Positions 1 through 64,000 of a stretch of DNA of 64,000 nt are shown one piece after another; within the stretch, counting starts at the first letter, position 1; the number at the start of each line of letters is the position of its first letter. A program made the position numbers and the translations under genes. The notes below the pieces were generated by a model. That model did no database searches. It worked only from the letters and a program-made list of their open reading frames with translations, and was not told the origin of the DNA. The stretch is from Acidobacteriota bacterium (GTDB lineage: Bacteria > Acidobacteriota > Terriglobia > Terriglobales > Acidobacteriaceae), in contig JABCZC010000023.1 of assembly GCA_013289875.1 (NCBI GenBank), positions 1-64,000 of the forward strand, given 5' to 3'.

Positions 1-372
1 ATGCGCGAGCTAACGGCCAGAATTCGTAGTGCTGTCCGGAGATTTCGGACGCCTGCATTCACCTCCGAGGCGCTCATCGCAATTGGAGAAATTACTTTAG
101 ACCCGGCACGTCGTCGCGTTGTCCGTTCAGGCTGCGAAGTCCGACTCACACCACACGAATTCGACGCATTGCAGTTTCTGATGGAACATGCAGGTCGTCC
201 GATTACTTACTCCCGACTGGCAACTGCTCTTTGGGGCCCTGATTCGGGCGAGAATCGACAATATCTACGGGTTCTTATTGGACAACTCCGCAAAAAATGC
301 GAAGTGAAACCCGCCAGCCCGGAATACATCCTGACTGACAGCCACTTCGGATACCGCTTCCGTGAGGCTTAG
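1..372 (+). CDS. kdpE: KdpE-like response regulator, C-terminal part (5' end cut by the window)
   Basis: The protein is the DNA-binding half of an OmpR/PhoB-class two-component regulator. The first 15 or so residues look like the last helix of a receiver domain, so the ATG at base 1 is almost certainly internal and the gene begins outside the window. Residues 25-122 form a winged helix-turn-helix, with LTPHEFDALQFL in the first helices and YLRVLIGQLRKK in the recognition helix. That recognition helix is the pattern seen in KdpE, which activates the high-affinity K+ pump kdpFABC. Other OmpR-type regulators remain possible because no kdp genes are visible. The stop is followed by decayed DNA, so this may mark the edge of an intact chromosomal block. 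Confidence 0.75.
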   Translation: MRELTARIRSAVRRFRTPAFTSEALIAIGEITLDPARRRVVRSGCEVRLTPHEFDALQFLMEHAGRPITYSRLATALWGPDSGENRQYLRVLIGQLRKKCEVKPASPEYILTDSHFGYRFREA

Positions 373-540
373 CAAAACTGGTGCAGCGAGCCCCCAGCTA
401 CAGCCTTCTGCCAACACTCAAGTCGTGAATTAGATCCTAAAGGACACTTACAAAATCTGAATCGCAACCAATAGCGCGAAACCATTGGAACATGCCATCT
501 TATACCAAGGAATTCCATAGATCGCGGTAGTGTCAGCAGG

Positions 541-720
541 GGCGCCATTATGTTCTCTTCCGCGATGATGGCTCTGCAGTTCTTCGTTGTGCTGTTTATT
601 TATCCGGAGACGAAAGGGATCACGCTGGAGCAGATGCAGCGGCGGTTGGGAATCGATTCAGAGGCACAAACGTTATTGGCGAATGAAGGTCTTGCCATGA
701 GACGGAAAAGCAGCTTATAA
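541..720 (+). pseudogene. Relic: C-terminus of a sugar-porter MFS transporter
   Basis: One open stretch of about 59 codons encodes a final hydrophobic helix (MFSSAMMALQFFVVLFIYP) followed by PETKGITLEQMQRRLG. The PETKG motif directly after the last membrane helix is the hallmark of the C-terminus of sugar-porter family (MFS) transporters. The other eleven helices are missing upstream, so this is a truncated 3' end. An ATG at base 550 exists, but a protein made from it would not be a transporter. Confidence 0.6.
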
Positions 721-819
721 AGTGGGGTGGGGAAAATCGCTGAGCTGCGCATGTCTCATCTCCCTCCTCGCGTACGGCGAAAGCACGCAAAGCACGGCAG
801 GCCCAACGAGGAGACTTGT

Positions 820-1392
820 ATGTCATTCAAAGCTGCCCATGTTCTCATTGCCGGGACTGTTCTCGCTGCCGGCTGTTGCCTTTCTCCAGCCCAGGAAGTC
901 ATCCACGCGCTGACGGGCGTTGCGAGCAAGGTTGATAGCTCAGCTCACACGATTACATTGACGAATAGTGACGGCACTCAGACGGTCGTTAAAGACGACG
1001 CGAAGAACCACCCACGCTATGACTTCGACAAGACGCTGCAGTCGGATGCGACGGACAGCGCGGCTTTCGACAAACAGGGCGACCGCGTGATTCTTTACTA
1101 CTTTGGGGATGGCTGGCAACGCCGCGCAGTAGCGGTTAAAGACCTGGGGCAGACCCCGCTGAAGCTCACTTCGGGAGAAGTGACGCACTGGGACCGTCAT
1201 CATCACGTAATTACCATCAAGGTCGCTGACGGTACGAAACAGACATTTCAGCTTGACAACAAGACCGCGGTAGACACCCCGATGGGTGTGGTGAATGGGG
1301 AAAAGTTCGATCCTCAGAACGGTGACCAGATCTCGGTTAAATATCTGAACAAAGACGGCAATAATGATGCCATCTTCCTGAGCGAGAGCTAA
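820..1392 (+). CDS. Hypothetical secreted protein
   Basis: The 190-residue product has a signal peptide (hydrophobic AAHVLIAGTVLAAG, probable cleavage after SPAQ) and a mature part rich in beta-strand and charged segments. Two halves look alike: an HTITLTNSDGTQTVVKDD strand pair near residues 46-63 and HVITIKVADGTKQTFQLD near residues 130-148, suggesting a duplicated small beta domain. The ATG at 820 is preferred over an in-frame start 93 bases upstream because it follows GAGGAG at a good distance and opens the signal peptide. I do not recognise a characterised family. It stands alone among relics. Confidence 0.7.
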   Translation: MSFKAAHVLIAGTVLAAGCCLSPAQEVIHALTGVASKVDSSAHTITLTNSDGTQTVVKDDAKNHPRYDFDKTLQSDATDSAAFDKQGDRVILYYFGDGWQRRAVAVKDLGQTPLKLTSGEVTHWDRHHHVITIKVADGTKQTFQLDNKTAVDTPMGVVNGEKFDPQNGDQISVKYLNKDGNNDAIFLSES

Positions 1393-1405
1393 CGAGCGCT
1401 GGGGA

Positions 1406-1446
1406 GCACCCCAGGTCCCGAGATCCAGACCCCGGGGCACCCCAGG
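1406..1446 (+). repeat. GC-rich direct repeat GCACCCCAGG x2
   Basis: The decamer GCACCCCAGG occurs at 1406-1415 and 1437-1446 just after the secreted-protein gene. The GGGGCACCC core recurs in hairpin-forming intergenic stretches near 25.65, 28.63 and 57.18 kb, so this may be a copy of a dispersed intergenic element. Confidence 0.4.
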
Positions 1447-1448
1447 CA

Positions 1449-1676
1449 CTACTTGACTGTCCATCCGAGAGTAAAGCGCAGGCCGGTACGGATGCTCGCA
1501 GGGAACGAGGGATAGCCAATGGGGCCGATGTGCTGCTGGCTGAGGTAATTGTCGAGTTGTGGGTAATAGCTCAGCCAGGAGGTGATGGGGATTGCAGCGG
1601 CAAGGTCGAGCTTGGCGTAGGAGCGTGGTCCAGATTGCGGTTGGGCAGAAGCGGGGTATTCCCAGTTGCCTATTAT
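1449..1676 (-). pseudogene. Relic: C-terminal end of a TonB-dependent outer-membrane receptor
   Basis: On the minus strand about 75 codons run to a TAG stop. The translation contains YAKLDLAA, LSYYPQLDNYLSQQHIG, PIGYPSFP and ends IRTGLRFTLGWTVK. This is the pattern of the last beta-strands of TonB-dependent receptors: an amphipathic strand, a D/E-N-L-L-x-x-x-Y-like turn, a GYP turn and a final strand. The rest of the barrel and the plug are absent. Upstream the reading frame meets a different gene fragment, so this is a truncated 3' end created by deletion or insertion. The exact upstream junction is uncertain (about 1650-1700). Confidence 0.5.
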
Positions 1677-1734
1677 CGAAGAGGATCGGGAGAAACCCAA
1701 CGTCGATCTCGCCTTGGTGAGTGAGGCTTGGTGG

Positions 1735-2052
1735 CCGGTTGTCGTTTCTGATTCGAAGCCGACTGAGCCGCCGACACATGGCGCAAGACGGTGGGTCGCA
1801 AAGCCTGCCCAAGCCCATAAACATCGACTCTTGCATGCAATCCCGAAAGACGTGCCAGAACAACGGAGTTGTATTGAAAACACCGAGCGCAGCCTCGCTT
1901 TCATTGCTCAGCCGGAAGAGCTCCTCAAGGAAATTGAAGACGTCGAGAACATGGGTCAGCTGATTGTCTATGTGTTCCAACTCTCGTACCCATTCACTCT
2001 CGGTCAACTCACTAGTTAGTTTCAGTCTCCCCAATTTCCTCCTATTTCCCAT
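1735..2052 (-). pseudogene. Possible relic: N-terminus of a HEPN/AbiU2-like protein
   Basis: About 105 codons encode a helical, charged segment, with SEWVRELEHIDNQLTHVLDV followed by LFWHVFRDCMQESMFMGLGR and then LCD. A helix ending in a G-L-x-R-L-C/F-D motif recalls the AbiU2/HEPN-like helical proteins linked to phage abortive infection. After that point the frame runs into unrelated sequence and the TonB relic in another frame. I read it as the 5' end of a helical gene joined by deletion to the receptor 3' end. The family assignment is tentative; the broken state is better supported. Confidence 0.3.
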
Positions 2053-2079
2053 TTCTAGAACCGTCCTGTTTTATCAGAC

Positions 2080-2256
2080 GGCGATGGTGAGAGCGCGGCT
2101 GCCATCTACACCCTGCTGGGAACGGCACGCCTCAACGGCATCGATCCGGAACGCTGGCTGCTCGAGGTGCTGAGCCGCATCGCCGATCATCCTCTCGGCC
2201 GGATCGAGGAACTGCTGCCCTGGAACCTTAAAATGGAGTTAGATCCGGAACGTTAG
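2080..2256 (+). pseudogene. Relic: C-terminus of an IS66-family transposase (TnpC)
   Basis: Fifty-eight codons followed by TAG encode GESAAAIYTLLGTARLNGID, then LEVLSRIADHPLGRIEELLP and W. This is the very conserved C-terminal signature of IS66 transposases (E-R-A-A-x-I-Y-S-L-I-x-T-A-K-L-N-G, then I-A-D-H-P and E-L-L-P-W). The catalytic DDE core and the companion genes tnpA and tnpB are absent. Only the 3' tail of the insertion sequence survives, so it cannot move. Confidence 0.8.
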
Positions 2257-2274
2257 ATCAAGAGCCTCTTGATC
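2256..2274. repeat. Perfect 9-bp inverted repeat at the IS66 relic stop
   Basis: GATCAAGAG at 2256-2264 and CTCTTGATC at 2266-2274 form a perfect palindrome around a single C, beginning at the last base of the transposase stop codon. A hairpin here could act as a weak terminator or be part of the insertion-sequence end. There is no T-run. Confidence 0.5.
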
Positions 2275-2294
2275 AGCCTCTATAGAGCGAAACT

Positions 2295-3041
2295 ATGCGA
2301 CCAAAGAGCCGATTTTTAAAGCGAGCGTCGTTTTATCTCGTTTGCGGCGCCATCTGCACTGCTAGGGCACAGGACCTGCACATGAGCATTACTGACCATA
2401 CCTACGCTGATGACAAGATCAGCGTAACTGCACCGGCGACCTGGAGCATCGCCATCGATGACGTTAATGGAATTCCTCGCGGAGTGACTCTGCACAAGGG
2501 GAAGTACGTCCTTCGTCTCTGCACTTCATGCACCCAGGCCAGCGGGATAACGGGAGGACGATTCGGCGAGATCGCAGGTCTGGTTCAGCCATGGTACAGG
2601 GTTGATCCCTTGGCCAACCCTGCTCCCTGCGGCCAGCAGAGATCGACCAGGATTTCAGAACAGCTCAATCGAATAGACTTTTGGTTTCGACGTGATCCTG
2701 CTCATCTCTATGACGAGAACGCTGACGACTGTCGCCAACCAAAAACGATGGCGACGGTATGGTACGGCTCCTATTTTGCGGAAAATTGCTCCTATGCTGC
2801 CACGGGAGAAGATTGCGGAGGATACTTCCTTCACCTCAATTGGCTGACCAGGCAGCATGCGAGACCGCTCCCTACCGATGAAATGGCCTTCGCGCTGACC
2901 TACGACGAGACCGATCTGGATCAGTTGCCGCACAAAGGCGATCCCGAGCTGAACCGCGTGCTCATCGAGGCTACAAATATTGTGCGCTCGGTGCACTTCA
3001 AGGACTTGAGAGTGAAGCCCGCCGGAACAGCATCCCCATAA
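2295..3041 (+). CDS. Hypothetical secreted cysteine-containing protein
   Basis: The 248-residue protein starts with a basic N-region (MRPKSRFLKR) and a hydrophobic stretch ending CTARAQ, a plausible signal peptide. The mature part has at least seven cysteines (CTSC near 75, then C112, C146, C164, C173), which suggests disulfides in the periplasm or outside. The early segment ITDHTYADDKISVTAPATW resembles the start of small periplasmic immunoglobulin-like or PsbP-like folds. I cannot assign a function. It sits alone, with an IS66 relic upstream and a broken membrane protein gene downstream. Confidence 0.65.
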   Translation: MRPKSRFLKRASFYLVCGAICTARAQDLHMSITDHTYADDKISVTAPATWSIAIDDVNGIPRGVTLHKGKYVLRLCTSCTQASGITGGRFGEIAGLVQPWYRVDPLANPAPCGQQRSTRISEQLNRIDFWFRRDPAHLYDENADDCRQPKTMATVWYGSYFAENCSYAATGEDCGGYFLHLNWLTRQHARPLPTDEMAFALTYDETDLDQLPHKGDPELNRVLIEATNIVRSVHFKDLRVKPAGTASP

Positions 3042-3073
3042 GAATGGCCTCCCACGGTCACCGCATCGTTTGA

Positions 3074-3098
3074 GTGTCCACCAAAAACAAGTGGACAC
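3074..3098. repeat. Inverted repeat GTGTCCAC/GTGGACAC
   Basis: GTGTCCAC at 3074-3081 and its exact complement GTGGACAC at 3091-3098 flank a 9-base A-rich loop, between the secreted-protein gene and the broken membrane-protein gene. It could be an operator or a remnant of a transposon end. Confidence 0.5.
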
Positions 3099-3687
3099 CT
3101 GTCCCTGCTGCTGATCAAGGCGGGTGAACCGACGGCCTTTGGAATCACCGTGGAACTGCTCATGCTGTCCAGTGCAGCCGCCATCGTCGGCGGACTGTAC
3201 ATTGGCGCGGAATCAACGGGGTGCGGGCGCCGATCCTTCGTCGAAGGTCGGCGTCTGGAACGGGGCGCTGGTGCTCGAACTGCTCGCCGTGGTGCCATTT
3301 TTAGCCGCGATACCGGCGCTCTTCCATGAACTGGCGGACAGCAAGCTGTTGCACGACATGGCGCCCGGCGCTATCCCTGTCGCGCTGGGTGCTTCCGAGC
3401 TGCTGCCGATGGTAGCCATCCTGCCGTTCATGCTGTATCAGCTTGCCGGCTTTGGCACCGTGCACATCGTCTTGCCGAAGTGGGTGAACCGGATCATCAA
3501 CATCGGCATTCTCTTCTTAATCACTGCCAGCTACATCGCCAACCGCGAGGGCGAGTACGCCTGGGAAAGGAGATTCGCCGGGCTACTGGTTGTCATCATG
3601 GTGATTCTCGTGTTCTATGGGGTTCTCAAGCTGAGACAGATGCAGGCGACCTACGACGCATTCTGCCCGCGCAAGCCTCCCAAGTAA
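3099..3687 (+). pseudogene. Frameshifted multi-pass membrane protein
   Basis: The downstream reading frame encodes four clear membrane helices: LVLELLAVVPFLAAIPALF, AIPVALGASELLPMVAILPF, INIGILFLITASYIAN and GLLVVIMVILVFYGVL. Just upstream, in another frame, lies one more hydrophobic helix (ELLMLSSAAAIVGGLYIGAE) that naturally precedes the first. The two frames join near 3210, consistent with a one-base insertion. The hydrophobic 5' frame has no start codon before the previous gene, so the gene also seems truncated. An in-frame start exists at 3124, but its first 40 residues are arginine- and cysteine-rich noise. I do not recognise the family. Confidence 0.5.
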
Positions 3688-3785
3688 CGACTCGATAGTC
3701 CTCGCTCTTCGTATCTGAATTTTGCTTATTAAGCCGACTATGGTCTCCCCTAAGAGTTGTGTTTTCTTCCAACCAATTTCTATTT

Positions 3786-4748
3786 CTACCTCAACGCAGT
3801 CCAGCTATTGTCAGGATTAAACTCTGTCATTGCCTTAGCCACACTGGTAGTGTCATTGCCGAGGTTTTTCGCGTAGACCACGCCGTCCTGATTGATGATG
3901 AACGTCTTGATGCCCGATTCGCTGTACGTTGCCGGGTACGCAACATAGGCGAATCCACCGGTCATCTTTCCATCGACGACATAAGACTTTGCACCACCCT
4001 TGGCTGCGGAACCCTGACTATCCAACCGCCGGAAGTAATAACCATAAAAGGGCTGGTGAGCGTCAGGCTTGACGGTAAATCCCTCTTCTGTCGCGAACGC
4101 CACCAGCGGCCCGAGTGGGCTGCGAGGAGCGCCTTGAGAAGACTCCCAGTACAATCCATTCTGCTGGCCGGTATCGCTGATGAATTTTTGCGCGTACTGT
4201 TTGACGCCGCCGTGCTTTTGCGAAAAGTACTGATCCTGGGAGTTCGCCAGAGCGGCGCAGACATCGATAGCGGCGAGCTCGTCGCGGCCGATGCGACGGG
4301 CCAGGATTTCTTCTTTGCCGGCTGCTGCATCGAAATACCACTGGCCGGCAGCGTTCTTCATCAAAGGAATGGGAAATGCCTGGTTTTCGGCGCCCACCAG
4401 CAGCAATTCGCTGCCATCGCCCAGCTTCCGCCACCGGCTCATCACCTCGTAGGCTTTGGCGAATCCATCAAAGGCCGCCTTATCTTCAGCAGCATCGCCA
4501 GTGGAGATGATCGCTGCCGATCCTGGACTGAAGATCGCCAGAATTGCATCGTGATTTTGCGATTTCGCGGCATCCGCGAGCGCCTTGCCGGCCTCGTCGG
4601 GCGAAGCGAAGGTTTTGGGTGCGGCCTGGGCGGACTCAGGATTTTCCTTCTTGTTGCAGGCTGTGAGAGAAAGAAGCAACACGAAACCCAGAGTCAGGTG
4701 TAGGAAGGATGAAACTAAACCGACGCGATTGCGAACTAGATCGAACAT
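3786..4748 (-). CDS. DUF2950 family lipoprotein
   Basis: The product is a 320-residue predicted lipoprotein with a lipobox (LLLSLTAC, Cys31) after a basic N-region and hydrophobic helix. The mature sequence matches DUF2950: an N-terminal FASPDEAGKALADAAKS segment, a central region around QYFSQKHGGVKQYAQKF and a glycine/tyrosine-rich end (GYYFRRLDSQG, YVAYPATYSESGIKTF). The start at 4748 is preferred over an ATG 27 bases upstream because GGAGG sits six bases before it. DUF2950 genes are commonly found next to DUF3300 genes, and here the DUF3300 gene is directly upstream on the same strand, 48 bases away. The molecular function is not known; the pairing suggests a shared role at the cell envelope. 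Confidence 0.9.
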   Translation of the reverse strand: MFDLVRNRVGLVSSFLHLTLGFVLLLSLTACNKKENPESAQAAPKTFASPDEAGKALADAAKSQNHDAILAIFSPGSAAIISTGDAAEDKAAFDGFAKAYEVMSRWRKLGDGSELLLVGAENQAFPIPLMKNAAGQWYFDAAAGKEEILARRIGRDELAAIDVCAALANSQDQYFSQKHGGVKQYAQKFISDTGQQNGLYWESSQGAPRSPLGPLVAFATEEGFTVKPDAHQPFYGYYFRRLDSQGSAAKGGAKSYVVDGKMTGGFAYVAYPATYSESGIKTFIINQDGVVYAKNLGNDTTSVAKAMTEFNPDNSWTALR

Positions 4749-4796
4749 TTTGATCCTCCAATGGGTGTTGTTCATTGGCTTCCCCGGCCTGGAAAC

Positions 4797-6212
4797 CTAA
4801 CGCCGGAATCCGCCGCCACCACCACGGAATCCACCGCCGCCCCATCCGCCGCCGCCACCACGGCTGCCCCAGCCCTGCGAGCTGGATGCCCGTGAGCCCC
4901 AGCCACCGCCGCCGGAGTCGCCAGAATGGCCGCCCCAGCCACTGAATGCCGACGAGCCGCCGCTATGCGAGTCCCAGCCTCCGCTACTGCCTCCCCAACC
5001 GTGAGCAGCATCAGAACCGGAGTCCGCCTTCTGCCAGCCGCTCCCTGTGTTTTTGTAGGCGTTGCCGTTCGCGGTCGCATACTTGTTCCCATTGGAGGTC
5101 GAGGCGCCGGCAACCGTTCCGTTGGCGTCCGAGTAATGCGCCGAGTTCACCGACGTGCCGTCCTTCGAGGCGTATGAGCTTCCATATTGCGCGCCATAGG
5201 TAGAAGTCTGATGGGTTTGGGCGTAGGCGCCGGTACTTGGGTTATAAGCTTGTCCTACCCTTTGGGTGCCATAGGCTGTCGAGGTTGACGCCCCGCGCGC
5301 ATAAGTCCCGGTGGAAGGGTTATAGCCAGAGGAGGCATGCGCGCTCCCGTATGGTCCATAGGCGGAAGCACTTGAACCGTAGTAGCCCCCATGCCAGGCG
5401 TCGTTCCCGTAGTAGGCTCCGCCGTGGTAGTACGCGCCGCCGCCGTACCAATTGCAACTCCAGCTGCTGTATCCCCAGCCACAGCAGCCGCCGCTCATCA
5501 TGGCTCCAATAGCTAGTCCCGCCCCGAAGGTAAGGACGCTTGCCGCCACAACATCTGCAGTGGTGTAGTTGGGAACGACATAGGGATATCCGTAAATGAC
5601 CGCAGGGTTGTACTGCGGGACATACACAACCTGTGGGTTGGTCGGCTGAATGACGATGGTCTGCGGCGACTGTTGCACGACGGTGATTTGCGCGCCGGAC
5701 TTCAGATTGCCCGCGGCCTTCGCCTTCGCGCGCAAGGTTTGAATCGCCGTCATCACGTCGGCCTGCTGATTGTGGTAGTCCTCACCCAACTGCGAGGTCC
5801 AGGAGAGGTTCTGGGCCATGTTGTTGAGGACGGACGGAAACTCGGTGAGCGCTTTGACACTTGGATCCCAGGTTTGCTTATCAACCGCCGTCGTGAGCGC
5901 GCTTCCCGTAAGGGTCTTGTTCTGCTGTATCCAATAGCTGGCGATGGCCACCTGGTCGGGAAAGGTCGCGGCACTGAGAATCTGCGCCACCAACGCATCC
6001 GGATAGAGAGCAATCGGCGCAACTAGGCTCTGCAGCTCATCGGCGGTCGCCGGCACGCCTTGGCCGGGATAGCTGGCGGTTGTTCCGCCTGCCGGCGGCG
6101 TTGCCGTACTCTGATAAGCCATGCTGGCCGTGGCCCCGGGGCCGATGGTGAAGACCAGAAGGATGCTTAGACCAAGGGAGATACTCTGCTTTACCCGTGC
6201 GGCGCCGTCCAT
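4797..6212 (-). CDS. DUF3300 domain protein with Gly/Ser/Tyr-rich tail
   Basis: The 471-residue protein has a signal peptide (LGLSILLVFTIGPGATA) and then the DUF3300 domain at about residues 50-230. The domain shows its typical LVAPIALYPDALVAQILSAA opening, the WDPSVKALTEFPSVL segment and the NPQVVYVPQYNPAVIYG strand. A short hydrophobic stretch (VVAASVLTFGAGLAIGAMM) follows, and then about 220 residues of low-complexity Gly-Tyr-Ser repeats with several Y-N-P-S-T-G copies, ending in GGGGGWGGGGFRGGG. The ATG at 6212 is chosen because AAGGAG lies just before it. The tail looks like an extracellular or wall-contacting disordered region. It is probably co-transcribed with the DUF2950 lipoprotein. 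Confidence 0.88.
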   Translation of the reverse strand: MDGAARVKQSISLGLSILLVFTIGPGATASMAYQSTATPPAGGTTASYPGQGVPATADELQSLVAPIALYPDALVAQILSAATFPDQVAIASYWIQQNKTLTGSALTTAVDKQTWDPSVKALTEFPSVLNNMAQNLSWTSQLGEDYHNQQADVMTAIQTLRAKAKAAGNLKSGAQITVVQQSPQTIVIQPTNPQVVYVPQYNPAVIYGYPYVVPNYTTADVVAASVLTFGAGLAIGAMMSGGCCGWGYSSWSCNWYGGGAYYHGGAYYGNDAWHGGYYGSSASAYGPYGSAHASSGYNPSTGTYARGASTSTAYGTQRVGQAYNPSTGAYAQTHQTSTYGAQYGSSYASKDGTSVNSAHYSDANGTVAGASTSNGNKYATANGNAYKNTGSGWQKADSGSDAAHGWGGSSGGWDSHSGGSSAFSGWGGHSGDSGGGGWGSRASSSQGWGSRGGGGGWGGGGFRGGGGGFRR

Positions 6213-6230
6213 ATGCTTTTCTCCTTGCAA

Positions 6231-7086
6231 TCTTTACTTCGCTGGCCAATTGGACTTGGCGAAGTTTCGGATTTTTTCTCGCGGGTCATGATAACTCTGC
6301 AAATGACCAGCAGTGAAGCCAATTCGCGCTTCGCATCGTCGTGATGGATCCGCATCACCAGTTTGCTGTAAGTGCGCACAAACTCCTTGTCCACCACCTC
6401 TAACAATTTTCCGAGATGTCAACATACGCCGTTGCATGGAAGGCTGGACACTAGCAGAATTCCCAGTTCGCCCGAGAATAACGACTAGGGCTTTGCCATC
6501 TCGTGCGAGGCGATGGCCTCGTTGGTTGAGTGTGTTAACCAATCTTTCCAGGACAGCGACCAACATCGACAAATAGAATGCACAGGTCTTGGCGGCCATC
6601 TCTACGCTACACGGAACACACAGACACATCAGCTTACAGTAACGGGCTGCCGAGGGCATGGACACTAGCAAAACTACCTGACCCAAAATTAAAAATGCGA
6701 AGTGTGCGCGGCCCTCATCCCGCAGACTTTTCGGGCGCCACCTAACGAAAGCAAGCTACCCGTGCCGAGTGAATGAAAAACGGCGTTTCAGTATGTTCGC
6801 GGATCACCGTTCATTGCGTCGGCAAGTTACCGAAATCCCGACTTCGCAGGCACAACGGGATGGTTTCCGGATAGCCCGTCAACCGACCGGAATCCAACCC
6901 GGCCAATCCAGGTCGTGAGCGCTATGGCCTGGTTACATCAACAATCCCCGGCTTATAATGCGGCATGCCCGTCGAGTTGCGCGGGTTGTAATTTTCGCCG
7001 CAGCGCGCCCGTTGGCTGAAAAGCCGCACGTTATCGCGCGCCGGTTCTGACAATGATGCAGCGATCGTGTTCGGGAGGACAGAACC
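6231..7086. other. Gap without a convincing gene
   Basis: About 850 bases lie between the DUF3300 promoter side and the propeller gene. Open frames here are short and arginine- or cysteine-rich, with no recognisable domain. GGACACTAGCA occurs twice (near 6451 and 6661). On the minus strand, a short tail read towards 6922 (GENYNPRNSTGMPHYKPG, then a stop) looks more protein-like than its surroundings and may be the 3' end of a lost gene. I cannot name it. Confidence 0.4.
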
Positions 7087-8064
7087 GTGTGGTGGATCAG
7101 CTATCGGGGTGAATCGGGGCACGGCGTCGACAACATCGGCGTCTTCGAGGACGACGGCTCCCCGCGCAAGGTACATCCGCTGCTTCTCGATCCCTCGCCG
7201 GCCGCGCATCCATTGCACATTGCGCGGGGCTTCGCATTGGTGGGCGACGACCTCTACATCGCGAATGCGTGGCGCAAGGATAGCCACATCGCGCTCTACC
7301 ACCGGCACGGCGACACCTTCCGCTTCAAGGAAGTGCTCGCGAAGACCGACCACGTTGCGGCAATGGTGCACCCCTTCGACGTGGAACTGGGGGACGATGG
7401 TCGCATCTACGTCTCCTGCCAGGACACCAACACCGTGGTGTCGCTTGTGCCGGAGACCCGCAAACCCGCACCGGTGGCCGTGCACCTCCGCAAGCACTAT
7501 CCCAAGGGGAATTTTCTCCCCGGCACGCTCGTCGCTTCCAGCCAGGGGAAACTTCCCGAGTACGGTGACCACACGCCGCTCGATGTGCCAGCACCGCTCG
7601 GCCTCAAGGTGGTGCTCGACAAGCGCGGCAAGCCACGGCACTCGGTGCGCGGCATCGTCGTGCACCGCAAGCATCTGTACGTGGCGGACGAAGCCGCCGA
7701 CGCCGTGAAAGTCTTCAATGTGCAATCCGGGGAGTTGATGGCCCGCATCACGGGGCGGGCGCTCAACGCGCCCGTGCACCTGATCCTGCACGGCGAGACG
7801 CTCTACATCGGTGCCTCAGGCAGCGGCAGCATCCTCGCGCTGGATCTGACGTCCACGCCGCCGAAGGGCGATCTCGAGGCGCGCGCGGTGATCGATGGAA
7901 AGCTCGACGCCCCCTCCGGCTTCGCCGTCGGCCCCGACGGCGATCTTTACGTGGCCGAGCGGAAGAAGCAGCGGGTGCGGCGCTTTTCCTCCAAGGGAAA
8001 GAAGAAGGGGACGTTCATTGATGACCTTCCGGACATGCCGGAGTTCCTTGTCTATGTTCCCTGA
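7087..8064 (+). CDS. NHL/SMP30-like beta-propeller protein, GC-rich
   Basis: The 325-residue protein shows repeated propeller-blade patterns: GDDLYIANAW, DDGRIYVSCQDTNTVVS, RKHLYVADEAADAVKVF, GETLYIGASGSGSILALD and GPDGDLYVAERKKQRVRRF. These resemble NHL or SMP30/gluconolactonase-like repeats, giving perhaps five or six blades. There is no signal peptide, so it may be cytoplasmic or lack its original N-terminus. The GTG start follows GGGAGGA at good spacing. Its base composition is visibly more GC-rich than the neighbours (GCGCGC, CTCGAC, CACGGC codons), which suggests acquisition from a high-GC donor. It may bind a ligand or a partner protein; the sequence shows no clear catalytic site. Confidence 0.7.
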   Translation: MWWISYRGESGHGVDNIGVFEDDGSPRKVHPLLLDPSPAAHPLHIARGFALVGDDLYIANAWRKDSHIALYHRHGDTFRFKEVLAKTDHVAAMVHPFDVELGDDGRIYVSCQDTNTVVSLVPETRKPAPVAVHLRKHYPKGNFLPGTLVASSQGKLPEYGDHTPLDVPAPLGLKVVLDKRGKPRHSVRGIVVHRKHLYVADEAADAVKVFNVQSGELMARITGRALNAPVHLILHGETLYIGASGSGSILALDLTSTPPKGDLEARAVIDGKLDAPSGFAVGPDGDLYVAERKKQRVRRFSSKGKKKGTFIDDLPDMPEFLVYVP

Positions 8065-8387
8065 GAAATCCCAAAGCGGTTACATTCTCTCCTCCTCGTA
8101 GGACGATGCCGACGACGGTACCGGTCTTTTGGCCGCTTCCACCCGGCCGGTTGGTCCCCCCCGCCGCCGGGATTATTCGGCCTGTTTCCGGGATTGCCCG
8201 GATTGTTGGGTCGATTGCCGGGATTGTTGTAACCCCCTCCGGGACGGTTTCCGTTGTAAGGAATAGCCCGCGGAGGACGATTGCCCGGGTTGTACTTCGG
8301 CTGATAATTGCCGCGGTAATAATTAATCCTGGAGTTGCTCCTTGGTACTTCCGCGATGAGGTCCTCTGTAGGTTTTTTCATCCGCAT
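8052..8387 (-). CDS. Small Asn/Pro/Gly-repeat protein (doubtful)
   Basis: A 111-residue minus-strand frame opens with MRMKKPTEDLIAEVPRSN and continues with repeats of the type N-R-P-N-N-P-G-N-P-G, ending in an Arg-rich tail that overlaps the 3' end of the propeller gene by 13 bases. The repeat is regular at protein level, which favours real or formerly real coding. The overlap and basic tail suggest a truncated or read-through end. No signal peptide is visible. It may be the surviving N-terminal part of a low-complexity surface protein. Confidence 0.3.
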   Translation of the reverse strand: MRMKKPTEDLIAEVPRSNSRINYYRGNYQPKYNPGNRPPRAIPYNGNRPGGGYNNPGNRPNNPGNPGNRPNNPGGGGDQPAGWKRPKDRYRRRHRPTRRRECNRFGISQGT

Positions 8388-8740
8388 AGTGTCGCTCTTT
8401 TCAGTGCGACCGTCTCTCTCTCACTTTTCGGTAAGTTGCCGGGCGGGAAGTCGCCGAGCTTAACTTACTGAGATCGCCGTTTTTCTGGAACCTTAAGCGG
8501 TCTTCTTTGCGGAGAAATTCTCAGACCAGAACGCGCACGCGGCCAGTTGCAGACCAACAATGCGATAACGGCTTGGCACATTTGCCAGCAAATTTCCAGC
8601 GGACATCTAGTAGGTTTGCTAGTTGTGTAAGGTCGTCTGAAGGCGGAAGCGTAGGGTGGATTTGCCGCCAAGTCCTATAACACGAATGTGTTTTGGCGCA
8701 AATCTCTTAGTTTCCAGTTCGAGTGAAAGCGAGGAAATTC
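8388..8740. other. Gap without a gene
   Basis: About 350 bases separate the small repeat ORF from the next gene. I see no coding signal, RNA gene or clear terminator. The last bases hold a usable ribosome-binding site (GCGAGGA) for the downstream broken gene. Confidence 0.4.
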
Positions 8741-9164
8741 ATGAAGAGCCTATGCAAGCTAGTTGTGAAGATGGGCTTGCTAACCCTGTTGTCCGCAATG
8801 CCTCTCTCGGCACAGATCGCGATCGGTCTGGAGCTCACCACATCCTTTCCGTTTTATGCAGGTAATACCAAGTTGCCGGCAGGCACCTACAAAGTGAGTC
8901 AGACCAACATTGATTCAACTATGTTGCTGATCGAGAGTACGAACAGTGTACATTTGGTCTATCTTGACATAACACCCGGAAACTGAGCAACCTCATCCTC
9001 AAAGCAGCGTCACTTTCCACAAATACGGAGGCGTCGACGATCTGAATCAGATTTGGGTCCAAGGCGAGAGCTCTGGGATGCAGGCTGACCCTACTAAGGC
9101 GGAAACGAAGGCGGCCGCGAGTTCAAGTGCGGAGGACCATTCAGTACCTGCCAAGAAGCGGTAA
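8741..9164 (+). pseudogene. Small secreted acidobacterial protein, split by a +1 frameshift
   Basis: The first part encodes a signal peptide (MGLLTLLSAMPLSAQ) and a beta-rich domain (LTTSFPFYAGNTKLPAGTYK), reading to a stop at about 8986. The next frame continues directly with EQPHPQSSVTFHKYGGVDDL, then NQIWVQGESSGMQ, an Ala/Lys-rich tail and a TAA at 9162. Removing one G from CCCGGAAAC near 8979 restores a single frame of about 140 residues. The layout (signal peptide, F-Y-A-G-N-T-K-L-P-A-G-T-Y-K, H-K-Y-G-G, charged tail) is that of a small secreted family I associate with Acidobacteriota; its role is not known. The start at 8741 follows GAGG. Confidence 0.65.
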
Positions 9165-9213
9165 CCAACGCCTACGGAGAGGCGAAAAAGCGTGAAGTAG
9201 CCCCAGCGGATTG

Positions 9214-9346
9214 CTACTGACCGGAGCATTCTGGTGATAGTTGCGAGAACGTCCGAGCTGGTGGTGGGGTAGTGTTCTGCGCCCCGGCAATCAAGGTGAC
9301 GAATGCGAATCCGGTTGGCCGCAAGGAACCTAAGTCTGTTCATCAT
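9214..9346 (-). pseudogene. Possible relic: start of a secreted-protein gene
   Basis: On the minus strand AAGGAGA precedes ATGATGAACAGACTTAGG. The first codons give MMNRLRFLAA. A shift of one base then gives GFAFVTLIAGAQNTTPPPAR, which completes a plausible signal peptide before a stop. The pattern (good ribosome-binding site, basic N-region, hydrophobic core split between two frames) suggests the decayed 5' end of a secreted-protein gene. Confidence 0.3.
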
Positions 9347-9911
9347 TGCCTGTTCTCCTTATAAAAGAGTTGAGTTACGTCGCGTCACCGCCAGGAGCAT
9401 GTGCTCTCAGCAGAACTAAAGATGACGTCATGCTACGTAAGCCGGCTTGGTAAAACTGGCAAAAATAGAAGGACCGAACCCAAAAAAAACTAGTAAAGCG
9501 CGTTTGCGAATAACTTGATAAGTGGAAGCGCGTTTGCCGGATACTCCATTTATTTCCGGCTTCGGCCCGCGAGCTAGCTCAAAACGTGACCTTCGCGGGA
9601 AAAGCAGGGATAATTTCCGCATTATCATCGGGTGCAAGTGAACTTGCGCTTTCCATGGGCTAGAGGGACAGGGTGCCCACAAGAAGGAGGGGAGGCCCGA
9701 GATCCTCGGCACTGTATTCCTAACTCCTAGTAATTTTTTTCTTGCCGCCTATGAATTCTGACAGTTCCCGAGAAATCTGGTCGAGGCCTAGGCTCGCGTC
9801 AGGAACTCGAGTTTTTTACCTCAGACCCATCAGTTCATTCGCGCTCGATTGATGGTACGCCGCTCATCTCGCGACAAATGGACCGTAGCTCGACCCCGCG
9901 GAGGCTTACGG
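9347..9911. other. Gap without a gene
   Basis: About 560 bases with only short, compositionally poor frames. The one structured item is a pair of dodecamer direct repeats at 9496 and 9526. AT-rich stretches (AAAAAAAC near 9482, ATTTTTTTC near 9735) may hold promoters, but none is convincing. Confidence 0.4.
9496..9537 (+). repeat. Direct repeat AAGCGCGTTTGC x2
   Basis: The dodecamer AAGCGCGTTTGC is repeated exactly at 9496-9507 and 9526-9537, 30 bases apart (about three helical turns), in a gene-free stretch. The spacing would suit a pair of regulator sites on one face of the DNA, but no gene start lies nearby. Confidence 0.45.
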
Positions 9912-10596
9912 ATGTCGGAGGCAACATCGAATGTCGAGTTCGCTCACCAGGTCCACGAGCAAGGCCATCATCACGGACCGCCGTCCGATCGCCGGGCTCA
10001 ATGGGTGGGGATCGCTGAGGCGGTGCTGCTCTCCATCGTGGCGGTGATGACGGCCTGGAGCGGCTACCAGGCTGCGAAGTGGGGTGCGCTCTCGGCCAAG
10101 CAGTATTCGCAGGTGTCGCGCACCACCGTGATGTCTCAAGAGAAGGCGACGCTGGCGGGCCAGGACCGCCTTTACGACATCGTAACCTTCGACGCCTGGG
10201 TCGCCGCAACGACGGCAGGCAACAAAAAACTCGCTGCATTCTATGAACGTCGATTCCGCCCCGAATATGATGCCGCGTTCCTGGCAGAAGCTTGACCCAT
10301 TTAACAATCCGTCTGCGCCGTCCGGCCCGATCTTCATGCCGGAGTACACGAACGCAAACGAACAAGCGTCTGCAAAGCTTGCCGAGGAGGCCAGAGGCTA
10401 CTTCGAGAAAGGCGTAAGCACACGGGAGACCGGTGACAGTTATGTGAAGGTAACGGTCTTCCTGGCGACAGTTCTGCTCCTTACGGCACTCAGTCAACGC
10501 TTCGAATCATTCGGGCCGCGAGCCACAATAGTGGCGGTCGCGTCCCTTCTGCTGATCATCAGCACCTACTGGATCCTAACTCTTCCTCGGGCGTAA
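9912..10596 (+). pseudogene. Two-helix membrane protein gene broken by a small deletion
   Basis: The first frame encodes a His-rich N-terminus, a membrane helix (GIAEAVLLSIVAVMTAWSGYQ), AKWG and a long helical segment to RFRPEYDAAFL, then stops near 10294. The next frame resumes at WQKLDPFNNPSAPSGPIFMP, continues through EARGYFEKGVSTRETGDSYV and has two more membrane helices before TLPRA. Together this is the usual layout of a bacterial membrane protein family with R-F-R-P-E-F and P-x-G-P-x-Y-M-P-x-Y motifs. Restoring five bases (a lost CCTGG copy at CTGGCAG) would join the frames as FLAWQKLDPF. The start at 9912 follows GGAGG. The next gene begins four bases after the end, so they were probably one operon. 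Confidence 0.7.
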
Positions 10597-10599
10597 CCC

Positions 10600-11112
10600 A
10601 TGTGGCTTCCCACCCTCCTCGCGAATTACCAAATCATTCTAGGCTTCCTCGTTGCCGACCCCATGAACTGGCGCGCCGACTGGGCATGGGGCTTGCCGCT
10701 GATCGTGCTGAACGTGATCATCCATGCCCTAGGTCTCGGGCTCATAAGCCAGAAAGTAGTCCGCGTTACCAGCGCCACGATTGCGCGCCATCTCATAATC
10801 TACAAGTTCGTGCTGGTAGTGGGCTCCGCTACCTTATTGGGCACTATCCTGCACGGAATTGAGGCAGCCATCTGGGCTGCCGCCTATCGGCTTCTAGGCG
10901 CTCTGCCCGACAACAAGTCCGCGATGCTCTATTCTTTGAACGCGATGACCAGTTACGGGCATACGGATCTAGCTCTGGCGCGGCACTGGCAGCTTATGGG
11001 AGCAATAGAGGCACTGAACGGGTGGCTGCTGTTCGGGCTGACCACCGCTTTTCTGTTCGGCGTGCTCGAGAGAGTCTGGTCGTCACTTGGCAGGGGAGGG
11101 CACCATAAGTGA
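10600..11112 (+). CDS. Ion-channel-like membrane protein
   Basis: The 170-residue protein has about four hydrophobic helices: IVLNVIIHALGLGLI, LIIYKFVLVVGSATLLGTIL, an amphipathic re-entrant stretch around LYSLNAMTSYGH, and GAIEALNGWLLFGLTTAFLF. The combination of a helix, a pore-like loop with T-S-Y-G-H and a last helix with GWLLFGLTTAFLF resembles two-helix ion-channel (Ion_trans_2-type) proteins. The loop is not a canonical T-V-G-Y-G potassium filter, so selectivity is unknown. It is probably translated from the same transcript as the broken gene upstream, four bases away. Alternative: an uncharacterised integral membrane protein. Confidence 0.65.
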   Translation: MWLPTLLANYQIILGFLVADPMNWRADWAWGLPLIVLNVIIHALGLGLISQKVVRVTSATIARHLIIYKFVLVVGSATLLGTILHGIEAAIWAAAYRLLGALPDNKSAMLYSLNAMTSYGHTDLALARHWQLMGAIEALNGWLLFGLTTAFLFGVLERVWSSLGRGGHHK

Positions 11113-11183
11113 GATTCAAGCTGAAGTGCGAGCACAGCCGTTCATGGCCGCAGCCGCCTCAGAACTGCAGTTTGGTTTCACCA

Positions 11184-13931
11184 TTACAGGCTGAAGCCTA
11201 ATCCCTGACCGAGTTCGTGCGTATGGACGGCCTGTTGTTCGACAGCTTGTGAGATCTGGGCCTGCTGGATGGCAGGCGTGTGAGACACATCGCGGCTGAG
11301 TTCCTGACCCAGCGCCGATGCGTTGTTCGTAAAAATCTGCGCGTCGTGCGCGCCGCGCGAGACGGCAACGTAGGCCATGCGGCTGTTGAGCAGGTCTTTT
11401 GCGCCTAACTCGGTGTCCACGTGGATCAGTACCCGGTCTGCAGTTTGGCCCTGACTGGAATGACTGGTGACGGCATAGCCGTAGTCGAGATGCACGCGTC
11501 GGTTCGGGTTAATTTCAATTACGCGACCACCGTCCATCTTGAGCCGCAATCGCCCATCATCCGCAATCCGTTCAATTGTTCCCAGTTCGCGATTTGCCAC
11601 TTTGAGATCATTGGTGGGCGCAGTGAACTGGATACGGTCACCCTGAGAAAAACTGCGCAGCTCTTCGCGGAATATAGAGACGCCCTGCTGCCGCTGGGGA
11701 TCGTAGGTGCGTTCCGTGCCATCTTGAAATTGGACTGTCAATCGGTTGGTCGCAGCATCAGTGCTCTTCACCCGCGCATACTCGCCTTTGCCGATGCCGG
11801 TCTCTTTCGATGCCCGCGAATAGCGCAAAACATCGCCTACCTCGTAGCGCTCGGCCCAAGTGCGATCTGCGCCGGTGAGGTTCTGACGCGGTACGAGCGT
11901 TCGAATGCAGTGCTCTGCATGGCTTACGAAGCCTCGGGCCTGTAATTCGCCATGTATGCGCTCGTTGATCTCCGTGCGGGAACCGTTGTCAGGCGAAACG
12001 ACGAGAGTGCGTTCCGGCGAGGTCGCATATTCCTTCGCAATTGCGGCAATACGCTCAAAACGGTCCGGAACTTCCTGGATTCGGCGTTGCCGGTCAAGGT
12101 TCTCGATTGCCGCGCCGACCTCACCTCGCGCAAGCTGCTCGACTACTCGCTTCAGATCCGGGTCTCTTTGGCGCACAATCTCGTCGAGCCTGACCGTCAC
12201 CATGCCCGCATGCTGGAGCTGTACAAACGGTCGCCCAGCTTCCACGGCTTCGTGCTGGCGGTGGTCACCCACCAATAAGACGCGGTCATGCGGATGAAGG
12301 TGGTTCAAAAACTCATGCACCTGCCTCGTCGATGCCAGCGACGATTCGTCGAGCACATACAAGCGCTGCTCGCCCGTATCGGGCTGTTCGCCACGCGTCA
12401 GATGCTTTTGGAGCGTTGAAGTCTCCATGCCTGCTTCAGCGAGCTTTTGCGCTGCGCGTGACGTGGGAGCGAACCCGTCTACTCGATATCCTTCAGCTTC
12501 TACCGCTTCGCGAATCACGGATAACGTCGTCGTCTTGCCCGCTCCCGCGACGCCGTCTAATCCGACGATCTTTTCGCGCGAGATAAGAACGTCATCCACG
12601 GCTTGGCGCTGCGCGGCGCTCAGCTCCGGGTGCCGAACTTCGGTCCTGATACGTATCTGTGTCGAAACGAGCATTGGATCACCAAAGCCGCACCGGTTGC
12701 CTTCCAGCATCCGGGCCACAATTTCGCGCTCCAACCGAATCATCTCAGTCGTCGTGAACTGTGGGTTTGTGCCCCTGTGCGAAACTTCGCGGAACTCGCC
12801 GGTCTTGATACGGCGCTCAAACTCGCGCTGGATACTCGCAAAGGTGGTCTCTCCCATGCCGCGTGCAAGCGCGGTTTCGAGGATCACGCGGCGGTCCTCG
12901 ACAGCCGACCTCTCGAACACACGATCCCGCGCCCATGTCACTGCCCGCTGCGCATGCATCTCCGGTTCACGCATCTGGTATTTCTCGTGAGCCCGTGCCT
13001 GCGCGACAACTTGATCCGCCTGGTGCCCAAATTGAGCAGCCAACTCGTGATGCCGCCGCAACACCTCTTCCTGCGGTAACAGTTCCTTACCATCGCGTGT
13101 ATGGTATGCGGCGATCTGCGCCGCTCCAGCTCCATCGATTCCCTGTTCGCGTAGATGGTCTTTGATCTGTTCCCGGCGAGGGCTGGAGGCTTCGAGGTAC
13201 TCCTTCGTGTATCCCCTGATCTCCGGCTGACCGTGTTTGCCCCGCTCGATCTCGTAGCCCAGCTCTTCGAGGCGGGATGCCAGCTCGGATCGGTAGACAG
13301 CTGTGATGAAACGCTGCGCAACAAAGATCTCATGCGGCTGCAAAGCGCGCGTCTGGCCGTTGTCACGCTCGGTCACATTGAAGATCACGGCATGGGTATG
13401 CAACTGTGGCGCGGCATATCCGTCCACGGGTCGTGCCGTGTCGTGTTCGAAGGTCCCCGCGACGAATTTGCCCGTCGTCTCCGGCGCGTGAACGTTGCCA
13501 ATGCGGGCGTGCGTGTACCGCTCCAGTTCGGTCAACGCGGCGCGCACGCTTTCCCTGTGTGCTTCTCGAACCCGTTCGTCGCCGCCGACAAGCGCGGTAA
13601 TGGATACCGACTTCGGCGCCGAAAACGTGGCATCCCACCCGGCACGATGCTCCACGCTGGTAATTTCCCTGCCGTCCTTCCCTTCGTAGGTTCGCGCAAC
13701 CTGATGCCGGACAAGCTGCGCTTCTGTGTGCGGGTGCTGGCCTTCGCTCAAACGCGCAAAGTGTTCTGCCTTGACGGGGCCAGTGAGATTCCACTGCTTG
13801 GCAAGTATGCCCTGCCATTCACTGTGGCCTTGCTGGTCACGACTCCAGTAGTTCTGTTGCTGCGATGCGAACTCTCGCGCGTGATACGTCCGCGCCTGAC
13901 TGGCTGAAAGCGGCTTTGATATGGTTAACAT
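11184..13931 (-). CDS. MobF-family relaxase-helicase (TraA/TrwC-like)
   Basis: The 915-residue protein nicks plasmid or element DNA at oriT and unwinds it for conjugal transfer. Residues 1-300 form the TrwC relaxase domain, with SASQARTY near the N-terminus supplying candidate catalytic tyrosines (also QQNYW) and the metal-binding QLHTHAVIFN cluster near residue 178. Residues 440-900 form a superfamily 1 helicase: Walker A GVAGAGKTT at about 460, LYVLDESSLAS, LLVGDHRQ and a final VTSHSSQGQTADRV motif. The start at 13931 (MLTISKPLSASQ) is preferred to one 54 bases upstream because the latter overlaps the preceding gene and adds a non-conserved extension. It is the last gene of the mobilization operon and looks intact. 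Confidence 0.93.
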   Translation of the reverse strand: MLTISKPLSASQARTYHAREFASQQQNYWSRDQQGHSEWQGILAKQWNLTGPVKAEHFARLSEGQHPHTEAQLVRHQVARTYEGKDGREITSVEHRAGWDATFSAPKSVSITALVGGDERVREAHRESVRAALTELERYTHARIGNVHAPETTGKFVAGTFEHDTARPVDGYAAPQLHTHAVIFNVTERDNGQTRALQPHEIFVAQRFITAVYRSELASRLEELGYEIERGKHGQPEIRGYTKEYLEASSPRREQIKDHLREQGIDGAGAAQIAAYHTRDGKELLPQEEVLRRHHELAAQFGHQADQVVAQARAHEKYQMREPEMHAQRAVTWARDRVFERSAVEDRRVILETALARGMGETTFASIQREFERRIKTGEFREVSHRGTNPQFTTTEMIRLEREIVARMLEGNRCGFGDPMLVSTQIRIRTEVRHPELSAAQRQAVDDVLISREKIVGLDGVAGAGKTTTLSVIREAVEAEGYRVDGFAPTSRAAQKLAEAGMETSTLQKHLTRGEQPDTGEQRLYVLDESSLASTRQVHEFLNHLHPHDRVLLVGDHRQHEAVEAGRPFVQLQHAGMVTVRLDEIVRQRDPDLKRVVEQLARGEVGAAIENLDRQRRIQEVPDRFERIAAIAKEYATSPERTLVVSPDNGSRTEINERIHGELQARGFVSHAEHCIRTLVPRQNLTGADRTWAERYEVGDVLRYSRASKETGIGKGEYARVKSTDAATNRLTVQFQDGTERTYDPQRQQGVSIFREELRSFSQGDRIQFTAPTNDLKVANRELGTIERIADDGRLRLKMDGGRVIEINPNRRVHLDYGYAVTSHSSQGQTADRVLIHVDTELGAKDLLNSRMAYVAVSRGAHDAQIFTNNASALGQELSRDVSHTPAIQQAQISQAVEQQAVHTHELGQGLGFSL

Positions 13932-13953
13932 GGCGAACCTCAGCGACTCTGCT

Positions 13954-14715
13954 TTAGTCAATCTCGTTCTTGCGATGCCAAACAAACTTCTCTTTTGGCA
14001 TTCCCGGCATGGCTCCGAAGAGCGGAACCACCGCTAGCGGCGGCTTACCTGACGATTCAACAGACGGCACCGTCTGGGTTTTCAGGACTGTCTTGCGGGT
14101 TCGTTTTCCCAGCAGAGATTTGATGAATTTCGGCGCCTCGAAACGAAGGCCACGCATCGCCGTGGCCCATCTGCGCAGCAGGCACGGCGACGGCTCTGCC
14201 CATAGAATCGAGTACGGATTCAATCGCCTCGCAGCCCAGCGAGCGGTCAAAAAGTCCTGCCCGGCGACCTGGCATAGGAGGACCGCAATCGACCACAGCA
14301 GAGGCGTGAGCAATATCCTCCAGAGACTCTCTCCCTCATAAAACTGCTGTTGAAGAAACGGCTGAAGTCTCGGTATCTTGATCCATTCTTCTGGGCCGCG
14401 AACCAGACCTGCCCACCCCATCTTCTGGGCCGCCAAGGAAAGCCGCAGCCCAGGTGAATCGTTTTGGTTCGAAGGGGAGAGAACCACATCTTGATCTGTC
14501 GCTAGTTCCTGCTTTTCTTGTGACGCCGTCTTGTAAAGCCAATGAACTTCGGATGAGAGAGCCGGGTCGCTCCCCTGTACCGTGCAATTTAGATAGATCC
14601 AGAAGTAGTAACGCTGGAGTGGTGTCAAAGCCCGCCTCGACCACAGGAAAAATGTCCCGGCAAACAACACCAGCGCAACAGCAATCTGCGAACGGAAACG
14701 GTTCGGGAAGATCAC
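13954..14715 (-). CDS. Mobilization-operon membrane protein
   Basis: The 253-residue protein has an N-terminal membrane helix (IAVALVLFAGTFFLWSRR) and a second one near residue 140 (WRILLTPLLWSIAVLLC), followed by a basic, proline-rich cytoplasmic tail. It starts with GTG, whose G is the last base of the upstream gene's TAG stop (TAGTG), so the two are translationally coupled. It ends 22 bases before the relaxase start. Its place between the RHH accessory gene and the relaxase suggests a role in presenting the relaxosome to a transfer apparatus, perhaps like the N-terminal membrane anchor of a coupling protein. That is inference from context. A fragment of a related gene survives near 18.2 kb. 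Confidence 0.7.
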   Translation of the reverse strand: MIFPNRFRSQIAVALVLFAGTFFLWSRRALTPLQRYYFWIYLNCTVQGSDPALSSEVHWLYKTASQEKQELATDQDVVLSPSNQNDSPGLRLSLAAQKMGWAGLVRGPEEWIKIPRLQPFLQQQFYEGESLWRILLTPLLWSIAVLLCQVAGQDFLTARWAARRLNPYSILWAEPSPCLLRRWATAMRGLRFEAPKFIKSLLGKRTRKTVLKTQTVPSVESSGKPPLAVVPLFGAMPGMPKEKFVWHRKNEID

Positions 14716-15137
14716 TAAATCCCTCGGTTCTTCTCCTTGAAATAGGCGAAATTCTCGATCAGTTTCCTAACCTGCGTAAGCTTCCGGGCGTCGGCTTCAT
14801 CGCGGATTTGGATGACGGATTCGGGCGCCAATGCCCTACCTTCAGCGGTCGCCTGAGCGCCCGCATGAAACAGGTTGAGCAGCGCGTAACGTACTGCCCA
14901 GACCTCTGCGAGCAACAGCTCAACTGAGTTCGAAGACCGTTGCCGCGAGGCATTCAATGCCGTATCGCGTAGCCACTCCGAAAGGGGCTTTCCAGCCTGC
15001 TCGGCAGCAGATTCCACCTCGGCCAGTTCGTCAGGAGTCAGCCGTGTGGCAATTGTTTTGGTACGAAAGCCGGGCTTGTTGTCGTCATTCGGAGATGCTC
15101 TTTTGCCGGGTGGATTCGTCGCCTGGAAAGCGTTCAT
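14715..15137 (-). CDS. MobC/CopG-like ribbon-helix-helix mobilization protein
   Basis: The 140-residue protein carries a ribbon-helix-helix signature near residues 25-60: TKTIATRLTPDELAEVESAA followed by GKPLSEWLRDTAL. This is the pattern of MobC-type relaxosome accessory proteins, which bind oriT and help the relaxase open the strands. The C-terminal part is helical and of unknown fold. The ATG at 15137 is preferred over one 27 bases upstream because homologous sequence in the scar near 18.29 kb is conserved from this codon on, but the choice is not certain. It is the first gene of the operon, just downstream of the palindrome-rich candidate oriT. Confidence 0.8.
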   Translation of the reverse strand: MNAFQATNPPGKRASPNDDNKPGFRTKTIATRLTPDELAEVESAAEQAGKPLSEWLRDTALNASRQRSSNSVELLLAEVWAVRYALLNLFHAGAQATAEGRALAPESVIQIRDEADARKLTQVRKLIENFAYFKEKNRGI

Positions 15138-15227
15138 CGGAGAACCTGCCCTTCTGACCTGCAATCTTGGCTGTACTGCACTGAATTTTGCGAACTCACA
15201 CGAAGCTCTTATTCTTCAACGTGTTTA

Positions 15228-15293
15228 CGCCGCGGCGCTTTTCGGCGTTGTTTCCGTTTACGGACGTAGACGTTCGTTTCCGTTTGCAAACGG
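15228..15293. other. Candidate oriT: three palindromes upstream of the mobC-like gene
   Basis: Within 66 bases lie CGCCGCGGCG (15228-15237, perfect), TCCGTTTACGGA (15253-15264, 5-base arms) and CCGTTTGCAAACGG (15280-15293, perfect 14-mer). A fourth palindrome, CCCAATTGGG, is at 15369-15378. Clustered inverted repeats next to the relaxase operon are what relaxosome and nic regions look like. The nick site itself cannot be read from sequence alone. The whole 285-base gap has no gene. Confidence 0.5.
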
Positions 15294-15421
15294 CGCGGAG
15301 CGAAGTTGCTAGCGCAGCGGAAGTTAACATTTGTAAGCGTCACCGCCCACTCCGTCTCTCCCCAGTTACCCAATTGGGGGTGACGTGTCCCACTTACTTC
15401 CGCTGCGCAGCAGCGCCGTTC

Positions 15422-16534
15422 CTACAACTCGCCGTACTCCAACGACAGCTCATTCCAAATGCGCTGCAAGGCGGGCATTTCCCAGGCGCGGCGAAAGCCC
15501 CCTTTCAAGGACGCCCATTCCGCATCGGAGAAGCCAAAGGAGACTGCTTCTTTGCAGCGAATCCAGATATGCGGTTCCACACTCGCGGTGTACCCGAAAA
15601 ACCAGGGTCCTCTCCACTGCGAATTCGGCCTGGCTGTATCCCACTCTTGAAGCATCGTGCGGAACTCGGCAATTGCCGGATACGGAGCCAATTCGTACAT
15701 TGCTTTCCGATCCTCCGGAAGGTTCAGCAGCAGCGAAAGATCGCCGGACCCGCCCACGGCAAATGACAGCACGAATCCGCCCTCGAAGACAGAGGAGATA
15801 GCCGGTCCGTAGCGCCGCTCCAGAACATCGTGTGCTGTCGCGTCCCGAACAGGGACATCGCGCAAAAAGTAATGCCCTCTGGCGGCCGCTTTCCAAAGAG
15901 CCGGCCACTGCGGCTTCAATGCCCGGTTCAATGCCTCGATATTTCCGACCTGTTCCAGTTCCAGAAGCTCGTATAGATTGCGCGCGGCAAACTGCGGCCA
16001 CAGATGCGAATTGGGAATGCTCATCTTCCGGATCAGACGCTCCACCACCGTCTCGACATCCACGCCCTCCATGTCAGCGAGTTCCTTTCCTTCCCTGGTC
16101 AGGATCGGGAGATTGGAAAGATAGCGAGCATCGTGGCTTGCCTTCTTTGGTCGCCGTATCTTGTAAGCGGCCAAAAATGCTTCGAGAATCTCCTTCAGAG
16201 TCTCCTGGGAAACCGGTTTTCCAGCCGCGCTTTCGACACCTTGAAACACGAACCAGGCGATAGCGATCCACTCCGCGCGCGACAGAGAATACCCAGCTTC
16301 GATCTTCCTTCTCGCTTCGACCAATGACTTGGTGGCATTCGACAGCAACTCAGCGACTTCCAGCCGGTCTTCTCGCGCCGATTCCAGGAGCTGCTTTGCT
16401 ACCTCAGATGTGGATATGCTTTCGCCACTCCTGTGCGAAAGAACTTCTTTCAAACGTTCGAGTCTGGAACGAAGCGCTTCTGAGATACGAATGGAAATGA
16501 CGGGCTGCTGCGGTGCCGCCAGCTTCTCAGCCAT
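15422..16534 (-). CDS. RHH-domain protein of the mobile element, unknown function
   Basis: The 370-residue protein opens with a likely ribbon-helix-helix: ISIRISEALRSRLERLKEVL then SISTSEVAKQLLESAR. The rest is a helical region followed by a mixed domain with an aromatic C-terminus (WRGPWFFGYTASVEPHIWIR). The start at 16534 follows a strong AAAGGAGG site. I do not recognise the C-terminal domain. Its place in the element, upstream of oriT and divergent from the excisionase-like gene, suggests a DNA-binding regulator or accessory mobilization protein. Palindrome TTACGTAA at 16565-16572 sits in its promoter region and could be its operator. Confidence 0.7.
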   Translation of the reverse strand: MAEKLAAPQQPVISIRISEALRSRLERLKEVLSHRSGESISTSEVAKQLLESAREDRLEVAELLSNATKSLVEARRKIEAGYSLSRAEWIAIAWFVFQGVESAAGKPVSQETLKEILEAFLAAYKIRRPKKASHDARYLSNLPILTREGKELADMEGVDVETVVERLIRKMSIPNSHLWPQFAARNLYELLELEQVGNIEALNRALKPQWPALWKAAARGHYFLRDVPVRDATAHDVLERRYGPAISSVFEGGFVLSFAVGGSGDLSLLLNLPEDRKAMYELAPYPAIAEFRTMLQEWDTARPNSQWRGPWFFGYTASVEPHIWIRCKEAVSFGFSDAEWASLKGGFRRAWEMPALQRIWNELSLEYGEL

Positions 16535-16581
16535 TGGCCTCCTTTCATGCACTACTTACGATTGTTACGTAAACTTACATC

Positions 16582-16609
16582 TTGACTTTAGGTCTACAGC
16601 TGCGATAAT
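16582..16609 (+). promoter_or_regulatory. Sigma-70-type promoter for the excisionase-like gene
   Basis: TTGACT at 16582-16587 and GATAAT at 16604-16609 are separated by 16 bases and lie 30 bases before the TTG start of the excisionase-like gene. Both hexamers are within one base of the consensus (TTGACA, TATAAT). Confidence 0.6.
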
Positions 16610-16638
16610 GTCAAGGATGCAAGACTACGAGGTGCCTC

Positions 16639-17097
16639 TTGCGTTCTGATGCCCTCCCGCCACGCCGGCCACCGCGCTCCACACTCACGAACGATCCCGC
16701 GCAGTTTGCGCTGCCCTTCCAGGTGGAGACTGAAAGTGCAGGTGATCAGAATCGATCTGCTGGCGAGCCTTCAAACTCAAATACATACTCGGCAAAGAAG
16801 TCCCAACCTGCCGAGTTGCCGCCCCAAGCAAGCTCTTCCATTCGCCACATCGGTGGACGAAAAAAGAGAAGGGGGTCGGCAAGACTGCCCGCCGCAAGTA
16901 GTCTTGCGCCGGACGCCAAGTTGCTCGTGAGCCGCAAGGCGGCTGCGGAGATGCTCTCCATCAGCGTCCGCGGGGTCGATTACATGATTGCGGCGAAGAG
17001 ACTCTCCACACGGAGAATCGCCCATCGTGTGCTGATCCCGGTTGATGAAATCCGCAGGTTTGCACGATCCGATCACCCCGAACGCCTGGTTGGGTAA
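16639..17097 (+). CDS. Excisionase-like helix-turn-helix protein
   Basis: The 152-residue protein has a long Pro/Ser/Ala-rich, probably disordered N-terminus and a C-terminal MerR/HTH_17-type DNA-binding domain: LLVSRKAAAEMLSISVRGVD, YMIAAKRLSTRRIAHRVLIP and VDEIRRFAR. This is the typical winged helix of excisionases and related small regulators, which bend DNA at attachment sites and direct the integrase towards excision. The TTG start follows GAGGTG; the sequence upstream supplies a strong promoter. It is the only element gene read on the plus strand. A role as a general regulator rather than an excisionase cannot be excluded. Confidence 0.75.
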   Translation: MRSDALPPRRPPRSTLTNDPAQFALPFQVETESAGDQNRSAGEPSNSNTYSAKKSQPAELPPQASSSIRHIGGRKKRRGSARLPAASSLAPDAKLLVSRKAAAEMLSISVRGVDYMIAAKRLSTRRIAHRVLIPVDEIRRFARSDHPERLVG

Positions 17098-17284
17098 TAG
17101 AAAATCTCCGGCTAAATCCCGAGGCTCAGTTTTTCCACTCCAGGTCTATCCGTACACAGCATCTTTGGCCGCTGTGCGCTTCAGCGATCTGACATTGTTC
17201 GGCTGGCTTCCTGCACTGTGTGCCAATTGCGAGTGTCTCATTTGAAGGGTTCAGTCCAGGAGCATCCAGAAATGCAGCGGACTT

Positions 17285-17758
17285 CTAAGAATTTCGTTTG
17301 AGAAACTCGTCATGAATTGTAGCTGAGAGCCGGAAGTTAGTTTTTCCCAAACGTTGGAGCGCACCGCGAAAATCAATCAAGCCGCGCTGCGCCGCCTTCT
17401 CCAGTACAGCGACCGTTCCCGTCACATGGAGGCGACGGCGTAACGCTTCCCGCCTTCCGCTGATTTCATCCATTAAGAGCGTATCGACCCCGGTTTCCAG
17501 CGCCAGCTGGATTGCTTCACGCTCTCCAGGATCAAGGTCGCTAAGCGCTGGGTCAATGATGGAGGCTGCCGAACGCACCTCGCACCATGCTGGCAAACTT
17601 CCAGCCCAAATCCGAACCGTCGGCGGCGTCTGGAGCTGCTGAAGTTCCCGATGAACTTCCTGGGGAATCAAAACCTTGTCGTAAAGGGCGGGAAGCAATT
17701 CGATCTCGGCGATAAGAACCAGGTAATTCAGGGGCGAAGTGTCGGCAACGACAATCAT
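17285..17758 (-). CDS. PIN-like toxin, DUF3368 family
   Basis: The 157-residue protein has the PIN-domain layout: VVADTSPLNYLVLI at the N-terminus with the first acidic residue (D6), LIPQEVHREL, LDPGEREAIQLA and DTLLMDEISGRREA with the further acidic cluster. DUF3368 proteins are PIN-like ribonuclease toxins usually partnered with UPF0175 antitoxins. The upstream gene is exactly such a partner, and the two overlap by four bases (ATGA-type). In the cell the toxin would cut RNA unless neutralised; in this element it probably serves to stabilise maintenance. Confidence 0.88.
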   Translation of the reverse strand: MIVVADTSPLNYLVLIAEIELLPALYDKVLIPQEVHRELQQLQTPPTVRIWAGSLPAWCEVRSAASIIDPALSDLDPGEREAIQLALETGVDTLLMDEISGRREALRRRLHVTGTVAVLEKAAQRGLIDFRGALQRLGKTNFRLSATIHDEFLKRNS

Positions 17759-18039
17759 CCCTGCAAGCGGCCCTCAGATTCGAGCTGCTGCAAGGTCTGA
17801 CGATCCTGCTCTAAGTCTTCGAGGCTGTAGGCGTGCTCCCAGACGTTGTGTGCCTTCAGAAAGCCATCAAGCTCATAACGGGTTTCAAATCCAAGCAAGC
17901 GGCGCGTCTGATAGGCGCTGAGAGCGCCGGAACGGTAGCCCTCGATAGCCACGGCTTCGAGCGCGGCCCGCGCAGGATCCTGCCCAGCCTGGGTCAGCCT
18001 TTTCGCCATGTCGTCCGGAATTTCGACAGTCACCTGCAT
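17755..18039 (-). CDS. UPF0175-family antitoxin
   Basis: The 94-residue protein begins with a short beta-strand and helix typical of UPF0175: MQVTVEIPDDMAKRLTQ, then AALEAVAIEGYRSGALSAYQ and RLLGFETRYELDGFLKAH. This family contains a small helix-turn-helix that binds the operon's own promoter and a C-terminal part that wraps the PIN-like toxin. It precedes and overlaps the DUF3368 toxin gene by four bases, the normal antitoxin-first order. Confidence 0.88.
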   Translation of the reverse strand: MQVTVEIPDDMAKRLTQAGQDPARAALEAVAIEGYRSGALSAYQTRRLLGFETRYELDGFLKAHNVWEHAYSLEDLEQDRQTLQQLESEGRLQG

Positions 18040-18179
18040 ACCTAAAGCGTAGTCGAATCGCCGGAGGAAAGTCCAACTTCAATCCTCTGGCGATGGTATG
18101 GAATGGAAGCTCCTCACATCATCGTCATGAGATCACGCCCACTCACCCGAAGCCCAAATCGGCACGATCTTGATATATG

Positions 18180-18362
18180 ACATTCCCGGATGGCTGGAAT
18201 CTTCGCCTGCAAGTTCCGATTTTCCGTTCGCTGTTGTCTTGTAAATCCAACGGACTTCGACTGGCGTGAGTCGTCGCCTGGGAAGCGTTCAAGGGGAACC
18301 TCCGTTCTGACGTGCGGTATTGGCCCTTCAACGCCGAATCTTGCAAACTCATATGGGGTCTG
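18180..18362 (-). pseudogene. Scar of a second mobilization module (mobC 5' end joined to membrane-protein fragment)
   Basis: Read on the minus strand, 18362-18290 matches the leader and first codons of the mobC-like gene: both have GGTTC, then NAxQAT as the protein start, with shared blocks such as CTTTCCAGGCGACGA versus CTTCCCAGGCGACGA. After about ten codons the sequence jumps into EVRWIYKTTANGKSELAGED, a clear relative of EVHWLYKTASQEKQELATD in the operon's membrane protein. The parts between are missing. This is a deletion scar of a related but not identical module. It contains no functional gene. Confidence 0.6.
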
Positions 18363-18536
18363 CATCTGGAAAGTGAGCAGACACGGCCTTGCGGCCAGAT
18401 CCTATGACCTGTTTCCCGCTCCACGCAGCGCCTGGACTACGCAGAGACCTCTGCACCATATTTCGAACGCTTCAGCGCATCTGTCCGCTCATTTCGGGGA
18501 CGACTGACCCGACCTCTGCGATCGTGCAGGCTCACG
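18363..18536. other. Short gap next to the integrase
   Basis: About 170 bases between the mobilization scar and the integrase stop codon. I see no gene, repeat or terminator. Confidence 0.35.
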
Positions 18537-19715
18537 TCATCGTCCCGTTTTCGCATTGAGGACAGCCATTGCATCCACGACCTGCGAGGGTGCGAAATGC
18601 GCATATCGCATGGTCGAGGCGATTGAAGCATGCCCAGCAGCTTCCTGGACCACCTTCAGGTGCACTCCGGCCTGCACCAACCGTGAGCAGAAAGTATGCC
18701 GGTTATCGTGCCACCGGTAACTTTTGATCTTTGCTTCGCCCAGGACGGCCTGCCACCACTTCTTGTTGTCCGCTTTGGCGAAGACGACATCCTTCGGTGA
18801 ATTGTTCGGCTGACTGCTGGATCGATCGCGGCGCTCGAGATCGAGGTCGTGCAACTGTTTCAGCGCCGCTTCAACATCGTCGATCATGTAGGCATTGCGC
18901 GGCTTGCCGTTCTTCGTTTTCGTGAGGCGCATGATGCGCCTCTCGAAATCCACGTCGCCCCATCGCAGGTTGTACTGCTCGGAGCGGCGCATGCCGGACT
19001 TCAGGGAGACCTCAAACTCCAAGAGCCGGTGGATCGCCTGCTTCCGAAGTTCCGGGTGATTGACGGGATCGTGCGCATCGATGTTCCGCTGCAGCACTCG
19101 CCGCAGCCGGCTCTCTTCTTCATCGGTCAAGAAGCGCTCCACCCCATTTCCCACGTCACGCAAGGGGACATCCACCGCAGGATTCGCATCCACCAGATCC
19201 CTGCGTTTCCCATGCTTGTAGACCATGGAAAACGTCCCGCGTATCTTGTTGATCGTCGCGTTGGCCAGATGCCTGTCTTCCTGAATATCGTCGAGCCAAT
19301 CCTCAATCTCCGACGATTTCAGCTTTGCCGCGTCGCGCTCGCCAAACATCGCCCTGATTTCGGCAATTCTCTTCGGCGGATTGATCTGGTCCCGATATTC
19401 CCCAGGGTGCGCTTTCACATATCTTTCGAACTCATCGCAGAGCTTTCCGACCGTGATCGCGTGGGGATCTCCCAGCACGGCCACCTCTGCGGTGGTCAGC
19501 ACCGGGCGCTTGGCCGTCGTTGGTAGTACGCCCTCCCCTGTGCGTTTGATCGTCCTCGCCTTCTCGACCCAGGCTATCGCATCGGCTCGCCCCCTTGGAC
19601 CCAGTCCGAAGCTCTTCCGGACCAGCTTCCCGTTAACCCGGATTCGGGCAGACCAGATGTCGTTGCCGGGCACTCTTTCATATACTCCGCTTACGGGCGC
19701 CGGTTTGCGCGCCAT
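18537..19715 (-). CDS. int: Tyrosine site-specific integrase
   Basis: The 392-residue protein is a phage/ICE-type tyrosine recombinase that inserts and excises the element. Residues 90-180 are the SAM-like core-binding domain. The catalytic domain follows, with R243 in SGMRRSEQYNLRW, Lys in LTKTKNGKPR (about 267-271), H336-x-x-R339 in RWHDNRHTFCSRL, H362 in AAGHAS and the nucleophile Y371 in TMRYAH. All six catalytic positions are present, so it is probably active. The N-terminal 60 residues resemble an arm-binding domain. The start codon overlaps one of four copies of the nonamer TGTATCACA, and the tRNA-Lys fragment lies 240 bases upstream, the usual place for an attachment site. Confidence 0.93.
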   Translation of the reverse strand: MARKPAPVSGVYERVPGNDIWSARIRVNGKLVRKSFGLGPRGRADAIAWVEKARTIKRTGEGVLPTTAKRPVLTTAEVAVLGDPHAITVGKLCDEFERYVKAHPGEYRDQINPPKRIAEIRAMFGERDAAKLKSSEIEDWLDDIQEDRHLANATINKIRGTFSMVYKHGKRRDLVDANPAVDVPLRDVGNGVERFLTDEEESRLRRVLQRNIDAHDPVNHPELRKQAIHRLLEFEVSLKSGMRRSEQYNLRWGDVDFERRIMRLTKTKNGKPRNAYMIDDVEAALKQLHDLDLERRDRSSSQPNNSPKDVVFAKADNKKWWQAVLGEAKIKSYRWHDNRHTFCSRLVQAGVHLKVVQEAAGHASIASTMRYAHFAPSQVVDAMAVLNAKTGR

Positions 19716-19829
19716 GTATCACACTCCTGTATCACAGGTCGGCGGTGGTGTTTTCTCACCGGGCGAAGTTCTTCTGGTGCTCGTTCGCTCATCCTCCGCC
19801 CGAACCGACTGTGATACATATGTGATACA
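19715..19829. promoter_or_regulatory. Four nonamer sites (TGTATCACA) upstream of the integrase
   Basis: TGTATCACA occurs at 19715-19723 and 19728-19736, and its exact complement TGTGATACA at 19810-19818 and 19821-19829. The two pairs face each other across 73 bases, with centre spacings of 13 and 11 bases inside the pairs. They lie between the integrase start and the attachment site, and one overlaps the start codon. This is the layout expected for arm-type integrase or excisionase sites, or for autoregulation of the int promoter. Confidence 0.55.
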
Positions 19830-20229
19830 CCGAGGCCGTATTCCCTGCAACTGCATGCAGCGGTCTGACTCCAAAAGGTGAACAAAAACATGTATGGATA
19901 CTGGCGATTTGCAGAATTGTGCAATGCCGTACGGTTCGCTGCAGATCCATCATGAACGCCCTTTTAAGGCGTGGGTCCTGGGTTCGAGCCCCAGCGAGCT
20001 CACCATTCAAACTCTCACCTTGGGCTCATTCAGCTTATCCTGTCGGCTGTCGGCATTCTCAGTTTTTCGCCATCAATGAAGTGAGTGCCGTCTGCCAGGT
20101 GAGCGGCGGCATCCAGTAATATAAACCGCGAGGTGAGCGACCTCTTCCGTCGAGTTCCGTCGAGCCGCGATACAAGACTGCTGAAGGCTGATCCAGACAG
20201 TGCGGCGGACCTTTGGAGGCAAGGCAGTC
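19830..20229. other. Gap around the attachment site
   Basis: About 400 bases between the nonamer cluster and the YkuD-GT gene. Apart from the tRNA-Lys 3' half I see no gene. The last 30 bases carry GGAGG at 20213 upstream of the next start. Confidence 0.4.
19956..20005 (+). other. attR-like site: 3' half of tRNA-Lys(TTT)
   Basis: The sequence folds as the 3' half of a tRNA: anticodon stem ACGCC/GGCGT (19956-19960, 19968-19972) with loop CTTTTAA and anticodon TTT, a five-base variable loop, T-arm CTGGG-TTCGAGC-CCCAG (19978-19994), acceptor strand CGAGCTC, discriminator A and encoded CCA. The D-arm and the 5' acceptor strand GAGCTCG are missing upstream. A tRNA 3' end next to a tyrosine integrase is the classic footprint of integration into a tRNA gene. 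It is not a functional tRNA as it stands. Confidence 0.8.
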
Positions 20230-21636
20230 ATGCCCACGATTGACATCTTTCTCCCATCGGACCGCAATCGCGTTGGACAGCTCTTTCTCAGGGATGGCGA
20301 TGGTCGCGAACTGCGTGGGCCTTGGTACGTGTGCGGCAGGGCGAATGATTTCGCAGCGAGCGAACACGGAAACCCTACGCGCTCGCCGCTCCATCTCTAC
20401 GGGGACACGCCGACCGGCGACTATCGAGTAAGGGGCATTTTAGCGACTGGCGGCGGAACGGCTTACGACTCGAAAACGTTCGGCCAATCCGGCATGATCG
20501 TTCTTGAACCGGTGCGCGGCCAGGCGGCGATTGCCAACAAGAATGGCCGCCAAGTGCTGGTGATTCATGCCGGCACTCCAAATCCTGCCGACAAACTCCT
20601 CTACGCGACTAACGGCTCGGTGAGGATGTACGAGCACGAATTACGCGAATTGATTAAAGCCGTACGGGGCCAGTCGTCCGTGACTTGCAGGATCAGCGAA
20701 ACGAACGGGACCGTGTCGCTCCCCGTAACCCTCGATCCGGCTTACGATCAAGGCGATCCGCCGCTGGCTGCGAATCAGATGATGGCGGGCGGGGCAAAGT
20801 TGATCGTATGTGCGGCGTCTCATTCCGCGGGAGTGCGTCACCGCTATCGCATCATGCAACAGGTGAGGGGCTTTGCCGACCATGCAGGCTACTCCGTGCG
20901 CATGCTTTGGGGAATCACTTCCGGCGTCTCCTTCTGCCGCCACGACGAGTTGTTCGACGCTGTGCCCGGCGTTGAGATAGAGAATGTTTCGTACGAAGAA
21001 ATGACGGCGATCTGGCGTTGCTCGAAGACCAGCACGATGAGCCACAAAGGTGAGACACTTCGCATGCTTCAGCCCAGTGAAGAGCCCGTCGACAGATTCT
21101 TTTCGTGGGATTGCGATACGGCTGAGGCTCTCGGAAAGCTGGCTACCGGCAACATCACCCCGCTCCATGCGAAGATTTCCCCGGCCCTGCAGGCGCAACT
21201 CGATGGGTACATGCAGGCACACTCCATGCAGAACCGACTCGGAATTCGAGTACGGGTGACCGAACGGGCGACCGACCTGCGTAAGCCCCGCCGCGTGAAA
21301 GACGAGCTGGACGCAGTCCTTAGTTCCCTTCGCCGAATCTCACCGCAAATGCCTTTGTTCATTGCCACGGACTCGGAGTACATACAGGAAGGGTTGTTAT
21401 CCCATTTCATCGACGCGCGATTTCTTCCCAAGAGATTTGAGCAGAGGGAGCAGACGGGCGGGTATGTTCAACGTACGGACAAGGACGCGATGCTCACGTT
21501 TGTCAAGGAAGTCAGCTGCCTTTGCGCCTGCAAAAACATCATTAACTATGGAGGCTTCTTGAATGAAACCTCGGTGCGATACAAGTTCATCAGGGAACCG
21601 TACGATGGACTGATGGACGCCGTCAGGAAGCCTTGA
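20230..21636 (+). CDS. Fusion: YkuD-like fold (Cys replaced by Ser) with fucosyltransferase-like domain
   Basis: The 468-residue product has two parts. Residues 1-140 look like an L,D-transpeptidase (YkuD) fold: GQLFLRDGDGRE, GDTPTGDYRV, VLVIHAG with H113 and TNGSVRM at 127-133. In YkuD enzymes the last motif is S/T-H-G-C-x-R with catalytic Cys; here Ser130 stands in its place and N128 replaces the His, so peptide crosslinking is doubtful. Residues 185-460 resemble the GT-B-like fucosyltransferase group (NodZ/FUT8-type): GIRVRVTERATD, MPLFIATDSEYIQEGL and a final SCLCACKNIINYGG. The domain assignments are by eye. No signal peptide is seen. The next gene overlaps the stop codon. A GTG 30 bases upstream is an alternative start. 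Confidence 0.6.
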   Translation: MPTIDIFLPSDRNRVGQLFLRDGDGRELRGPWYVCGRANDFAASEHGNPTRSPLHLYGDTPTGDYRVRGILATGGGTAYDSKTFGQSGMIVLEPVRGQAAIANKNGRQVLVIHAGTPNPADKLLYATNGSVRMYEHELRELIKAVRGQSSVTCRISETNGTVSLPVTLDPAYDQGDPPLAANQMMAGGAKLIVCAASHSAGVRHRYRIMQQVRGFADHAGYSVRMLWGITSGVSFCRHDELFDAVPGVEIENVSYEEMTAIWRCSKTSTMSHKGETLRMLQPSEEPVDRFFSWDCDTAEALGKLATGNITPLHAKISPALQAQLDGYMQAHSMQNRLGIRVRVTERATDLRKPRRVKDELDAVLSSLRRISPQMPLFIATDSEYIQEGLLSHFIDARFLPKRFEQREQTGGYVQRTDKDAMLTFVKEVSCLCACKNIINYGGFLNETSVRYKFIREPYDGLMDAVRKP

Positions 21637-24600
21637 GCGTGAGAGACGAGCTCTCAAGCGAGCTGTATCCGGCCTTGCCATGGGCGAGGATTCGACTCGT
21701 CATCGTCGCGCTTGTTGTTGCGCTCTCTCTTGGTCAGGCTGAAGCCGCGCCTGCGCCACCGCAGAGGAGTCCGGCTCTTTCAGTCTCCTACAAGATGCCC
21801 GCTGACGGTGATTTGACGCTTGGCCTATATGACAAGAACGGGCAGCTGCTCAGATGGCTGACGCAGGGTGAATTCCGCTACGCGGGGGAAAACAAGGAGA
21901 CTTGGGACGGTCTTGACCAATACGGCAATCCCGTCCCCGCCGGCACCTATACCCTGAAGGCCATCTATCACACGCCCATCTCGACCGACTACAAAATGAG
22001 CGTCGCCAATCCCGGCAACCCGCCGTGGCCGACGCCGGATGATAAGGGCGACTGGCTCAGTGACGAGTACGATCCTCAGGCCGTGGTAACCGACGGCAAG
22101 TGGGTATACCTGGCCGCGCCAGGCGACGAACTGGGTTACTCCATCATCGCGGTCGATGAAACCGGACAACGGCAGTGGGGTATCCGGAGCACCTCGGACG
22201 GACGCGCCATCTCGCTGGCACTGAACGGCAACTACCTCTACGCTGTTTATTCCGGCGCCGAGCTAACCGATAACACCCGTGTGTACACGGGCAAAAACGG
22301 CATCGGCAAGGCCATCCTTATGTGTTTCGACAAAAGGACCGGTAAGCCGACGCAATTTACCCTGAAGCAGCCCAGCCAGATCGTCGCCACTTGGCCTTAT
22401 CGCAACGACTACATGTGGCTCGACGAGCTCCGCAACAACCGCTCGTTCACTCCGGCGGTCTACGGCGGCCAGCCCCGTTACTTTGCCGCCGACGTCAGCG
22501 AAACCACCAACGTTCTGGGGCTCGCGGCGGTTGGCGGCAAAGTCTATGTCTCGCTGAACTACGACAACAAATTGCTGGTGGTTGACGCAGCTACCGGCAA
22601 ACCCACCGGCGAGGAGATCCGCCTCGACGCTCCGGTGGGTCTCAGTCCGCTCGACACCCATACCATCCTCGCTGTCAGCGGCAAGCAGGTGGTGAAGGTG
22701 GATCTGGGCAGCAAGGCCGTCACGCCGCTGATTACCTCCAATCTCGTTGCGCCTGATAGCGTCAGCACGGACAGGGCGGGCAACATCTACGTCAGCGATT
22801 GGGGCACGTCCTTCCAGGTCAAAGTCTTCTCCTCTTCAGGAAAATTCCTTCGCGCTATCGGTAAGGAAGGCGGACGTCCCTGGGTTGGAAAATGGGACCC
22901 CAGCGGCATGCTCGTGCCTCGCGGCGTTGCCGTGACCGATGACGGCAGGCTCTGGGTCGCCGAAGATGACGGCTCACCCAAGCGCATCAGCGTCTGGAAT
23001 GCGCAGAGCGGCTCATTCCTCAAGGAATATATCGGGCCGACTCCTTACGGCGGCGGAACCCTCTTCTGGATCAACCCAAAGGATCGGACGCTGGTCCACG
23101 CGGAAGACACCGCGTTCAAGGCCGATTATGACCGCAAGACCTACGCCCCGCTGGCCATCGATTATCGCCGCCAGAATCGCAACGATCCATTCACTCCCAA
23201 CGGCCACGATCTCGATGTGCGCCAGGGTCGGATTCTTTACCATGATGGCCGCGAGTATCTCTTCAGCAGCGACAAGATCAACGTCATTCTGCAACGCAAA
23301 GGGGACACCTACCGGCCCGTGGCTGCATTTGGCAATATCCCCGCGTCGTTCGGCAACGATGGAACCTCAATTCTCGTTTGGGACGGTTTCGGTTATCACC
23401 CTTATAAGGGCTTCTTTCCCGATTTTTTCGCCGGCCATGTCGGCAACAACTACAGCTGGACCGACATGAACGGTGACAACCTGGTCCAGCCGGATGAGAT
23501 GCACTGGGTCAAGGCCAGCGGAAATTATCAGCCGGGATCGCAGCCTAATCTGGGCGCGAGTTGGGGTTTAGACGTCTCCCCCGACTGGAGTTATTTCTCC
23601 GCCGGCACTTTTCACGACCAGACCGCCGTCTTTCGCCTTGACATCAAGGGCTGGACCACGGATGGCGCGCCCATTTACGACATGGCCGACGCCCGGCCGA
23701 TCATATCCCTCCCCCCTAAACATACGATTACCTCCCTTCATGTCACCGATGACAGAAAGCTGATCGTTGTCTTTAACTTTGAAGGCATGGGGCAATGGAA
23801 CGATAGCACCGACGCGATTGCCTGCTACACCCTCGACGGGAAAAAACTCTGGGCGATCGCGCAGCCGAAGCAACTGCCGGGCATGGAAGTCTACGCCAAT
23901 GGCGCGCAATACGACTTCAATTTGCCAAAGCTCGGAGACGTCTTCGGTACCTGGCTCTACCATGGCAGCCAACGGCCCTTCCTCATCACGACCGACGGCC
24001 TTTACGTCGGAACCATGCTCGACCTCACGTGGCTGGGCCCGACTTCACTCCGGGGCGAATCGGCACTTTATTACTACCAGGCTCCTGATGGCACGCCCTA
24101 CGTCATCAACGGCGCGAACCAGGCTGAGCACATCTTCCAGATCAAAGGATTGGATCGGGGAGGCCGCTTCGATGGCACCTTCGAGTTAACCGAAAACGGT
24201 GTGAAGCTGGCCCAGGCTCAGCACGCGATTCCTAAACCAGTAGTTCCGCCTAATCCAGTGCTGGCCGTGACCTGGCTGGACAAGCCGCCGGTGATCGACG
24301 GCGATCTCTCCGACTGGAAACTCAACAATGGCGCTTCTCTCAAGGGCGGCAACGGCAAAAGCGCCGACGTAGCCCTGGGCCGCGACGCGCATAACCTCTA
24401 CCTTGCCTACAGGGTCCACGAGTCCACTCCAGCCATGCGTAACGCAGGCTCCGACTGGCGCACACTCTTTATCAGCGGCGATTGCGTCGACCTCATGCTC
24501 CAGACCGATCCGAAGGCTGAGCCGCACCGCCGCACCTCTGCGCCGGGCGACGAACGCCTGCTCCTCAGCATGTTTCAAGACAAGCCGGTCGCGGTTCTTT

Positions 24601-25607
24601 ACCGGCCGACGGCGCCAGGGACAACGTCGCCGGTCAATCTTGCCTCCGAGCGCATCGACCAGGTTATCCGGCTCGATGCGGCCAGGGTTGCGATCACGCG
24701 CGATGCTGCCCACGGATTCTACGCCGTGGAAGCCTCCGTGCCGTTCACGGCCCTCAATCTCGACCCGAAGACGACCGACGATTTGCGCGGCGACATGGGG
24801 GTCATCTACGCCGATGAAACGGGTACGAGCCGTTCTCTGCGGCTCTATTACTACAACCAGGACACATCGATCATTGACGATCTCGCGACCGAAGCGAGCC
24901 TCCAGCCCAACCAGTGGGGTAAGATCGCCATGCCTCTCGGTTCCAATCTGATTCGGAATGGAAGCTTTGAAGATCCCTTCGTCGATTCGGCGCAATCCAT
25001 CGACAAGGGTTGGTACATCACCCGTGCTGAGAATGGAAACGATGCCGTGATAACCACCGAGTCTTCCTACAGCGGCCATCAATCGCTGTTGCTAAAGACA
25101 TCCGTGCCGGTGAGCTTTCCGCCCGAGGCCTACAATTATCCCGACTACGGGGCTTTCCTCAAATCCGCGAATGGGGGCAAAGGATACGGCAACGTCGAGG
25201 TTCGCCAGCGGGTCGTGGTAACGCCCGGCCATCAATACAGCTTCCGCCTGCAGTTCCGCAGCGAGGATAACCCTGGCTGGGGAGAGCGGAAAAACCCGGG
25301 ACATCCGCGCGGCTTCGTCTCCCTTGCCAACTGGATTGACTGGATCTGCCCGCCTCCCAGCCCCAATCGGGGCAAGCGAACGCCGCTCGCTAGCCCATAC
25401 AATACCAACTCCATTTATGGGCCCGTGCCCGATTGGGTTACGGTTTACGATCCGCAGACCCTCGCCCCGACGGCCCCCTACACTGCCCCCGAAGGGTGTA
25501 GCGCGGCCGACATCGTCTTCTTTATGCGAAACGCGACCGACAGCCTGCCCAAATTCTTCGTCGACAATGTCGAGTTCGTCGACGTCACTCCTGGCATGGC
25601 GAGGTGA
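21633..25607 (+). CDS. Large secreted multidomain protein (FlgD-like Ig, beta-propeller, CBM9-like)
   Basis: The 1324-residue protein has a signal peptide ending QAEAAPAPP. Residues 45-110 resemble a FlgD-type Ig domain (GLYDKNGQLLRWL, ETWDGLDQYGNPVPAGTYTL). Residues 130-830 hold many propeller blades (GGKVYVSLNYDNKLLVVD, AGNIYVSDWGTSFQVKVF). Residues about 885-1100 resemble a CBM9-type module (PPVIDGDLSDWKL, FYAVEASVPFTALNL). A jelly-roll-like end follows (NLIRNGSFEDPFVD, SYSGHQSLLLKT, FFVDNVEFVDV). It looks like a surface or secreted carbohydrate-binding protein. The TTG start overlaps the upstream stop codon (TTGA), so translation is probably coupled to the YkuD-GT gene. GTG at 21639 is an alternative start. 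Confidence 0.75.
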   Translation: MSVRDELSSELYPALPWARIRLVIVALVVALSLGQAEAAPAPPQRSPALSVSYKMPADGDLTLGLYDKNGQLLRWLTQGEFRYAGENKETWDGLDQYGNPVPAGTYTLKAIYHTPISTDYKMSVANPGNPPWPTPDDKGDWLSDEYDPQAVVTDGKWVYLAAPGDELGYSIIAVDETGQRQWGIRSTSDGRAISLALNGNYLYAVYSGAELTDNTRVYTGKNGIGKAILMCFDKRTGKPTQFTLKQPSQIVATWPYRNDYMWLDELRNNRSFTPAVYGGQPRYFAADVSETTNVLGLAAVGGKVYVSLNYDNKLLVVDAATGKPTGEEIRLDAPVGLSPLDTHTILAVSGKQVVKVDLGSKAVTPLITSNLVAPDSVSTDRAGNIYVSDWGTSFQVKVFSSSGKFLRAIGKEGGRPWVGKWDPSGMLVPRGVAVTDDGRLWVAEDDGSPKRISVWNAQSGSFLKEYIGPTPYGGGTLFWINPKDRTLVHAEDTAFKADYDRKTYAPLAIDYRRQNRNDPFTPNGHDLDVRQGRILYHDGREYLFSSDKINVILQRKGDTYRPVAAFGNIPASFGNDGTSILVWDGFGYHPYKGFFPDFFAGHVGNNYSWTDMNGDNLVQPDEMHWVKASGNYQPGSQPNLGASWGLDVSPDWSYFSAGTFHDQTAVFRLDIKGWTTDGAPIYDMADARPIISLPPKHTITSLHVTDDRKLIVVFNFEGMGQWNDSTDAIACYTLDGKKLWAIAQPKQLPGMEVYANGAQYDFNLPKLGDVFGTWLYHGSQRPFLITTDGLYVGTMLDLTWLGPTSLRGESALYYYQAPDGTPYVINGANQAEHIFQIKGLDRGGRFDGTFELTENGVKLAQAQHAIPKPVVPPNPVLAVTWLDKPPVIDGDLSDWKLNNGASLKGGNGKSADVALGRDAHNLYLAYRVHESTPAMRNAGSDWRTLFISGDCVDLMLQTDPKAEPHRRTSAPGDERLLLSMFQDKPVAVLYRPTAPGTTSPVNLASERIDQVIRLDAARVAITRDAAHGFYAVEASVPFTALNLDPKTTDDLRGDMGVIYADETGTSRSLRLYYYNQDTSIIDDLATEASLQPNQWGKIAMPLGSNLIRNGSFEDPFVDSAQSIDKGWYITRAENGNDAVITTESSYSGHQSLLLKTSVPVSFPPEAYNYPDYGAFLKSANGGKGYGNVEVRQRVVVTPGHQYSFRLQFRSEDNPGWGERKNPGHPRGFVSLANWIDWICPPPSPNRGKRTPLASPYNTNSIYGPVPDWVTVYDPQTLAPTAPYTAPEGCSAADIVFFMRNATDSLPKFFVDNVEFVDVTPGMAR

Positions 25608-25647
25608 GCTACGTTGCTCCCGAAGTCATGTAGTAAACGGGCGGGGG

Positions 25648-25682
25648 CCCACCCTTAATTCACGTATGCATGAGGGTGCCCC
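25648..25682. repeat. Intergenic hairpin CACCCT/AGGGTG
   Basis: CACCCT at 25650-25655 pairs with AGGGTG at 25673-25678 and is followed by CCCC, between the secreted protein and the kinase. It resembles the hairpins near 28.63 and 57.15 kb, each flanked by GGGTGCCCC or its complement. Confidence 0.45.
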
Positions 25683-25733
25683 TATTCTGAGCAAGGCTCG
25701 AAGTCCCAAGTTAGATCCAGCCTTTTTGAAGTC

Positions 25734-25781
25734 GTCATCCCGAGCGACCGGGAGCGCAGCGAGGGGAGTCGAGGGACCTGC
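25734..25781 (+). repeat. Dispersed intergenic repeat, copy 1
   Basis: This 48-base stretch contains GTCATCCCGAGCGACC, GGAGCGCAGCGAGG and GGAGTCGAGGGACCTGC. A close copy in the opposite orientation is at 42924-42956. Both lie between genes. They are probably members of a genome-wide dispersed repeat family. Confidence 0.6.
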
Positions 25782-25875
25782 TGTTCGCCTTGTAAGAGTT
25801 GACGATGCCAAGTGGGGAGCACGTAGTCGGATGGCGTCACATCTCTTCACGCGAGCGGTATAATCCGCCTCACCG

Positions 25876-28467
<2,592 letters not shown>

Positions 28468-28468
28468 A

Positions 28469-28609
28469 AACCTCCGCGCCTTCAAAGAACCTTTCCTTTT
28501 TACCGGAACACTCAGCTTGTGGCTTGGGCTGGATCCCACCGACGCACCTCTGATGCATCGCGACGTCTCGACCACCGATATCTACGCCCTCACCCTCGAA
28601 CAGAAATAA
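28469..28609 (+). pseudogene. Relic: last 46 codons of a second kinase-propeller gene
   Basis: Starting one base after the intact kinase stop, a shifted frame reads NLRAFKEPFLFTGTLSLWLG, LDPTDAPLMHRDVSTTDIYA and LTLEQK before TAA. The D-P-T-D-x-P-L-M-x-x-D-V and I-Y-A-L pattern is the usual C-terminus of acidobacterial kinase-propeller proteins. It matches the end of the neighbouring kinase (GAVLLMRDLGTEEIYALSVK). It is a leftover of a tandem paralogue lost by deletion or recombination, not a separate gene. Confidence 0.65.
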
Positions 28610-28629
28610 GTGTCCCGGGTGCCGGGTGC

Positions 28630-28655
28630 CCCACATCTCGATTCTGAGATGTGGG
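28630..28655. repeat. Perfect 10-bp inverted repeat
   Basis: CCCACATCTC at 28630-28639 and GAGATGTGGG at 28646-28655 are exact complements around a six-base loop. The stretch is preceded by GGGTGCC, as in the related hairpins at 25.65 and 57.15 kb. It could act as a transcript-stabilising or terminating hairpin but lacks a T-run. Confidence 0.6.
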
Positions 28656-28759
28656 AAGATGCGCAGCCGAAACGACCACGAATGGCTAATCCCTAATCCC
28701 TGTCTTTTCTGGCCGACAATTTCCCCTGATCCGGTAAAATAGAAATAGAGATCAACGAA

Positions 28760-28783
28760 GCCCGCCTCCCCGGCGGGCTTTTT
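28760..28783 (+). terminator. Rho-independent terminator
   Basis: GCCCGCC at 28760-28766 and GGCGGGC at 28772-28778 form a seven-base GC stem with loop TCCCC, followed by five T. It lies about 290 bases downstream of the kinase gene and would stop plus-strand transcription. Confidence 0.75.
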
Positions 28784-28882
28784 CATTGTTCAGGAGCCAA
28801 TCATGCCCCCGTTCGCCTTTGCCGCCGAATCCCTGCCTCTGGCAACTCACAGCGGCAGAACCAGTTACACGCGGTCCAATGA

Positions 28883-29020
28883 AATGAAACGGTTACGAGA
28901 TTCGGCCCGCTTCGCGTCCTGTAAGTCCAGCCGCAACAAACGGTTACAAGTCTCTTCAATGGAATGAAACGGTTATAAACTTGCCGCAACAAGCCACAAG
29001 GAATGAAACGGTTACAAAAG
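28883..29020 (+). repeat. Four interspersed AAACGGTTA boxes
   Basis: AAACGGTTA occurs at 28887-28895, 28938-28946, 28967-28975 and 29006-29014; three copies extend to AATGAAACGGTTA. Read on the minus strand the best copies are TGTAAC-C-GTTTCA, a 13-base near-palindrome like LacI/GalR-type operators. The linker CCGCAACAA is also repeated (28931 and 28984). The boxes sit between the convergent 3' ends of the kinase relic and galT, with no gene start within reach. Confidence 0.6.
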
Positions 29021-29078
29021 TGGTAAAAACTGGGGGAGGGGGTGGGACCCCTATGCCACGGCTTTATCTCCCACGGCT

Positions 29079-30146
29079 TTATCTCATAGTAAAGTGCGTA
29101 GCTGAGACGGCCCGCAGCCTCTCCGCTGCGGACTCCGGAGTGATGTCGCGCTGCGGCATTCCCAGCATTTCGAAGCCGACCATGAATTTGCGCACCGTCG
29201 CAGAGCGCAGCAGCGGCGGATAGAAATGCGCGTGGAAATGCCACTCGTCATGCGTCTCGCCGTCACATGGAGTCTGGTGAAAACCCATGGTGTAAGGGAA
29301 GCTGGTCTCGAAGAGATTGTCGTAGCGGGTCGTGGTCTGCTTCAGGATGTCCGCCAGCGAGGTCTTCTCCCCATCCTTAAATTCCTTCAGCGATCCGATG
29401 TGCCGCTTCGACAGCACCAGCGTCTCGAAGGGCCACACCGCCCACCAGGGAACCACCACCAGAAAGTCCTCGTTCTCGCAGATTACGCGGATCGCCTCTT
29501 TCGATTCGACCTTCAGGTAGTCGCAAAGCAGACAGCTGCTATTCGCAGCGCGATACGCCTTGAGGGATTCGGTCTCCTGAGCGGGCTCGTCGGGAACATG
29601 CTCGGTCGACCAGATCTGGCAGTGTGGATGAGGGTTACTCGCCCCCATCATCGCGCCCCGGTTCTCGAAGATCTGGACGTAGCATAACTCGGGTTGCTGG
29701 CCCAGCTCTGTGAACTGCTCGGTCCAGGCATCGACGACGACGCGAATGTCCGCCAGCTCCATGCGCGGCAGCGTGAGGCTGTGGTCGGGATGGAAGCAGA
29801 CCACCCGGCACCGCCCGGTTTCCCGCTCGGAGTGCAGGAGCGGCGAGGCATCGGGAGGCGGCGCCGGCGAATCCGGCAGCAGCGCCGCGTAATCGTTGTC
29901 GAAGATGAATACGCTTTCATAACGAGGCGTCAAATGCCCTCCGGCGCGCTTATTTCCCGGGCAGAGATAGCATTCCGGGTCGTAGTGCACTTTGGAGAAT
30001 CCCGAGGACTGGTTGACTTCTCCCTGCCACGGACGTTGCGTGCGATGCGGGGAAACAAGCACCCACTGACGACGCAATGGGTTGTAGCGGCGATGAGGAA
30101 ATTGCGCGGCGGCCTTCGATTGAGGCTGGGAAGTTGACGTGGACAC
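29079..30146 (-). CDS. galT: Galactose-1-phosphate uridylyltransferase
   Basis: The 355-residue enzyme exchanges UMP between UDP-glucose and galactose-1-phosphate in the Leloir pathway. It has the HIT-superfamily active site NPHPHCQIWS with the nucleophilic His175 (H173-P-H175), an N-terminal RRYNPLRRQWVLVSPHR substrate segment, the zinc-binding CYLCPGNKR (C59, C62) and a C-terminal DEWHFHAHFYPPLLRS. Length matches the family. The GTG start follows AGGGAG. It lies 10 bases after the ATP-grasp gene on the same strand, so they are probably one transcript. No galK or galE is in the window. Confidence 0.95.
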   Translation of the reverse strand: MSTSTSQPQSKAAAQFPHRRYNPLRRQWVLVSPHRTQRPWQGEVNQSSGFSKVHYDPECYLCPGNKRAGGHLTPRYESVFIFDNDYAALLPDSPAPPPDASPLLHSERETGRCRVVCFHPDHSLTLPRMELADIRVVVDAWTEQFTELGQQPELCYVQIFENRGAMMGASNPHPHCQIWSTEHVPDEPAQETESLKAYRAANSSCLLCDYLKVESKEAIRVICENEDFLVVVPWWAVWPFETLVLSKRHIGSLKEFKDGEKTSLADILKQTTTRYDNLFETSFPYTMGFHQTPCDGETHDEWHFHAHFYPPLLRSATVRKFMVGFEMLGMPQRDITPESAAERLRAVSATHFTMR

Positions 30147-30156
30147 TTGCTCCCTT

Positions 30157-31365
30157 TCAGGCAGTTGGCTTTAATGGCGGCGGCGCCACCGCCAGATATT
30201 CGCGGGCAAAGCGCTCGCCATAGTCCTCAAGCAGGATACGCACGCGCTCGGCATCCGTCGAGCGGACAATCAGTCCGGCGTGGTGATGTTTCTTCATTCG
30301 ATGGACGATCTCCGGCGCATCGAACATCGATGTATCGGGCTCTGTCGTCTTGGCCAGACAGAGAACGCTTCCCGCATGCTCCTCGCGCGTCTGCCGCACG
30401 GCGTAGGGGACGCCGCGTAGAGCGCTTATCTCGACTCGCGCCCACTCCGCCCACAGGTTGACTCCGGTCGCCTGCTCTACGACATCGGCAATGAATGCTC
30501 CACCCACACGAGCTGCGACCTCCAGGAAATAGAAGCGTCCGTCCGTTGCGCGGATGTATTCGGCATGGGTAACTCCGCGCACGAGGCCCATAGCCGGGAC
30601 GAGCTGTGCGTTCATGGCCGCCAATTGACGCGCGTCTGTCGAATTGCGATCGATGACCCGGGTGGTGAATACGCCCCCCTCGTGCATGACCTGCATCGGT
30701 GGCTTCCCGTATTGGCTCACCGCCGTAAATACTACCTGGCGGTCGTTGGTGATCGCGTCCACGTGAAAGATGTCGCCTGGAACGAAGCGCTCGAGAAGGT
30801 AGAAGCTCTGGCGGTCGCCCAGCTCATCGAGAGAACGCCAGAGTTGCTCCGGATCATGAATCTTGCGGATTCCGATGGCGGAGGCTTCAGCGCGGGGCTT
30901 CAGCACCCAGGGCCCGGCCACATCGGCCATGTAGGTCCGCAGATCGTCGTAATTCAACACCGGGATAAATTCCGGAACCAATGCACCGGTGCGCTGCGCT
31001 TCGAAGCGCATGGCGAGCTTGTCGCGAAAATGGGAGGTGGTCGTCCGCCCCATTCCGGGAACGTGCATGTGTTCGCGGAGATGCGCAATCGTCTCCATGT
31101 CGAATTCGTCCAGCGCCACGAGGCGATCGAAGTGGCGGCTTCTTGCCAGGTACGTAACCGTATTGGTTACCTGTTCCAGTGTTAGCCCTTCCGGCATATA
31201 GACGACCTCATCCAGAATGTCGTACGGCCAATCGGCGTGGCGATGCTTCTCGACGGTCAGGAGCAACACCCGGCAGCCCATGGCGGCGCATTGCCGCATG
31301 AAAGATTGGCCCTTCTCGTACGTCGTCACACACAGGATCCACGCATCGCGCTTTTGACTCATCAT
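30157..31365 (-). CDS. ATP-grasp family protein
   Basis: The 402-residue protein has a Rossmann-like N-terminal part and an ATP-grasp core. Seen motifs are VAGPWVLKPRAEASAIGIRK (ATP-binding Lys), FYLLERFVPGDIFHVDAIT, and the metal-binding GRFYFLEVAARVGGAFIADV. ATP-grasp enzymes activate a carboxylate and ligate it to an amine or thiol. The substrate cannot be deduced. It is probably co-transcribed with galT and diverges from a DUF4254 gene, a family often found among glycan-biosynthesis genes, so a role in cell-surface sugar metabolism is possible. Confidence 0.85.
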   Translation of the reverse strand: MMSQKRDAWILCVTTYEKGQSFMRQCAAMGCRVLLLTVEKHRHADWPYDILDEVVYMPEGLTLEQVTNTVTYLARSRHFDRLVALDEFDMETIAHLREHMHVPGMGRTTTSHFRDKLAMRFEAQRTGALVPEFIPVLNYDDLRTYMADVAGPWVLKPRAEASAIGIRKIHDPEQLWRSLDELGDRQSFYLLERFVPGDIFHVDAITNDRQVVFTAVSQYGKPPMQVMHEGGVFTTRVIDRNSTDARQLAAMNAQLVPAMGLVRGVTHAEYIRATDGRFYFLEVAARVGGAFIADVVEQATGVNLWAEWARVEISALRGVPYAVRQTREEHAGSVLCLAKTTEPDTSMFDAPEIVHRMKKHHHAGLIVRSTDAERVRILLEDYGERFAREYLAVAPPPLKPTA

Positions 31366-31470
31366 GAATACCGGTAAAGAACATCCTCCCCTGCTTATAA
31401 TCCGTCACAGGACGTTTCTTTGACGTTAGTTCTACCATAAGCCTGAGAACTTCAACTGCTTCAAGCCAAG

Positions 31471-32109
31471 ATGGCCGCTACGTCTCACTCCTCGCTCGCT
31501 GGTCTGCTCTCTGCAGATGCCGTAGTGGCTCTTCAGGAGCACCTCACGCGGCTTTGGCACCAGCAAGAGGCGGGACAGGAGCCGGTCTTTAACAACGATT
31601 TCCTCGATTGTGTGTTCGAACAGCATCTTGCGAACTTCCAACTCTGGCATATCGAAGACCAGGCCCGCTCCCCGCACGCTACGGATCGCGAAGTCGCCGA
31701 AACCAAGCGCGCCATCGACCGCACAAACCAGCGCCGGAACGACTTGATGGAGAGCTGCGACGTAGCGCTGCTCACGGCTCTGGAGGTGCACGGCCTTCCG
31801 TCTCCCACTGCTGAATTGCATTCTGAATCTCCCGGGCTCATCCTCGACCGGCTCTCCATACTGGCGCTTAAGATCTTTCACACGCGCGAGGAGATCGAAC
31901 GTCCCTCCGCTCCGGAGGGCCACGCCGAGCGCAACCGGGAACGCCTTAGTTTGCTGGAGATGCAGCGTGGCGATCTCGCAGGTTGTCTTGATCAACTATG
32001 GCGGCTGGTCGTAGTGGGGCAGCGCCGCTTCAAGCTTTATCGCCAGCTCAAGATGTACAACGATGCCTCGCTTAATCCGGCAGTCTACTCGCAACCGAGG
32101 ACAAAGTGA
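31471..32109 (+). CDS. DUF4254 family protein
   Basis: The 212-residue protein is largely helical and matches DUF4254 by its motifs: FEQHLANFQLWHIEDQARSP near residue 50, AIDRTNQRRNDLMESCDVAL, LILDRLSILALKIFHTREEI and QRRFKLYRQLKMYNDASLNP near the end. The conserved W-H-x-E-D, R-N, D-R-L-S-I and K-x-Y-N-D clusters are all present. The family is unassigned biochemically but is often encoded beside glycosyltransferases. It is read away from the ATP-grasp/galT unit across a 105-base divergent promoter region. Confidence 0.85.
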   Translation: MAATSHSSLAGLLSADAVVALQEHLTRLWHQQEAGQEPVFNNDFLDCVFEQHLANFQLWHIEDQARSPHATDREVAETKRAIDRTNQRRNDLMESCDVALLTALEVHGLPSPTAELHSESPGLILDRLSILALKIFHTREEIERPSAPEGHAERNRERLSLLEMQRGDLAGCLDQLWRLVVVGQRRFKLYRQLKMYNDASLNPAVYSQPRTK

Positions 32110-32272
32110 TCGTTCTCTCCTGGCGTCGTGCAGGATGGCTTCCGGCGTGTCCTGTTGACGCGGGGCAGACTTGTGCGTATAACTTCGTCGTTAATAGTAC
32201 TTTCGCTTTCCACAAACAACCGGAAGGACTATAGATATAGGCCTTTTCACGAGGCCTTGAGGAATTGCCTGA
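32110..32272. other. Intergenic promoter region
   Basis: Short AT-richer stretch (TCGTTAATAGTAC, CTATAGATATAGG) upstream of the TPR gene, suitable for a promoter. GAGGAATT precedes the ATG at 32273. Confidence 0.35.
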
Positions 32273-32833
32273 ATGCCAGATGCACGCGAGGGAAGCGGCA
32301 AGGCGAAGCAGCCGCGCACCATTGCAGGGAAATCACGGCCTGCCTCCAATCCAGCTCTTCAACAGTCGCTTACGCAGTATCAGCACGCAATGCAGTTTAT
32401 GCAGGAGGGCAAGTTCGAAAGGGCACGGACGCTTTTCGAGAGGCTTTCGCAGGAAGGCCCGCCCGAACTGCTGGAGCGCTCGCGGGTGTATCTCGCCGTC
32501 TGCAACCGTCATGCGCAGAAGCAAAGCCTGGCGTTCGCGACCCCGGAGGAGCAGTATGACTACGCCGTGTCACTGCTGAATACGGGCAACTATGAGGATG
32601 CGCGCGACCAGTTTGACGGCCTGCTCAAGAAGGACTCCGAAATCGACTACGCGCACTATGGCCTGGCCGTGCTCAACAGCATTACAGGACAGGCGGAAGA
32701 ATGTCTCGATCATCTGGCGCGCGCCATCAGTCTCAATCCACAAAATCGCATCCAGGCACGCAGCGACATCGACTTCAACGACATGGCGGACGATCCTCGC
32801 TTCACCGAACTTCTCTACCCTGAGTCGCTGTGA
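32273..32833 (+). CDS. Tetratricopeptide-repeat protein
   Basis: The 186-residue soluble protein is helical with TPR-like pairs: QYQHAMQFMQEGKFERARTL near 36-55, YDYAVSLLNTGNYEDARDQF near 91-110 and HYGLAVLNSITGQAEECLDH near 125-145, ending in LNPQNRIQARSDIDFNDMAD. Such proteins act as protein-protein scaffolds. There is no signal peptide, so it should be cytoplasmic. The ATG follows GAGGAATT. The next gene (yvcK) begins 65 bases on and may share its transcript. Confidence 0.8.
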   Translation: MPDAREGSGKAKQPRTIAGKSRPASNPALQQSLTQYQHAMQFMQEGKFERARTLFERLSQEGPPELLERSRVYLAVCNRHAQKQSLAFATPEEQYDYAVSLLNTGNYEDARDQFDGLLKKDSEIDYAHYGLAVLNSITGQAEECLDHLARAISLNPQNRIQARSDIDFNDMADDPRFTELLYPESL

Positions 32834-32897
32834 ACCAAAAACTTCTCTCTCAGGACTTCGCAGTCATGGCGCGATACACTCGAGTGTGAAGTCCTCC

Positions 32898-34010
32898 ATG
32901 GAACTGGCCACCCCCCATAGCTCGGGCAGTGTCGCCCGACCCAGCTTCCGCGTGGTGGCGATGGGCGGGGGTACGGGCCTTTCGACCCTCCTCCGGGGTC
33001 TCAAGCAGTACGTGCCGTCGGTCAGCGGCGCCAATCCCGGCACCAGCGACGACGCTCCGTGCCTGATCAGCGATCTGGCGGCTATCGTTACGGTCACGGA
33101 CGACGGCGGCTCGAGCGGGAGACTGCGCAAGGACTTCAACATGCTGCCGCCCGGGGACCTGCGGAACTGCATGGTCGCCCTGTCGGAGGACGAGCACCTG
33201 ATCTCGCAGCTCTTCCGGCACCGCTTCCGGACTGGCAAGGAGCTGGAGGGACACAGCTTCGGCAACCTGTTCGTAGTCGCGCTGGCGGAGATGACCGGGG
33301 ACTTCGGGCAGGCCATCAAGCTGGCGGCCGAGGTGCTGGCCACGCGCGGACACATCTATCCAGCGACCTTCTCCGATGTGACGCTCACGGCGCGCATGGC
33401 CGATGGATCGATTGTCCGAGGAGAGACCAATATTACGAAGTCCCACGACTCCATCGTGGAGTTGACGCTGGATCCGGAGGTCGCCGAGCCACTGCCAGAG
33501 ACGCTGGAGGCGATCGCGCAGGCCGACCTGATCACTATCGGACCGGGTTCGCTCTATACCAGCCTGATTACCAACCTGCTCGTGCAAGGCATTCCCGAAG
33601 CGCTGGCCAAGGCGCGAGGGACGAGGATTTACGTCACCAACCTGATGACGCAGGCCAACGAGAGTCTGCACCTGACGGCGGCTGAGCATATCGAGCGGAT
33701 TTACGAGCATGCCCGGCAGCCGATTTTCGACTATGCGCTGGTCAACACCGCCCCGGTATCCGATGCGGTGCGGGAGCGGTATGCCTCGGAGGGCGCCGAG
33801 GTCATCGCGGCGGATGTGGAGCGGATCGAGGCCATGGGAATCCGGTGCATCACCGGGGATTTTGCAGCCGAGGGCGACGTGCTGCGGCACGCATCGGACC
33901 GCGTAGCGGCGACGCTGCTGGGGATTGTGATGGAGGCAAAGCGGGGTGCCCCCCCCGTCCCCCCTCTCACGCCGGTTCATCGCGCACTTAGAACAACAGT
34001 CAACATGTAA
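32898..34010 (+). CDS. yvcK: Gluconeogenesis factor YvcK/CofD-like
   Basis: The 370-residue protein is of the YvcK/CofD family, needed for growth on gluconeogenic carbon and for normal cell-wall shape in Bacillus. The nucleotide-binding start is VVAMGGGTGLSTLLRGLKQY, followed by VTVTDDGGSSGRLR, LPPGDLRNCMVALSED, GHSFGNLFVVAL, IGPGSLYTSLITNLLV and YVTNLMTQANES. All conserved blocks are present. An open frame extends far upstream into the TPR gene, but homology begins after MELATP. ATG 32898 is chosen, with GTG 32886 as an alternative. The gene looks intact. Confidence 0.93.
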   Translation: MELATPHSSGSVARPSFRVVAMGGGTGLSTLLRGLKQYVPSVSGANPGTSDDAPCLISDLAAIVTVTDDGGSSGRLRKDFNMLPPGDLRNCMVALSEDEHLISQLFRHRFRTGKELEGHSFGNLFVVALAEMTGDFGQAIKLAAEVLATRGHIYPATFSDVTLTARMADGSIVRGETNITKSHDSIVELTLDPEVAEPLPETLEAIAQADLITIGPGSLYTSLITNLLVQGIPEALAKARGTRIYVTNLMTQANESLHLTAAEHIERIYEHARQPIFDYALVNTAPVSDAVRERYASEGAEVIAADVERIEAMGIRCITGDFAAEGDVLRHASDRVAATLLGIVMEAKRGAPPVPPLTPVHRALRTTVNM

Positions 34011-34088
34011 GACGCCGATCCGGTGGCGTGGCTCCCGCTCAAATGACATCTTTGATCTAAGAGTTGCAATTGAGGTGAGAGTGTAACG

Positions 34089-34393
34089 ATGAACAAGCAG
34101 GGGGTTTCGCGGCGGAGTTTTTCGATGTGGAGGCATGGCGATTGCGGGCGGATTGGCGTCGGCGCATCTGTTGGGCGCAGTGGGGATGGCGTTGACGGCG
34201 GAACAGTTGGTGGAACGGATCAAGGCGAATGTAGGGATTCCGTGGCAGCCCGAGACCGCGGAGCCGGATGATTGCGGGAGTGCGGATACTCCGGTGGTGG
34301 GGATTGCCACGATCACGATGGCGACGCTGGAGATGATCGAGTGGGCGCAGGCGGCGGGGAAAAAACATAGTGATCACGCATGAATCCCCGTGA
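34089..34393 (+). pseudogene. Broken and truncated Nif3-like gene
   Basis: The start encodes MNKQGVSRRSF, which looks like a twin-arginine-type N-terminus. A one-base shift near 34130 leads into MAIAGGLASAHLLGA, ALTAEQLVERIKANVGIPW and TPVVGIATITMATLEMIEWA. This is the N-terminal pattern of secreted Nif3-like metal-binding proteins. A second shift in a run of six A near 34365 restores GKNIVITHE, the family's metal-binding T-H-E motif. The sequence then stops after a few codons, so most of the protein is gone. Two indels plus truncation make this a clear pseudogene. Confidence 0.65.
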
Positions 34394-34420
34394 GGTCAAC
34401 TCAAAGCAGCCGCCGCCTGC

Positions 34421-35389
34421 CTATGCAGGATTCTGCCGAAGCAGCCGTTTCGCCACTTGAATCCTGAAAATTCTGCCACCGAGGGAGCCGAAAAATACAA
34501 GCCAGCCGAGACCAGATCCTAATGAAAAAGTTGAGCCATCCAGGTCTCGCGATACACGGTTCAGATATTCTCCCCTTCCCCGCAGGAAAGCTTTAATTCC
34601 CGCGTCACGCTGCAATGAGATGTAGTTGACGGTAAACATCAGGCGGATAAGCCCGGGCGGGTATCCCTTGCTCACGAGGTTGTCGTAAATAGCATCGAGA
34701 ATGATTCGCATTTGCGGCACCGCTTCACCTTTCGCGTTCTGCGTCCCTGCTACCTGCCCATCGTGCCGGCGAATCTGCGTGACCCTGATGCTGCTGATAT
34801 ACCACGGCCGCATCCTGCCCAAGCGACTCCAGAACTCGAAATCGCCCGCGTAGAACAGATCACTTCGGAACCCGCCGGCCCGTTTCACGGCTTCCGACCG
34901 AACGGAGACATTGGATAGGTTGCCCGGGATGCAGCCGAAAACTCCAAAGAATAAATCAGACTTATCCGACTGGACGAATTGAGGCAAAACAGAGCTTTCG
35001 AAGCGAGCAAGTGCAGAATTAGCATCGGCTGTGTGATTCGATCGGAGGAACGCAACATCCGGGGGCAGCTCGGACCATACTGTCACTAATCTCTGCAAGG
35101 AGTCGCGGTCGAAGAAGTAATCGTCATCACAGAGAATTTGCGCGATTTCATGACTCACCTGGGAAAAGAGAAAATTCAGATTTCCGAACTGGCCCAGGTT
35201 CGACGGCTGAAAATGCACTTTGATGCGCGGGTCGGTGAGGCTGGAAAGGTATTCGCGCGTACCGTCTTTGGAGCCGTCATCGCTAATGACGAGTTCCCAA
35301 TCCGAATAAGTCTGCGATAGCACAGAATCGATAGCCTGCTTGAGGAATTCCAATCTGTTGTAGGTAGGCATCACGATGGAAATCGGCAT
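34421..35389 (-). CDS. Family 2 glycosyltransferase
   Basis: The 322-residue enzyme transfers a sugar from a nucleotide donor, probably to a surface glycan. It has the GT-A fold start ISIVMPTYNRLEFLKQAIDS, VLSQTYSDWELVISDDGSKD with the first Asp motif, and ILCDDDYFFDRDSLQ containing the metal-binding D-D-D. GGFRSDLFYAGDFEFWSRLG further down matches the acceptor-side motif of GT2 enzymes. No membrane helix is obvious. The start at 35389 follows GAGAAG; an ATG at 35419 is possible, and the longer open frame before it is arginine/proline-rich noise. Confidence 0.88.
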   Translation of the reverse strand: MPISIVMPTYNRLEFLKQAIDSVLSQTYSDWELVISDDGSKDGTREYLSSLTDPRIKVHFQPSNLGQFGNLNFLFSQVSHEIAQILCDDDYFFDRDSLQRLVTVWSELPPDVAFLRSNHTADANSALARFESSVLPQFVQSDKSDLFFGVFGCIPGNLSNVSVRSEAVKRAGGFRSDLFYAGDFEFWSRLGRMRPWYISSIRVTQIRRHDGQVAGTQNAKGEAVPQMRIILDAIYDNLVSKGYPPGLIRLMFTVNYISLQRDAGIKAFLRGRGEYLNRVSRDLDGSTFSLGSGLGWLVFFGSLGGRIFRIQVAKRLLRQNPA

Positions 35390-35511
35390 AGCTTCTCGGG
35401 GATTCGTTCTGCTTCTCATATCTGCGATATGTGCGTAGAAGCTGATTATACAAGCGTATGGAGGGCGACTGCGGGCATCGCAGCAGTGCGGATCGGCCGC
35501 AATACCGGCTG

Positions 35512-36879
35512 CTAGTTGGGGCAGGGGGTTAGCTGGACGGGCGAGAGGCCCCATTCGTTGAGGGCATGGTTGAGCTGGTCGACGGTCTGTCTCCATGAGG
35601 TGGGGTGTTGGCCGAGAGCGGTTTCGGTGGAGAAGTCGAGAGCTTTGGGTGAGCCGCATACGGTGAGGGCTTCGATGTCTGCGACGGGTGCGAGCCTGCG
35701 CATGAGATCGTCGTCTCCGTAGACGGGATTGCCGCCGATGAGAACCAGACGGATGTCGGAGGGCGAAGCGTTGAGCAGGGACTGGTACGTGTCTTTTTCG
35801 GTGCGGCGGATGACGAGGAGGTCGGCGACGTATCCGGGCTTGATGCTGCCGATTTTGTCGGCGAGGCCGGCGAGCTGCGCGGGAGTGCTGGTGGCCATCT
35901 GGACGAGCTCGGTATCGGTAAAGACTTTGGGGTACTGGCCGTCGTTCCAGACTGAGGCGTACTTTAGCTCCTGTAACATGCCGTCACTGCCGCTGGGGCT
36001 CCAGTCGGGGGCAAGGGCGATTTTGATGGCCGCCTGTTTGGCAGTGGCGACGTCGGTCGTGCGTCCATAGAGGCTGAGGTTACTTCGCGGCGACCAGATG
36101 AGGCCGACGCCGCTCTTGGCGGCTTGCTGCCAGTCGGCGGTGTTGAGGCCGACGCCGTGAATGATGGAGACGCCAGGGCGGAGGAATCCGCGAGCGGTGA
36201 ACATGCGGAATTCGCGCTCGGCATTGGCGTCTCCGGGGCGGCCCTCGGAGAGATGAACGATGAATGAGGTAAGGGTGTGGTTGTCGAGACCGGCAGTAAT
36301 TTCGGCGGCCGTTTTCTCGGAGAGCTCGAGGGGGAAGATTTCATAGCTGAGCTTTTCGTGGGTACCGGGCGGGTAGAGGCCGGAGTAGTAGTCGAGGTTG
36401 CGGGCGAGTCCATCGGAGCACTTGCTGTTGAAACCGCCAACGACTGAGGTGGCTCCGCCGACGATGGCCTTGACTTCGGCGTACTGCTCAGTCTGGCAGG
36501 AGAGACCCTCGTCCATGATTTTGCTGTGCGGGGTGGAAAGCGCGAGTCCGTATTCGGGGATGGCCTGCCATTCATAGCGCGTGTTGAAGAGGCGACCGGC
36601 GTTCCAGCGCGGCAGGAAGTTCCATGTGAGATGGTTGTGGAGGTCGATGAGGCCAGGAGAGATGACGTTGTCGCCTTCGATGATGATGGCGTGTTCGGGC
36701 AGCGAGATGCTGGCTCCTACGGCCTGAATTTTGTCTCCGGAGATGAGGACCGTACCTTTGTCGATGACCCGATCGGGTGTGACGATGGTTCCACGGAGAG
36801 CGATGGTGGGTTGTTGGGCGCCGGCACTGAGCAGACAGAGGACGAATGCGAGGAAGGAGAACAACCGGAAGGTCTTCAT
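35512..36879 (-). CDS. Secreted amidohydrolase
   Basis: The 455-residue protein has a signal peptide (LFSFLAFVLCLLSAGAQ) and an amidohydrolase-superfamily domain: GTIVTPDRVIDKGTVLI at the N-terminal beta-sandwich, then VISPGLIDLHNHLTWN with the first metal-binding H-x-H, SFIVHLSEG, IIHGVGL and IALAPDWSPSGS with the late acidic position. The family hydrolyses amides, ureas or cyclic imides; the natural substrate is unknown. The start follows AAGGAG. It is read towards the GT2 gene, with 122 bases between its stop and the GT2 start, and may form a separate transcript. Confidence 0.87.
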   Translation of the reverse strand: MKTFRLFSFLAFVLCLLSAGAQQPTIALRGTIVTPDRVIDKGTVLISGDKIQAVGASISLPEHAIIIEGDNVISPGLIDLHNHLTWNFLPRWNAGRLFNTRYEWQAIPEYGLALSTPHSKIMDEGLSCQTEQYAEVKAIVGGATSVVGGFNSKCSDGLARNLDYYSGLYPPGTHEKLSYEIFPLELSEKTAAEITAGLDNHTLTSFIVHLSEGRPGDANAEREFRMFTARGFLRPGVSIIHGVGLNTADWQQAAKSGVGLIWSPRSNLSLYGRTTDVATAKQAAIKIALAPDWSPSGSDGMLQELKYASVWNDGQYPKVFTDTELVQMATSTPAQLAGLADKIGSIKPGYVADLLVIRRTEKDTYQSLLNASPSDIRLVLIGGNPVYGDDDLMRRLAPVADIEALTVCGSPKALDFSTETALGQHPTSWRQTVDQLNHALNEWGLSPVQLTPCPN

Positions 36880-37056
36880 GTGGGATCTCCTTACGGATGC
36901 GTGAGCAGGATGGTAAAGGCTGGTGGGCAGGTTGTCGATGGGAAAGACGACCTGGCGGGCCAGAGCAATCGGCGCACTGGGGATTTTCACCGACAGGCTC
37001 CGGTGATGGGGGCGGCGTCCGTGCTACGCGATGAGACGAAGGGGATTGAGGCGGCG

Positions 37057-37668
37057 CTATCCTCTGCTTGAGCTGACTGCCGCCGGAGCGGGCTCTGAGG
37101 TTGGATCAGGGAGCTCAGGCGTAAAGATCAACCTTGGGTCGTCCTGCCTGGGTTTGAAGACGAGAGCCCACATTTCCGGACGGCCAATTATCCGGGCGAT
37201 TTCCCGGAATGCAAAGAACGGCAGCAGCAAAATATAGCAGAGGACGCTGACGGCCAGGACTCCCTTTGGATTCCATCCGAAGAATGGGGGCAGGCTCTCC
37301 GCGACGGTGTGTCCATGAAATAGCCCCACCGCAACGCTTTCAGCGACGTGGAAGGACATCATCAGCACGGTAAATACGAGACATCTATAAAGAATCGGAT
37401 AAATTAGAGGCTTCTTCGCGAAACGTGATCCGAGATGGAGCTGCTCTCCGACCAGCAATACCTTTGCGAAGACGAAGGCGTTGATGATCGCGAAGGTGTG
37501 TTCTTCTACGTCTAGATGATGCTGGGACAGGACGAGACTCTGGTGGATGGAGAGCAGCCCGAAGGCGACCCAGAGGTAGAGGAAAATGACCAGGAAGCGC
37601 TTGAACTCTTTGAAGGCTCTCTCTTTGAGTGTGTGCTTCTGTGGGATCGAGAGGCTTTGATCCGCCAT
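37057..37668 (-). CDS. Hypothetical four-helix membrane protein
   Basis: The 203-residue protein has four hydrophobic helices: FLVIFLYLWVAFGLLSIH, TFAIINAFVFAKVLLVG, YRCLVFTVLMMSFHVAESVA and LAVSVLCYILLLPFFAFREI. The N-terminus is charged and the C-terminus proline-rich and soluble. The ATG follows GGAGG eight bases upstream. I do not recognise a named family. It stands alone between the amidohydrolase and rlmN. Confidence 0.75.
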   Translation of the reverse strand: MADQSLSIPQKHTLKERAFKEFKRFLVIFLYLWVAFGLLSIHQSLVLSQHHLDVEEHTFAIINAFVFAKVLLVGEQLHLGSRFAKKPLIYPILYRCLVFTVLMMSFHVAESVAVGLFHGHTVAESLPPFFGWNPKGVLAVSVLCYILLLPFFAFREIARIIGRPEMWALVFKPRQDDPRLIFTPELPDPTSEPAPAAVSSSRG

Positions 37669-37766
37669 GGCCAGGACCTCCCCGACTACTGAAGAGTGTA
37701 GTTCATCAAAGTTTCAGGCAAGGATTTTCTGCTGGCTAGCGGGTGGGAAATCGGATCGTCCTTTAG

Positions 37767-38948
37767 TCAGGGCTCGTCGGGTAGGAATGGGAAGACAGGC
37801 AGAAGAGGGTTGGTCCTGACCGCGACAGTACGCTTGAGTTGGCCGCAGGCGGCGTAGATGTCGCGTCCGCGGGGACGACGGATGAAGGCGGGAATGCCGT
37901 TGTGCTTGAGGCGGGCCTGGAACTCCATGACCCGGTGGGGCGGGGGCATGTCGTAGGGCATGTGCGGGCCGGGGTTCCAGACGATCAGATTGACCTTGAG
38001 AGGGCGGCCGACACGGCGCAACAGCTTGCCGGCTTCGTCGGCGTGGGAGAGCTGGTCGTTCACGCCGCCGAGGAGGACGTATTCGAAGGTGAGCTTTTCT
38101 TTCGAACGGAGCGGGACCTGACGGACGGCGTTGACGAGGTGCTGGATGTCCCATTTGCGGGTGATGGGCATGATCTGTTCGCGCACCTTGTCATTGGAGG
38201 CGTTGAGGGAGATGGCGAGCTTGGGGCGAACGGGCTCCTGTGCGAAGCGCAGGATGCCGGGCATGATTCCAGAGGTGGAGACGGTCATGCGCGATTCGGC
38301 GATGCCCACTTCGTGGACGAGGAGACGGACGGCATCCATGAAGGCGTCGTAGTTGAGGAAAGGCTCGCCCATGCCCATGAAGACGAGGTTGATGCGGTCG
38401 CGGCCGATCTGGACGGCGTGGCGCTTGAGGACGGCAACGACCTGGCCGGCGATTTCTCCGGCGGTTAGGTTGCGGATGATGCCAAGCTTCGCGGTGAGGC
38501 AGAACTGGCAGTTGACGGCGCAGCCGATCTGGCTCGACACGCAGATGGTGGAGTCGTGGTAGCCGGTCTCGCTCCCGTCTCCGGCTTCGCCATCGTCGCC
38601 TTCGGGCATCCAGACAGTCTCGACGGTCTGACCATCGTAGGTGGAGATGAGGTAGCGCTCGGTGCCGTCGACAGACTTGTAGGTTTCAACGATAGAAGGT
38701 AGCCCAATGTGGTAGCCAGCCTGAGTGAGGCGGTCGCGGAGGTCTTTGGACAAGTTGGTGACGTCAGCGAGGTCCTCGATCCAGTTACGGTAAATGGCCC
38801 GAGAAAGCTGGCCGACGCGGTAGGCGGAGACGGAGAATTCCTGGAGAATTTCGCTAAGTTGCTGATTATGCAGGCCAAACAGAGGCCGCATCCGTTCTAT
38901 GCCGGGAGCGTCTAAAATAGGTAGTAGATTTTCCCCGCCTGACGTCAT
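37767..38948 (-). CDS. rlmN: 23S rRNA/tRNA adenine-C2 methyltransferase RlmN
   Basis: This radical-SAM enzyme methylates C2 of adenine in 23S rRNA and some tRNAs. The 393-residue form has the iron-sulfur motif C-x3-C-x2-C (CAVNCQFC) near residues 143-150, preceded by STICVSSQIG. Further family blocks are MGMGEPFLNYD, VSTSGIMPGI, LAISLNASND and LTFEYVLLGGVND. The C-terminal Cys in AACGQL matches the second catalytic cysteine. The ATG at 38948 is chosen, though in-frame starts lie 36 and 42 bases upstream. It is divergent from the M16 peptidase gene. Confidence 0.94.
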   Translation of the reverse strand: MTSGGENLLPILDAPGIERMRPLFGLHNQQLSEILQEFSVSAYRVGQLSRAIYRNWIEDLADVTNLSKDLRDRLTQAGYHIGLPSIVETYKSVDGTERYLISTYDGQTVETVWMPEGDDGEAGDGSETGYHDSTICVSSQIGCAVNCQFCLTAKLGIIRNLTAGEIAGQVVAVLKRHAVQIGRDRINLVFMGMGEPFLNYDAFMDAVRLLVHEVGIAESRMTVSTSGIMPGILRFAQEPVRPKLAISLNASNDKVREQIMPITRKWDIQHLVNAVRQVPLRSKEKLTFEYVLLGGVNDQLSHADEAGKLLRRVGRPLKVNLIVWNPGPHMPYDMPPPHRVMEFQARLKHNGIPAFIRRPRGRDIYAACGQLKRTVAVRTNPLLPVFPFLPDEP

Positions 38949-39118
38949 CGCAACACCGATTTCTGTTGTGTCAGCATAGCGCATCGGCAACGTAGAATCA
39001 CAATGCTCCCCCGAGCGCTTTGACTGACGAATTTTTGGGCGCGAGAGTCGCGCGCGGCAGGCAAAAACACAGCAACAGCCTTGGCAACAGGCCCAGACAC
39101 AGAAAGGGCTCCGGACTC

Positions 39119-40393
39119 ATGGACAATAAGAGAAATATTCGACGCACCACTCTGCCCAACGGACTTACGATTCTGACCGAGAAGATGGATCACATCCGAT
39201 CCGTGGCGATGGGGGTGTGGATACGGGCGGGGTCGCGCCACGAACTGGCCGAGGTAAACGGGATTTCGCACTTCGTGGAGCACATGGTGTTCAAGGGCAC
39301 GAAGAACCGGTCGGCACAGATTATTGCGCGCGAGGTGGACGCGATCGGCGGCAATCTGGATGCGTTCACCGGGAAGGAAACGGTCTGCTTCAACATGAAG
39401 GTGCTGGATGAGCACGTGCCGACAGCGCTTGAAGTGCTGTCGGACCTGGTGCTGAATCCGGTGTTCGCGAGCGAGGAGATTCATCGCGAGCGGGACGTGA
39501 TTCTGGAAGAGATCAAGATGGACGAGGACAATCCGGACTATCTGGTGCATGAGATTTTCACGCAGAACTTCTGGAAGGATCATCCGTTGGGCAAGCCGAT
39601 TCTGGGAACGAAGGAGACGGTCCGGAAGTTTGAGCGGGATACGCTGATGGACTTTTACGGCGGACGCTTCCTTGGCGGCAACATGATCTTCTCGGCGGCG
39701 GGAAATATCGAGCACGACAACTTTGTGGAGCAGGTGGCGAGACGCTTCGAGTCGCTGCCGGCGGGGCAGAGCCCGCGACCGGATGGGGCGCCGAAGACGA
39801 CGGCGCGGATCAATCTGCGGAATAAGAAGTCGCTGGAACAGGTGCAGCTTTGTCTGGGCGTGCCAGCTCCCCCCGTGGCTGACGAGTCGCGCTACATCAC
39901 GCTGGTGCTGAATACACTGCTGGGCGGAGGGATGAGTTCGCGGCTGTTCCAGACGATTCGCGAGGAGCGCGGGCTGGCGTATGCGATCTATAGCGATTTG
40001 AATCCTTACAGCGATACCGGCTCACTGTGCGTGTATGCGGGCACGTCGGCAGACCGGGCGGTACAGGTGATCGACCTGGTGATGGCCGAGTTCACTCGCC
40101 TGAAGCACGAGATGCTGCCGGAGGATGAGCTGCGCCGGGCAAAGGATCAGCTCAAGGGTAATCTGTTGTTGTCGCTGGAGAGCTCGATGTCGAGGATGTC
40201 GAACCTGGCGCGGCAGCAGATGTACTTCAACTACTTTTTTGGGCAACAGGAGATTCTGGACAAGGTGGAAGAAGTAACTGCCGAACAGGTGATGGCTATG
40301 GCCAACACGCTATTCCAACCGGATCTGGTGGCGGTGACGCTGCTGGGAAGACTCGACGGGCTGAAGCTGAGCAGGGGACGGCTGGTGTGTTGA
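39119..40393 (+). CDS. M16-family zinc peptidase
   Basis: The 424-residue protein has the inverted zinc motif HFVEH (H51, E54, H55) and the downstream Glu region EEIHRERDVILEEIKM. The second half contains the paired inactive-type domain with GGGMSSRLFQTIREERGLAY. This is the single-chain form of the M16/processing-peptidase-like family common in bacteria. It degrades peptides or processes proteins in the cytoplasm or, in other bacteria, the periplasm; no signal peptide is seen here. It precedes the pilin gene by 126 bases in the same direction. The start at 39119 begins the conserved part; a longer open frame exists. Confidence 0.92.
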   Translation: MDNKRNIRRTTLPNGLTILTEKMDHIRSVAMGVWIRAGSRHELAEVNGISHFVEHMVFKGTKNRSAQIIAREVDAIGGNLDAFTGKETVCFNMKVLDEHVPTALEVLSDLVLNPVFASEEIHRERDVILEEIKMDEDNPDYLVHEIFTQNFWKDHPLGKPILGTKETVRKFERDTLMDFYGGRFLGGNMIFSAAGNIEHDNFVEQVARRFESLPAGQSPRPDGAPKTTARINLRNKKSLEQVQLCLGVPAPPVADESRYITLVLNTLLGGGMSSRLFQTIREERGLAYAIYSDLNPYSDTGSLCVYAGTSADRAVQVIDLVMAEFTRLKHEMLPEDELRRAKDQLKGNLLLSLESSMSRMSNLARQQMYFNYFFGQQEILDKVEEVTAEQVMAMANTLFQPDLVAVTLLGRLDGLKLSRGRLVC

Positions 40394-40518
40394 GGCAGCC
40401 ATTAGGAATTAGCCATCAGCAAACTGTCTTTCTGAGCGCGGTGCTGGTGTGCTGCGTCTTCATCCTTTAGGATTGCGTGTGGCGGAGCTTGGCCTGCCCA
40501 AGATTGAGAATCAACCTT

Positions 40519-41037
40519 ATGAACCATTCGATTACCCAAGAAAATCGCAGACTGCGGGAAGCCGGCTTTACGCTGATGGAGCTTTTGATCGTGATCTCCA
40601 TCATGCTGATCCTCATGCTGATCGCGATCCCGAACTTTGCAGGCATGAAAATGCAGGCGAATGAGACGTCGGCAATCCAGTCGCTGCGCGCGATCTACCA
40701 GGCTCAGATTCAGTTCCAGACGAACTATCCGGCGAATGGGTTTGCGGCCTCGCTGGCTGCGCTCGGTGGGGATCCGAAGTCGGGGCAGCCTTCGCCCCAG
40801 TCGGCGCAATTGCTGCAGGGCGACCTATCCAGCGGGCAGAAGAGTGGATACACCTTTGCCATCGTGAACCCGACGAAGGTCACGGTGAACAATCAGGACA
40901 TGTACACCGGCTATGAGGCGACAGCTGTTCCACAGGCGGTGGGCAAGACCGGGCATCGCGGCTTCTGTATCGATCAGCAGGGTGAGGTGAAGGCCGATCC
41001 CTCGGGTGGCACCAACTGCACGACGCCTTTGCAGTGA
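40519..41037 (+). CDS. Type IV pilin / major pseudopilin
   Basis: The 172-residue protein has a class III prepilin leader: a charged 16-residue prefix ending REAG, cleavage before F17, and the FTLMELLIVISIMLILMLIA helix with E21 at position +5. The globular part is short and has two Cys near the end (GFCID and NCTTP) that could form the usual disulfide. It is likely the subunit polymerised by the GspF/GspE machinery encoded downstream. No prepilin peptidase gene is in the window. The next gene (LolA) overlaps the stop codon. Confidence 0.9.
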   Translation: MNHSITQENRRLREAGFTLMELLIVISIMLILMLIAIPNFAGMKMQANETSAIQSLRAIYQAQIQFQTNYPANGFAASLAALGGDPKSGQPSPQSAQLLQGDLSSGQKSGYTFAIVNPTKVTVNNQDMYTGYEATAVPQAVGKTGHRGFCIDQQGEVKADPSGGTNCTTPLQ

Positions 41038-41708
41038 GGGGGCGGTTGTTGCGGACTAGCAACCTGATAACTGCGGTCTTGATTCTTCTGCCTGGGTGGT
41101 GTTTTGCTCCAGCGCAGTCGTCTTCACTGACGGCAAACGCGCTAGCTAACCGCATCGATCAACACTACAACTCTCTCCGCTCACTGGAAGTGCGCTTTGC
41201 CCAACAATATGACGGCATGGGCATGAACCGCAGGGAAAGCGGCGTGCTGCTGTTGAAGAAGCCGGGCAAGATGCGCTGGACCTACTCGCAGCCGGTGGGG
41301 AAGCTGTTCATTCTCGACGGGCATGACGGGTATTTTTACACCCCGGGCGACACCGAGGTGCAGCGGGTTCCGGTGAAGAAGCTGGACGATATGCGATCTC
41401 CGTTGCGGCTGCTGCTGGGGCACACGAAGCTGGCACGTGAGCTGACAGGCCTGGCGATTGCTTCGGCGGCGAACGGGGCGTATACGCTGTCGGGCATTCC
41501 GAAAAATACGGAGAAGCGCGTGGCGGCCTTCAGCGTGACGGCGACGGCGGAGGGCGTGATCCAGTCGCTGCGCGTCGAGGAGACGGACGGAATTACGAAT
41601 TCGTTTGTCTTCACGGATGAGAAGCCAAACGCAGCTGCTCCGGATGCGAACTTTGTGTTCACCGCGCCAGCGGGGGTGCATGTGATTGAGGGGATGCCGC
41701 CGGTCTGA
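41034..41708 (+). CDS. lolA: Outer-membrane lipoprotein carrier LolA
   Basis: The 224-residue periplasmic protein carries lipoproteins from the inner to the outer membrane. It has a signal peptide (ITAVLILLPGWCFAPAQ), then ANALANRIDQHYNSLRSLEV, RFAQQYDGMG, KKPGKMRWTYSQP and LFILDGHDGYFYTP, matching the LolA fold's N-terminal half. The GTG start overlaps the pilin's TGA stop (GTGA), so the two are translationally coupled. A place inside a pilus gene cluster is unusual and may mean that the lipoproteins of that machine need it. Confidence 0.88.
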   Translation: MRGRLLRTSNLITAVLILLPGWCFAPAQSSSLTANALANRIDQHYNSLRSLEVRFAQQYDGMGMNRRESGVLLLKKPGKMRWTYSQPVGKLFILDGHDGYFYTPGDTEVQRVPVKKLDDMRSPLRLLLGHTKLARELTGLAIASAANGAYTLSGIPKNTEKRVAAFSVTATAEGVIQSLRVEETDGITNSFVFTDEKPNAAAPDANFVFTAPAGVHVIEGMPPV

Positions 41709-41757
41709 GAACGGCGACCGCTGATTCACTTCTTTTGAAGCCCGATATGATTTCGGC

Positions 41758-42885
41758 ATGGTGAGTTTGAAGCTTCGATCTTCCCTTCTCTTATCGCTTC
41801 TTTTTGCAGATCTGCTTTTTACGGCCGCGGCTCGTGCGCAGGACGTGGCGTCCGGGTCGTGGGTGATGCAGTCGAGCGGGACGAAGGCGGGACTGCGCGG
41901 CATTCATGCGGTGGGTGGTGGTGTCGCGTGGGCCAGTGGGACAAACGGGACGGTTCTGCGGACCGAGGACAGCGGGTACATGTGGCAGAGCTGCGCGATG
42001 CCTCCGGGGGCGGAGAAGCTGGATTTTCGCGGGATCTGGGCTTGGGATGCTGACACGGCGGTGGTGATGTCGTCGGGGCCGGGGGATCAGTCGCGGCTGT
42101 ATAAGACGACGGATGGGTGCTCGCACTGGACGCTGCTGTATACGAATCCGGATAAGGATGGGTTCTGGGATGCAGTGGAATTTAGTGGCCGTAAACAGGG
42201 TTTTATCCTCGGAGATCCTGTGAATCGTAGCTTTGTCTTGTTCTTCACTCTGGACCAAGGGAAAACGTGGGGACGAGTGAATTCCAAGGATCTGGATTCG
42301 GGAAATACAAAAATTGGCGCGTTTGCTGCCAGCAACTCGGCTTTGACTCTTGCGTACGACGGCCTTCCCATGTTCGGCACCAGTGGGCCTGGCGGTCCAT
42401 GGCTCTATGTGCCGGACAGCGTTTGCACGTCGCTGACGGCTCAACAAAACCCCGCGGCGTGCTTTGATGGATCCCTGCGATTTGAAAAGGAAAGACTGCC
42501 GATGGCAGGGGATTCTGCATCGGCCGGAATTTTTTCACTGGCAGTCGATTCAGACGTAACAAAGTTAGTCGCTGTTGGCGGCGACTATGGTCGTCCAAAC
42601 GAGGTCACAGGTACTGCGGCCGCAACGATACCGTGGATGCTTGAACCCCGCCGGGCAACCACGGCGGCGGCGAAGCCTCCGCATGGGTACAGGTCGGCGG
42701 TGGCGTGGGACGCGGTTGACAAGGTGTGGATTGCGGTAGGGGCGAATGGGTCAGACGTGAGCTATGACGACGGGAAGACGTGGTCTCCGCTGGATAACGG
42801 CAAATGGAACGCGCTGAGTCTGCCGTGGGTGGTGGGTCCGGAAGGAAGGATTGCGAAGCTGGGGGCGCTGCCGGCGAGGAAATAG
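41758..42885 (+). CDS. YCF48/BNR-like beta-propeller, secreted
   Basis: The 375-residue protein has a signal peptide (SSLLLSLLFADLLFTAAARA) and propeller repeats of the YCF48/BNR type: GIHAVGGGVAWASGTNGTVL, RTEDSGYMWQSC, RLYKTTDGCSHWTLLY, VLFFTLDQGKTWGRV and VSYDDGKTWSPLDNGKW. The S/T-x-D-x-G-x-T-W motif recurs three or four times. The original YCF48 protein assists photosystem assembly; in non-photosynthetic bacteria the role is not known. It may be an envelope protein of the pilus cluster or simply adjacent. Confidence 0.82.
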   Translation: MVSLKLRSSLLLSLLFADLLFTAAARAQDVASGSWVMQSSGTKAGLRGIHAVGGGVAWASGTNGTVLRTEDSGYMWQSCAMPPGAEKLDFRGIWAWDADTAVVMSSGPGDQSRLYKTTDGCSHWTLLYTNPDKDGFWDAVEFSGRKQGFILGDPVNRSFVLFFTLDQGKTWGRVNSKDLDSGNTKIGAFAASNSALTLAYDGLPMFGTSGPGGPWLYVPDSVCTSLTAQQNPAACFDGSLRFEKERLPMAGDSASAGIFSLAVDSDVTKLVAVGGDYGRPNEVTGTAAATIPWMLEPRRATTAAAKPPHGYRSAVAWDAVDKVWIAVGANGSDVSYDDGKTWSPLDNGKWNALSLPWVVGPEGRIAKLGALPARK

Positions 42886-42923
42886 CGGTACGCCGTGGCC
42901 AGATCTCTGCCCAAGTCAGAAAA

Positions 42924-42956
42924 GCAGGTCCCTCGACTCCGCTTCGCTGCGCTCGG
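42924..42956 (-). repeat. Dispersed intergenic repeat, copy 2
   Basis: Complement of the repeat at 25734: on the minus strand it reads CCGAGCGCAGCGAAGCGG then AGTCGAGGGACCTGC. It lies between the YCF48-like gene and the pilus platform gene. Confidence 0.6.
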
Positions 42957-43072
42957 TACGACACTTGTGAGTGGGCGAACCGCCCGGTTTCGATTCGGGA
43001 CGGCAGATGAACGGTTTGGCTGGCTGGTGCGTCTATCCGCTGCGGGAAACTGGTACCCTGAAGTAGCGTCCC

Positions 43073-44269
43073 ATGGCGGAATTTGTTATCAAACTGGCCG
43101 ACGAGCGCGGCCGCGTGCAGCAGCAGGTGCAGTCGGCTGCTACAGCGGAAGAGCTACATCATCGCTTTACCCAGGCGGGGTACTACGTCTATTCGGTCAA
43201 GCCGCGAGGGCTGACGGGCAGCCGGCGCAAGGCGAAGCTCGAGACCTTCATCATCTTCAATCAACAATTTCTGACGCTGATCCGGGCGGGATTGCCCATT
43301 CTGGGTTCGCTGGAGATGCTGGCCAAGAGCCAGAAGAATCCGGCGTTTTCGAGCCAGCTGCAGAATGTGGCGGCGCGGGTGCGGACGGGCGAATCGATCT
43401 CGGCGGCTTTTGAGGCACAGGGCGGCTTTCCGGTGATTTATACGACGACCCTGTTGGCAGGCGAGCGAAGCGGCAACCTGGAAGAGGTTCTGGGTAGGTT
43501 TCTGTCGTTTCAGCGGATTTCGCTGACGTTTACCAAGAAGCTCAAGGCTTCGCTGATCTATCCGGCGCTGCTGATTACGCTGGTTTTCGGACTGTTCATC
43601 TTTCTCATCACGTTTGTGGTTCCGCGCTTTGCCACTCTCTACGACCAGCTCGGCACGAAGCTGCCGGGTCTGACACTGGCGCTGCTGGCGTTGGGCAATG
43701 GAGCCCAGCATTACTTCCTTTATGTGGCTCCCGTGGTTCTGTTGATCGCTTTCCTGGTTTACCGATGGAGCAGAACCGAGGCTGGCGCGGACCGGATCGA
43801 CGCCATACGCATTAAGATGCCCGTGTTTGGAATGATCTGGCTGAAGTACCAGGTGGCGCTGTTTTCGCGGACGCTTTCGACTCTGCTGGCAGGAGGGTTG
43901 CCGCTGGTTCCGTCGCTGGAGACGGCGGCGCGGTCGATTGCGAGCAAGCGGATTGCAAAGGCAGTCTTTTCTTCGGTGAGCAGCGTGCGCGAAGGCAAGG
44001 GGTTGTCGGCGAGCCTCGCGGGCACCAAGGTGTTTCCGGCCTTGTCGGTGGAGATGATCGAGGTGGGCGAATCGACGGGCGCGCTGCCGCAGATGCTGAA
44101 CTCGGTGGCGGAGTTTTTCGAGGAAGATGTACAGACGGCGCTCACCGCGTCGCTGGCCTTGATTGAGCCGGCGATTCTGATTGTGATGGGTGTGGTGGTG
44201 GTGGTGATTTTGATTGCGTTGTATCTGCCGATCTTTTCGCTGGGGAACGCGAATAATTTTCAGCACTGA
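43073..44269 (+). CDS. Pilus/type II secretion inner-membrane platform (PilC/GspF)
   Basis: The 398-residue protein is the polytopic platform that the assembly ATPase turns. Two GspF domains are seen, at about residues 65-190 and 270-390, each starting with a helical segment (FNQQFLTLIRAGLPILGSLE and KYQVALFSRTLSTLLAGGLP). The conserved G-E-x-S-G-x-L motif appears in both (AGERSGNLEEVLGRF, EVGESTGALPQMLN). Membrane helices are YPALLITLVFGLFIFLITFV, FLYVAPVVLLIAFLVYRW and AILIVMGVVVVVILIALYLP. It is immediately followed by the GspE-like ATPase. Confidence 0.92.
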   Translation: MAEFVIKLADERGRVQQQVQSAATAEELHHRFTQAGYYVYSVKPRGLTGSRRKAKLETFIIFNQQFLTLIRAGLPILGSLEMLAKSQKNPAFSSQLQNVAARVRTGESISAAFEAQGGFPVIYTTTLLAGERSGNLEEVLGRFLSFQRISLTFTKKLKASLIYPALLITLVFGLFIFLITFVVPRFATLYDQLGTKLPGLTLALLALGNGAQHYFLYVAPVVLLIAFLVYRWSRTEAGADRIDAIRIKMPVFGMIWLKYQVALFSRTLSTLLAGGLPLVPSLETAARSIASKRIAKAVFSSVSSVREGKGLSASLAGTKVFPALSVEMIEVGESTGALPQMLNSVAEFFEEDVQTALTASLALIEPAILIVMGVVVVVILIALYLPIFSLGNANNFQH

Positions 44270-44306
44270 GGATCAACCGCCCGGAGTTTTTAGGTAAAGA
44301 GGGTTT

Positions 44307-45935
44307 ATGGCACAGGCACCTGTATTGACGCTGCCGACGGAACTGGATGAGACAGAGCGGGCGAAAACGCTCGCACAGCGGTATCGCTGCGAGTTCGTCG
44401 ATTTGAAGCACTTTCGCATTCAGCATGAGCTGATGAAGCGCGTGCCGGTGGACATGATGTTCCGGTACAACTTCGTCCCGCTGGAGCAGCAGGACGACCG
44501 GCTGATTATCGCGGTGAGCGATCCCAGCCGGCTGATGGTGCTGGACGAGATTGCCGGACTGCTCGGGCAGCGGATTGCGACGCGGGTGGCGACGCTGACG
44601 CAGATCACCGACCTGCTGAAGAAAACGGAGCAGTCGCAGCGCGTGCTGGATGAGGCTTCGGAGGGCATGACCTTCGACGTGGTGTCGGCACACGACGAGG
44701 CCGATGAGACGATTTCAATCGAGAAGCTGACGTCGGAGGAAGACATCAGCCCGATTATCCGGCTGGTGGACACGACAATTTTTACGGCGCTGGAGCGGCG
44801 CGCGTCGGATATTCACATTGAGACAAACGACGATTCGCTGGTGGTGAAGTACCGCATCGATGGAGTGCTGCAACTGGCGATGGCGGCGATTGCGCGCGAG
44901 CATCACTCGACCATCCTGTCGCGCATCAAGGTCATGAGCGAGCTGGACATCGCGGAACGGCGCGTTCCGCAGGATGGACGCTTTCGCGTCCGCTATAAGG
45001 GGCGTCTGATCGACTTTCGCGTGTCCATCATGCCGACGGTACATGGCGAGAATGCCGTGCTGCGCGTCCTCGACAAGGAGTCGATGAGCGAGAAGTTTCG
45101 CAAATTGACGCTCGATGTGGTGGGTTTCCATGAAGACGACCTGCGACGCTTTCGGCGGTATATTCGCGAGCCGTACGGGATGGTGCTGGTGACAGGTCCG
45201 ACGGGTTCGGGCAAAACGACCACGCTGTATGCGGCGCTAAACGAGATCAAGAGCGACGAAGACAAGATCATCACGATTGAAGATCCGGTGGAATATCAGA
45301 TTCGCGGCATTACGCAGGTGCCTGTGAATGAGAAGAAGGGTCTGACGTTCGGGCGCGGGCTGCGTTCGATTCTGCGCCATGACCCGGACAAGATTCTGGT
45401 GGGCGAAATTCGCGACCAGGAGACGGCGCAGATCGCGATCAACGCGGCGCTGACCGGGCACCTGGTATTTACGACTGTCCACGCGAACAACGTGGTCGAC
45501 GTGCTGGGACGCTTTCTGAATATGGGTGTAGAGGCGTACAACTTCGTCTCGGCGCTGAACTGCATTCTGGCGCAGCGGCTGGTGCGCACGATTTGCGAAT
45601 ATTGCATGCGGACGGTGCACCACAACGAGGAGGTTCTGATTGCGAGCGGCTTTGATCCAGCGGAGTGGAGAGACTTCGATTTCCGCGAAGGCGCAGGCTG
45701 CATCGAGTGCGGGGGCACGGGATACCGCGGACGCACGGCGATTCACGAACTGCTGGACCTGACGGACCCGATCCGCGAGATGATTCTGGATAAGAAGCCG
45801 AGCTCGGAAGTTCGCAGGCTGGCACAGCAGGAAGGCATGCAGTTCCTGCGCGAATCGGCGATTGACCGCGTGCGGCGTGGATTGACGACGCTCAAGGAAA
45901 TTAACAAGGTGACCTTTATCGAGGCGTCGCGGTAA
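44307..45935 (+). CDS. Pilus/type II secretion assembly ATPase (PilB/GspE)
   Basis: The 542-residue hexameric ATPase powers pilin polymerisation or pseudopilus growth. It has an N-terminal GspE_N-like domain, an N2 domain (ALERRASDIHIET), Walker A GPTGSGKTTT (about 297-304), the Asp box EDPVEYQIRG, Walker B KILVGEIRDQETA, and the His box GHLVFTTVHANN. A zinc-binding four-Cys motif is present: CEYC and CIEC about 60 residues apart. The retraction ATPase PilT has no such zinc motif, so this is the assembly type. No pilT is in the window. Confidence 0.94.
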   Translation: MAQAPVLTLPTELDETERAKTLAQRYRCEFVDLKHFRIQHELMKRVPVDMMFRYNFVPLEQQDDRLIIAVSDPSRLMVLDEIAGLLGQRIATRVATLTQITDLLKKTEQSQRVLDEASEGMTFDVVSAHDEADETISIEKLTSEEDISPIIRLVDTTIFTALERRASDIHIETNDDSLVVKYRIDGVLQLAMAAIAREHHSTILSRIKVMSELDIAERRVPQDGRFRVRYKGRLIDFRVSIMPTVHGENAVLRVLDKESMSEKFRKLTLDVVGFHEDDLRRFRRYIREPYGMVLVTGPTGSGKTTTLYAALNEIKSDEDKIITIEDPVEYQIRGITQVPVNEKKGLTFGRGLRSILRHDPDKILVGEIRDQETAQIAINAALTGHLVFTTVHANNVVDVLGRFLNMGVEAYNFVSALNCILAQRLVRTICEYCMRTVHHNEEVLIASGFDPAEWRDFDFREGAGCIECGGTGYRGRTAIHELLDLTDPIREMILDKKPSSEVRRLAQQEGMQFLRESAIDRVRRGLTTLKEINKVTFIEASR

Positions 45936-45936
45936 G

Positions 45937-46851
45937 ATGCCAATTCCCTTTCGCATATTTTCGTCCAACACCAACCTGCGCCCTGCGTTGGCGTGCGAGA
46001 TTACGCCCGACGGCGTGGTGGCGGCGCGGCAGCAAAAGGAAGAGCAGGCGGTGATGAGTTTTGCGGCGCTTCCGGCAGGAGTGGTAAAGCCCGGACTGGC
46101 GGAGACGAACCTTACCGATCAGGCGATAGTGGTGAGGGCGCTGCGGAAAGCTCTGGACGAGGTGTCGGCGCGGGAGAAAAAGCTGACGCTGGTGGTTCCG
46201 GATGCGGCGGTACGGGTGTTGATGCTCGAGTTCGACTCGCTGCCGGCCAAGGTGCAGGAGGCGATGCCGATTGTGCGCTTCCGGCTGCGCAAGCTGATGC
46301 CATTTGAAGTGGATGACGCGGCGGTGAGCTACCAGGTGATGCGTGTGAAGAAAGAACAGACGCACGCGCTGGTAACGGTGATGCCAGGCACGGTGCGTGC
46401 AGAGTATGAAAGCGCGGTGCGCGCGGCCGGATATGAACCGGGCGTGGTGCTGCCTTCCACGCTGGCGGCACTGGCGGCGCTGACGACGAGCGATGCAGCA
46501 CTGGTGGTGAATCGCAACGGTCTTTCGCTGACGACGGCCATTACTTCGGGAGATGAGCTCCTGTTGCATCGAACGCTGGAGTTGCCAGTGAACGAGGAAC
46601 TGCATCATGAAGAGCTGGCGCAGAGCGTATCCGTGACGCGAGCCTATTTTGAAGACACCCTCAATGCAGCGCCGGAGGTTCTTTATTGCGTGGGGCCAGG
46701 CGGAGCCGAGGAATTTTTGCGCGTGCTGGGCGAAGCGGCGGAAGAGGATGGTCTAAGGATGCGCGACCTGGTGAAAACGCCGGCGATGGTTGCGAGCGGC
46801 ACGATGCCTAAAGGACTGGCTGCGGGCGTGGTGGGGGCGTTGGCAAGCTGA
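45937..46851 (+). CDS. PilM-like assembly protein
   Basis: The 304-residue protein has an actin-like layout (RPALACEITPDGVVAARQ at the N-terminus, LTLVVPDAAVRVLMLEFDSL, PFEVDDAAVSYQVM) as in PilM, which sits on the cytoplasmic face and connects the platform to PilN and PilO. It starts one base after the ATPase stop and overlaps the next gene (TGATG), so it belongs to the same tightly packed operon. It has no membrane segment. Confidence 0.8.
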   Translation: MPIPFRIFSSNTNLRPALACEITPDGVVAARQQKEEQAVMSFAALPAGVVKPGLAETNLTDQAIVVRALRKALDEVSAREKKLTLVVPDAAVRVLMLEFDSLPAKVQEAMPIVRFRLRKLMPFEVDDAAVSYQVMRVKKEQTHALVTVMPGTVRAEYESAVRAAGYEPGVVLPSTLAALAALTTSDAALVVNRNGLSLTTAITSGDELLLHRTLELPVNEELHHEELAQSVSVTRAYFEDTLNAAPEVLYCVGPGGAEEFLRVLGEAAEEDGLRMRDLVKTPAMVASGTMPKGLAAGVVGALAS

Positions 46852-47618
46852 TGAAGATTACCCTCAACCTAGCGAGCAAGCCTTATGTCGATGTGCGTTC
46901 TATCATCAAACAACTGCGCATCCTCATGGGCGTTCTTATTGTGCTCGCGTTGCCCCTATGGCTGCTGCAGCACGCGGAACAGAAAAAAGCGCAGGCGGCG
47001 ACGGCGCGGGTTCGCGCGGTAGAGGGCAATGTGCAGCGCCTGCGAAAGCAGCAGAAGAGCTACCAGGAGCTGATGCGCCAGCCGCAGAACGCCGCCGTGC
47101 TGACGCAATCGGATTTTCTGAACTCGCTGTTTCGGCGCAAGGCTTTCTCCTGGACAGCGACCATGACCGATCTCGAAACGGTGCTGCCGACGGGCGTACA
47201 GGTGTTGAGCATCGAGCCGGTGGTGGCTCCCGATGGCGAGGTGACGATTCGCCTGCGCGTGAGCGGCGCGCGCGACCGGGCGGTGGAGTTGGTGAAGAAT
47301 CTGGAGAAGTCGCGACACTTTGCCTCGCCCAGGCTGGCCGGTGAGGCGCTGACGACAGCTACCGGACCCAACATGGCGGCGCAGCCGATCAATGCGGCGA
47401 TCTCGGTGAATTTCGACATCCTTGCCGACTATCGGCCGATCAGCGAGGCCGATGAGAAAGAGGCGTCGTCGAAGGAAAAGGCTACGAGCACTGAGAGAAA
47501 CCCCGCTGAACCGGCGACTCCTACGAAAAAGAGGCAACAGCAGCCGGGAAGCACGACAACTGGAAGCGTGGGGCCGCGAAGCGCAACAACGGCGCCGAAG
47601 AAGCGAGGTGCGCAATGA
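46851..47618 (+). CDS. PilN-like protein
   Basis: The 255-residue protein has a short cytoplasmic N-terminus (MKITLNLASKPYVDVR, the PilN-like N-L-A-x-x-P-Y motif that contacts PilM), one membrane helix (LRILMGVLIVLALPLWLLQH), a coiled coil and a periplasmic ferredoxin-like domain (TVLPTGVQVLSIEPVVAPDG). The last 60 residues are a basic Lys/Arg/Thr-rich tail that looks disordered and is unusual in PilN. The start shares bases with the pilM stop and the end overlaps the pilO start by four bases. Confidence 0.82.
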   Translation: MKITLNLASKPYVDVRSIIKQLRILMGVLIVLALPLWLLQHAEQKKAQAATARVRAVEGNVQRLRKQQKSYQELMRQPQNAAVLTQSDFLNSLFRRKAFSWTATMTDLETVLPTGVQVLSIEPVVAPDGEVTIRLRVSGARDRAVELVKNLEKSRHFASPRLAGEALTTATGPNMAAQPINAAISVNFDILADYRPISEADEKEASSKEKATSTERNPAEPATPTKKRQQQPGSTTTGSVGPRSATTAPKKRGAQ

Positions 47619-48238
47619 ACCGCCTTCGCGGCTACTTCACGGTCCTGAATCTGCACATCGCGGGGGCAGCCCTGCTGGTCGTAGTGGTGCTCTTCCTGGG
47701 AATCAGGGCGATTCTGGCGTTACACGCCGCAGGCGCGGTCGAATCCGACACTTACCAGCAACAGCAAATCACGTATGCGCAGCTGAAGTCCCAGATGTCA
47801 CACCTCGAAGGATTGCCGGACAAGGTGGACCAGGCGCGTGAGGATGCGAACGACTTTTATGAGGAGCGCATCGCGCCGAATTATTCGACGATTGCGGAGG
47901 AGCTGGGCACGGCGTACGTGAAGAACCAGGTCCGGTTGACTCGGGCGCAATATACGGCGACGCCCTCGATCGATGGACTGACTGAATTGCGCATCGACGC
48001 CAACCTGAGCGGCGATTATACGGCGCTGATGCGCTTTATCAACGACCTTGAGCGGGACAAGAATCACGTCTTCTTTATTATCGACGGGCTGACGTTCACC
48101 GGGCAGCAGGGCGGGTTGGTGAATCTGAGGCTGCGGCTGACGACGTATCTGAGGGCAAATGCGGGCGATCAGCCACCGGCGAGTGACACCCCGGAAGCCG
48201 CCAAGGCGGAAAACGTCAGCGAAGGGGGGACACGCTGA
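47615..48238 (+). CDS. PilO-like protein
   Basis: The 207-residue inner-membrane protein has one N-terminal helix (AGAALLVVVVLFLGIRAILA), a coiled-coil stretch around YAQLKSQMSHLEGLPDKVDQ and a periplasmic ferredoxin-like domain ending in LVNLRLRLTTYLRA. It pairs with PilN to build the alignment complex. It overlaps pilN by ATGA and pilP by TGATG, a sign of one translationally coupled unit. Confidence 0.8.
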   Translation: MNRLRGYFTVLNLHIAGAALLVVVVLFLGIRAILALHAAGAVESDTYQQQQITYAQLKSQMSHLEGLPDKVDQAREDANDFYEERIAPNYSTIAEELGTAYVKNQVRLTRAQYTATPSIDGLTELRIDANLSGDYTALMRFINDLERDKNHVFFIIDGLTFTGQQGGLVNLRLRLTTYLRANAGDQPPASDTPEAAKAENVSEGGTR

Positions 48239-48894
48239 TGGCGCTGAAGGTCGGCACGGAAGACAAGAAAAAGGTGATGATCGCTGGCGGGCTGGGCGTG
48301 GTAGTGCTAGGTCTCGTGCTCTATAACATCATCGGCCTCTTCGGCGGAAGTCCTACTCCCGCGCCAGTAGCGGCGACTCCACCGGCGGTCACGACCACAA
48401 CACCGGCGACTGTGCCGGCTGTCCGGACTGGGCCTGCTCCGGTCTCGCGGCAGAGAGTGATCTCAGCGAATCATGCGCCGGAGGCGGTGAAGGTTGCGGG
48501 ATCGATGGCGAGCCTTGACCCGACGCTGCACCCGGAGCTGATGGCAGCGGCCGAGTCGCTCGAATACACAGGCAAGGGGAGGAACATCTTCTCGATGTTC
48601 TCGGCTCCGGTCGAGATCGAGCAGCCTAAGGCGTTTCGGCCGCAGCAGGTTCAGCCTGCCGTGGCAATGGGACCGCCTCCGCCCCCCCCCATCGACTTGA
48701 AGTTTTTTGGCTACGAATCGCGCCAAGGCGGAGCGAAGCGGGTGTTTCTCCTGCATGGAGACGATGTGTTCATTGCAGGAGAGGGCGATGTGGTCGATCA
48801 TCATTACAGGGTCGTGAAGATTGCGCCCCTCTCGGTGCAGGTGGAAGACATTCCGTACAAGAATACGCAGACGCTGCCATTGATTCAGAATTGA
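48238..48894 (+). CDS. PilP/GspC-like protein
   Basis: The 218-residue protein has one membrane helix (VMIAGGLGVVVLGLVLYNII), a Pro/Thr/Ala-rich linker and a C-terminal beta-domain (IDLKFFGYESRQGGAKRVFL, LHGDDVFIAGEGDVVDHHYR, VVKIAPLSVQVEDI). This is the HR-type domain of GspC/PilP that contacts the outer-membrane secretin. No secretin gene is in the window, so it must be encoded elsewhere. No lipobox is seen. Confidence 0.75.
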   Translation: MALKVGTEDKKKVMIAGGLGVVVLGLVLYNIIGLFGGSPTPAPVAATPPAVTTTTPATVPAVRTGPAPVSRQRVISANHAPEAVKVAGSMASLDPTLHPELMAAAESLEYTGKGRNIFSMFSAPVEIEQPKAFRPQQVQPAVAMGPPPPPPIDLKFFGYESRQGGAKRVFLLHGDDVFIAGEGDVVDHHYRVVKIAPLSVQVEDIPYKNTQTLPLIQN

Positions 48895-48907
48895 GTTGCG
48901 TTGTCCA

Positions 48908-49963
48908 ATGACCTCTTCACCACAAGGCCGCACGAACTCCGAAGCAGGATACATTCTGCTTGCCGTGTTGTTCCTGGTGGCGCTGATCCTGCTTTCCCTG
49001 GCCGTCGCCGCGCCCAGGGTCGCGAAATCGATCCAACGCGACAAAGAACTGGAGCTGATCCACCGCGGCGAGCAATACAAGCGAGCGATCAAGCTCTACT
49101 ACCGCAAGTTCGGGAGCTACCCTGCGTCGATCGATCAACTGGAGAATACGAACAATATCCGCTTTCTGCGCAAGCGCTATACCGATCCAATGACGGGCAA
49201 GGACGATTGGAAGATCATTCACTTTGGCCAGGCACATGTGCAGACGCTGGGGTTGTTTGGGCAGCCGATCGCGACTGCCGGAGGTGGACCAGGGGGCGTG
49301 GCAGGAGGCATTGGGGCAGGAGGCATTGGGGCGGGAGGCATTGGGACGGGAGGCATTGGGACGGGAGGCATTGGGACGGGGGGCATCGGAGCCGCTACAG
49401 GAGGGCTGGGCTCGGCGGGTACGCCCTTGACGGGGTCGGGATCGATCACTGCTCCAACGACGGGCGGCACGGATGGCTCAGGCACGTCGGGAACGGATGG
49501 TTCGGGGAGTACGGGTGGGTCCACGAGCGGATCTGGGACTGGAGGTCTAGGGACTGGAGGTCTAGGGACCGGAGGCCTGGGGACAGGGGGACTCGGTACT
49601 ACGGGTACGGGGGGGCTGAGTGCGGGTGGATTGGGTACGGGCGCAACCGGCAATACGAATCCGACCTTTGGCGGCGGTCCGATTGTCGGGCTTGCTATTC
49701 CGAGCACGAAAGCTTCGATCAAGGAATACAAGCAGCAGAAACATTACAACGAGTGGGAATTCGTCTACGACCCTGTTGCGGACCAGATGCAGGCGGGCAC
49801 CGCGTTTGGCGGAACGGGACAGAATCTGAATGGTCCGGGTACGACGAACGGAACCAGCGGCACCTTCGGCAGCGGATTCGGAAACACGACCGGTGCGGGA
49901 GGCGCCACAACGCCAACCGGCGGGACTGGGAGCGGGGCCGGGTCTCCAACACCTCAGCAATAA
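48908..49963 (+). CDS. Glycine-repeat pseudopilin-like protein
   Basis: The 351-residue protein starts with a prepilin-like segment (NSEAGYILLAVLFLVALILL) although Y follows G where F is usual, then KSIQRDKELELIHRGEQYKR and AIKLYYRKFGSYPASIDQLE, a pattern seen in pseudopilin-like proteins of this cluster. From about residue 122 there is a long Gly-rich stretch made of five-residue units such as G-G-I-G-T and G-L-G-T-G, encoded by 15-base tandem repeats. A short conserved block (KEYKQQKHYNEWEFVYDPVA) follows, then a Gly/Thr-rich tail. The ATG at 48908 is preferred over 48896. The Gly-rich part may vary in length between strains. Confidence 0.72.
   Translation: MTSSPQGRTNSEAGYILLAVLFLVALILLSLAVAAPRVAKSIQRDKELELIHRGEQYKRAIKLYYRKFGSYPASIDQLENTNNIRFLRKRYTDPMTGKDDWKIIHFGQAHVQTLGLFGQPIATAGGGPGGVAGGIGAGGIGAGGIGTGGIGTGGIGTGGIGAATGGLGSAGTPLTGSGSITAPTTGGTDGSGTSGTDGSGSTGGSTSGSGTGGLGTGGLGTGGLGTGGLGTTGTGGLSAGGLGTGATGNTNPTFGGGPIVGLAIPSTKASIKEYKQQKHYNEWEFVYDPVADQMQAGTAFGGTGQNLNGPGTTNGTSGTFGSGFGNTTGAGGATTPTGGTGSGAGSPTPQQ
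49304..49393 (+). repeat. 15-bp tandem repeat, six units
   Basis: Six in-frame 15-base units, mostly GGAGGCATTGGGACG or one or two changes from it, encode five-residue Gly-Ile-Gly units in the pseudopilin-like protein. Near-identical neighbours indicate recent copying by slippage. Confidence 0.85.
49529..49603 (+). repeat. 15-bp tandem repeat, five units (second array)
   Basis: Five in-frame 15-base units of the type GGTCTAGGGACTGGA, diverging towards the end, encode GLGTG units in the same protein. The unit differs from the first array. Confidence 0.75.
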
Positions 49964-49993
49964 ACTGGCCCCGCCCGAGGGCGAGGCCAGTTT
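49962..49993. terminator. Bidirectional terminator hairpin
   Basis: AAACTGGCC (49962-49970) pairs with GGCCAGTTT (49985-49993) and GCCC with GGGC inside, a long stem with A-run and T-run ends. It lies between the convergent ends of the pilus operon and the Fe-S carrier gene and would serve both. Confidence 0.75.
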
Positions 49994-50007
49994 GCGGAAT
50001 TGCCCTG

Positions 50008-50379
50008 TTAGACGCTGAAAGACGAGCCGCACCCGCAGGTGCTCTTAGTGTTGGGATTCTCGAATTTGAAACCGGCCGCTTCGAGGGTTTCGACGTAATC
50101 GACGACGCATCCGTTGAGATACATCAATGAGGTCGCGTCGACAAAGACCTTGAGTCCGTCGAAGTTGAATACCTTGTCCATCATTCCAGCCTGATTCTCG
50201 AAGGACATCGAATACTGGAAGCCGGAACAGCCTCCGCCGACGACGCCGATGCGCAGACCAGCCGGGAGTGGATCCTGCGTCGCCATGATTTCACGCACTT
50301 TAACCGCAGCAGGCTCGCTCAGGGTGAGGGGAGGCGTCTTGGTCTGAACAGTTTCCGGGGTGGCGGTGACGGTGGCCAT
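50008..50379 (-). CDS. A-type iron-sulfur carrier (ErpA/IscA-like)
   Basis: The 123-residue protein delivers Fe-S clusters to target enzymes. The three conserved cysteines are present: C51 in VVGGGCSGFQY and C115/C117 in STCGCGSSF. The fold core (LTLSEPAAVKVREIMATQ, LKVFVDATSLMYLNG, VDYVETLEAAGFKFENPN) matches the HesB/IscA family. The start at 50379 follows AGGAGAT. No isc or suf genes are near, so it is a stand-alone carrier. Confidence 0.94.
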   Translation of the reverse strand: MATVTATPETVQTKTPPLTLSEPAAVKVREIMATQDPLPAGLRIGVVGGGCSGFQYSMSFENQAGMMDKVFNFDGLKVFVDATSLMYLNGCVVDYVETLEAAGFKFENPNTKSTCGCGSSFSV

Positions 50380-50490
50380 GAATGATCTCCTGAATCTTGA
50401 GGAAGAACTCGTAGTTTCAGTGTATCGCCCCATTTGACCGGGCACAAGACACTTTATGTTTTGATGTCGCAGTCCCCGGCTTAGACTCAG

Positions 50491-50961
50491 CTAATCGGCG
50501 ACGATTTTGCTTGAGATGCGGCCGTATTCGGCCTCGGAAATAAGCCCTTTGCTGACCAAGTCATGCGACGAAGAGTATGGCCGGTTATCGACGATGTGCT
50601 GTGCGCGGACGCCGGAGATGCCGGGCAGCGTTGCCAACTGATCAGCGCTGGCCGAATTAATGTCAACCGTGCCGCCCACGGGAGAGGGTTTCGTATCGCT
50701 GTGCAGGCCTTGCTTCACACCAGCAGCAATGTCGTCGACCTTGCGCTCGGCATTGGCGGCTGCAACCTTGGCGTCTGCGGCGGCTTGCTGGGCACTTGAC
50801 TTCACCTGCTCGGTGGTTTGAGCAGCCTGCTGCTTCAACTGCTGATCGGACTGTGGGTTGGTGTTGTTACATCCGGTAAAGCCGACCAGTGCGGCGCTTA
50901 TGGCCAGCGCGGACCATCCCTGCACGCCTAAGCTCTTCCTGAGATTTCCCTGACGAATCAT
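50491..50961 (-). CDS. ComEA-like helix-hairpin-helix lipoprotein
   Basis: The 156-residue protein has a signal peptide with a lipobox-like end (ALVGFTGC), a coiled-coil Ala/Gln/Lys-rich linker (about 45-90) and a C-terminal helix-hairpin-helix domain: VDINSASADQLATLPGISGV and RAQHIVDNRPYSSSHDLVSK. This resembles ComEA, which binds DNA at the cell surface during uptake. ComEA-like proteins usually have one membrane helix; here a lipoprotein anchor is more likely. Other competence genes are not in the window. Confidence 0.8.
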   Translation of the reverse strand: MIRQGNLRKSLGVQGWSALAISAALVGFTGCNNTNPQSDQQLKQQAAQTTEQVKSSAQQAAADAKVAAANAERKVDDIAAGVKQGLHSDTKPSPVGGTVDINSASADQLATLPGISGVRAQHIVDNRPYSSSHDLVSKGLISEAEYGRISSKIVAD

Positions 50962-51197
50962 TCACTTTCTCCCAACCGCGCCTCATTCGAACAGGGGCGC
51001 GTGTGCCTGTGCATTCAGATGGAGTCACTTCATGGTTCGGGGGTTGCCAAATGGGTTTCACAATGCAAAAAACGGGCTGTTCACTGCCTCAAAACCAGGG
51101 CTATGATTCCAGTAACGGCCCCGCCTACCCCCGAGCCCGGGCAACCGGACCCGCTCGGTATCTGGAGCCGGCTCAAATCCGAATCCCGAGGTGCCTG

Positions 51198-51470
51198 ATG
51201 GGCTCCATGCTTATTCTGTGGATCGTCTGGGCCGGAGTTCTGGCGATCCTTCTTATCCTGTTGGCATATCGCGGCACGATCACCCGTTACGAAGAGGATC
51301 AGATTTTCCTCGACGACTGTGCCGAGCACCAGAAGAAAGAACAAACCGAGATCCTGGCGAAGGTAAGCAAAATTCAACCCTTCGTTCGCATCGCAACCGG
51401 CGCGACGTGCGTCCTTACCGCATGCATCATTGGTATATACGTGTGGGACGCGGTCCACCAGATGATGTAA
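51198..51470 (+). CDS. Small two-helix membrane protein
   Basis: The 90-residue protein has helices ILWIVWAGVLAILLILLAYR and IATGATCVLTACIIGIYVWD joined by a charged loop with DDCAEHQKKEQTEI. The ATG at 51198 follows GAGG; a longer open frame upstream is not convincing. It is convergent with the YceI gene, five bases apart. The function is unknown. Confidence 0.6.
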   Translation: MGSMLILWIVWAGVLAILLILLAYRGTITRYEEDQIFLDDCAEHQKKEQTEILAKVSKIQPFVRIATGATCVLTACIIGIYVWDAVHQMM

Positions 51471-51474
51471 GACA

Positions 51475-52074
51475 TCAGGGAGTGGATGCCGTCGATCTGG
51501 CCTTCGTGACGACATCCATATCCACTTTCTTTGCCGCGTGCAGCATGAACGTGCTGGGGTCTTTCATGCCCCAGGCGACGTAGGGTACTGTAAACTTCGT
51601 GGTCGCGACGGCATCGGGTCCGTCAACCTTGACTGTCATCTCCAGCTTGAGAGGGTGGTCGGTGCCGTGGATTGTGAATGTGCCGTCCACTGATACGGTC
51701 TGGGGTGGGCCCGGCTTTAGGACGCCTGTCACCTTTGTCGGATGAAAGATGGCCTGCGGATATTTGTCGCTCTCCAGCACATCCTTTTGCATGTGGGCGT
51801 CGCGTGACTGATTGCCGCTCTCTCCGGTGGTGACGTCGACCAGAATCTCGCCTTGCGCCGCCCCGGTTTGAGGATCGAAGGCGATCATGCCGCCCTTGAG
51901 CCTGAAGGTTCCGTGGATGGTGTGCAGAGTGCTGCCGAGTGTCCAGTGAATCTCCGTGCGGGCCGGGTCAAGATACAAGGTAATATTTTGCGGTGCGACC
52001 TGAGCATGCAGCAGCGGAACGAACGCGAGCAATAAGGCGCAGAGAGAGACTCGCCGGGATGTAAGAGGCCTCAT
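51475..52074 (-). CDS. YceI-family periplasmic protein
   Basis: The 199-residue protein has a signal peptide (VSLCALLLAFVPLLHAQ) and a YceI/lipocalin-like beta-barrel: ARTEIHWTLGSTLHTIHGTF, GEILVDVTTGESGNQSRDAH, MQKDVLESDKYPQAIFHPTK and GTFTIHGTDHPLKLEMTVKV. YceI proteins bind isoprenoid-type lipids. GGAGAAAT before the ATG at 52074 fixes the start, although a TTG 15 bases upstream overlaps the preceding gene. It lies directly after the FAD oxidoreductase/PKS unit, so it may carry an isoprenoid or polyketide product. That link is inference. Confidence 0.9.
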   Translation of the reverse strand: MRPLTSRRVSLCALLLAFVPLLHAQVAPQNITLYLDPARTEIHWTLGSTLHTIHGTFRLKGGMIAFDPQTGAAQGEILVDVTTGESGNQSRDAHMQKDVLESDKYPQAIFHPTKVTGVLKPGPPQTVSVDGTFTIHGTDHPLKLEMTVKVDGPDAVATTKFTVPYVAWGMKDPSTFMLHAAKKVDMDVVTKARSTASTP

Positions 52075-52085
52075 ATTTCTCCGGA

Positions 52086-53204
52086 TCAAGCGGGCGATGG
52101 CAGGAACATGCGGCCAAGACGGGTCGCTTGTTCAAGAATGAATTGCGGAAGGGATTCTTCCCCGTTGTGGACCTGCAGCAGCTCCGCAAACAAGTGCGGA
52201 TCCCGTGCAAAAACATTCATGGCTTTTCGACGAAGACTGGGCCAGCGATCCATGAGCAGTATGAGGCGCGCGAGGGTCTGAGGCAAGCGGAGGATTTCCG
52301 CATGGCCAGCGGCGTAAGGCGCAAGGTTGTCATTGGATATCGCTCCAGCCAACCCCTGCGCCTGCCGAAAGCCCAGAGCCATGCCCTCTCCGCTGATTGC
52401 GTCGACGGAACCGGATGCATCGCCGATGAGAGCGACGGTTCCGCGAACGACGCGACGAAGCCTGAAAGTCGTTGTAATCGCGCCACGCTCGCGGGTAGTG
52501 ATTTCAGCATGCATCAGCCTTTCCCTGAGAGCTGGGATGCTTTGAATAACATCGCCGCTGCGTGCGGCCCCGGAAAAACGTGTCAGGATGGCGACACAGA
52601 TTTCCTCCGCGCTCACGGGAGTGACGTAAGCCTGGCCCAGTGGCCCCCAATGAATCTCGATATACGGACTCCACGGGGTAATGCGGTAGTGAGTACGGAA
52701 GCCGAAGCGCCGGGTAAGCAGCGAACCGCGTTCAAGGCCTGCCCATGGGCGCACGCGCGAGGAGTGTCCGTCGGCTCCGACGAGGTAACGATAGCGCACA
52801 GGCTTGCCATTGAGTGTTGCGGGCTGACTGAGGTTGAGATTGACGCGTGTTCCCCACAGCATGCGAACGCCGACTTCCTGAGCATGTTCGATGAGCGCGG
52901 TATGCAGAACGACACGGCGCAGGCCGATTCCCTGCCCCGAACGGAAATCCGCCGAAACCGTCGAGTGGTCATCACAAAAACGAATGCCGCCAAAGGCAGC
53001 TCCGTGCCGGGCGTCCAGTTCGACGCCGAGTCTGGTCAGCTCACGGCGGGAGCGAGGCAAGATGCCTTCGCCGCAGGCCTTGTCAATCGGCGGTTGAAGT
53101 GCATCTGCGAGGAGAACATCGATTCCGTGCTTTCGCAGTGCAATGGCAGCGGCCAGGCCCGCCGGACCACCGCCCACGACCAATACATCGGATGTGAGTG
53201 CCAT
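52086..53204 (-). CDS. FAD-dependent oxidoreductase (geranylgeranyl-reductase type)
   Basis: The 372-residue flavoprotein has the dinucleotide-binding VLVVGGGPAGLAAAIALRKH, the CGEGILPRS motif, DGHSSRVRPWAG and VALIGDASGSVDAISGEGMA, the D-G-type motif of the PHBH/geranylgeranyl reductase family. Such enzymes reduce or hydroxylate lipids and polyketides. It follows a type III polyketide synthase on the same strand, 187 bases apart, and precedes the YceI gene by a few bases. In many bacteria these enzymes form one cluster for an alkylated pyrone or resorcinol, usually with a methyltransferase that is missing here. Confidence 0.87.
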   Translation of the reverse strand: MALTSDVLVVGGGPAGLAAAIALRKHGIDVLLADALQPPIDKACGEGILPRSRRELTRLGVELDARHGAAFGGIRFCDDHSTVSADFRSGQGIGLRRVVLHTALIEHAQEVGVRMLWGTRVNLNLSQPATLNGKPVRYRYLVGADGHSSRVRPWAGLERGSLLTRRFGFRTHYRITPWSPYIEIHWGPLGQAYVTPVSAEEICVAILTRFSGAARSGDVIQSIPALRERLMHAEITTRERGAITTTFRLRRVVRGTVALIGDASGSVDAISGEGMALGFRQAQGLAGAISNDNLAPYAAGHAEILRLPQTLARLILLMDRWPSLRRKAMNVFARDPHLFAELLQVHNGEESLPQFILEQATRLGRMFLPSPA

Positions 53205-53391
53205 AAATCCCCCACATTCTTAGTGTAAGCAGCGGGTTTCTGACACTTGCACGCGGGATGTCATCCCTTTGTCATGTGTGGCATGTGGCTGCACTGCCAC
53301 GACTTATGGCATTTTGAGAATCATGCGCCTTTCCACAGCATGCCGGTCACCGCCACTTTGGTCGCGGTGACTTTAAGCGCATTGCTCTTTA

Positions 53392-54441
53392 CTACCACTC
53401 CAGCAACAACATTTCGGCGCAGAAGCCCGGGCCCATGGCGGCGAGAATACTGCGTGTGCCGGGTTTAGGCCGCTGGTGCTTCATGACCTCGTCGAGAACC
53501 ACGAGCACCGAGGCGGAGGAGAGGTTTCCGACACGGCGCAACGCCTCCCAAGAGACATCGAGCGCCTCCTTTTCTACTCCCAGAGCCTCGGCAGAGGCCT
53601 CCAAGACCTTGGGACCGCCGGTATGCATGATCCATGAACCGATGTCGCTCCGCGTCAATCCCTGCGATGCGAGAAAACCATCGACATCGCGGCCAAGATT
53701 CTCGCGAACTACCTTGGGGACGTCGGGCGAAAGAACAATGCCAAAGCCCTTCTCGGAAATATCCCAGCCCATAACGTACTCGGTGTCCGGGTAGAAGACC
53801 TGGTGGCTGGCAACAATGCGGGGGCCGTGAAGAGGAACCTTGTCGCCGGCGATGAGGGCCGCGGCACAGCCATCGCCGAAGAGGCCGGAGGAAATAAGGT
53901 TCGCCACTGACATATCGCCGCGTTGCCAGGTGAGCGAGCAGAGCTCCACGGACAGCAGCACGGCAATCTGGTCGGGATAGGCGCGAACATAATCGGCGCA
54001 GCGGGCGAGTCCGGCGGCCCCGGCCACGCAACCCAGGCCGAAGATTGGATTGCGCTTGATATTCGGCGAGAGCTTCATGATGTTGACCAGGCGCGCATCG
54101 ATGGATGGGCTGCAGACACCGGTAACTGACACAAAGAACAGGGCCCCGAGGCGATCGCGGGTCAGGCCGGACTGCTTCAGCAGGCACTCGATGGCCTGCT
54201 CGCCGAGCTGGAGGGCGGTTTCGATCCAGACGTTGTTGGTCTTGCCCCAGGTGTCGAGTGCCTCATATTCGTCAAGCGGGCGTGAGAAGTAGCGCCCTTC
54301 TACGCCGGTGCGGGCATGCAGGCGCTCGAGGATCGCTGCTTTATCGGGACCTTTGCCCCAATACGTTTTGAGTTCGTCCACCACCTCTTGCTGCTTGAAG
54401 TAGTAAGGCGGAAATGCCGTGGTTGTGGCTGCAATGCGCAT
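53392..54441 (-). CDS. Type III polyketide synthase
   Basis: The 349-residue enzyme makes alkylpyrones or alkylresorcinols by iterative condensation of malonyl-CoA on a fatty-acyl starter. The catalytic triad is intact: Cys138 in GLGCVAGAAG, His273 in IMHTGGPKV and Asn306 in GNLSSAS. SGLFGDGCAAALI and the end AAMGPGFCAEMLLLEW also match the chalcone/stilbene-synthase family. The ATG is the only sensible start. It is the first gene of the unit with the flavoprotein reductase. Confidence 0.95.
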   Translation of the reverse strand: MRIAATTTAFPPYYFKQQEVVDELKTYWGKGPDKAAILERLHARTGVEGRYFSRPLDEYEALDTWGKTNNVWIETALQLGEQAIECLLKQSGLTRDRLGALFFVSVTGVCSPSIDARLVNIMKLSPNIKRNPIFGLGCVAGAAGLARCADYVRAYPDQIAVLLSVELCSLTWQRGDMSVANLISSGLFGDGCAAALIAGDKVPLHGPRIVASHQVFYPDTEYVMGWDISEKGFGIVLSPDVPKVVRENLGRDVDGFLASQGLTRSDIGSWIMHTGGPKVLEASAEALGVEKEALDVSWEALRRVGNLSSASVLVVLDEVMKHQRPKPGTRSILAAMGPGFCAEMLLLEW

Positions 54442-54639
54442 CGTCAGTCATAGACTCCAAAAAGAATAGTAGTTTGAGTTTGACAGAGCGTCACGCAGAA
54501 GTCACGATTACGTTTTCCTTTATGTGGTCATCGAGATTCGGGGGGGAGGTCAAATAGAGGCTTCGCGCCGGCGAGTTTGGGCCGGGATTTGGCCACAAAG
54601 AGGGACAATTTCAGCGCCTTTGCTTGGCCAGAAACGCTC
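54442..54639. other. Gap between the M1 peptidase and PKS genes
   Basis: About 200 bases with a G-run (GGGGGGGAGG near 54540) and AT-rich stretches that may hold the PKS promoter (TTTGACAGAGCG near 54480). No gene is seen. Confidence 0.35.
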
Positions 54640-56460
54640 TCAATCCTGGGTGCAGAGCACGTCATTGTAGTAGTTGATCATCAGGCGTTTGATGGGCGAC
54701 GGCGAGGGGGGCAGCTTGACGGTACGATCGATGGTGGCGTTGCCGGCCATGGGCGCGGAGGCTATCTTGATTACTCGGCCGTCGGCCAGCTCAGCGTAAA
54801 TGGCAACGGGCATTTTGAATGAATCGGTGACATTTCCCTGTGTCAGCTTAATATGCACGGAAGCTCCATCCGAGTTCTGGTTAATCTCGGTCGCAAAGGA
54901 GTAGTGCGGCAGAGCGGTCCCATAGACGAATTCATTGAAAAACCAATCCATCCGCTGATTCCCGTCGAGGTCCATGGTACGGGTCATGTGTTTCTCGAGG
55001 ATGGCCTTGAAATCCTCCGTGGTTGCCGGTCTGGCGCGGTAAGTTTCGACAAAATCGTGCAGGGTGGCCTGCAGCCATTGGTCGCCCTCCCGTCCATTCC
55101 AATTCATCATGCGGATCATGTGGAGGATATATGCGCCTTTGGGATAAACCAGATCGCGATAGGCGTAGTCGCCCGAGCGGGAGTTAGCCAGCCGGTATCC
55201 CATGGTAACGGGACCCACATCGATGGGGCGGAAGCCCTGGGCGTTTTTCTCGGTGATCTGCTGACGCTGCTGCTTCCAGAAATCCCGGAATTCGTTGTTG
55301 TTCTTGTTTACCGACTGCAGAAAGATGGACGCGGAGAAATCGGCAAAGCCTTCACTCATCCACTGGTCGCGATAGCTGCGGAAGCTGACGGTCTGTCCCC
55401 ACCACTGGTGCGCGACCTCGTGGGGAGTCACAACCTTCCAGTACATGCGGTCAGAGTCGATGCCAAGCTGGTGGCGAATCGTCGTATCCCAGAAAGCGCA
55501 GATGGGGAGATAGACGAGCATGGGCCAGCTCTGGCCGTAATTGCAGGCAGTCTGCTGGGTGAGCGCGAGGCTCTGGAACTGGAGCTTGCCGAAATACTGG
55601 GAATAGATGTCGAGCGCCGCTTCGCCCTGGGCCATCGCCGACGTCAGCATAGCTGTTGTGTTCATGTTGCCCATGGTCCCGCCGACGAGGTGCGTGACGC
55701 TGTCGGGAATCTCCGTGTTCGCGTAGGCATCCAGCGTGAATCCACCGTTGAGCTTCGTCTCCTGCTTCTTGAAACGGCCCATATTGAAGCCTGCGACGGG
55801 GATGGGAACATCGGTTACCCATTCTGTTACATTTTGACCGCCCTCTTCCGCCTGGCGCACCTGTTTGCCGGTTGCGATCAGATCGAGACCCTTCGGGACA
55901 CGGAAAATCATGTGATAGGTCGCATAGCTGCCCAGACCGCCTTCGCGCGCGCTGGGAAACCAACGCTCCCGAGCACCGCTCTCAAGGTAATAATTGCCGT
56001 TTCCCTCATCGTGGACGGCGTCCTTGCCGGCGTAAGTGATTTTCAGGACGTAGGGCTGGTCATTGGCAATCGGGCCGGGCAGGATCACGGCGAAGTCCGG
56101 ATCATAGTCCTTGTTCTCCTGAATAAAGTCGAGTTGCAGGCCGTCGCCATTCTGCACAGCCGAGACGCGGAGACTGGGATAGAGGCGCAGGGGAACCACG
56201 GCCAATCCCTTGCTGCGCGACCGGATGGAGGTCTTCGCGACGACGCTGATGGCCCCGTTCTTCGCCAGGGTGGTGTCGAGATCCTGCTGGTCGATGGAGT
56301 AGGAGTCGTTAGCCTCGTTCCCGTTGGCGACGCCGTCGTGGTACTCGGATTCATAATGAAAGGCGGTCCAGATGCCGTTGCGGGTATCGTTCCAGGTCAT
56401 CAACTCGACCTCTTCGGGAGAGACGCCGAGGGCCCCGTGAGGATCTATCATGAAGATCAT
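54640..56460 (-). CDS. M1-family zinc aminopeptidase, C-terminal part of a split gene
   Basis: The 606-residue part carries the gluzincin catalytic site HEVAHQWWG with the third ligand Glu in SEGFADF 18 residues on, as in M1 aminopeptidases. It also has the propeller-like N-domain (VPIPVAGFNMGRFKK) and a C-terminal beta-domain. The substrate-gating G-x-M-E-N motif is not seen. Its first residues (MIFMIDPHGALGVSPEEVEL) are mid-protein in relatives. The upstream open frame, overlapping by four bases, encodes what should be the preceding 190 residues. One missing base near 56489 separates them (see the N-terminal part). Confidence 0.85.
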   Translation of the reverse strand: MIFMIDPHGALGVSPEEVELMTWNDTRNGIWTAFHYESEYHDGVANGNEANDSYSIDQQDLDTTLAKNGAISVVAKTSIRSRSKGLAVVPLRLYPSLRVSAVQNGDGLQLDFIQENKDYDPDFAVILPGPIANDQPYVLKITYAGKDAVHDEGNGNYYLESGARERWFPSAREGGLGSYATYHMIFRVPKGLDLIATGKQVRQAEEGGQNVTEWVTDVPIPVAGFNMGRFKKQETKLNGGFTLDAYANTEIPDSVTHLVGGTMGNMNTTAMLTSAMAQGEAALDIYSQYFGKLQFQSLALTQQTACNYGQSWPMLVYLPICAFWDTTIRHQLGIDSDRMYWKVVTPHEVAHQWWGQTVSFRSYRDQWMSEGFADFSASIFLQSVNKNNNEFRDFWKQQRQQITEKNAQGFRPIDVGPVTMGYRLANSRSGDYAYRDLVYPKGAYILHMIRMMNWNGREGDQWLQATLHDFVETYRARPATTEDFKAILEKHMTRTMDLDGNQRMDWFFNEFVYGTALPHYSFATEINQNSDGASVHIKLTQGNVTDSFKMPVAIYAELADGRVIKIASAPMAGNATIDRTVKLPPSPSPIKRLMINYYNDVLCTQD

Positions 56461-57053
56461 TTTGGACGCGTATTTCTTTCCGTCGAGGAGGCGAGGAAAA
56501 ACCCGCCGGGCTCCGGACTCAACACATCCTGAAGCAGACGAGCATCGAGATTCCAGTGAAGCTTCGTGTGAGTCGCGTCGGCAAATTGCTGCCCGACGGA
56601 GGTGTATGCTCCTTCGGCCGTGCCCTTGCCGACGGCGGCTTTGCGAATCTCGGCAGCGGAGGTGTCCGTGAAACGGAGCACGGCAGTGTCGAAGTTCTCA
56701 TCGAGCTGCGGTTCTTTAGTCAGCAAGGCGATGCTGCGGCGTTCCTGCTCAATGGGGGGAACCAGGTGAAGACTTCCCTGCCCGCGAAATACGGCGCCGG
56801 TGATTTTCCCATTGACCTCTCCGTAGAATGCGAACGCTCCAGAGTGAAAGGTGAAAACGGCAGCGTCCCGCTTGAGGACGAACTCCTTCACTTCCGTGGT
56901 CTCGCCACCGGGAAGGAGGCGGCGAAGTTGAGTGTAAACGGGGTAGTTGTTGGGTGTCCGGGGTGAAGGCTGTCCGAGCACCCGGCTTGCGGGCAAAAGA
57001 ACGAATGAGAGGAGAAAGATCGAGAACATGGCAGAAAACGAGCAAGCGTGCAT
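56457..57053 (-). CDS. M1 aminopeptidase, N-terminal part of the split gene
   Basis: The 198-residue frame has a signal peptide (FSIFLLSFVLLPASRVLG) and the family's N-terminal segment: VKEFVLKRDAAVFTFHSGAF, GAVFRGQGSLHLVPPIEQER and ARLLQDVLSPEPGGFFLA. After FFLA the frame reads SSTERNTRPK and stops. Adding one base in GCCTCCTCGACG (near 56489) gives FLDGKKYASK, which runs straight into MIFMIDPHGA of the next frame. So an ancestral gene of about 800 codons has been split. This may be a true frameshift, an assembly error or, less likely, a programmed slip. Confidence 0.8.
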   Translation of the reverse strand: MHACSFSAMFSIFLLSFVLLPASRVLGQPSPRTPNNYPVYTQLRRLLPGGETTEVKEFVLKRDAAVFTFHSGAFAFYGEVNGKITGAVFRGQGSLHLVPPIEQERRSIALLTKEPQLDENFDTAVLRFTDTSAAEIRKAAVGKGTAEGAYTSVGQQFADATHTKLHWNLDARLLQDVLSPEPGGFFLASSTERNTRPK

Positions 57054-57145
57054 TCAGAGCTGTTCCTTGGTGAATGGCTATTATGCTCGCGCTGAAACTT
57101 TGTGGCGATGGGAAAATTTGTCCTAAATGCCCGGGCCTTCGATTT

Positions 57146-57200
57146 CCCACCCTTCACGCAAAATCGCGCTGAAGGATGGGGCACCCCGAGTGTCGGGGTG
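57146..57200. repeat. Double intergenic hairpin, dispersed family
   Basis: CCCACCCTTCA (57146-57156) pairs imperfectly with TGAAGGATGGG (57170-57180), and CACCCCGA (57182-57189) pairs exactly with TCGGGGTG (57193-57200). It lies just downstream of folD and may end its transcript. The GGGGCACCC link recurs near 1.4, 25.65 and 28.63 kb. Confidence 0.6.
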
Positions 57201-57214
57201 AGGAGGCCTTTCGC

Positions 57215-58060
57215 TCAGGCTGCGGCTTTTTCCGCGGCCTCGACAGTTTGTGCGATGAGAGTGGCGATGGTCATCGGACCGACTCCGCCGGGAACGGGTG
57301 TGTAGGCCGCAACGCGGTCGATCACCTGAGTGAGCTCGATATCGCCGACACCGCCGGGATGATAGCCCGCGTCGACGACGATGGCACCGTCACGAATCCA
57401 ATCAGCCTTGATGAACTCCGGCTTACCGACGGCGCCGATGAGGATTTCGGCGCGGCGAACGACTTCGTGCAGGTTTTTCGTACGCGAGTGGCAGATGGTC
57501 ACGGTGGCGTTCGCGTTAAGGAGCATCATGGCCATAGGCTTGCCCAGAATCGGGCTGCGGCCCACGACGACGGCCTCTTTGCCCGCGATGTCGATGGCGT
57601 AGCGCGCAAGGAGGCGCATGATGCCGGCGGGGGTGGCCGATCCGTAAGCGGGCTCGCCCATGGCCATGCGGCCGAAGCCGTGGCTGGTTACACCGTCCAC
57701 ATCCTTTTCAATCGCGATGCGATCGAAACACTCACGTTCTTCGATCTGTTTGGGAACCGGATGCTGGAGCAGGATGCCGCGCACGCGCGGGTTGGCGTTC
57801 AGATCGTCGATGGCGGTGAGGAGCTGCTGCGTGGTCGTCTGTTCGGGGAGGGCGATGCTGAGCGACTCCATGCCGACGCGGCGGCAGGCGTTGCCTTTCA
57901 TGCGGACGTAGGTGGCGGAGGCGGGATCGGCTCCGACGAGAATGGTGGCCAGAATAGGTGGGTCGGAACCCATTGTTTCTTTTAGTTTTTGAACCCGGGA
58001 AAAAAGCTCAATTTCTAGCTCTTTTGCGTATGCCTTGCCGTCGAGAACCAATCCGGACAT
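57215..58060 (-). CDS. folD: Bifunctional methylene-THF dehydrogenase/cyclohydrolase FolD
   Basis: The 281-residue cytoplasmic enzyme converts 5,10-methylene-THF to 10-formyl-THF. It has the active-site Y51-x3-K55 in [27 protein letters not shown], the DVDGVTSHG motif, [27 protein letters not shown] and [15 protein letters not shown]. All are standard FolD blocks. Length is normal. Confidence 0.96.
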
Positions 58061-58100
58061 ATCAGTCTAGTGTAATGGCGAGAGCCATTGGATCAAGCAC

Positions 58101-58772
58101 TTAGTCGACTGCCAAACTTAACTGGTGGCGGACGTCAGCGCCGCGGACCCAGAAAATCACGTCGGTGGCAATGTTAGTGGCGTGATCGGCGATGCGCTCC
58201 AGATTGCGGGCAACGATGATAGCCTGCAGCGCCTGCCGGGCTACGTTGGGCCGGTCCTGAATCACACGGGTCAAGTCGACCTGGGCTACGCGATTCATAC
58301 GGTCGATCTCATCGTCCATGCTGCGCACCGACTCGGCCAGCTGGGCATCCCCGTCCAGCAGGGCCTGGAGCGAGCTGCGAATCATTTTTCCGGCATAGTC
58401 GCCCATGCCGCCGAGATCCACCGGCAGGTCCACAACATCTTCGTCGATCAGATCGACGCAGCGGAGGGCAATGCTCATTGCCTGGTCGCCAATACGCTCC
58501 AGATCGCCGTTGATCTTGATCACGGCGAGTATGAAGCGTAGATCGATGGCCATAGGCTGCTCCTGGGCGAGCAACTCATAGGCCATTTCATCGACTTCCC
58601 GCTGCGCGGTGTTGATCGCGGTTTCATTCTCGCGCACGTACTGGCAGAGGCCCGTATCGCGCCGCAGATAGGCATCGACAGCGAACTCCATCGCCTGCTG
58701 CGCGAGCGCGGCCATGGCCAGCAACTTGTCCTTGAGCTCAGCCAGTTGCAGGTGAAAATGAATGCGCGGCAA
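58101..58772 (-). CDS. phoU: Phosphate-signalling regulator PhoU
   Basis: The 223-residue helical protein has two PhoU three-helix repeats (residues about 10-110 and 115-215). Their E/D-x3-D motifs bind metal clusters: ERIGDQAMSIALRC in the first and ERIADHATNIATDV in the second. PhoU links the Pst transporter to the PhoR kinase and damps phosphate uptake. The start is TTG with GAGGGA before it. No pst or phoR genes are in the window. Confidence 0.94.
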   Translation of the reverse strand: MPRIHFHLQLAELKDKLLAMAALAQQAMEFAVDAYLRRDTGLCQYVRENETAINTAQREVDEMAYELLAQEQPMAIDLRFILAVIKINGDLERIGDQAMSIALRCVDLIDEDVVDLPVDLGGMGDYAGKMIRSSLQALLDGDAQLAESVRSMDDEIDRMNRVAQVDLTRVIQDRPNVARQALQAIIVARNLERIADHATNIATDVIFWVRGADVRHQLSLAVD

Positions 58773-58896
58773 AGGATCCCTCTGATGTCATTGTGCATCA
58801 TGCAAGGCGACAAGAGTGCGAATTTTTGGCTCGGCACGTCACGGTAGCGGAACTGGTAGTTACCGTGTTCCACAATGCAAAGTGGACACTCGAGAA

Positions 58897-59643
58897 CTAG
58901 GCCAAACGATCTTCGGCCTGCTGGGCGGCTTCATAAATCTGATCGAAGGATTCGACCGCGTAGAGCACCTTCTGCATCTCGGAGACGAGGAATTGCTGGT
59001 CGAGCACCTGGTCGAGGTCGAAGTCGCGAATCTCGGGACCACAACTGATGACGTGACTCGATTCACCGTGCGAGGAGATCAATCCGCTGCCGTAGAGCTT
59101 GATTTTGCCGTTCTGGCGGATGACTCCAAATTCAACTGTGAACCAGAAAAGCCGGCCCATGCGTTCGAGCTTGTCCTTATCTGTTAGCCGGGCGCAGACC
59201 TTGCCATACTGCTGGAGGAAATCGGCGAAAACGGAATGCGCGTGCATGGGGACGTGTCCGAAGACGTCGTGAAAGATGTCCGGCTCGGGGGTGTATTCGA
59301 GCGAATCGCGGCTGCGCAGCCAGGTGGTGGTGGGAAACTGACGGGCGGCGAGCATCTCGAAGAAAGCGTCGGGGGGCAAAAAGCCGCTGACCGGCGTGGC
59401 GTTCCAGCGGGTGCGAGGCCCGAGGCGCTTGTTGACCTCGGCAAGATTGGGAATGGCGTCTTCGCGGAGGCCGATCTGGTCGAATCCGTCGAGGTACTCC
59501 TGGCAGGCATGCTCGGCGAGCTGGGGCATACGGCGCCTCACCAATTCGGCCCAGACGGCATGCTGCTCGGGAGTATAGGCGGCCCAGTCCTGCTGGATCA
59601 GATATGGTTCGGCGACAGTCAAGGCGGGGGCCTGGGTATTCAT
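58897..59643 (-). CDS. phhA: Phenylalanine 4-monooxygenase PhhA
   Basis: The 248-residue iron- and pterin-dependent enzyme hydroxylates phenylalanine to tyrosine. The two His and one Glu iron ligands are in PDIFHDVFGHVPMHAH (H125, H130) and LFWFTVEFGV (E171). FPTTTWLRSRDSLEYTPEPD and SGLISSHGE match the bacterial single-domain form, without the regulatory domain of animals. The start at 59643 has a weak GGAG site. The neighbouring hpd encodes a later step of the tyrosine route. Confidence 0.95.
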   Translation of the reverse strand: MNTQAPALTVAEPYLIQQDWAAYTPEQHAVWAELVRRRMPQLAEHACQEYLDGFDQIGLREDAIPNLAEVNKRLGPRTRWNATPVSGFLPPDAFFEMLAARQFPTTTWLRSRDSLEYTPEPDIFHDVFGHVPMHAHSVFADFLQQYGKVCARLTDKDKLERMGRLFWFTVEFGVIRQNGKIKLYGSGLISSHGESSHVISCGPEIRDFDLDQVLDQQFLVSEMQKVLYAVESFDQIYEAAQQAEDRLA

Positions 59644-59745
59644 AAAAATTCGACTCCGGCAAAACATTTAAGGGTTGCACCGGGGAGGGGAGGGTGTCAA
59701 ACGGGAATGGGCTTTCACCGACGTAAAATCACAATTTACCCCATC

Positions 59746-59820
59746 ATGGATTCGCCAATGCCCAAACAGATACTCATGCCCGGGATGGACGGGACCGGAG
59801 AGCTGTTCGCGGACTCTTGA
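59746..59820 (+). pseudogene. Relic: start of an alpha/beta-hydrolase gene
   Basis: A 24-codon frame encodes MPKQILMPGMDGTGELFADS and stops. The P-G-M-D-G-T-G-x-L-F pattern is the conserved oxyanion-loop start of a group of alpha/beta hydrolases. The rest of the gene is missing. It lies 49 bases upstream of the LLM flavoprotein gene. Confidence 0.55.
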
Positions 59821-59868
59821 CTATGCATCTCTCTCCCGCGTGGCTCATCTATTCGTTAGACAACTACG

Positions 59869-60912
59869 ATGAATTCTCCGTCACGGCTTTCGAAGACTCC
59901 ACTTTCGATTCTTGATCTGGCGTATGTGCGCCAGGGCGGCACAATTGCCGAGGCTTTTCGCAACACGCTCGGCTTGGCGCAGCAGGCCGAGCGCTGGGGT
60001 TACAAGCGCTTCTGGCTGGCCGAGCACCACAACATCTCTGGGGTGGCCTCGGCGGCGACTTCGGTGCTGATCGGGCATGTGGCCGGGGGCACGAAGAGGA
60101 TTCGGGTGGGATCGGGCGGCATTATGCTGCCGAACCACGCTCCGCTGGTGATCGCCGAGCAATTTGGCACGCTGGAAGTGCTGTATCCGGGGCGCATCGA
60201 TCTGGGGCTGGGGCGCGCGCCGGGCGGCGACTACGCCGTGACCCGCGCCCTCCGCAAGGACTTGCGGAGCAACGGTGACGACTTCCCAGCCCTGCTTGAG
60301 GAGTTGCGGAGGTATCTTGCGCCGCCGAGGCTGGGCGAAGTGGTGATGGCGTATCCGGGTGCAGGGACGAATGTTCCGATCTGGCTGCTCGGCTCCAGCG
60401 GATTCAGCGCGGCGCTGGCGGCGGAACTAGGCCTTCCGTTTGCTTTTGCGGCTCATTTCCAACCTGACAACCTGCTGCCGGCGCTCGATCTCTATCGGCG
60501 GAGCTTTCGTCCGTCTGAGATTCTGGAGGGGCCGTACACGATGGCGGGGATCCCGGTGATCGCCGCGGAAACGGATGAGGAAGCCAGGTGGCTGGCGACG
60601 ACTCCGCAGCAGGCATTTCTTAACCTGATCCGGAACCGTCCGGGACCGCTGATGTCGCCGACTGAGAAATTGGACTGGAATCCGTTTGAGGAAGCAGCAG
60701 TGGAGGCGAAACTGCGCGCCGCGGTAGTGGGAAGCGGTGAGACGGTACAGGAGGGTCTGGAGCTGTTTCTCGCCGAAACAAAGGTGGACGAACTGATGAT
60801 CGCGACCACCCTCTACGACCATGCGGCACGGCTGCGTTCCTATGAGATTGTGGCGGAGGTAGCTGGGATCACGCAGCGGGAAAATTCGCTTGCCGAGGTC
60901 GCGGATTTCTAG
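59869..60912 (+). CDS. LLM-class flavin-dependent oxidoreductase
   Basis: The 347-residue protein is of the luciferase-like monooxygenase (bacterial alkanal/MsnO8-like) family: [20 protein letters not shown] at the N-terminus, [58 protein letters not shown] and [20 protein letters not shown]. It forms a TIM barrel using reduced flavin. The substrate is unknown. It lies between phhA and hpd, so a link to aromatic catabolism is possible but not shown. Confidence 0.92.
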
Positions 60913-61093
60913 ACCTATTTTCTTATCCAGGCGTGGGATGGTGAGCGGTTGGGTACCTCCGACTCGTCTACCACCTATGGGTATTAGCCAATCGTTTTCA
61001 GGAAGGTATATGGTAATGAGTCGCCATGCGCCCGGAACCTGTTTTGGGATGCGGGGCGTCGATATGCATCGAACCAAATGGAGTCGTTGATCT

Positions 61094-62218
61094 ATGTCCA
61101 CCTTGCTTCATCCTGAAGTCACAACTGAAAAGGATTTCCTCCCCCTCAATGGCACGGACTATGTCGAGTTCTACGTCGGCAACGCCCGCCAGGCCGCTTA
61201 CTATTACCGCCTCGCCTTTGGCATGAGCCTCGTGGCCTACGCGGGCCCTGAGACAGGCTTGCGCGATCGCGCCTCTTACGTTCTGCAGCAAGGCAAGATT
61301 CGTTTTGTGCTGACCACTCCGCTGCGCCCGGATGGCGAGATCGCTCACCATGTGCATCGCCATGGTGACGGTGTGCGCGATGTAGCCCTGTGGGTGGATG
61401 ACGCCAGACAGGCCTGGAAAGAGACCACTAAACGCGGTGCGCGCAGCGTCCACGAACCCTACGAGTTGAAGGACGAGTATGGGAGGGTGAAGCTGGCGGC
61501 CATCGCCACGTATGGCGATACCATCCACACCTTTGTCGAGCGCTCGAACTACAACGGTCCCTTTCTGCCCGGTTATCGGAGCGAACCAGAGGACAAACTG
61601 GCGCGCCCAACAGGCCTGCTTTATGTCGACCACATGGTTGGCAACGTTGGTTGGAACGAGATGAATCGCTGGGTGGATTTCTACTCGCAGGTGATGGGAT
61701 TCGGGCTCTACCAGCACTTCGACGACAAGGATATTTCCACGGAATACTCGGCCCTGATGTCGAAGGTGATGGCCAATGGCAACGGCCGGGTAAAATTCCC
61801 CATCAACGAGCCAGCGGAGGGCCGCAGGAAGTCGCAGATCGAAGAGTATCTCGAGTATTACCACGGTCCGGGCGTGCAGCACGTTGCGCTGGCGACGAAC
61901 GATATTCTCTCTACCGTCTCGAAACTACAGGCGCAGGGCGTCGGCTTCCTGAAGGTGCCGCACAGCTACTACACGGAACTCGAAGCGCGCGTGGGCAAGA
62001 TCTCCGAGCCGATTCATGAACTGGAGAAGCTGGGCATTCTGGTCGATCGCGACGATGAAGGCTACATGCTGCAGATCTTCACTCGACCGGTAGAGGATCG
62101 CCCGACGCTGTTCTACGAGATCATTCAGCGCAAGGGCAGCCGCAGCTTCGGCAAGGGCAACTTCAAGGCTCTGTTCGAGGCTATCGAGCGCGAGCAGGGC
62201 GAACGCGGCAATCTGTAA
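61094..62218 (+). CDS. hpd: 4-hydroxyphenylpyruvate dioxygenase
   Basis: The 374-residue Fe(II) enzyme converts 4-hydroxyphenylpyruvate to homogentisate. It has two vicinal-oxygen-chelate domains (about 15-155 and 175-350). The iron ligands match: His in LLYVDHMVGNV, His in GPGVQHVALATND, and Glu in TLFYEIIQRKGS. The C-terminal GKGNFKALFEAIEREQ helix is the usual gate. The start follows GGAGTCG. Homogentisate dioxygenase is not in the window. A strong terminator follows. Confidence 0.96.
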   Translation: MSTLLHPEVTTEKDFLPLNGTDYVEFYVGNARQAAYYYRLAFGMSLVAYAGPETGLRDRASYVLQQGKIRFVLTTPLRPDGEIAHHVHRHGDGVRDVALWVDDARQAWKETTKRGARSVHEPYELKDEYGRVKLAAIATYGDTIHTFVERSNYNGPFLPGYRSEPEDKLARPTGLLYVDHMVGNVGWNEMNRWVDFYSQVMGFGLYQHFDDKDISTEYSALMSKVMANGNGRVKFPINEPAEGRRKSQIEEYLEYYHGPGVQHVALATNDILSTVSKLQAQGVGFLKVPHSYYTELEARVGKISEPIHELEKLGILVDRDDEGYMLQIFTRPVEDRPTLFYEIIQRKGSRSFGKGNFKALFEAIEREQGERGNL

Positions 62219-62230
62219 GGTGCTGGCAGC

Positions 62231-62248
62231 ACAGGCGGAAGCGCCTGT
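62231..62248. repeat. Small inverted repeat after hpd
   Basis: ACAGGCG (62231-62237) and CGCCTGT (62242-62248) form a seven-base stem with a four-base loop, upstream of the main terminator. Confidence 0.5.
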
Positions 62249-62265
62249 AGCGATATAAGTGCGAG

Positions 62266-62295
62266 AAGCCACTCTGACTATCAGAGTGGCTTTTT
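62266..62295 (+). terminator. Rho-independent terminator of hpd
   Basis: AAGCCACTCTGA (62266-62277) and TCAGAGTGGCTT (62281-62292) form a perfect 12-base stem with loop CTA, followed by T to 62295. This is a strong intrinsic terminator. Confidence 0.9.
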
Positions 62296-62352
62296 CCGAT
62301 CCGGCATTTTGCACGGAAGCCAGGTGTCGTTGAGAGCAGGCAGCTGATTGAA

Positions 62353-62553
62353 TCACAGCTGTTCGGACGTATCACGGTCGCCATCAATTCTTTGCCGTGC
62401 GACATGCAGGCTGGGGTGGGAGGCCATCAGATTCTTCCAGCGTTGACGCCTTCGGTATGTCTGGAACGAGCGGAAAACTACCGCAAGAATGACCCCTGCA
62501 AGAAAAACCACCAGACAGATCTGGGCCCGCTTGCTCACTGCAATGCCTCTCAT
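62353..62553 (-). CDS. Small single-helix membrane protein
   Basis: The 66-residue protein has one hydrophobic helix (RAQICLVVFLAGVILAVVFR) followed by an Arg-rich cytoplasmic stretch. A GTG start at codon 6 with GAGAGG before it is equally possible. It lies 45 bases downstream of the next membrane-protein gene on the same strand. Function unknown. Confidence 0.45.
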   Translation of the reverse strand: MRGIAVSKRAQICLVVFLAGVILAVVFRSFQTYRRRQRWKNLMASHPSLHVARQRIDGDRDTSEQL

Positions 62554-62598
62554 TCGAGTGTAACGCTGGAATTCGGCTGAAAAGACGCTGGCAGTACT

Positions 62599-63312
62599 TC
62601 AGTCGGCGACCATCAGCTCGCCGGGCAGGATGGGGCGAGTTCGCGGCAGACGGCCGAAGGCAGCGGCGATACCCATTCCGACAAGAACTGCGCTGTAGAC
62701 AGTGAGCTGCACGATGTCAGTCGCGTGGGAGCGAGGCAGAGTCTTCCAGAGAATGAGCAGAACAGTCTGCGCAGCGGTGACGGCCCAGACTGTTCCGTAG
62801 AAGTAACGGCGTTCCCAGCCTTCTCCCTGGGTGGAGCGGCGGACGCGGGGCAGCACGCCGAGAGCTCCCACCGCGAGGATGACGACGAGCAGCGGCGTGT
62901 ATCCATGCGCGTAGATCTGCTTCATGTACCACGTGCCGGTCGCGACGGCAACAGCCAGACCGGCAAGATTGAGCAGGGCGAAATTGAGCAGCGCATTCCA
63001 GGCAAATGTGTAGCAGATGCGGCGGTACAGCGGGTTCGGACGATCCTCGGTAAAGCGCAGGATGTAGGGTGCGGATTCGGCGCCGGGAAGCTGTCCATAG
63101 AACGCGGCAATACCTGTGAGGACGATCACGGTCCCCAGCCAGATCATGTTGTTGACACTGCCGCCACGAGCGAAGAGATCGAAGGTGAGTGGTCCTGGCG
63201 CGAGAAAGAAAACCCAGATCCAGATGGGCCAGTGTGCCACGCGATACCAGGGCTTGTTACGCGTGCGCATCCTGCGCGCATCGGCGTATTCCACTTTGAC
63301 AGAATAGGCCAT
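62599..63312 (-). CDS. Hypothetical multi-pass membrane protein
   Basis: The 237-residue protein has about six hydrophobic helices, among them HWPIWIWVFFLAPGPLTF, MIWLGTVIVLTGIAAFYG, FALLNLAGLAVAVATGTWYM, TPLLVVILAVGALGVLP, TVWAVTAAQTVLLILWK and VYSAVLVGMGIAAAFG. The N-terminus is Arg-rich and cytoplasmic. I do not recognise the family. It lies three bases after the HAD phosphatase gene, so they are probably one transcript. Confidence 0.7.
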   Translation of the reverse strand: MAYSVKVEYADARRMRTRNKPWYRVAHWPIWIWVFFLAPGPLTFDLFARGGSVNNMIWLGTVIVLTGIAAFYGQLPGAESAPYILRFTEDRPNPLYRRICYTFAWNALLNFALLNLAGLAVAVATGTWYMKQIYAHGYTPLLVVILAVGALGVLPRVRRSTQGEGWERRYFYGTVWAVTAAQTVLLILWKTLPRSHATDIVQLTVYSAVLVGMGIAAAFGRLPRTRPILPGELMVAD

Positions 63313-63315
63313 GAT

Positions 63316-64000
63316 CTAGTGTGCTGATTCCGCTGCAGCCAGAGCTACACGAGCGATCGGCTCGAAGTGGATCTCGATAAGGTCATTCACCACACGAACA
63401 TGCACGTCCTCGAGAGATTTCACGATCCAATCGGCGGCGCTCAGGCTCGCCAGCGAATGCGAGAAGAGCGTGGCCAGCACCTTGCATCCGGCGGCGCGGC
63501 CGGCGGTCGCACCGGAGGCGGAGTCTTCAATGACCAAGCATTCCTCGGGGTTAAGGCCGAGCAGCTCGGCTCCTCGCCGGTAGGGCTCCGGATCGGGCTT
63601 GCCCCTGGTGACCATGTCGGCGGTAACGATGCGCGCGGGCACCGGGATGCCTCCGTCGGCCATACGGGCGCGCGCCAGCCGCTCAGTGGCGGAGGTCACA
63701 ACGGTCCAGTATTTCTCGGGCAGCGCTTCCAGAATGGGCTTGACGCCCTTAAGGATCTCCAACCCCTCGTTATCCTCGACTTCCATGTCCTCCAACCACT
63801 TTAGCTCCTGCTCATCGTTCAGATCGGGACGCAGGAGACGGACGCTCTCAATGGCGCGGCGGCCGTGAGCGGTCCGGATGGCGGCTGCGGGATCAACTCC
63901 ATGCCTCCGGGCCCACTTAGTCCAACTGCGCTCTACCGAACCGAGGGAGCTGACGAGTATGCCGTCCATGTCGAAGAGGATGCCGCGGACGTAGATCTTC
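63316..64000 (-). CDS. HAD-family sugar-phosphatase-like protein (5' end cut)
   Basis: The coding frame stays open to the window edge and encodes GILFDMDGILVSSLGSVERS, where D-M-D-G is HAD motif I with the nucleophile Asp. So the ATG at 63969 inside this motif is not the true start. Motif II is VTSATERLARARM, the Lys of motif III is in TRGKPDPEPYRRGAELLGL, and motif IV is CLVIEDSASG. The helical cap domain places it in the subfamily of glycerol- and sugar-phosphate phosphatases (Gpp/DOG-like). It dephosphorylates a small phosphoester, whose identity is unknown. It is read just before the multi-pass membrane protein. Confidence 0.9.
   Translation of the reverse strand, partial: KIYVRGILFDMDGILVSSLGSVERSWTKWARRHGVDPAAAIRTAHGRRAIESVRLLRPDLNDEQELKWLEDMEVEDNEGLEILKGVKPILEALPEKYWTVVTSATERLARARMADGGIPVPARIVTADMVTRGKPDPEPYRRGAELLGLNPEECLVIEDSASGATAGRAAGCKVLATLFSHSLASLSAADWIVKSLEDVHVRVVNDLIEIHFEPIARVALAAAESAH

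Follow-up and report, generated by a model that had tools for sequence, protein, structure and literature searches.

The L,D-transpeptidases of the YkuD family share the motif HXX14-17(S/T)HGCh, as given in PMC9638812. Their fold is also found in Tlde1, a type VI effector with L,D-carboxypeptidase and D-amino-acid exchange activity. A third described relative of the protein studied here, NodZ, is a nodulation fucosyltransferase, which we take to belong to glycosyltransferase class GT23 and in which the Arg of the HVRHGNGED block is presumably catalytic. Here we describe a gene that joins a YkuD-fold domain, whose catalytic Cys is replaced by Ser, to a glycosyltransferase-like half. It lies in a 64,000-nucleotide stretch of DNA from an Acidobacteriota bacterium, the whole of which we call the window. 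A preliminary description knew of no reported system combining YkuD with a glycosyltransferase, and among the best-ranked matches in the open literature, at the level of titles and the starts of abstracts, we met none, nor any Ser-type YkuD family with exchangeable cargos. Our favored reading, to which we assign a probability of roughly 40%, is that the N half is a non-transpeptidase YkuD binding module that docks exchangeable cargos, which in this protein is a NodZ-like glycosyltransferase.

The gene encodes a protein of 468 amino acids (20230-21633, plus strand; 20230-21636 through the stop codon), and retranslation returned the coordinates, strand and frame of the earlier reading. The gene, its parts and its immediate surroundings are as follows.

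18537-19715, minus strand: tyrosine integrase on the far side of the att fragment (Pfam Phage_integrase, 2.3e-26)
19957-20011, plus strand: att-like edge of a mobile element, 55 bp in common with the 3′ end of a tRNA-Lys
20215-20219, plus strand: GGAGG, the likely ribosome-binding site for ATG 20230, ten bases before the ATG
20230-20724, plus strand: N half, residues 1-165, a YkuD/L,D-transpeptidase-fold domain with Ser replacing the catalytic Cys (Pfam, AlphaFold2, Foldseek, alignments)
20566-20568, plus strand: codon of His113, the catalytic His equivalent (His in 11 of 11 rows of alignment A5)
20608-20628, plus strand: TNGSVRM block, residues 127-133, with the Ser130 codon at 20617-20619 (translation, alignment)
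20725-20790, plus strand: linker between the halves, of low model confidence (AlphaFold2 model)
20791-21633, plus strand: C half, residues 188-468, glycosyltransferase-like and found alone in the same-genus genome G006 (L004)
21091-21549, plus strand: NodZ-matched stretch, residues 288-440 (hhalign)
21633-25607, plus strand: next gene, a giant of 1324 amino acids with an N-terminal hydrophobic stretch, FlgD Ig-like and NHL repeats

Translation most likely starts at ATG 20230, since GGAGG lies upstream and the mechanically called open reading frames of three copies in a related genome, G447, begin at a matching Met. The GC content of the gene (0.56-0.60) is similar to that of neighboring genes, and a promoter and terminator scan of 20000-21800 found nothing. 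The gene is positioned just outside a mobile element, and its reported location right outside an att site is upheld by the 55 bp at 19957-20011, which recur without a difference elsewhere in the genome (G000:C41), where they make up the final 49 bases of an intact tRNA-Lys and the six that follow it. On the other side, the giant starts either at TTG 21633, which overlaps the TGA stop of the window gene, or at GTG 21639, and the junction is accordingly a four-base overlap or a two-base gap. The giant (21633-25607) looks secreted. At E 1e-20 or better it was found in two of 61 genomes, its own and G006, where the match sits on a contig of 3984 bp; G447 was outside the 61. The suggestion that our gene is coupled to this secreted giant fits the close spacing at the window, but in G447 the glycosyltransferase fusion is followed by a tyrosinase gene instead.

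The YkuD layout proposed for the N half agrees with structure prediction. Residues 58-146 match Pfam YkuD (PF03734), with 14.8 bits when the entire protein is scanned and 17.2-17.4 bits when the N half is, in either case below the curated cut-off of 23.4 bits, and a PHROGs scan of the N half gave no match. Alignment A6 has 11 members, comprising the window domain, one Rhizobium row and nine viral-contig rows; all 11 matched PF03734 when scanned singly (best E 6.7e-7) and three also matched Tlde1_dom (PF10908), which was unmatched by the window member, PF03734 being its sole Pfam match in that scan. An AlphaFold2 model of the N half, built from the 11 A6 rows, has a mean block pLDDT of about 91 over residues 1-160 and a pTM of 0.84, with lower pLDDT (73 and 81) in blocks 111-120 and 121-130; these contain the loop before Ser130, where the model is least certain. 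When this model was compared to the PDB with Foldseek, Tlde1a took ranks 1 and 2 (7uo3, E 2.7e-4; 7uo8, E 2.6e-3) with a TM-score of about 0.5, and L,D-transpeptidases took ranks 3 and 4 (E 0.023 and 0.046). Among predicted viral proteins, the top named matches include tail-lysozyme, GH19 and endolysin proteins. The full-length model, in which the C half is poor, returned no YkuD structure in the best 50 of 1267 Foldseek matches and no match of any kind at E 0.001. The N-half model and its Foldseek matches thus point to a YkuD/L,D-transpeptidase fold and not to an unrelated one. Because the first strand of the modeled fold starts at residue 3, there appears to be no room for a signal peptide, in line with the absence noted earlier.

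Within this predicted fold, the active-site block reads T127-N128-G129-S130-V131-R132-M133. Ser130 stands at the Cys position and Asn128 at the motif His, and His113, Thr127, Gly129 and Arg132 are retained; the catalytic Cys of HXX14-17(S/T)HGCh is missing from the window protein (T127 N128 G129 S130). Translation and alignment confirm the replacement of the catalytic Cys by Ser that had been reported, and in alignment A5 this position is Cys in every row but that of the window (10 of 11). Arg132 and Thr127 are invariant across the eight rows of alignment A8. As judged from the alignments, the pocket of the Ser-type proteins is not uniformly kept: the catalytic-site His is retained in five of the six and is Gln in the tyrosinase fusion of G447 (G447_tyr), and the protein of another genome, G650, lacks the GDTPTG region and the Gly preceding Ser. 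Two of the Ser-type proteins are only 27% and 32% identical to the window domain, yet Ser is present in both.

The substitution is also found in the nearest relatives. A local mutation or annotation artefact is ruled out, because the three closest homologues, all in G447, also carry Ser and have no internal stops; a normal GCxR motif was not encountered among them. The full window protein matched two of 100 near genomes, its own and G006, and had no match among phages. Across genome sets that overlap, the N half found matches in four of 396 phylum members, the full-length alignment in four of 398 genomes of the family and the eight-row N-domain alignment in six of 399 of the class; a scan of the order of G289 found four among 119. 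The matches in G239, from the phylum set, and in G1127 and G1079, from the order set, were dropped, their translations being without the YkuD motif. Two scans of genome contigs yielded one locus altogether, a Rhizobium; a viral-contig scan yielded nine loci, and a plasmid search five records, one Rhizobium and four Paenibacillus, from which the Rhizobium record and one of the four Paenibacillus records were used. At the sensitivities used, the N domain is rare in this group. On the Rhizobium plasmid pRlX1 (CP140857.1; L007, L005), a stand-alone YkuD gene lies downstream of very large genes, one of them of 11.4 kb; L007:51-2375, 2412-6011 and 6056-10654 gave no significant Pfam match, the last 2.3 kb of that gene being covered.

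Six proteins in four genomes carry the domain N-terminally before another part. In addition to the window protein, these are a G447 glycosyltransferase fusion with a NodZ-like cargo (L015:3935-5440, minus strand), a G447 tyrosinase fusion (L014:6169-9069, minus strand; tyrosinase PF00264, 2e-30), a G447 protein that has an Ig-like part, recognized by eye, and 35 GDSS motifs (L014:15683-18241, plus strand), a G289 protein that continues into a tail with seven HDR motifs (L016:6822-7634, minus strand), and a G650 fusion with a pesticin-type lysozyme (PF16754, 1.8e-14; L036:4955-6184, plus strand). The GDSS motifs, 40 in the tyrosinase protein and 35 in the Ig-like protein, form long repeats between the YkuD-like domain and the tyrosinase or Ig-like part, and both genes belong to a cluster of glycosylation type. 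The layout observed, a constant N-terminal domain with differing C-terminal parts, is like that of polymorphic toxins. The pairing of YkuD with a glycosyltransferase that was first noticed at the window is real, but it does not stand alone and belongs with several other fusions built on this Ser-type domain.

The distribution of Ser and Cys follows this architecture. Ser occupies the Cys position in all six of the N-terminal cargo- or tail-bearing proteins and Cys does so in 18 of 18 other tree rows, although these counts are of sequences rather than independent events and the Ser-type sample comes from four genomes only. The 18 comprise two tips of RHS-type proteins and 16 stand-alone rows, namely nine viral-contig, two Rhizobium, one Paenibacillus and four genes (G1038, G942, G802, G934), with some of the start codons assigned by hand. 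The best tree has one change to Ser, with weak support (42/81), and one change is found in 36% of 200 bootstrap trees; in the tree built without the trait column, Ser needs two changes. On these trees, Ser would have arisen once or twice, not six times.

Both halves look to be under constraint, with synonymous change per site far exceeding non-synonymous change in each. Between the window N half and that of the Ig-like protein (G447_ig), dN is 0.22 and dS 1.10; in the remaining four pairs dS is at least 2.3 or could not be computed, hence saturated or nearly so, and the ratios are rough. Among the G447 copies, the N halves of the tyrosinase and Ig-like paralogues are 68% identical to that of the window, and the N half of the glycosyltransferase fusion, which alone of the three has the C half in common with the window (56% identity), is 59% identical to it. 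The window has the residue of the two paralogues and not that of the G447 glycosyltransferase fusion at 24 sites, and at one site the opposite holds. Uniting both glycosyltransferase fusions in the tree costs 8.66 log-likelihood units, with a nominal AU p of 0.036 that is marginal for a test picked after tree inspection. Since the kinships of the N and C halves disagree weakly, these comparisons suggest, without proving, that the two halves have been exchanged by recombination.

The C half had been likened to NodZ/FUT8-type glycosyltransferases, and the likeness to NodZ stands for its second subdomain only. A C-half profile of three rows (window, G447 and G006) was aligned to NodZ by hhalign with a probability of 91.8 and an E of 7.4e-7 over 139 columns at 26% identity. 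NodZ scored 52.6, whereas none of 60 column-shuffled NodZ profiles exceeded 19.9, reversed NodZ reached 16.4 and a YkuD profile 12.6; Arg342 is aligned with the Arg of the NodZ HVRHGNGED block. The first subdomain alone scored 16.5 against NodZ, within the shuffle range (highest 17.3). No Pfam or NCBIfam glycosyltransferase model scored above cut-off for the C half, Pfam NodZ matched the G447 fusion only (E 0.01, below cut-off), and a PF05830 search of the window genome was empty. In a PDB sequence search, three other chains, from a PTS protein, an RNase HI and a dynein, ranked above NodZ, which came fourth (E 0.46). The RNase H, fructose PTS and dynein matches are short and weak, though some outrank NodZ, and we prefer NodZ because the shuffle control separates it. 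In the full-length model the C half has a pLDDT mostly below 60, too low to support or oppose a GT-B fold. Profile comparison indicates that the C half is NodZ-like in its putative sugar-nucleotide subdomain.

The two halves are separable, since the C half exists alone in G006. The window genome also has a broken second copy of the C half (L037:6266-6553; G000:C103), which resembles the window version more closely than it does that of G006. Genes near the broken copy were seen, by eye, around the solo copy of G006 as well (L018), and because these neighboring genes are common to both, the two copies probably represent the same locus. The C half had no match in plasmids and viral contigs, and weak matches of 41-47 residues were found in G111, G146, G319, G366 and G387.

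The genes that accompany the relatives point to envelope or peptide modification and not to ordinary wall cross-linking. Around and between the three G447 copies are GT9-like, GT4-like and weakly GT8-like (below cut-off) genes and a DXD-type sugar transferase, together with a sugar epimerase, a radical SAM gene, an Asp/Asn hydroxylase and a second tyrosinase. The G650 fusion is surrounded by DsbA-like genes, glycosyltransferases, a methyltransferase and a sulfotransferase, the last three kinds downstream, and the G289 relative adjoins an HxsB-like gene (TIGR03978, 283.7 bits, below the 370 cut-off) and a pair of DUF483-like genes, of which one exceeds its cut-off. At the G650 locus (G650:C72; L036:1210-6184), two DsbA-like thioredoxin genes lie upstream of the YkuD-pesticin fusion, one directly before it. 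The G289 locus (L016:3231-7634), where the YkuD-HDR protein is accompanied by the HxsB-like gene, of radical SAM/SPASM type, and the DUF483-like pair, has the appearance of a locus for peptide modification. Elsewhere, RHS-type proteins, again named by eye, end in a C-terminal Cys-type YkuD tip (L060:49-2103 in G289:C41; L057 in G1052:C530), and in G289:C41 further RHS-like pieces and small genes follow L060. As for delivery, a search for the T6SS sheath protein VipB was positive in two of five carrier genomes (G000, the window genome, and G006) and negative in G447, G650 and G289, and a search for a phage-type sheath was positive in G006 and G289 and negative in the other three (G000, G447 and G650), in assemblies that are 74-99% complete. 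Whichever export route might serve these proteins, a contractile system as their common delivery route is unsupported, as no single one was seen in all carriers.

In the reading we favor, the N half would have given up L,D-transpeptidase chemistry, through the changes of Cys to Ser and of the motif His to Asn, and would have kept its fold, along with the upstream His and the Thr/Arg framework in which the catalytic residues once sat; its most likely role is that of a binding module. Because the same Ser-type domain is joined to different cargos in related bacteria, it probably takes each cargo to one common partner. This partner may be a peptidoglycan stem or a D-amino-acid-containing peptide, which are ligands of active relatives, or alternatively another protein of the same locus, and the NodZ-like glycosyltransferase would add a sugar to whatever the N half holds. 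If this is right, the fold of a wall cross-linking enzyme has been turned into a shared binding part marked by a conserved Cys-to-Ser change, its fusions with a NodZ-like transferase, a tyrosinase, a lysozyme and repeat proteins are of kinds that we did not meet in the literature matches considered, and the genes described here form a small set of intact genes for asking whether Ser-type YkuD domains bind, cleave or carry. A bolder extension, which we regard as doubtful, makes the Ser-for-Cys YkuD domain a universal docking tag of a so far undescribed modular envelope system, borne by enzymes (NodZ-like transferase, tyrosinase, lysozyme) and repeat substrates (GDSS, HDR) alike, so that both could meet on one scaffold, with recombination swapping the cargo.

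Alternatively, Ser130 might be a working nucleophile, with the N half as a Ser-dependent hydrolase or transferase on a YkuD scaffold and the glycosyltransferase half acting on the same substrate. The position holds Ser, not a random residue, in all six proteins despite the 27% and 32% identity of two of them to the window, and the invariance of Arg132 and Thr127 in the eight A8 rows and the His of five of six Ser-type rows argue in the same direction. Ser-dependent turnover of beta-lactams by a YafK-family YkuD protein is reported in PMC13400389, where the Ser used is another one and the Cys is still present. With Gln replacing the His in one Ser-type protein and the loop Gly missing from another, we consider a nucleophilic Ser unlikely. 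The N half might also be a decaying L,D-transpeptidase leftover stuck to an unrelated glycosyltransferase gene. The loss of the catalytic Cys and motif His and the broken C-half copy at G000:C103 would fit such decay, but synonymous change far outweighs non-synonymous change in both halves (dN well below dS, with dS mostly saturated), Ser is present in all six proteins, and one genome holds three stop-free copies; conservation therefore largely refutes this explanation, which we hold to be highly implausible.

Other explanations start from the cargos. The proteins might be polymorphic effectors acting between bacteria, with a common N part and exchangeable C-terminal toxins, in which case the window protein would be a toxic glycosyltransferase. 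The pesticin-type lysozyme among the cargos is consistent with this, as are the relatives at the C-terminal tips of RHS-type proteins in G289 and G1052, the T6SS effector as nearest solved fold, the Tlde1_dom matches of three of 11 A6 members and the listing of L,D-peptidase domains among polymorphic toxins in PMC3482391. However, VipB was not found in G447, G650 or G289, nor a phage-type sheath in G000, G447 or G650, at the assembly completeness given above; PADLOC gave zero matches for the four proteins scanned, including the window protein; no immunity gene was noticed among the neighbors; and a tyrosinase and serine-rich repeats would be odd warheads. Moreover, the constant part of polymorphic toxins usually bears a trafficking motif, and none was recognized in the constant part here, which leaves an effector role rather improbable in our view. 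A further possibility is a system for modifying peptides or proteins in which the Ser-type YkuD domain would serve as a folded leader or for recognition, the repeats behind it (HDR, GDSS) would be the part that is modified, and the fused enzymes would act in maturation. G289, with seven HDR motifs behind the domain and adjoining HxsB-like and DUF483-like genes, and G447, with 40 and 35 GDSS motifs and glycosyltransferases, a radical SAM gene and an Asp/Asn hydroxylase nearby, both lend themselves to this interpretation. It is weakened by the G289 repeat protein, which matches no NCBIfam model at E 0.1 in a collection that presumably includes the HxsA model, by the restriction of each repeat type to one genome and by the lack of repeats in the window protein; as the Pfam scan at the window covered three neighbors, a modifying enzyme may still lie near it. 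We judge a leader role very unlikely.

The protein resembles each of the closest described systems in part. In the PDB, the fold of the N half is most like that of Tlde1 (PF10908; 7uo3, 7uo8), but the TM-score is only about 0.5, the window member has no PF10908 match, and VipB was not found in three of five carriers. The catalytic residues of Tlde1a are Cys131, His121 and His129 according to PMC9638812, compared with Ser130 and Asn128 in the window protein. The fold, the upstream His and the (S/T)xGxxR frame are common to the window protein and the YkuD L,D-transpeptidases (PF03734), from which it differs by the absence of the catalytic Cys, the sub-cut-off score and the glycosyltransferase-like fusion. 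By profile comparison, NodZ (PF05830) appears homologous to the second subdomain of the C half, whereas the first subdomain is not detectably related to it. The His-Xaa-Ser (Hxs) radical SAM systems resemble the G289 locus in the HxsB-like gene beside the relative, but G289 has HDR instead of HxS repeats and a repeat protein without an NCBIfam match, and an HxsB-like neighbor was not seen at the window locus in the Pfam scan of three neighbors. The stand-alone phage, plasmid and chromosomal YkuD proteins (L019-L028, P0005, P0006, G1038, G942, G802, G934), whose A5 rows are 28-38% identical to it over the domain, mostly have no N-terminal extension, as in the window protein; unlike it, all 16 keep Cys and have no C-terminal cargo that we could see. 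In the RHS-type proteins (L060, L057), a related YkuD domain forms a C-terminal tip with Cys, whereas the window protein carries its domain N-terminally and with Ser.
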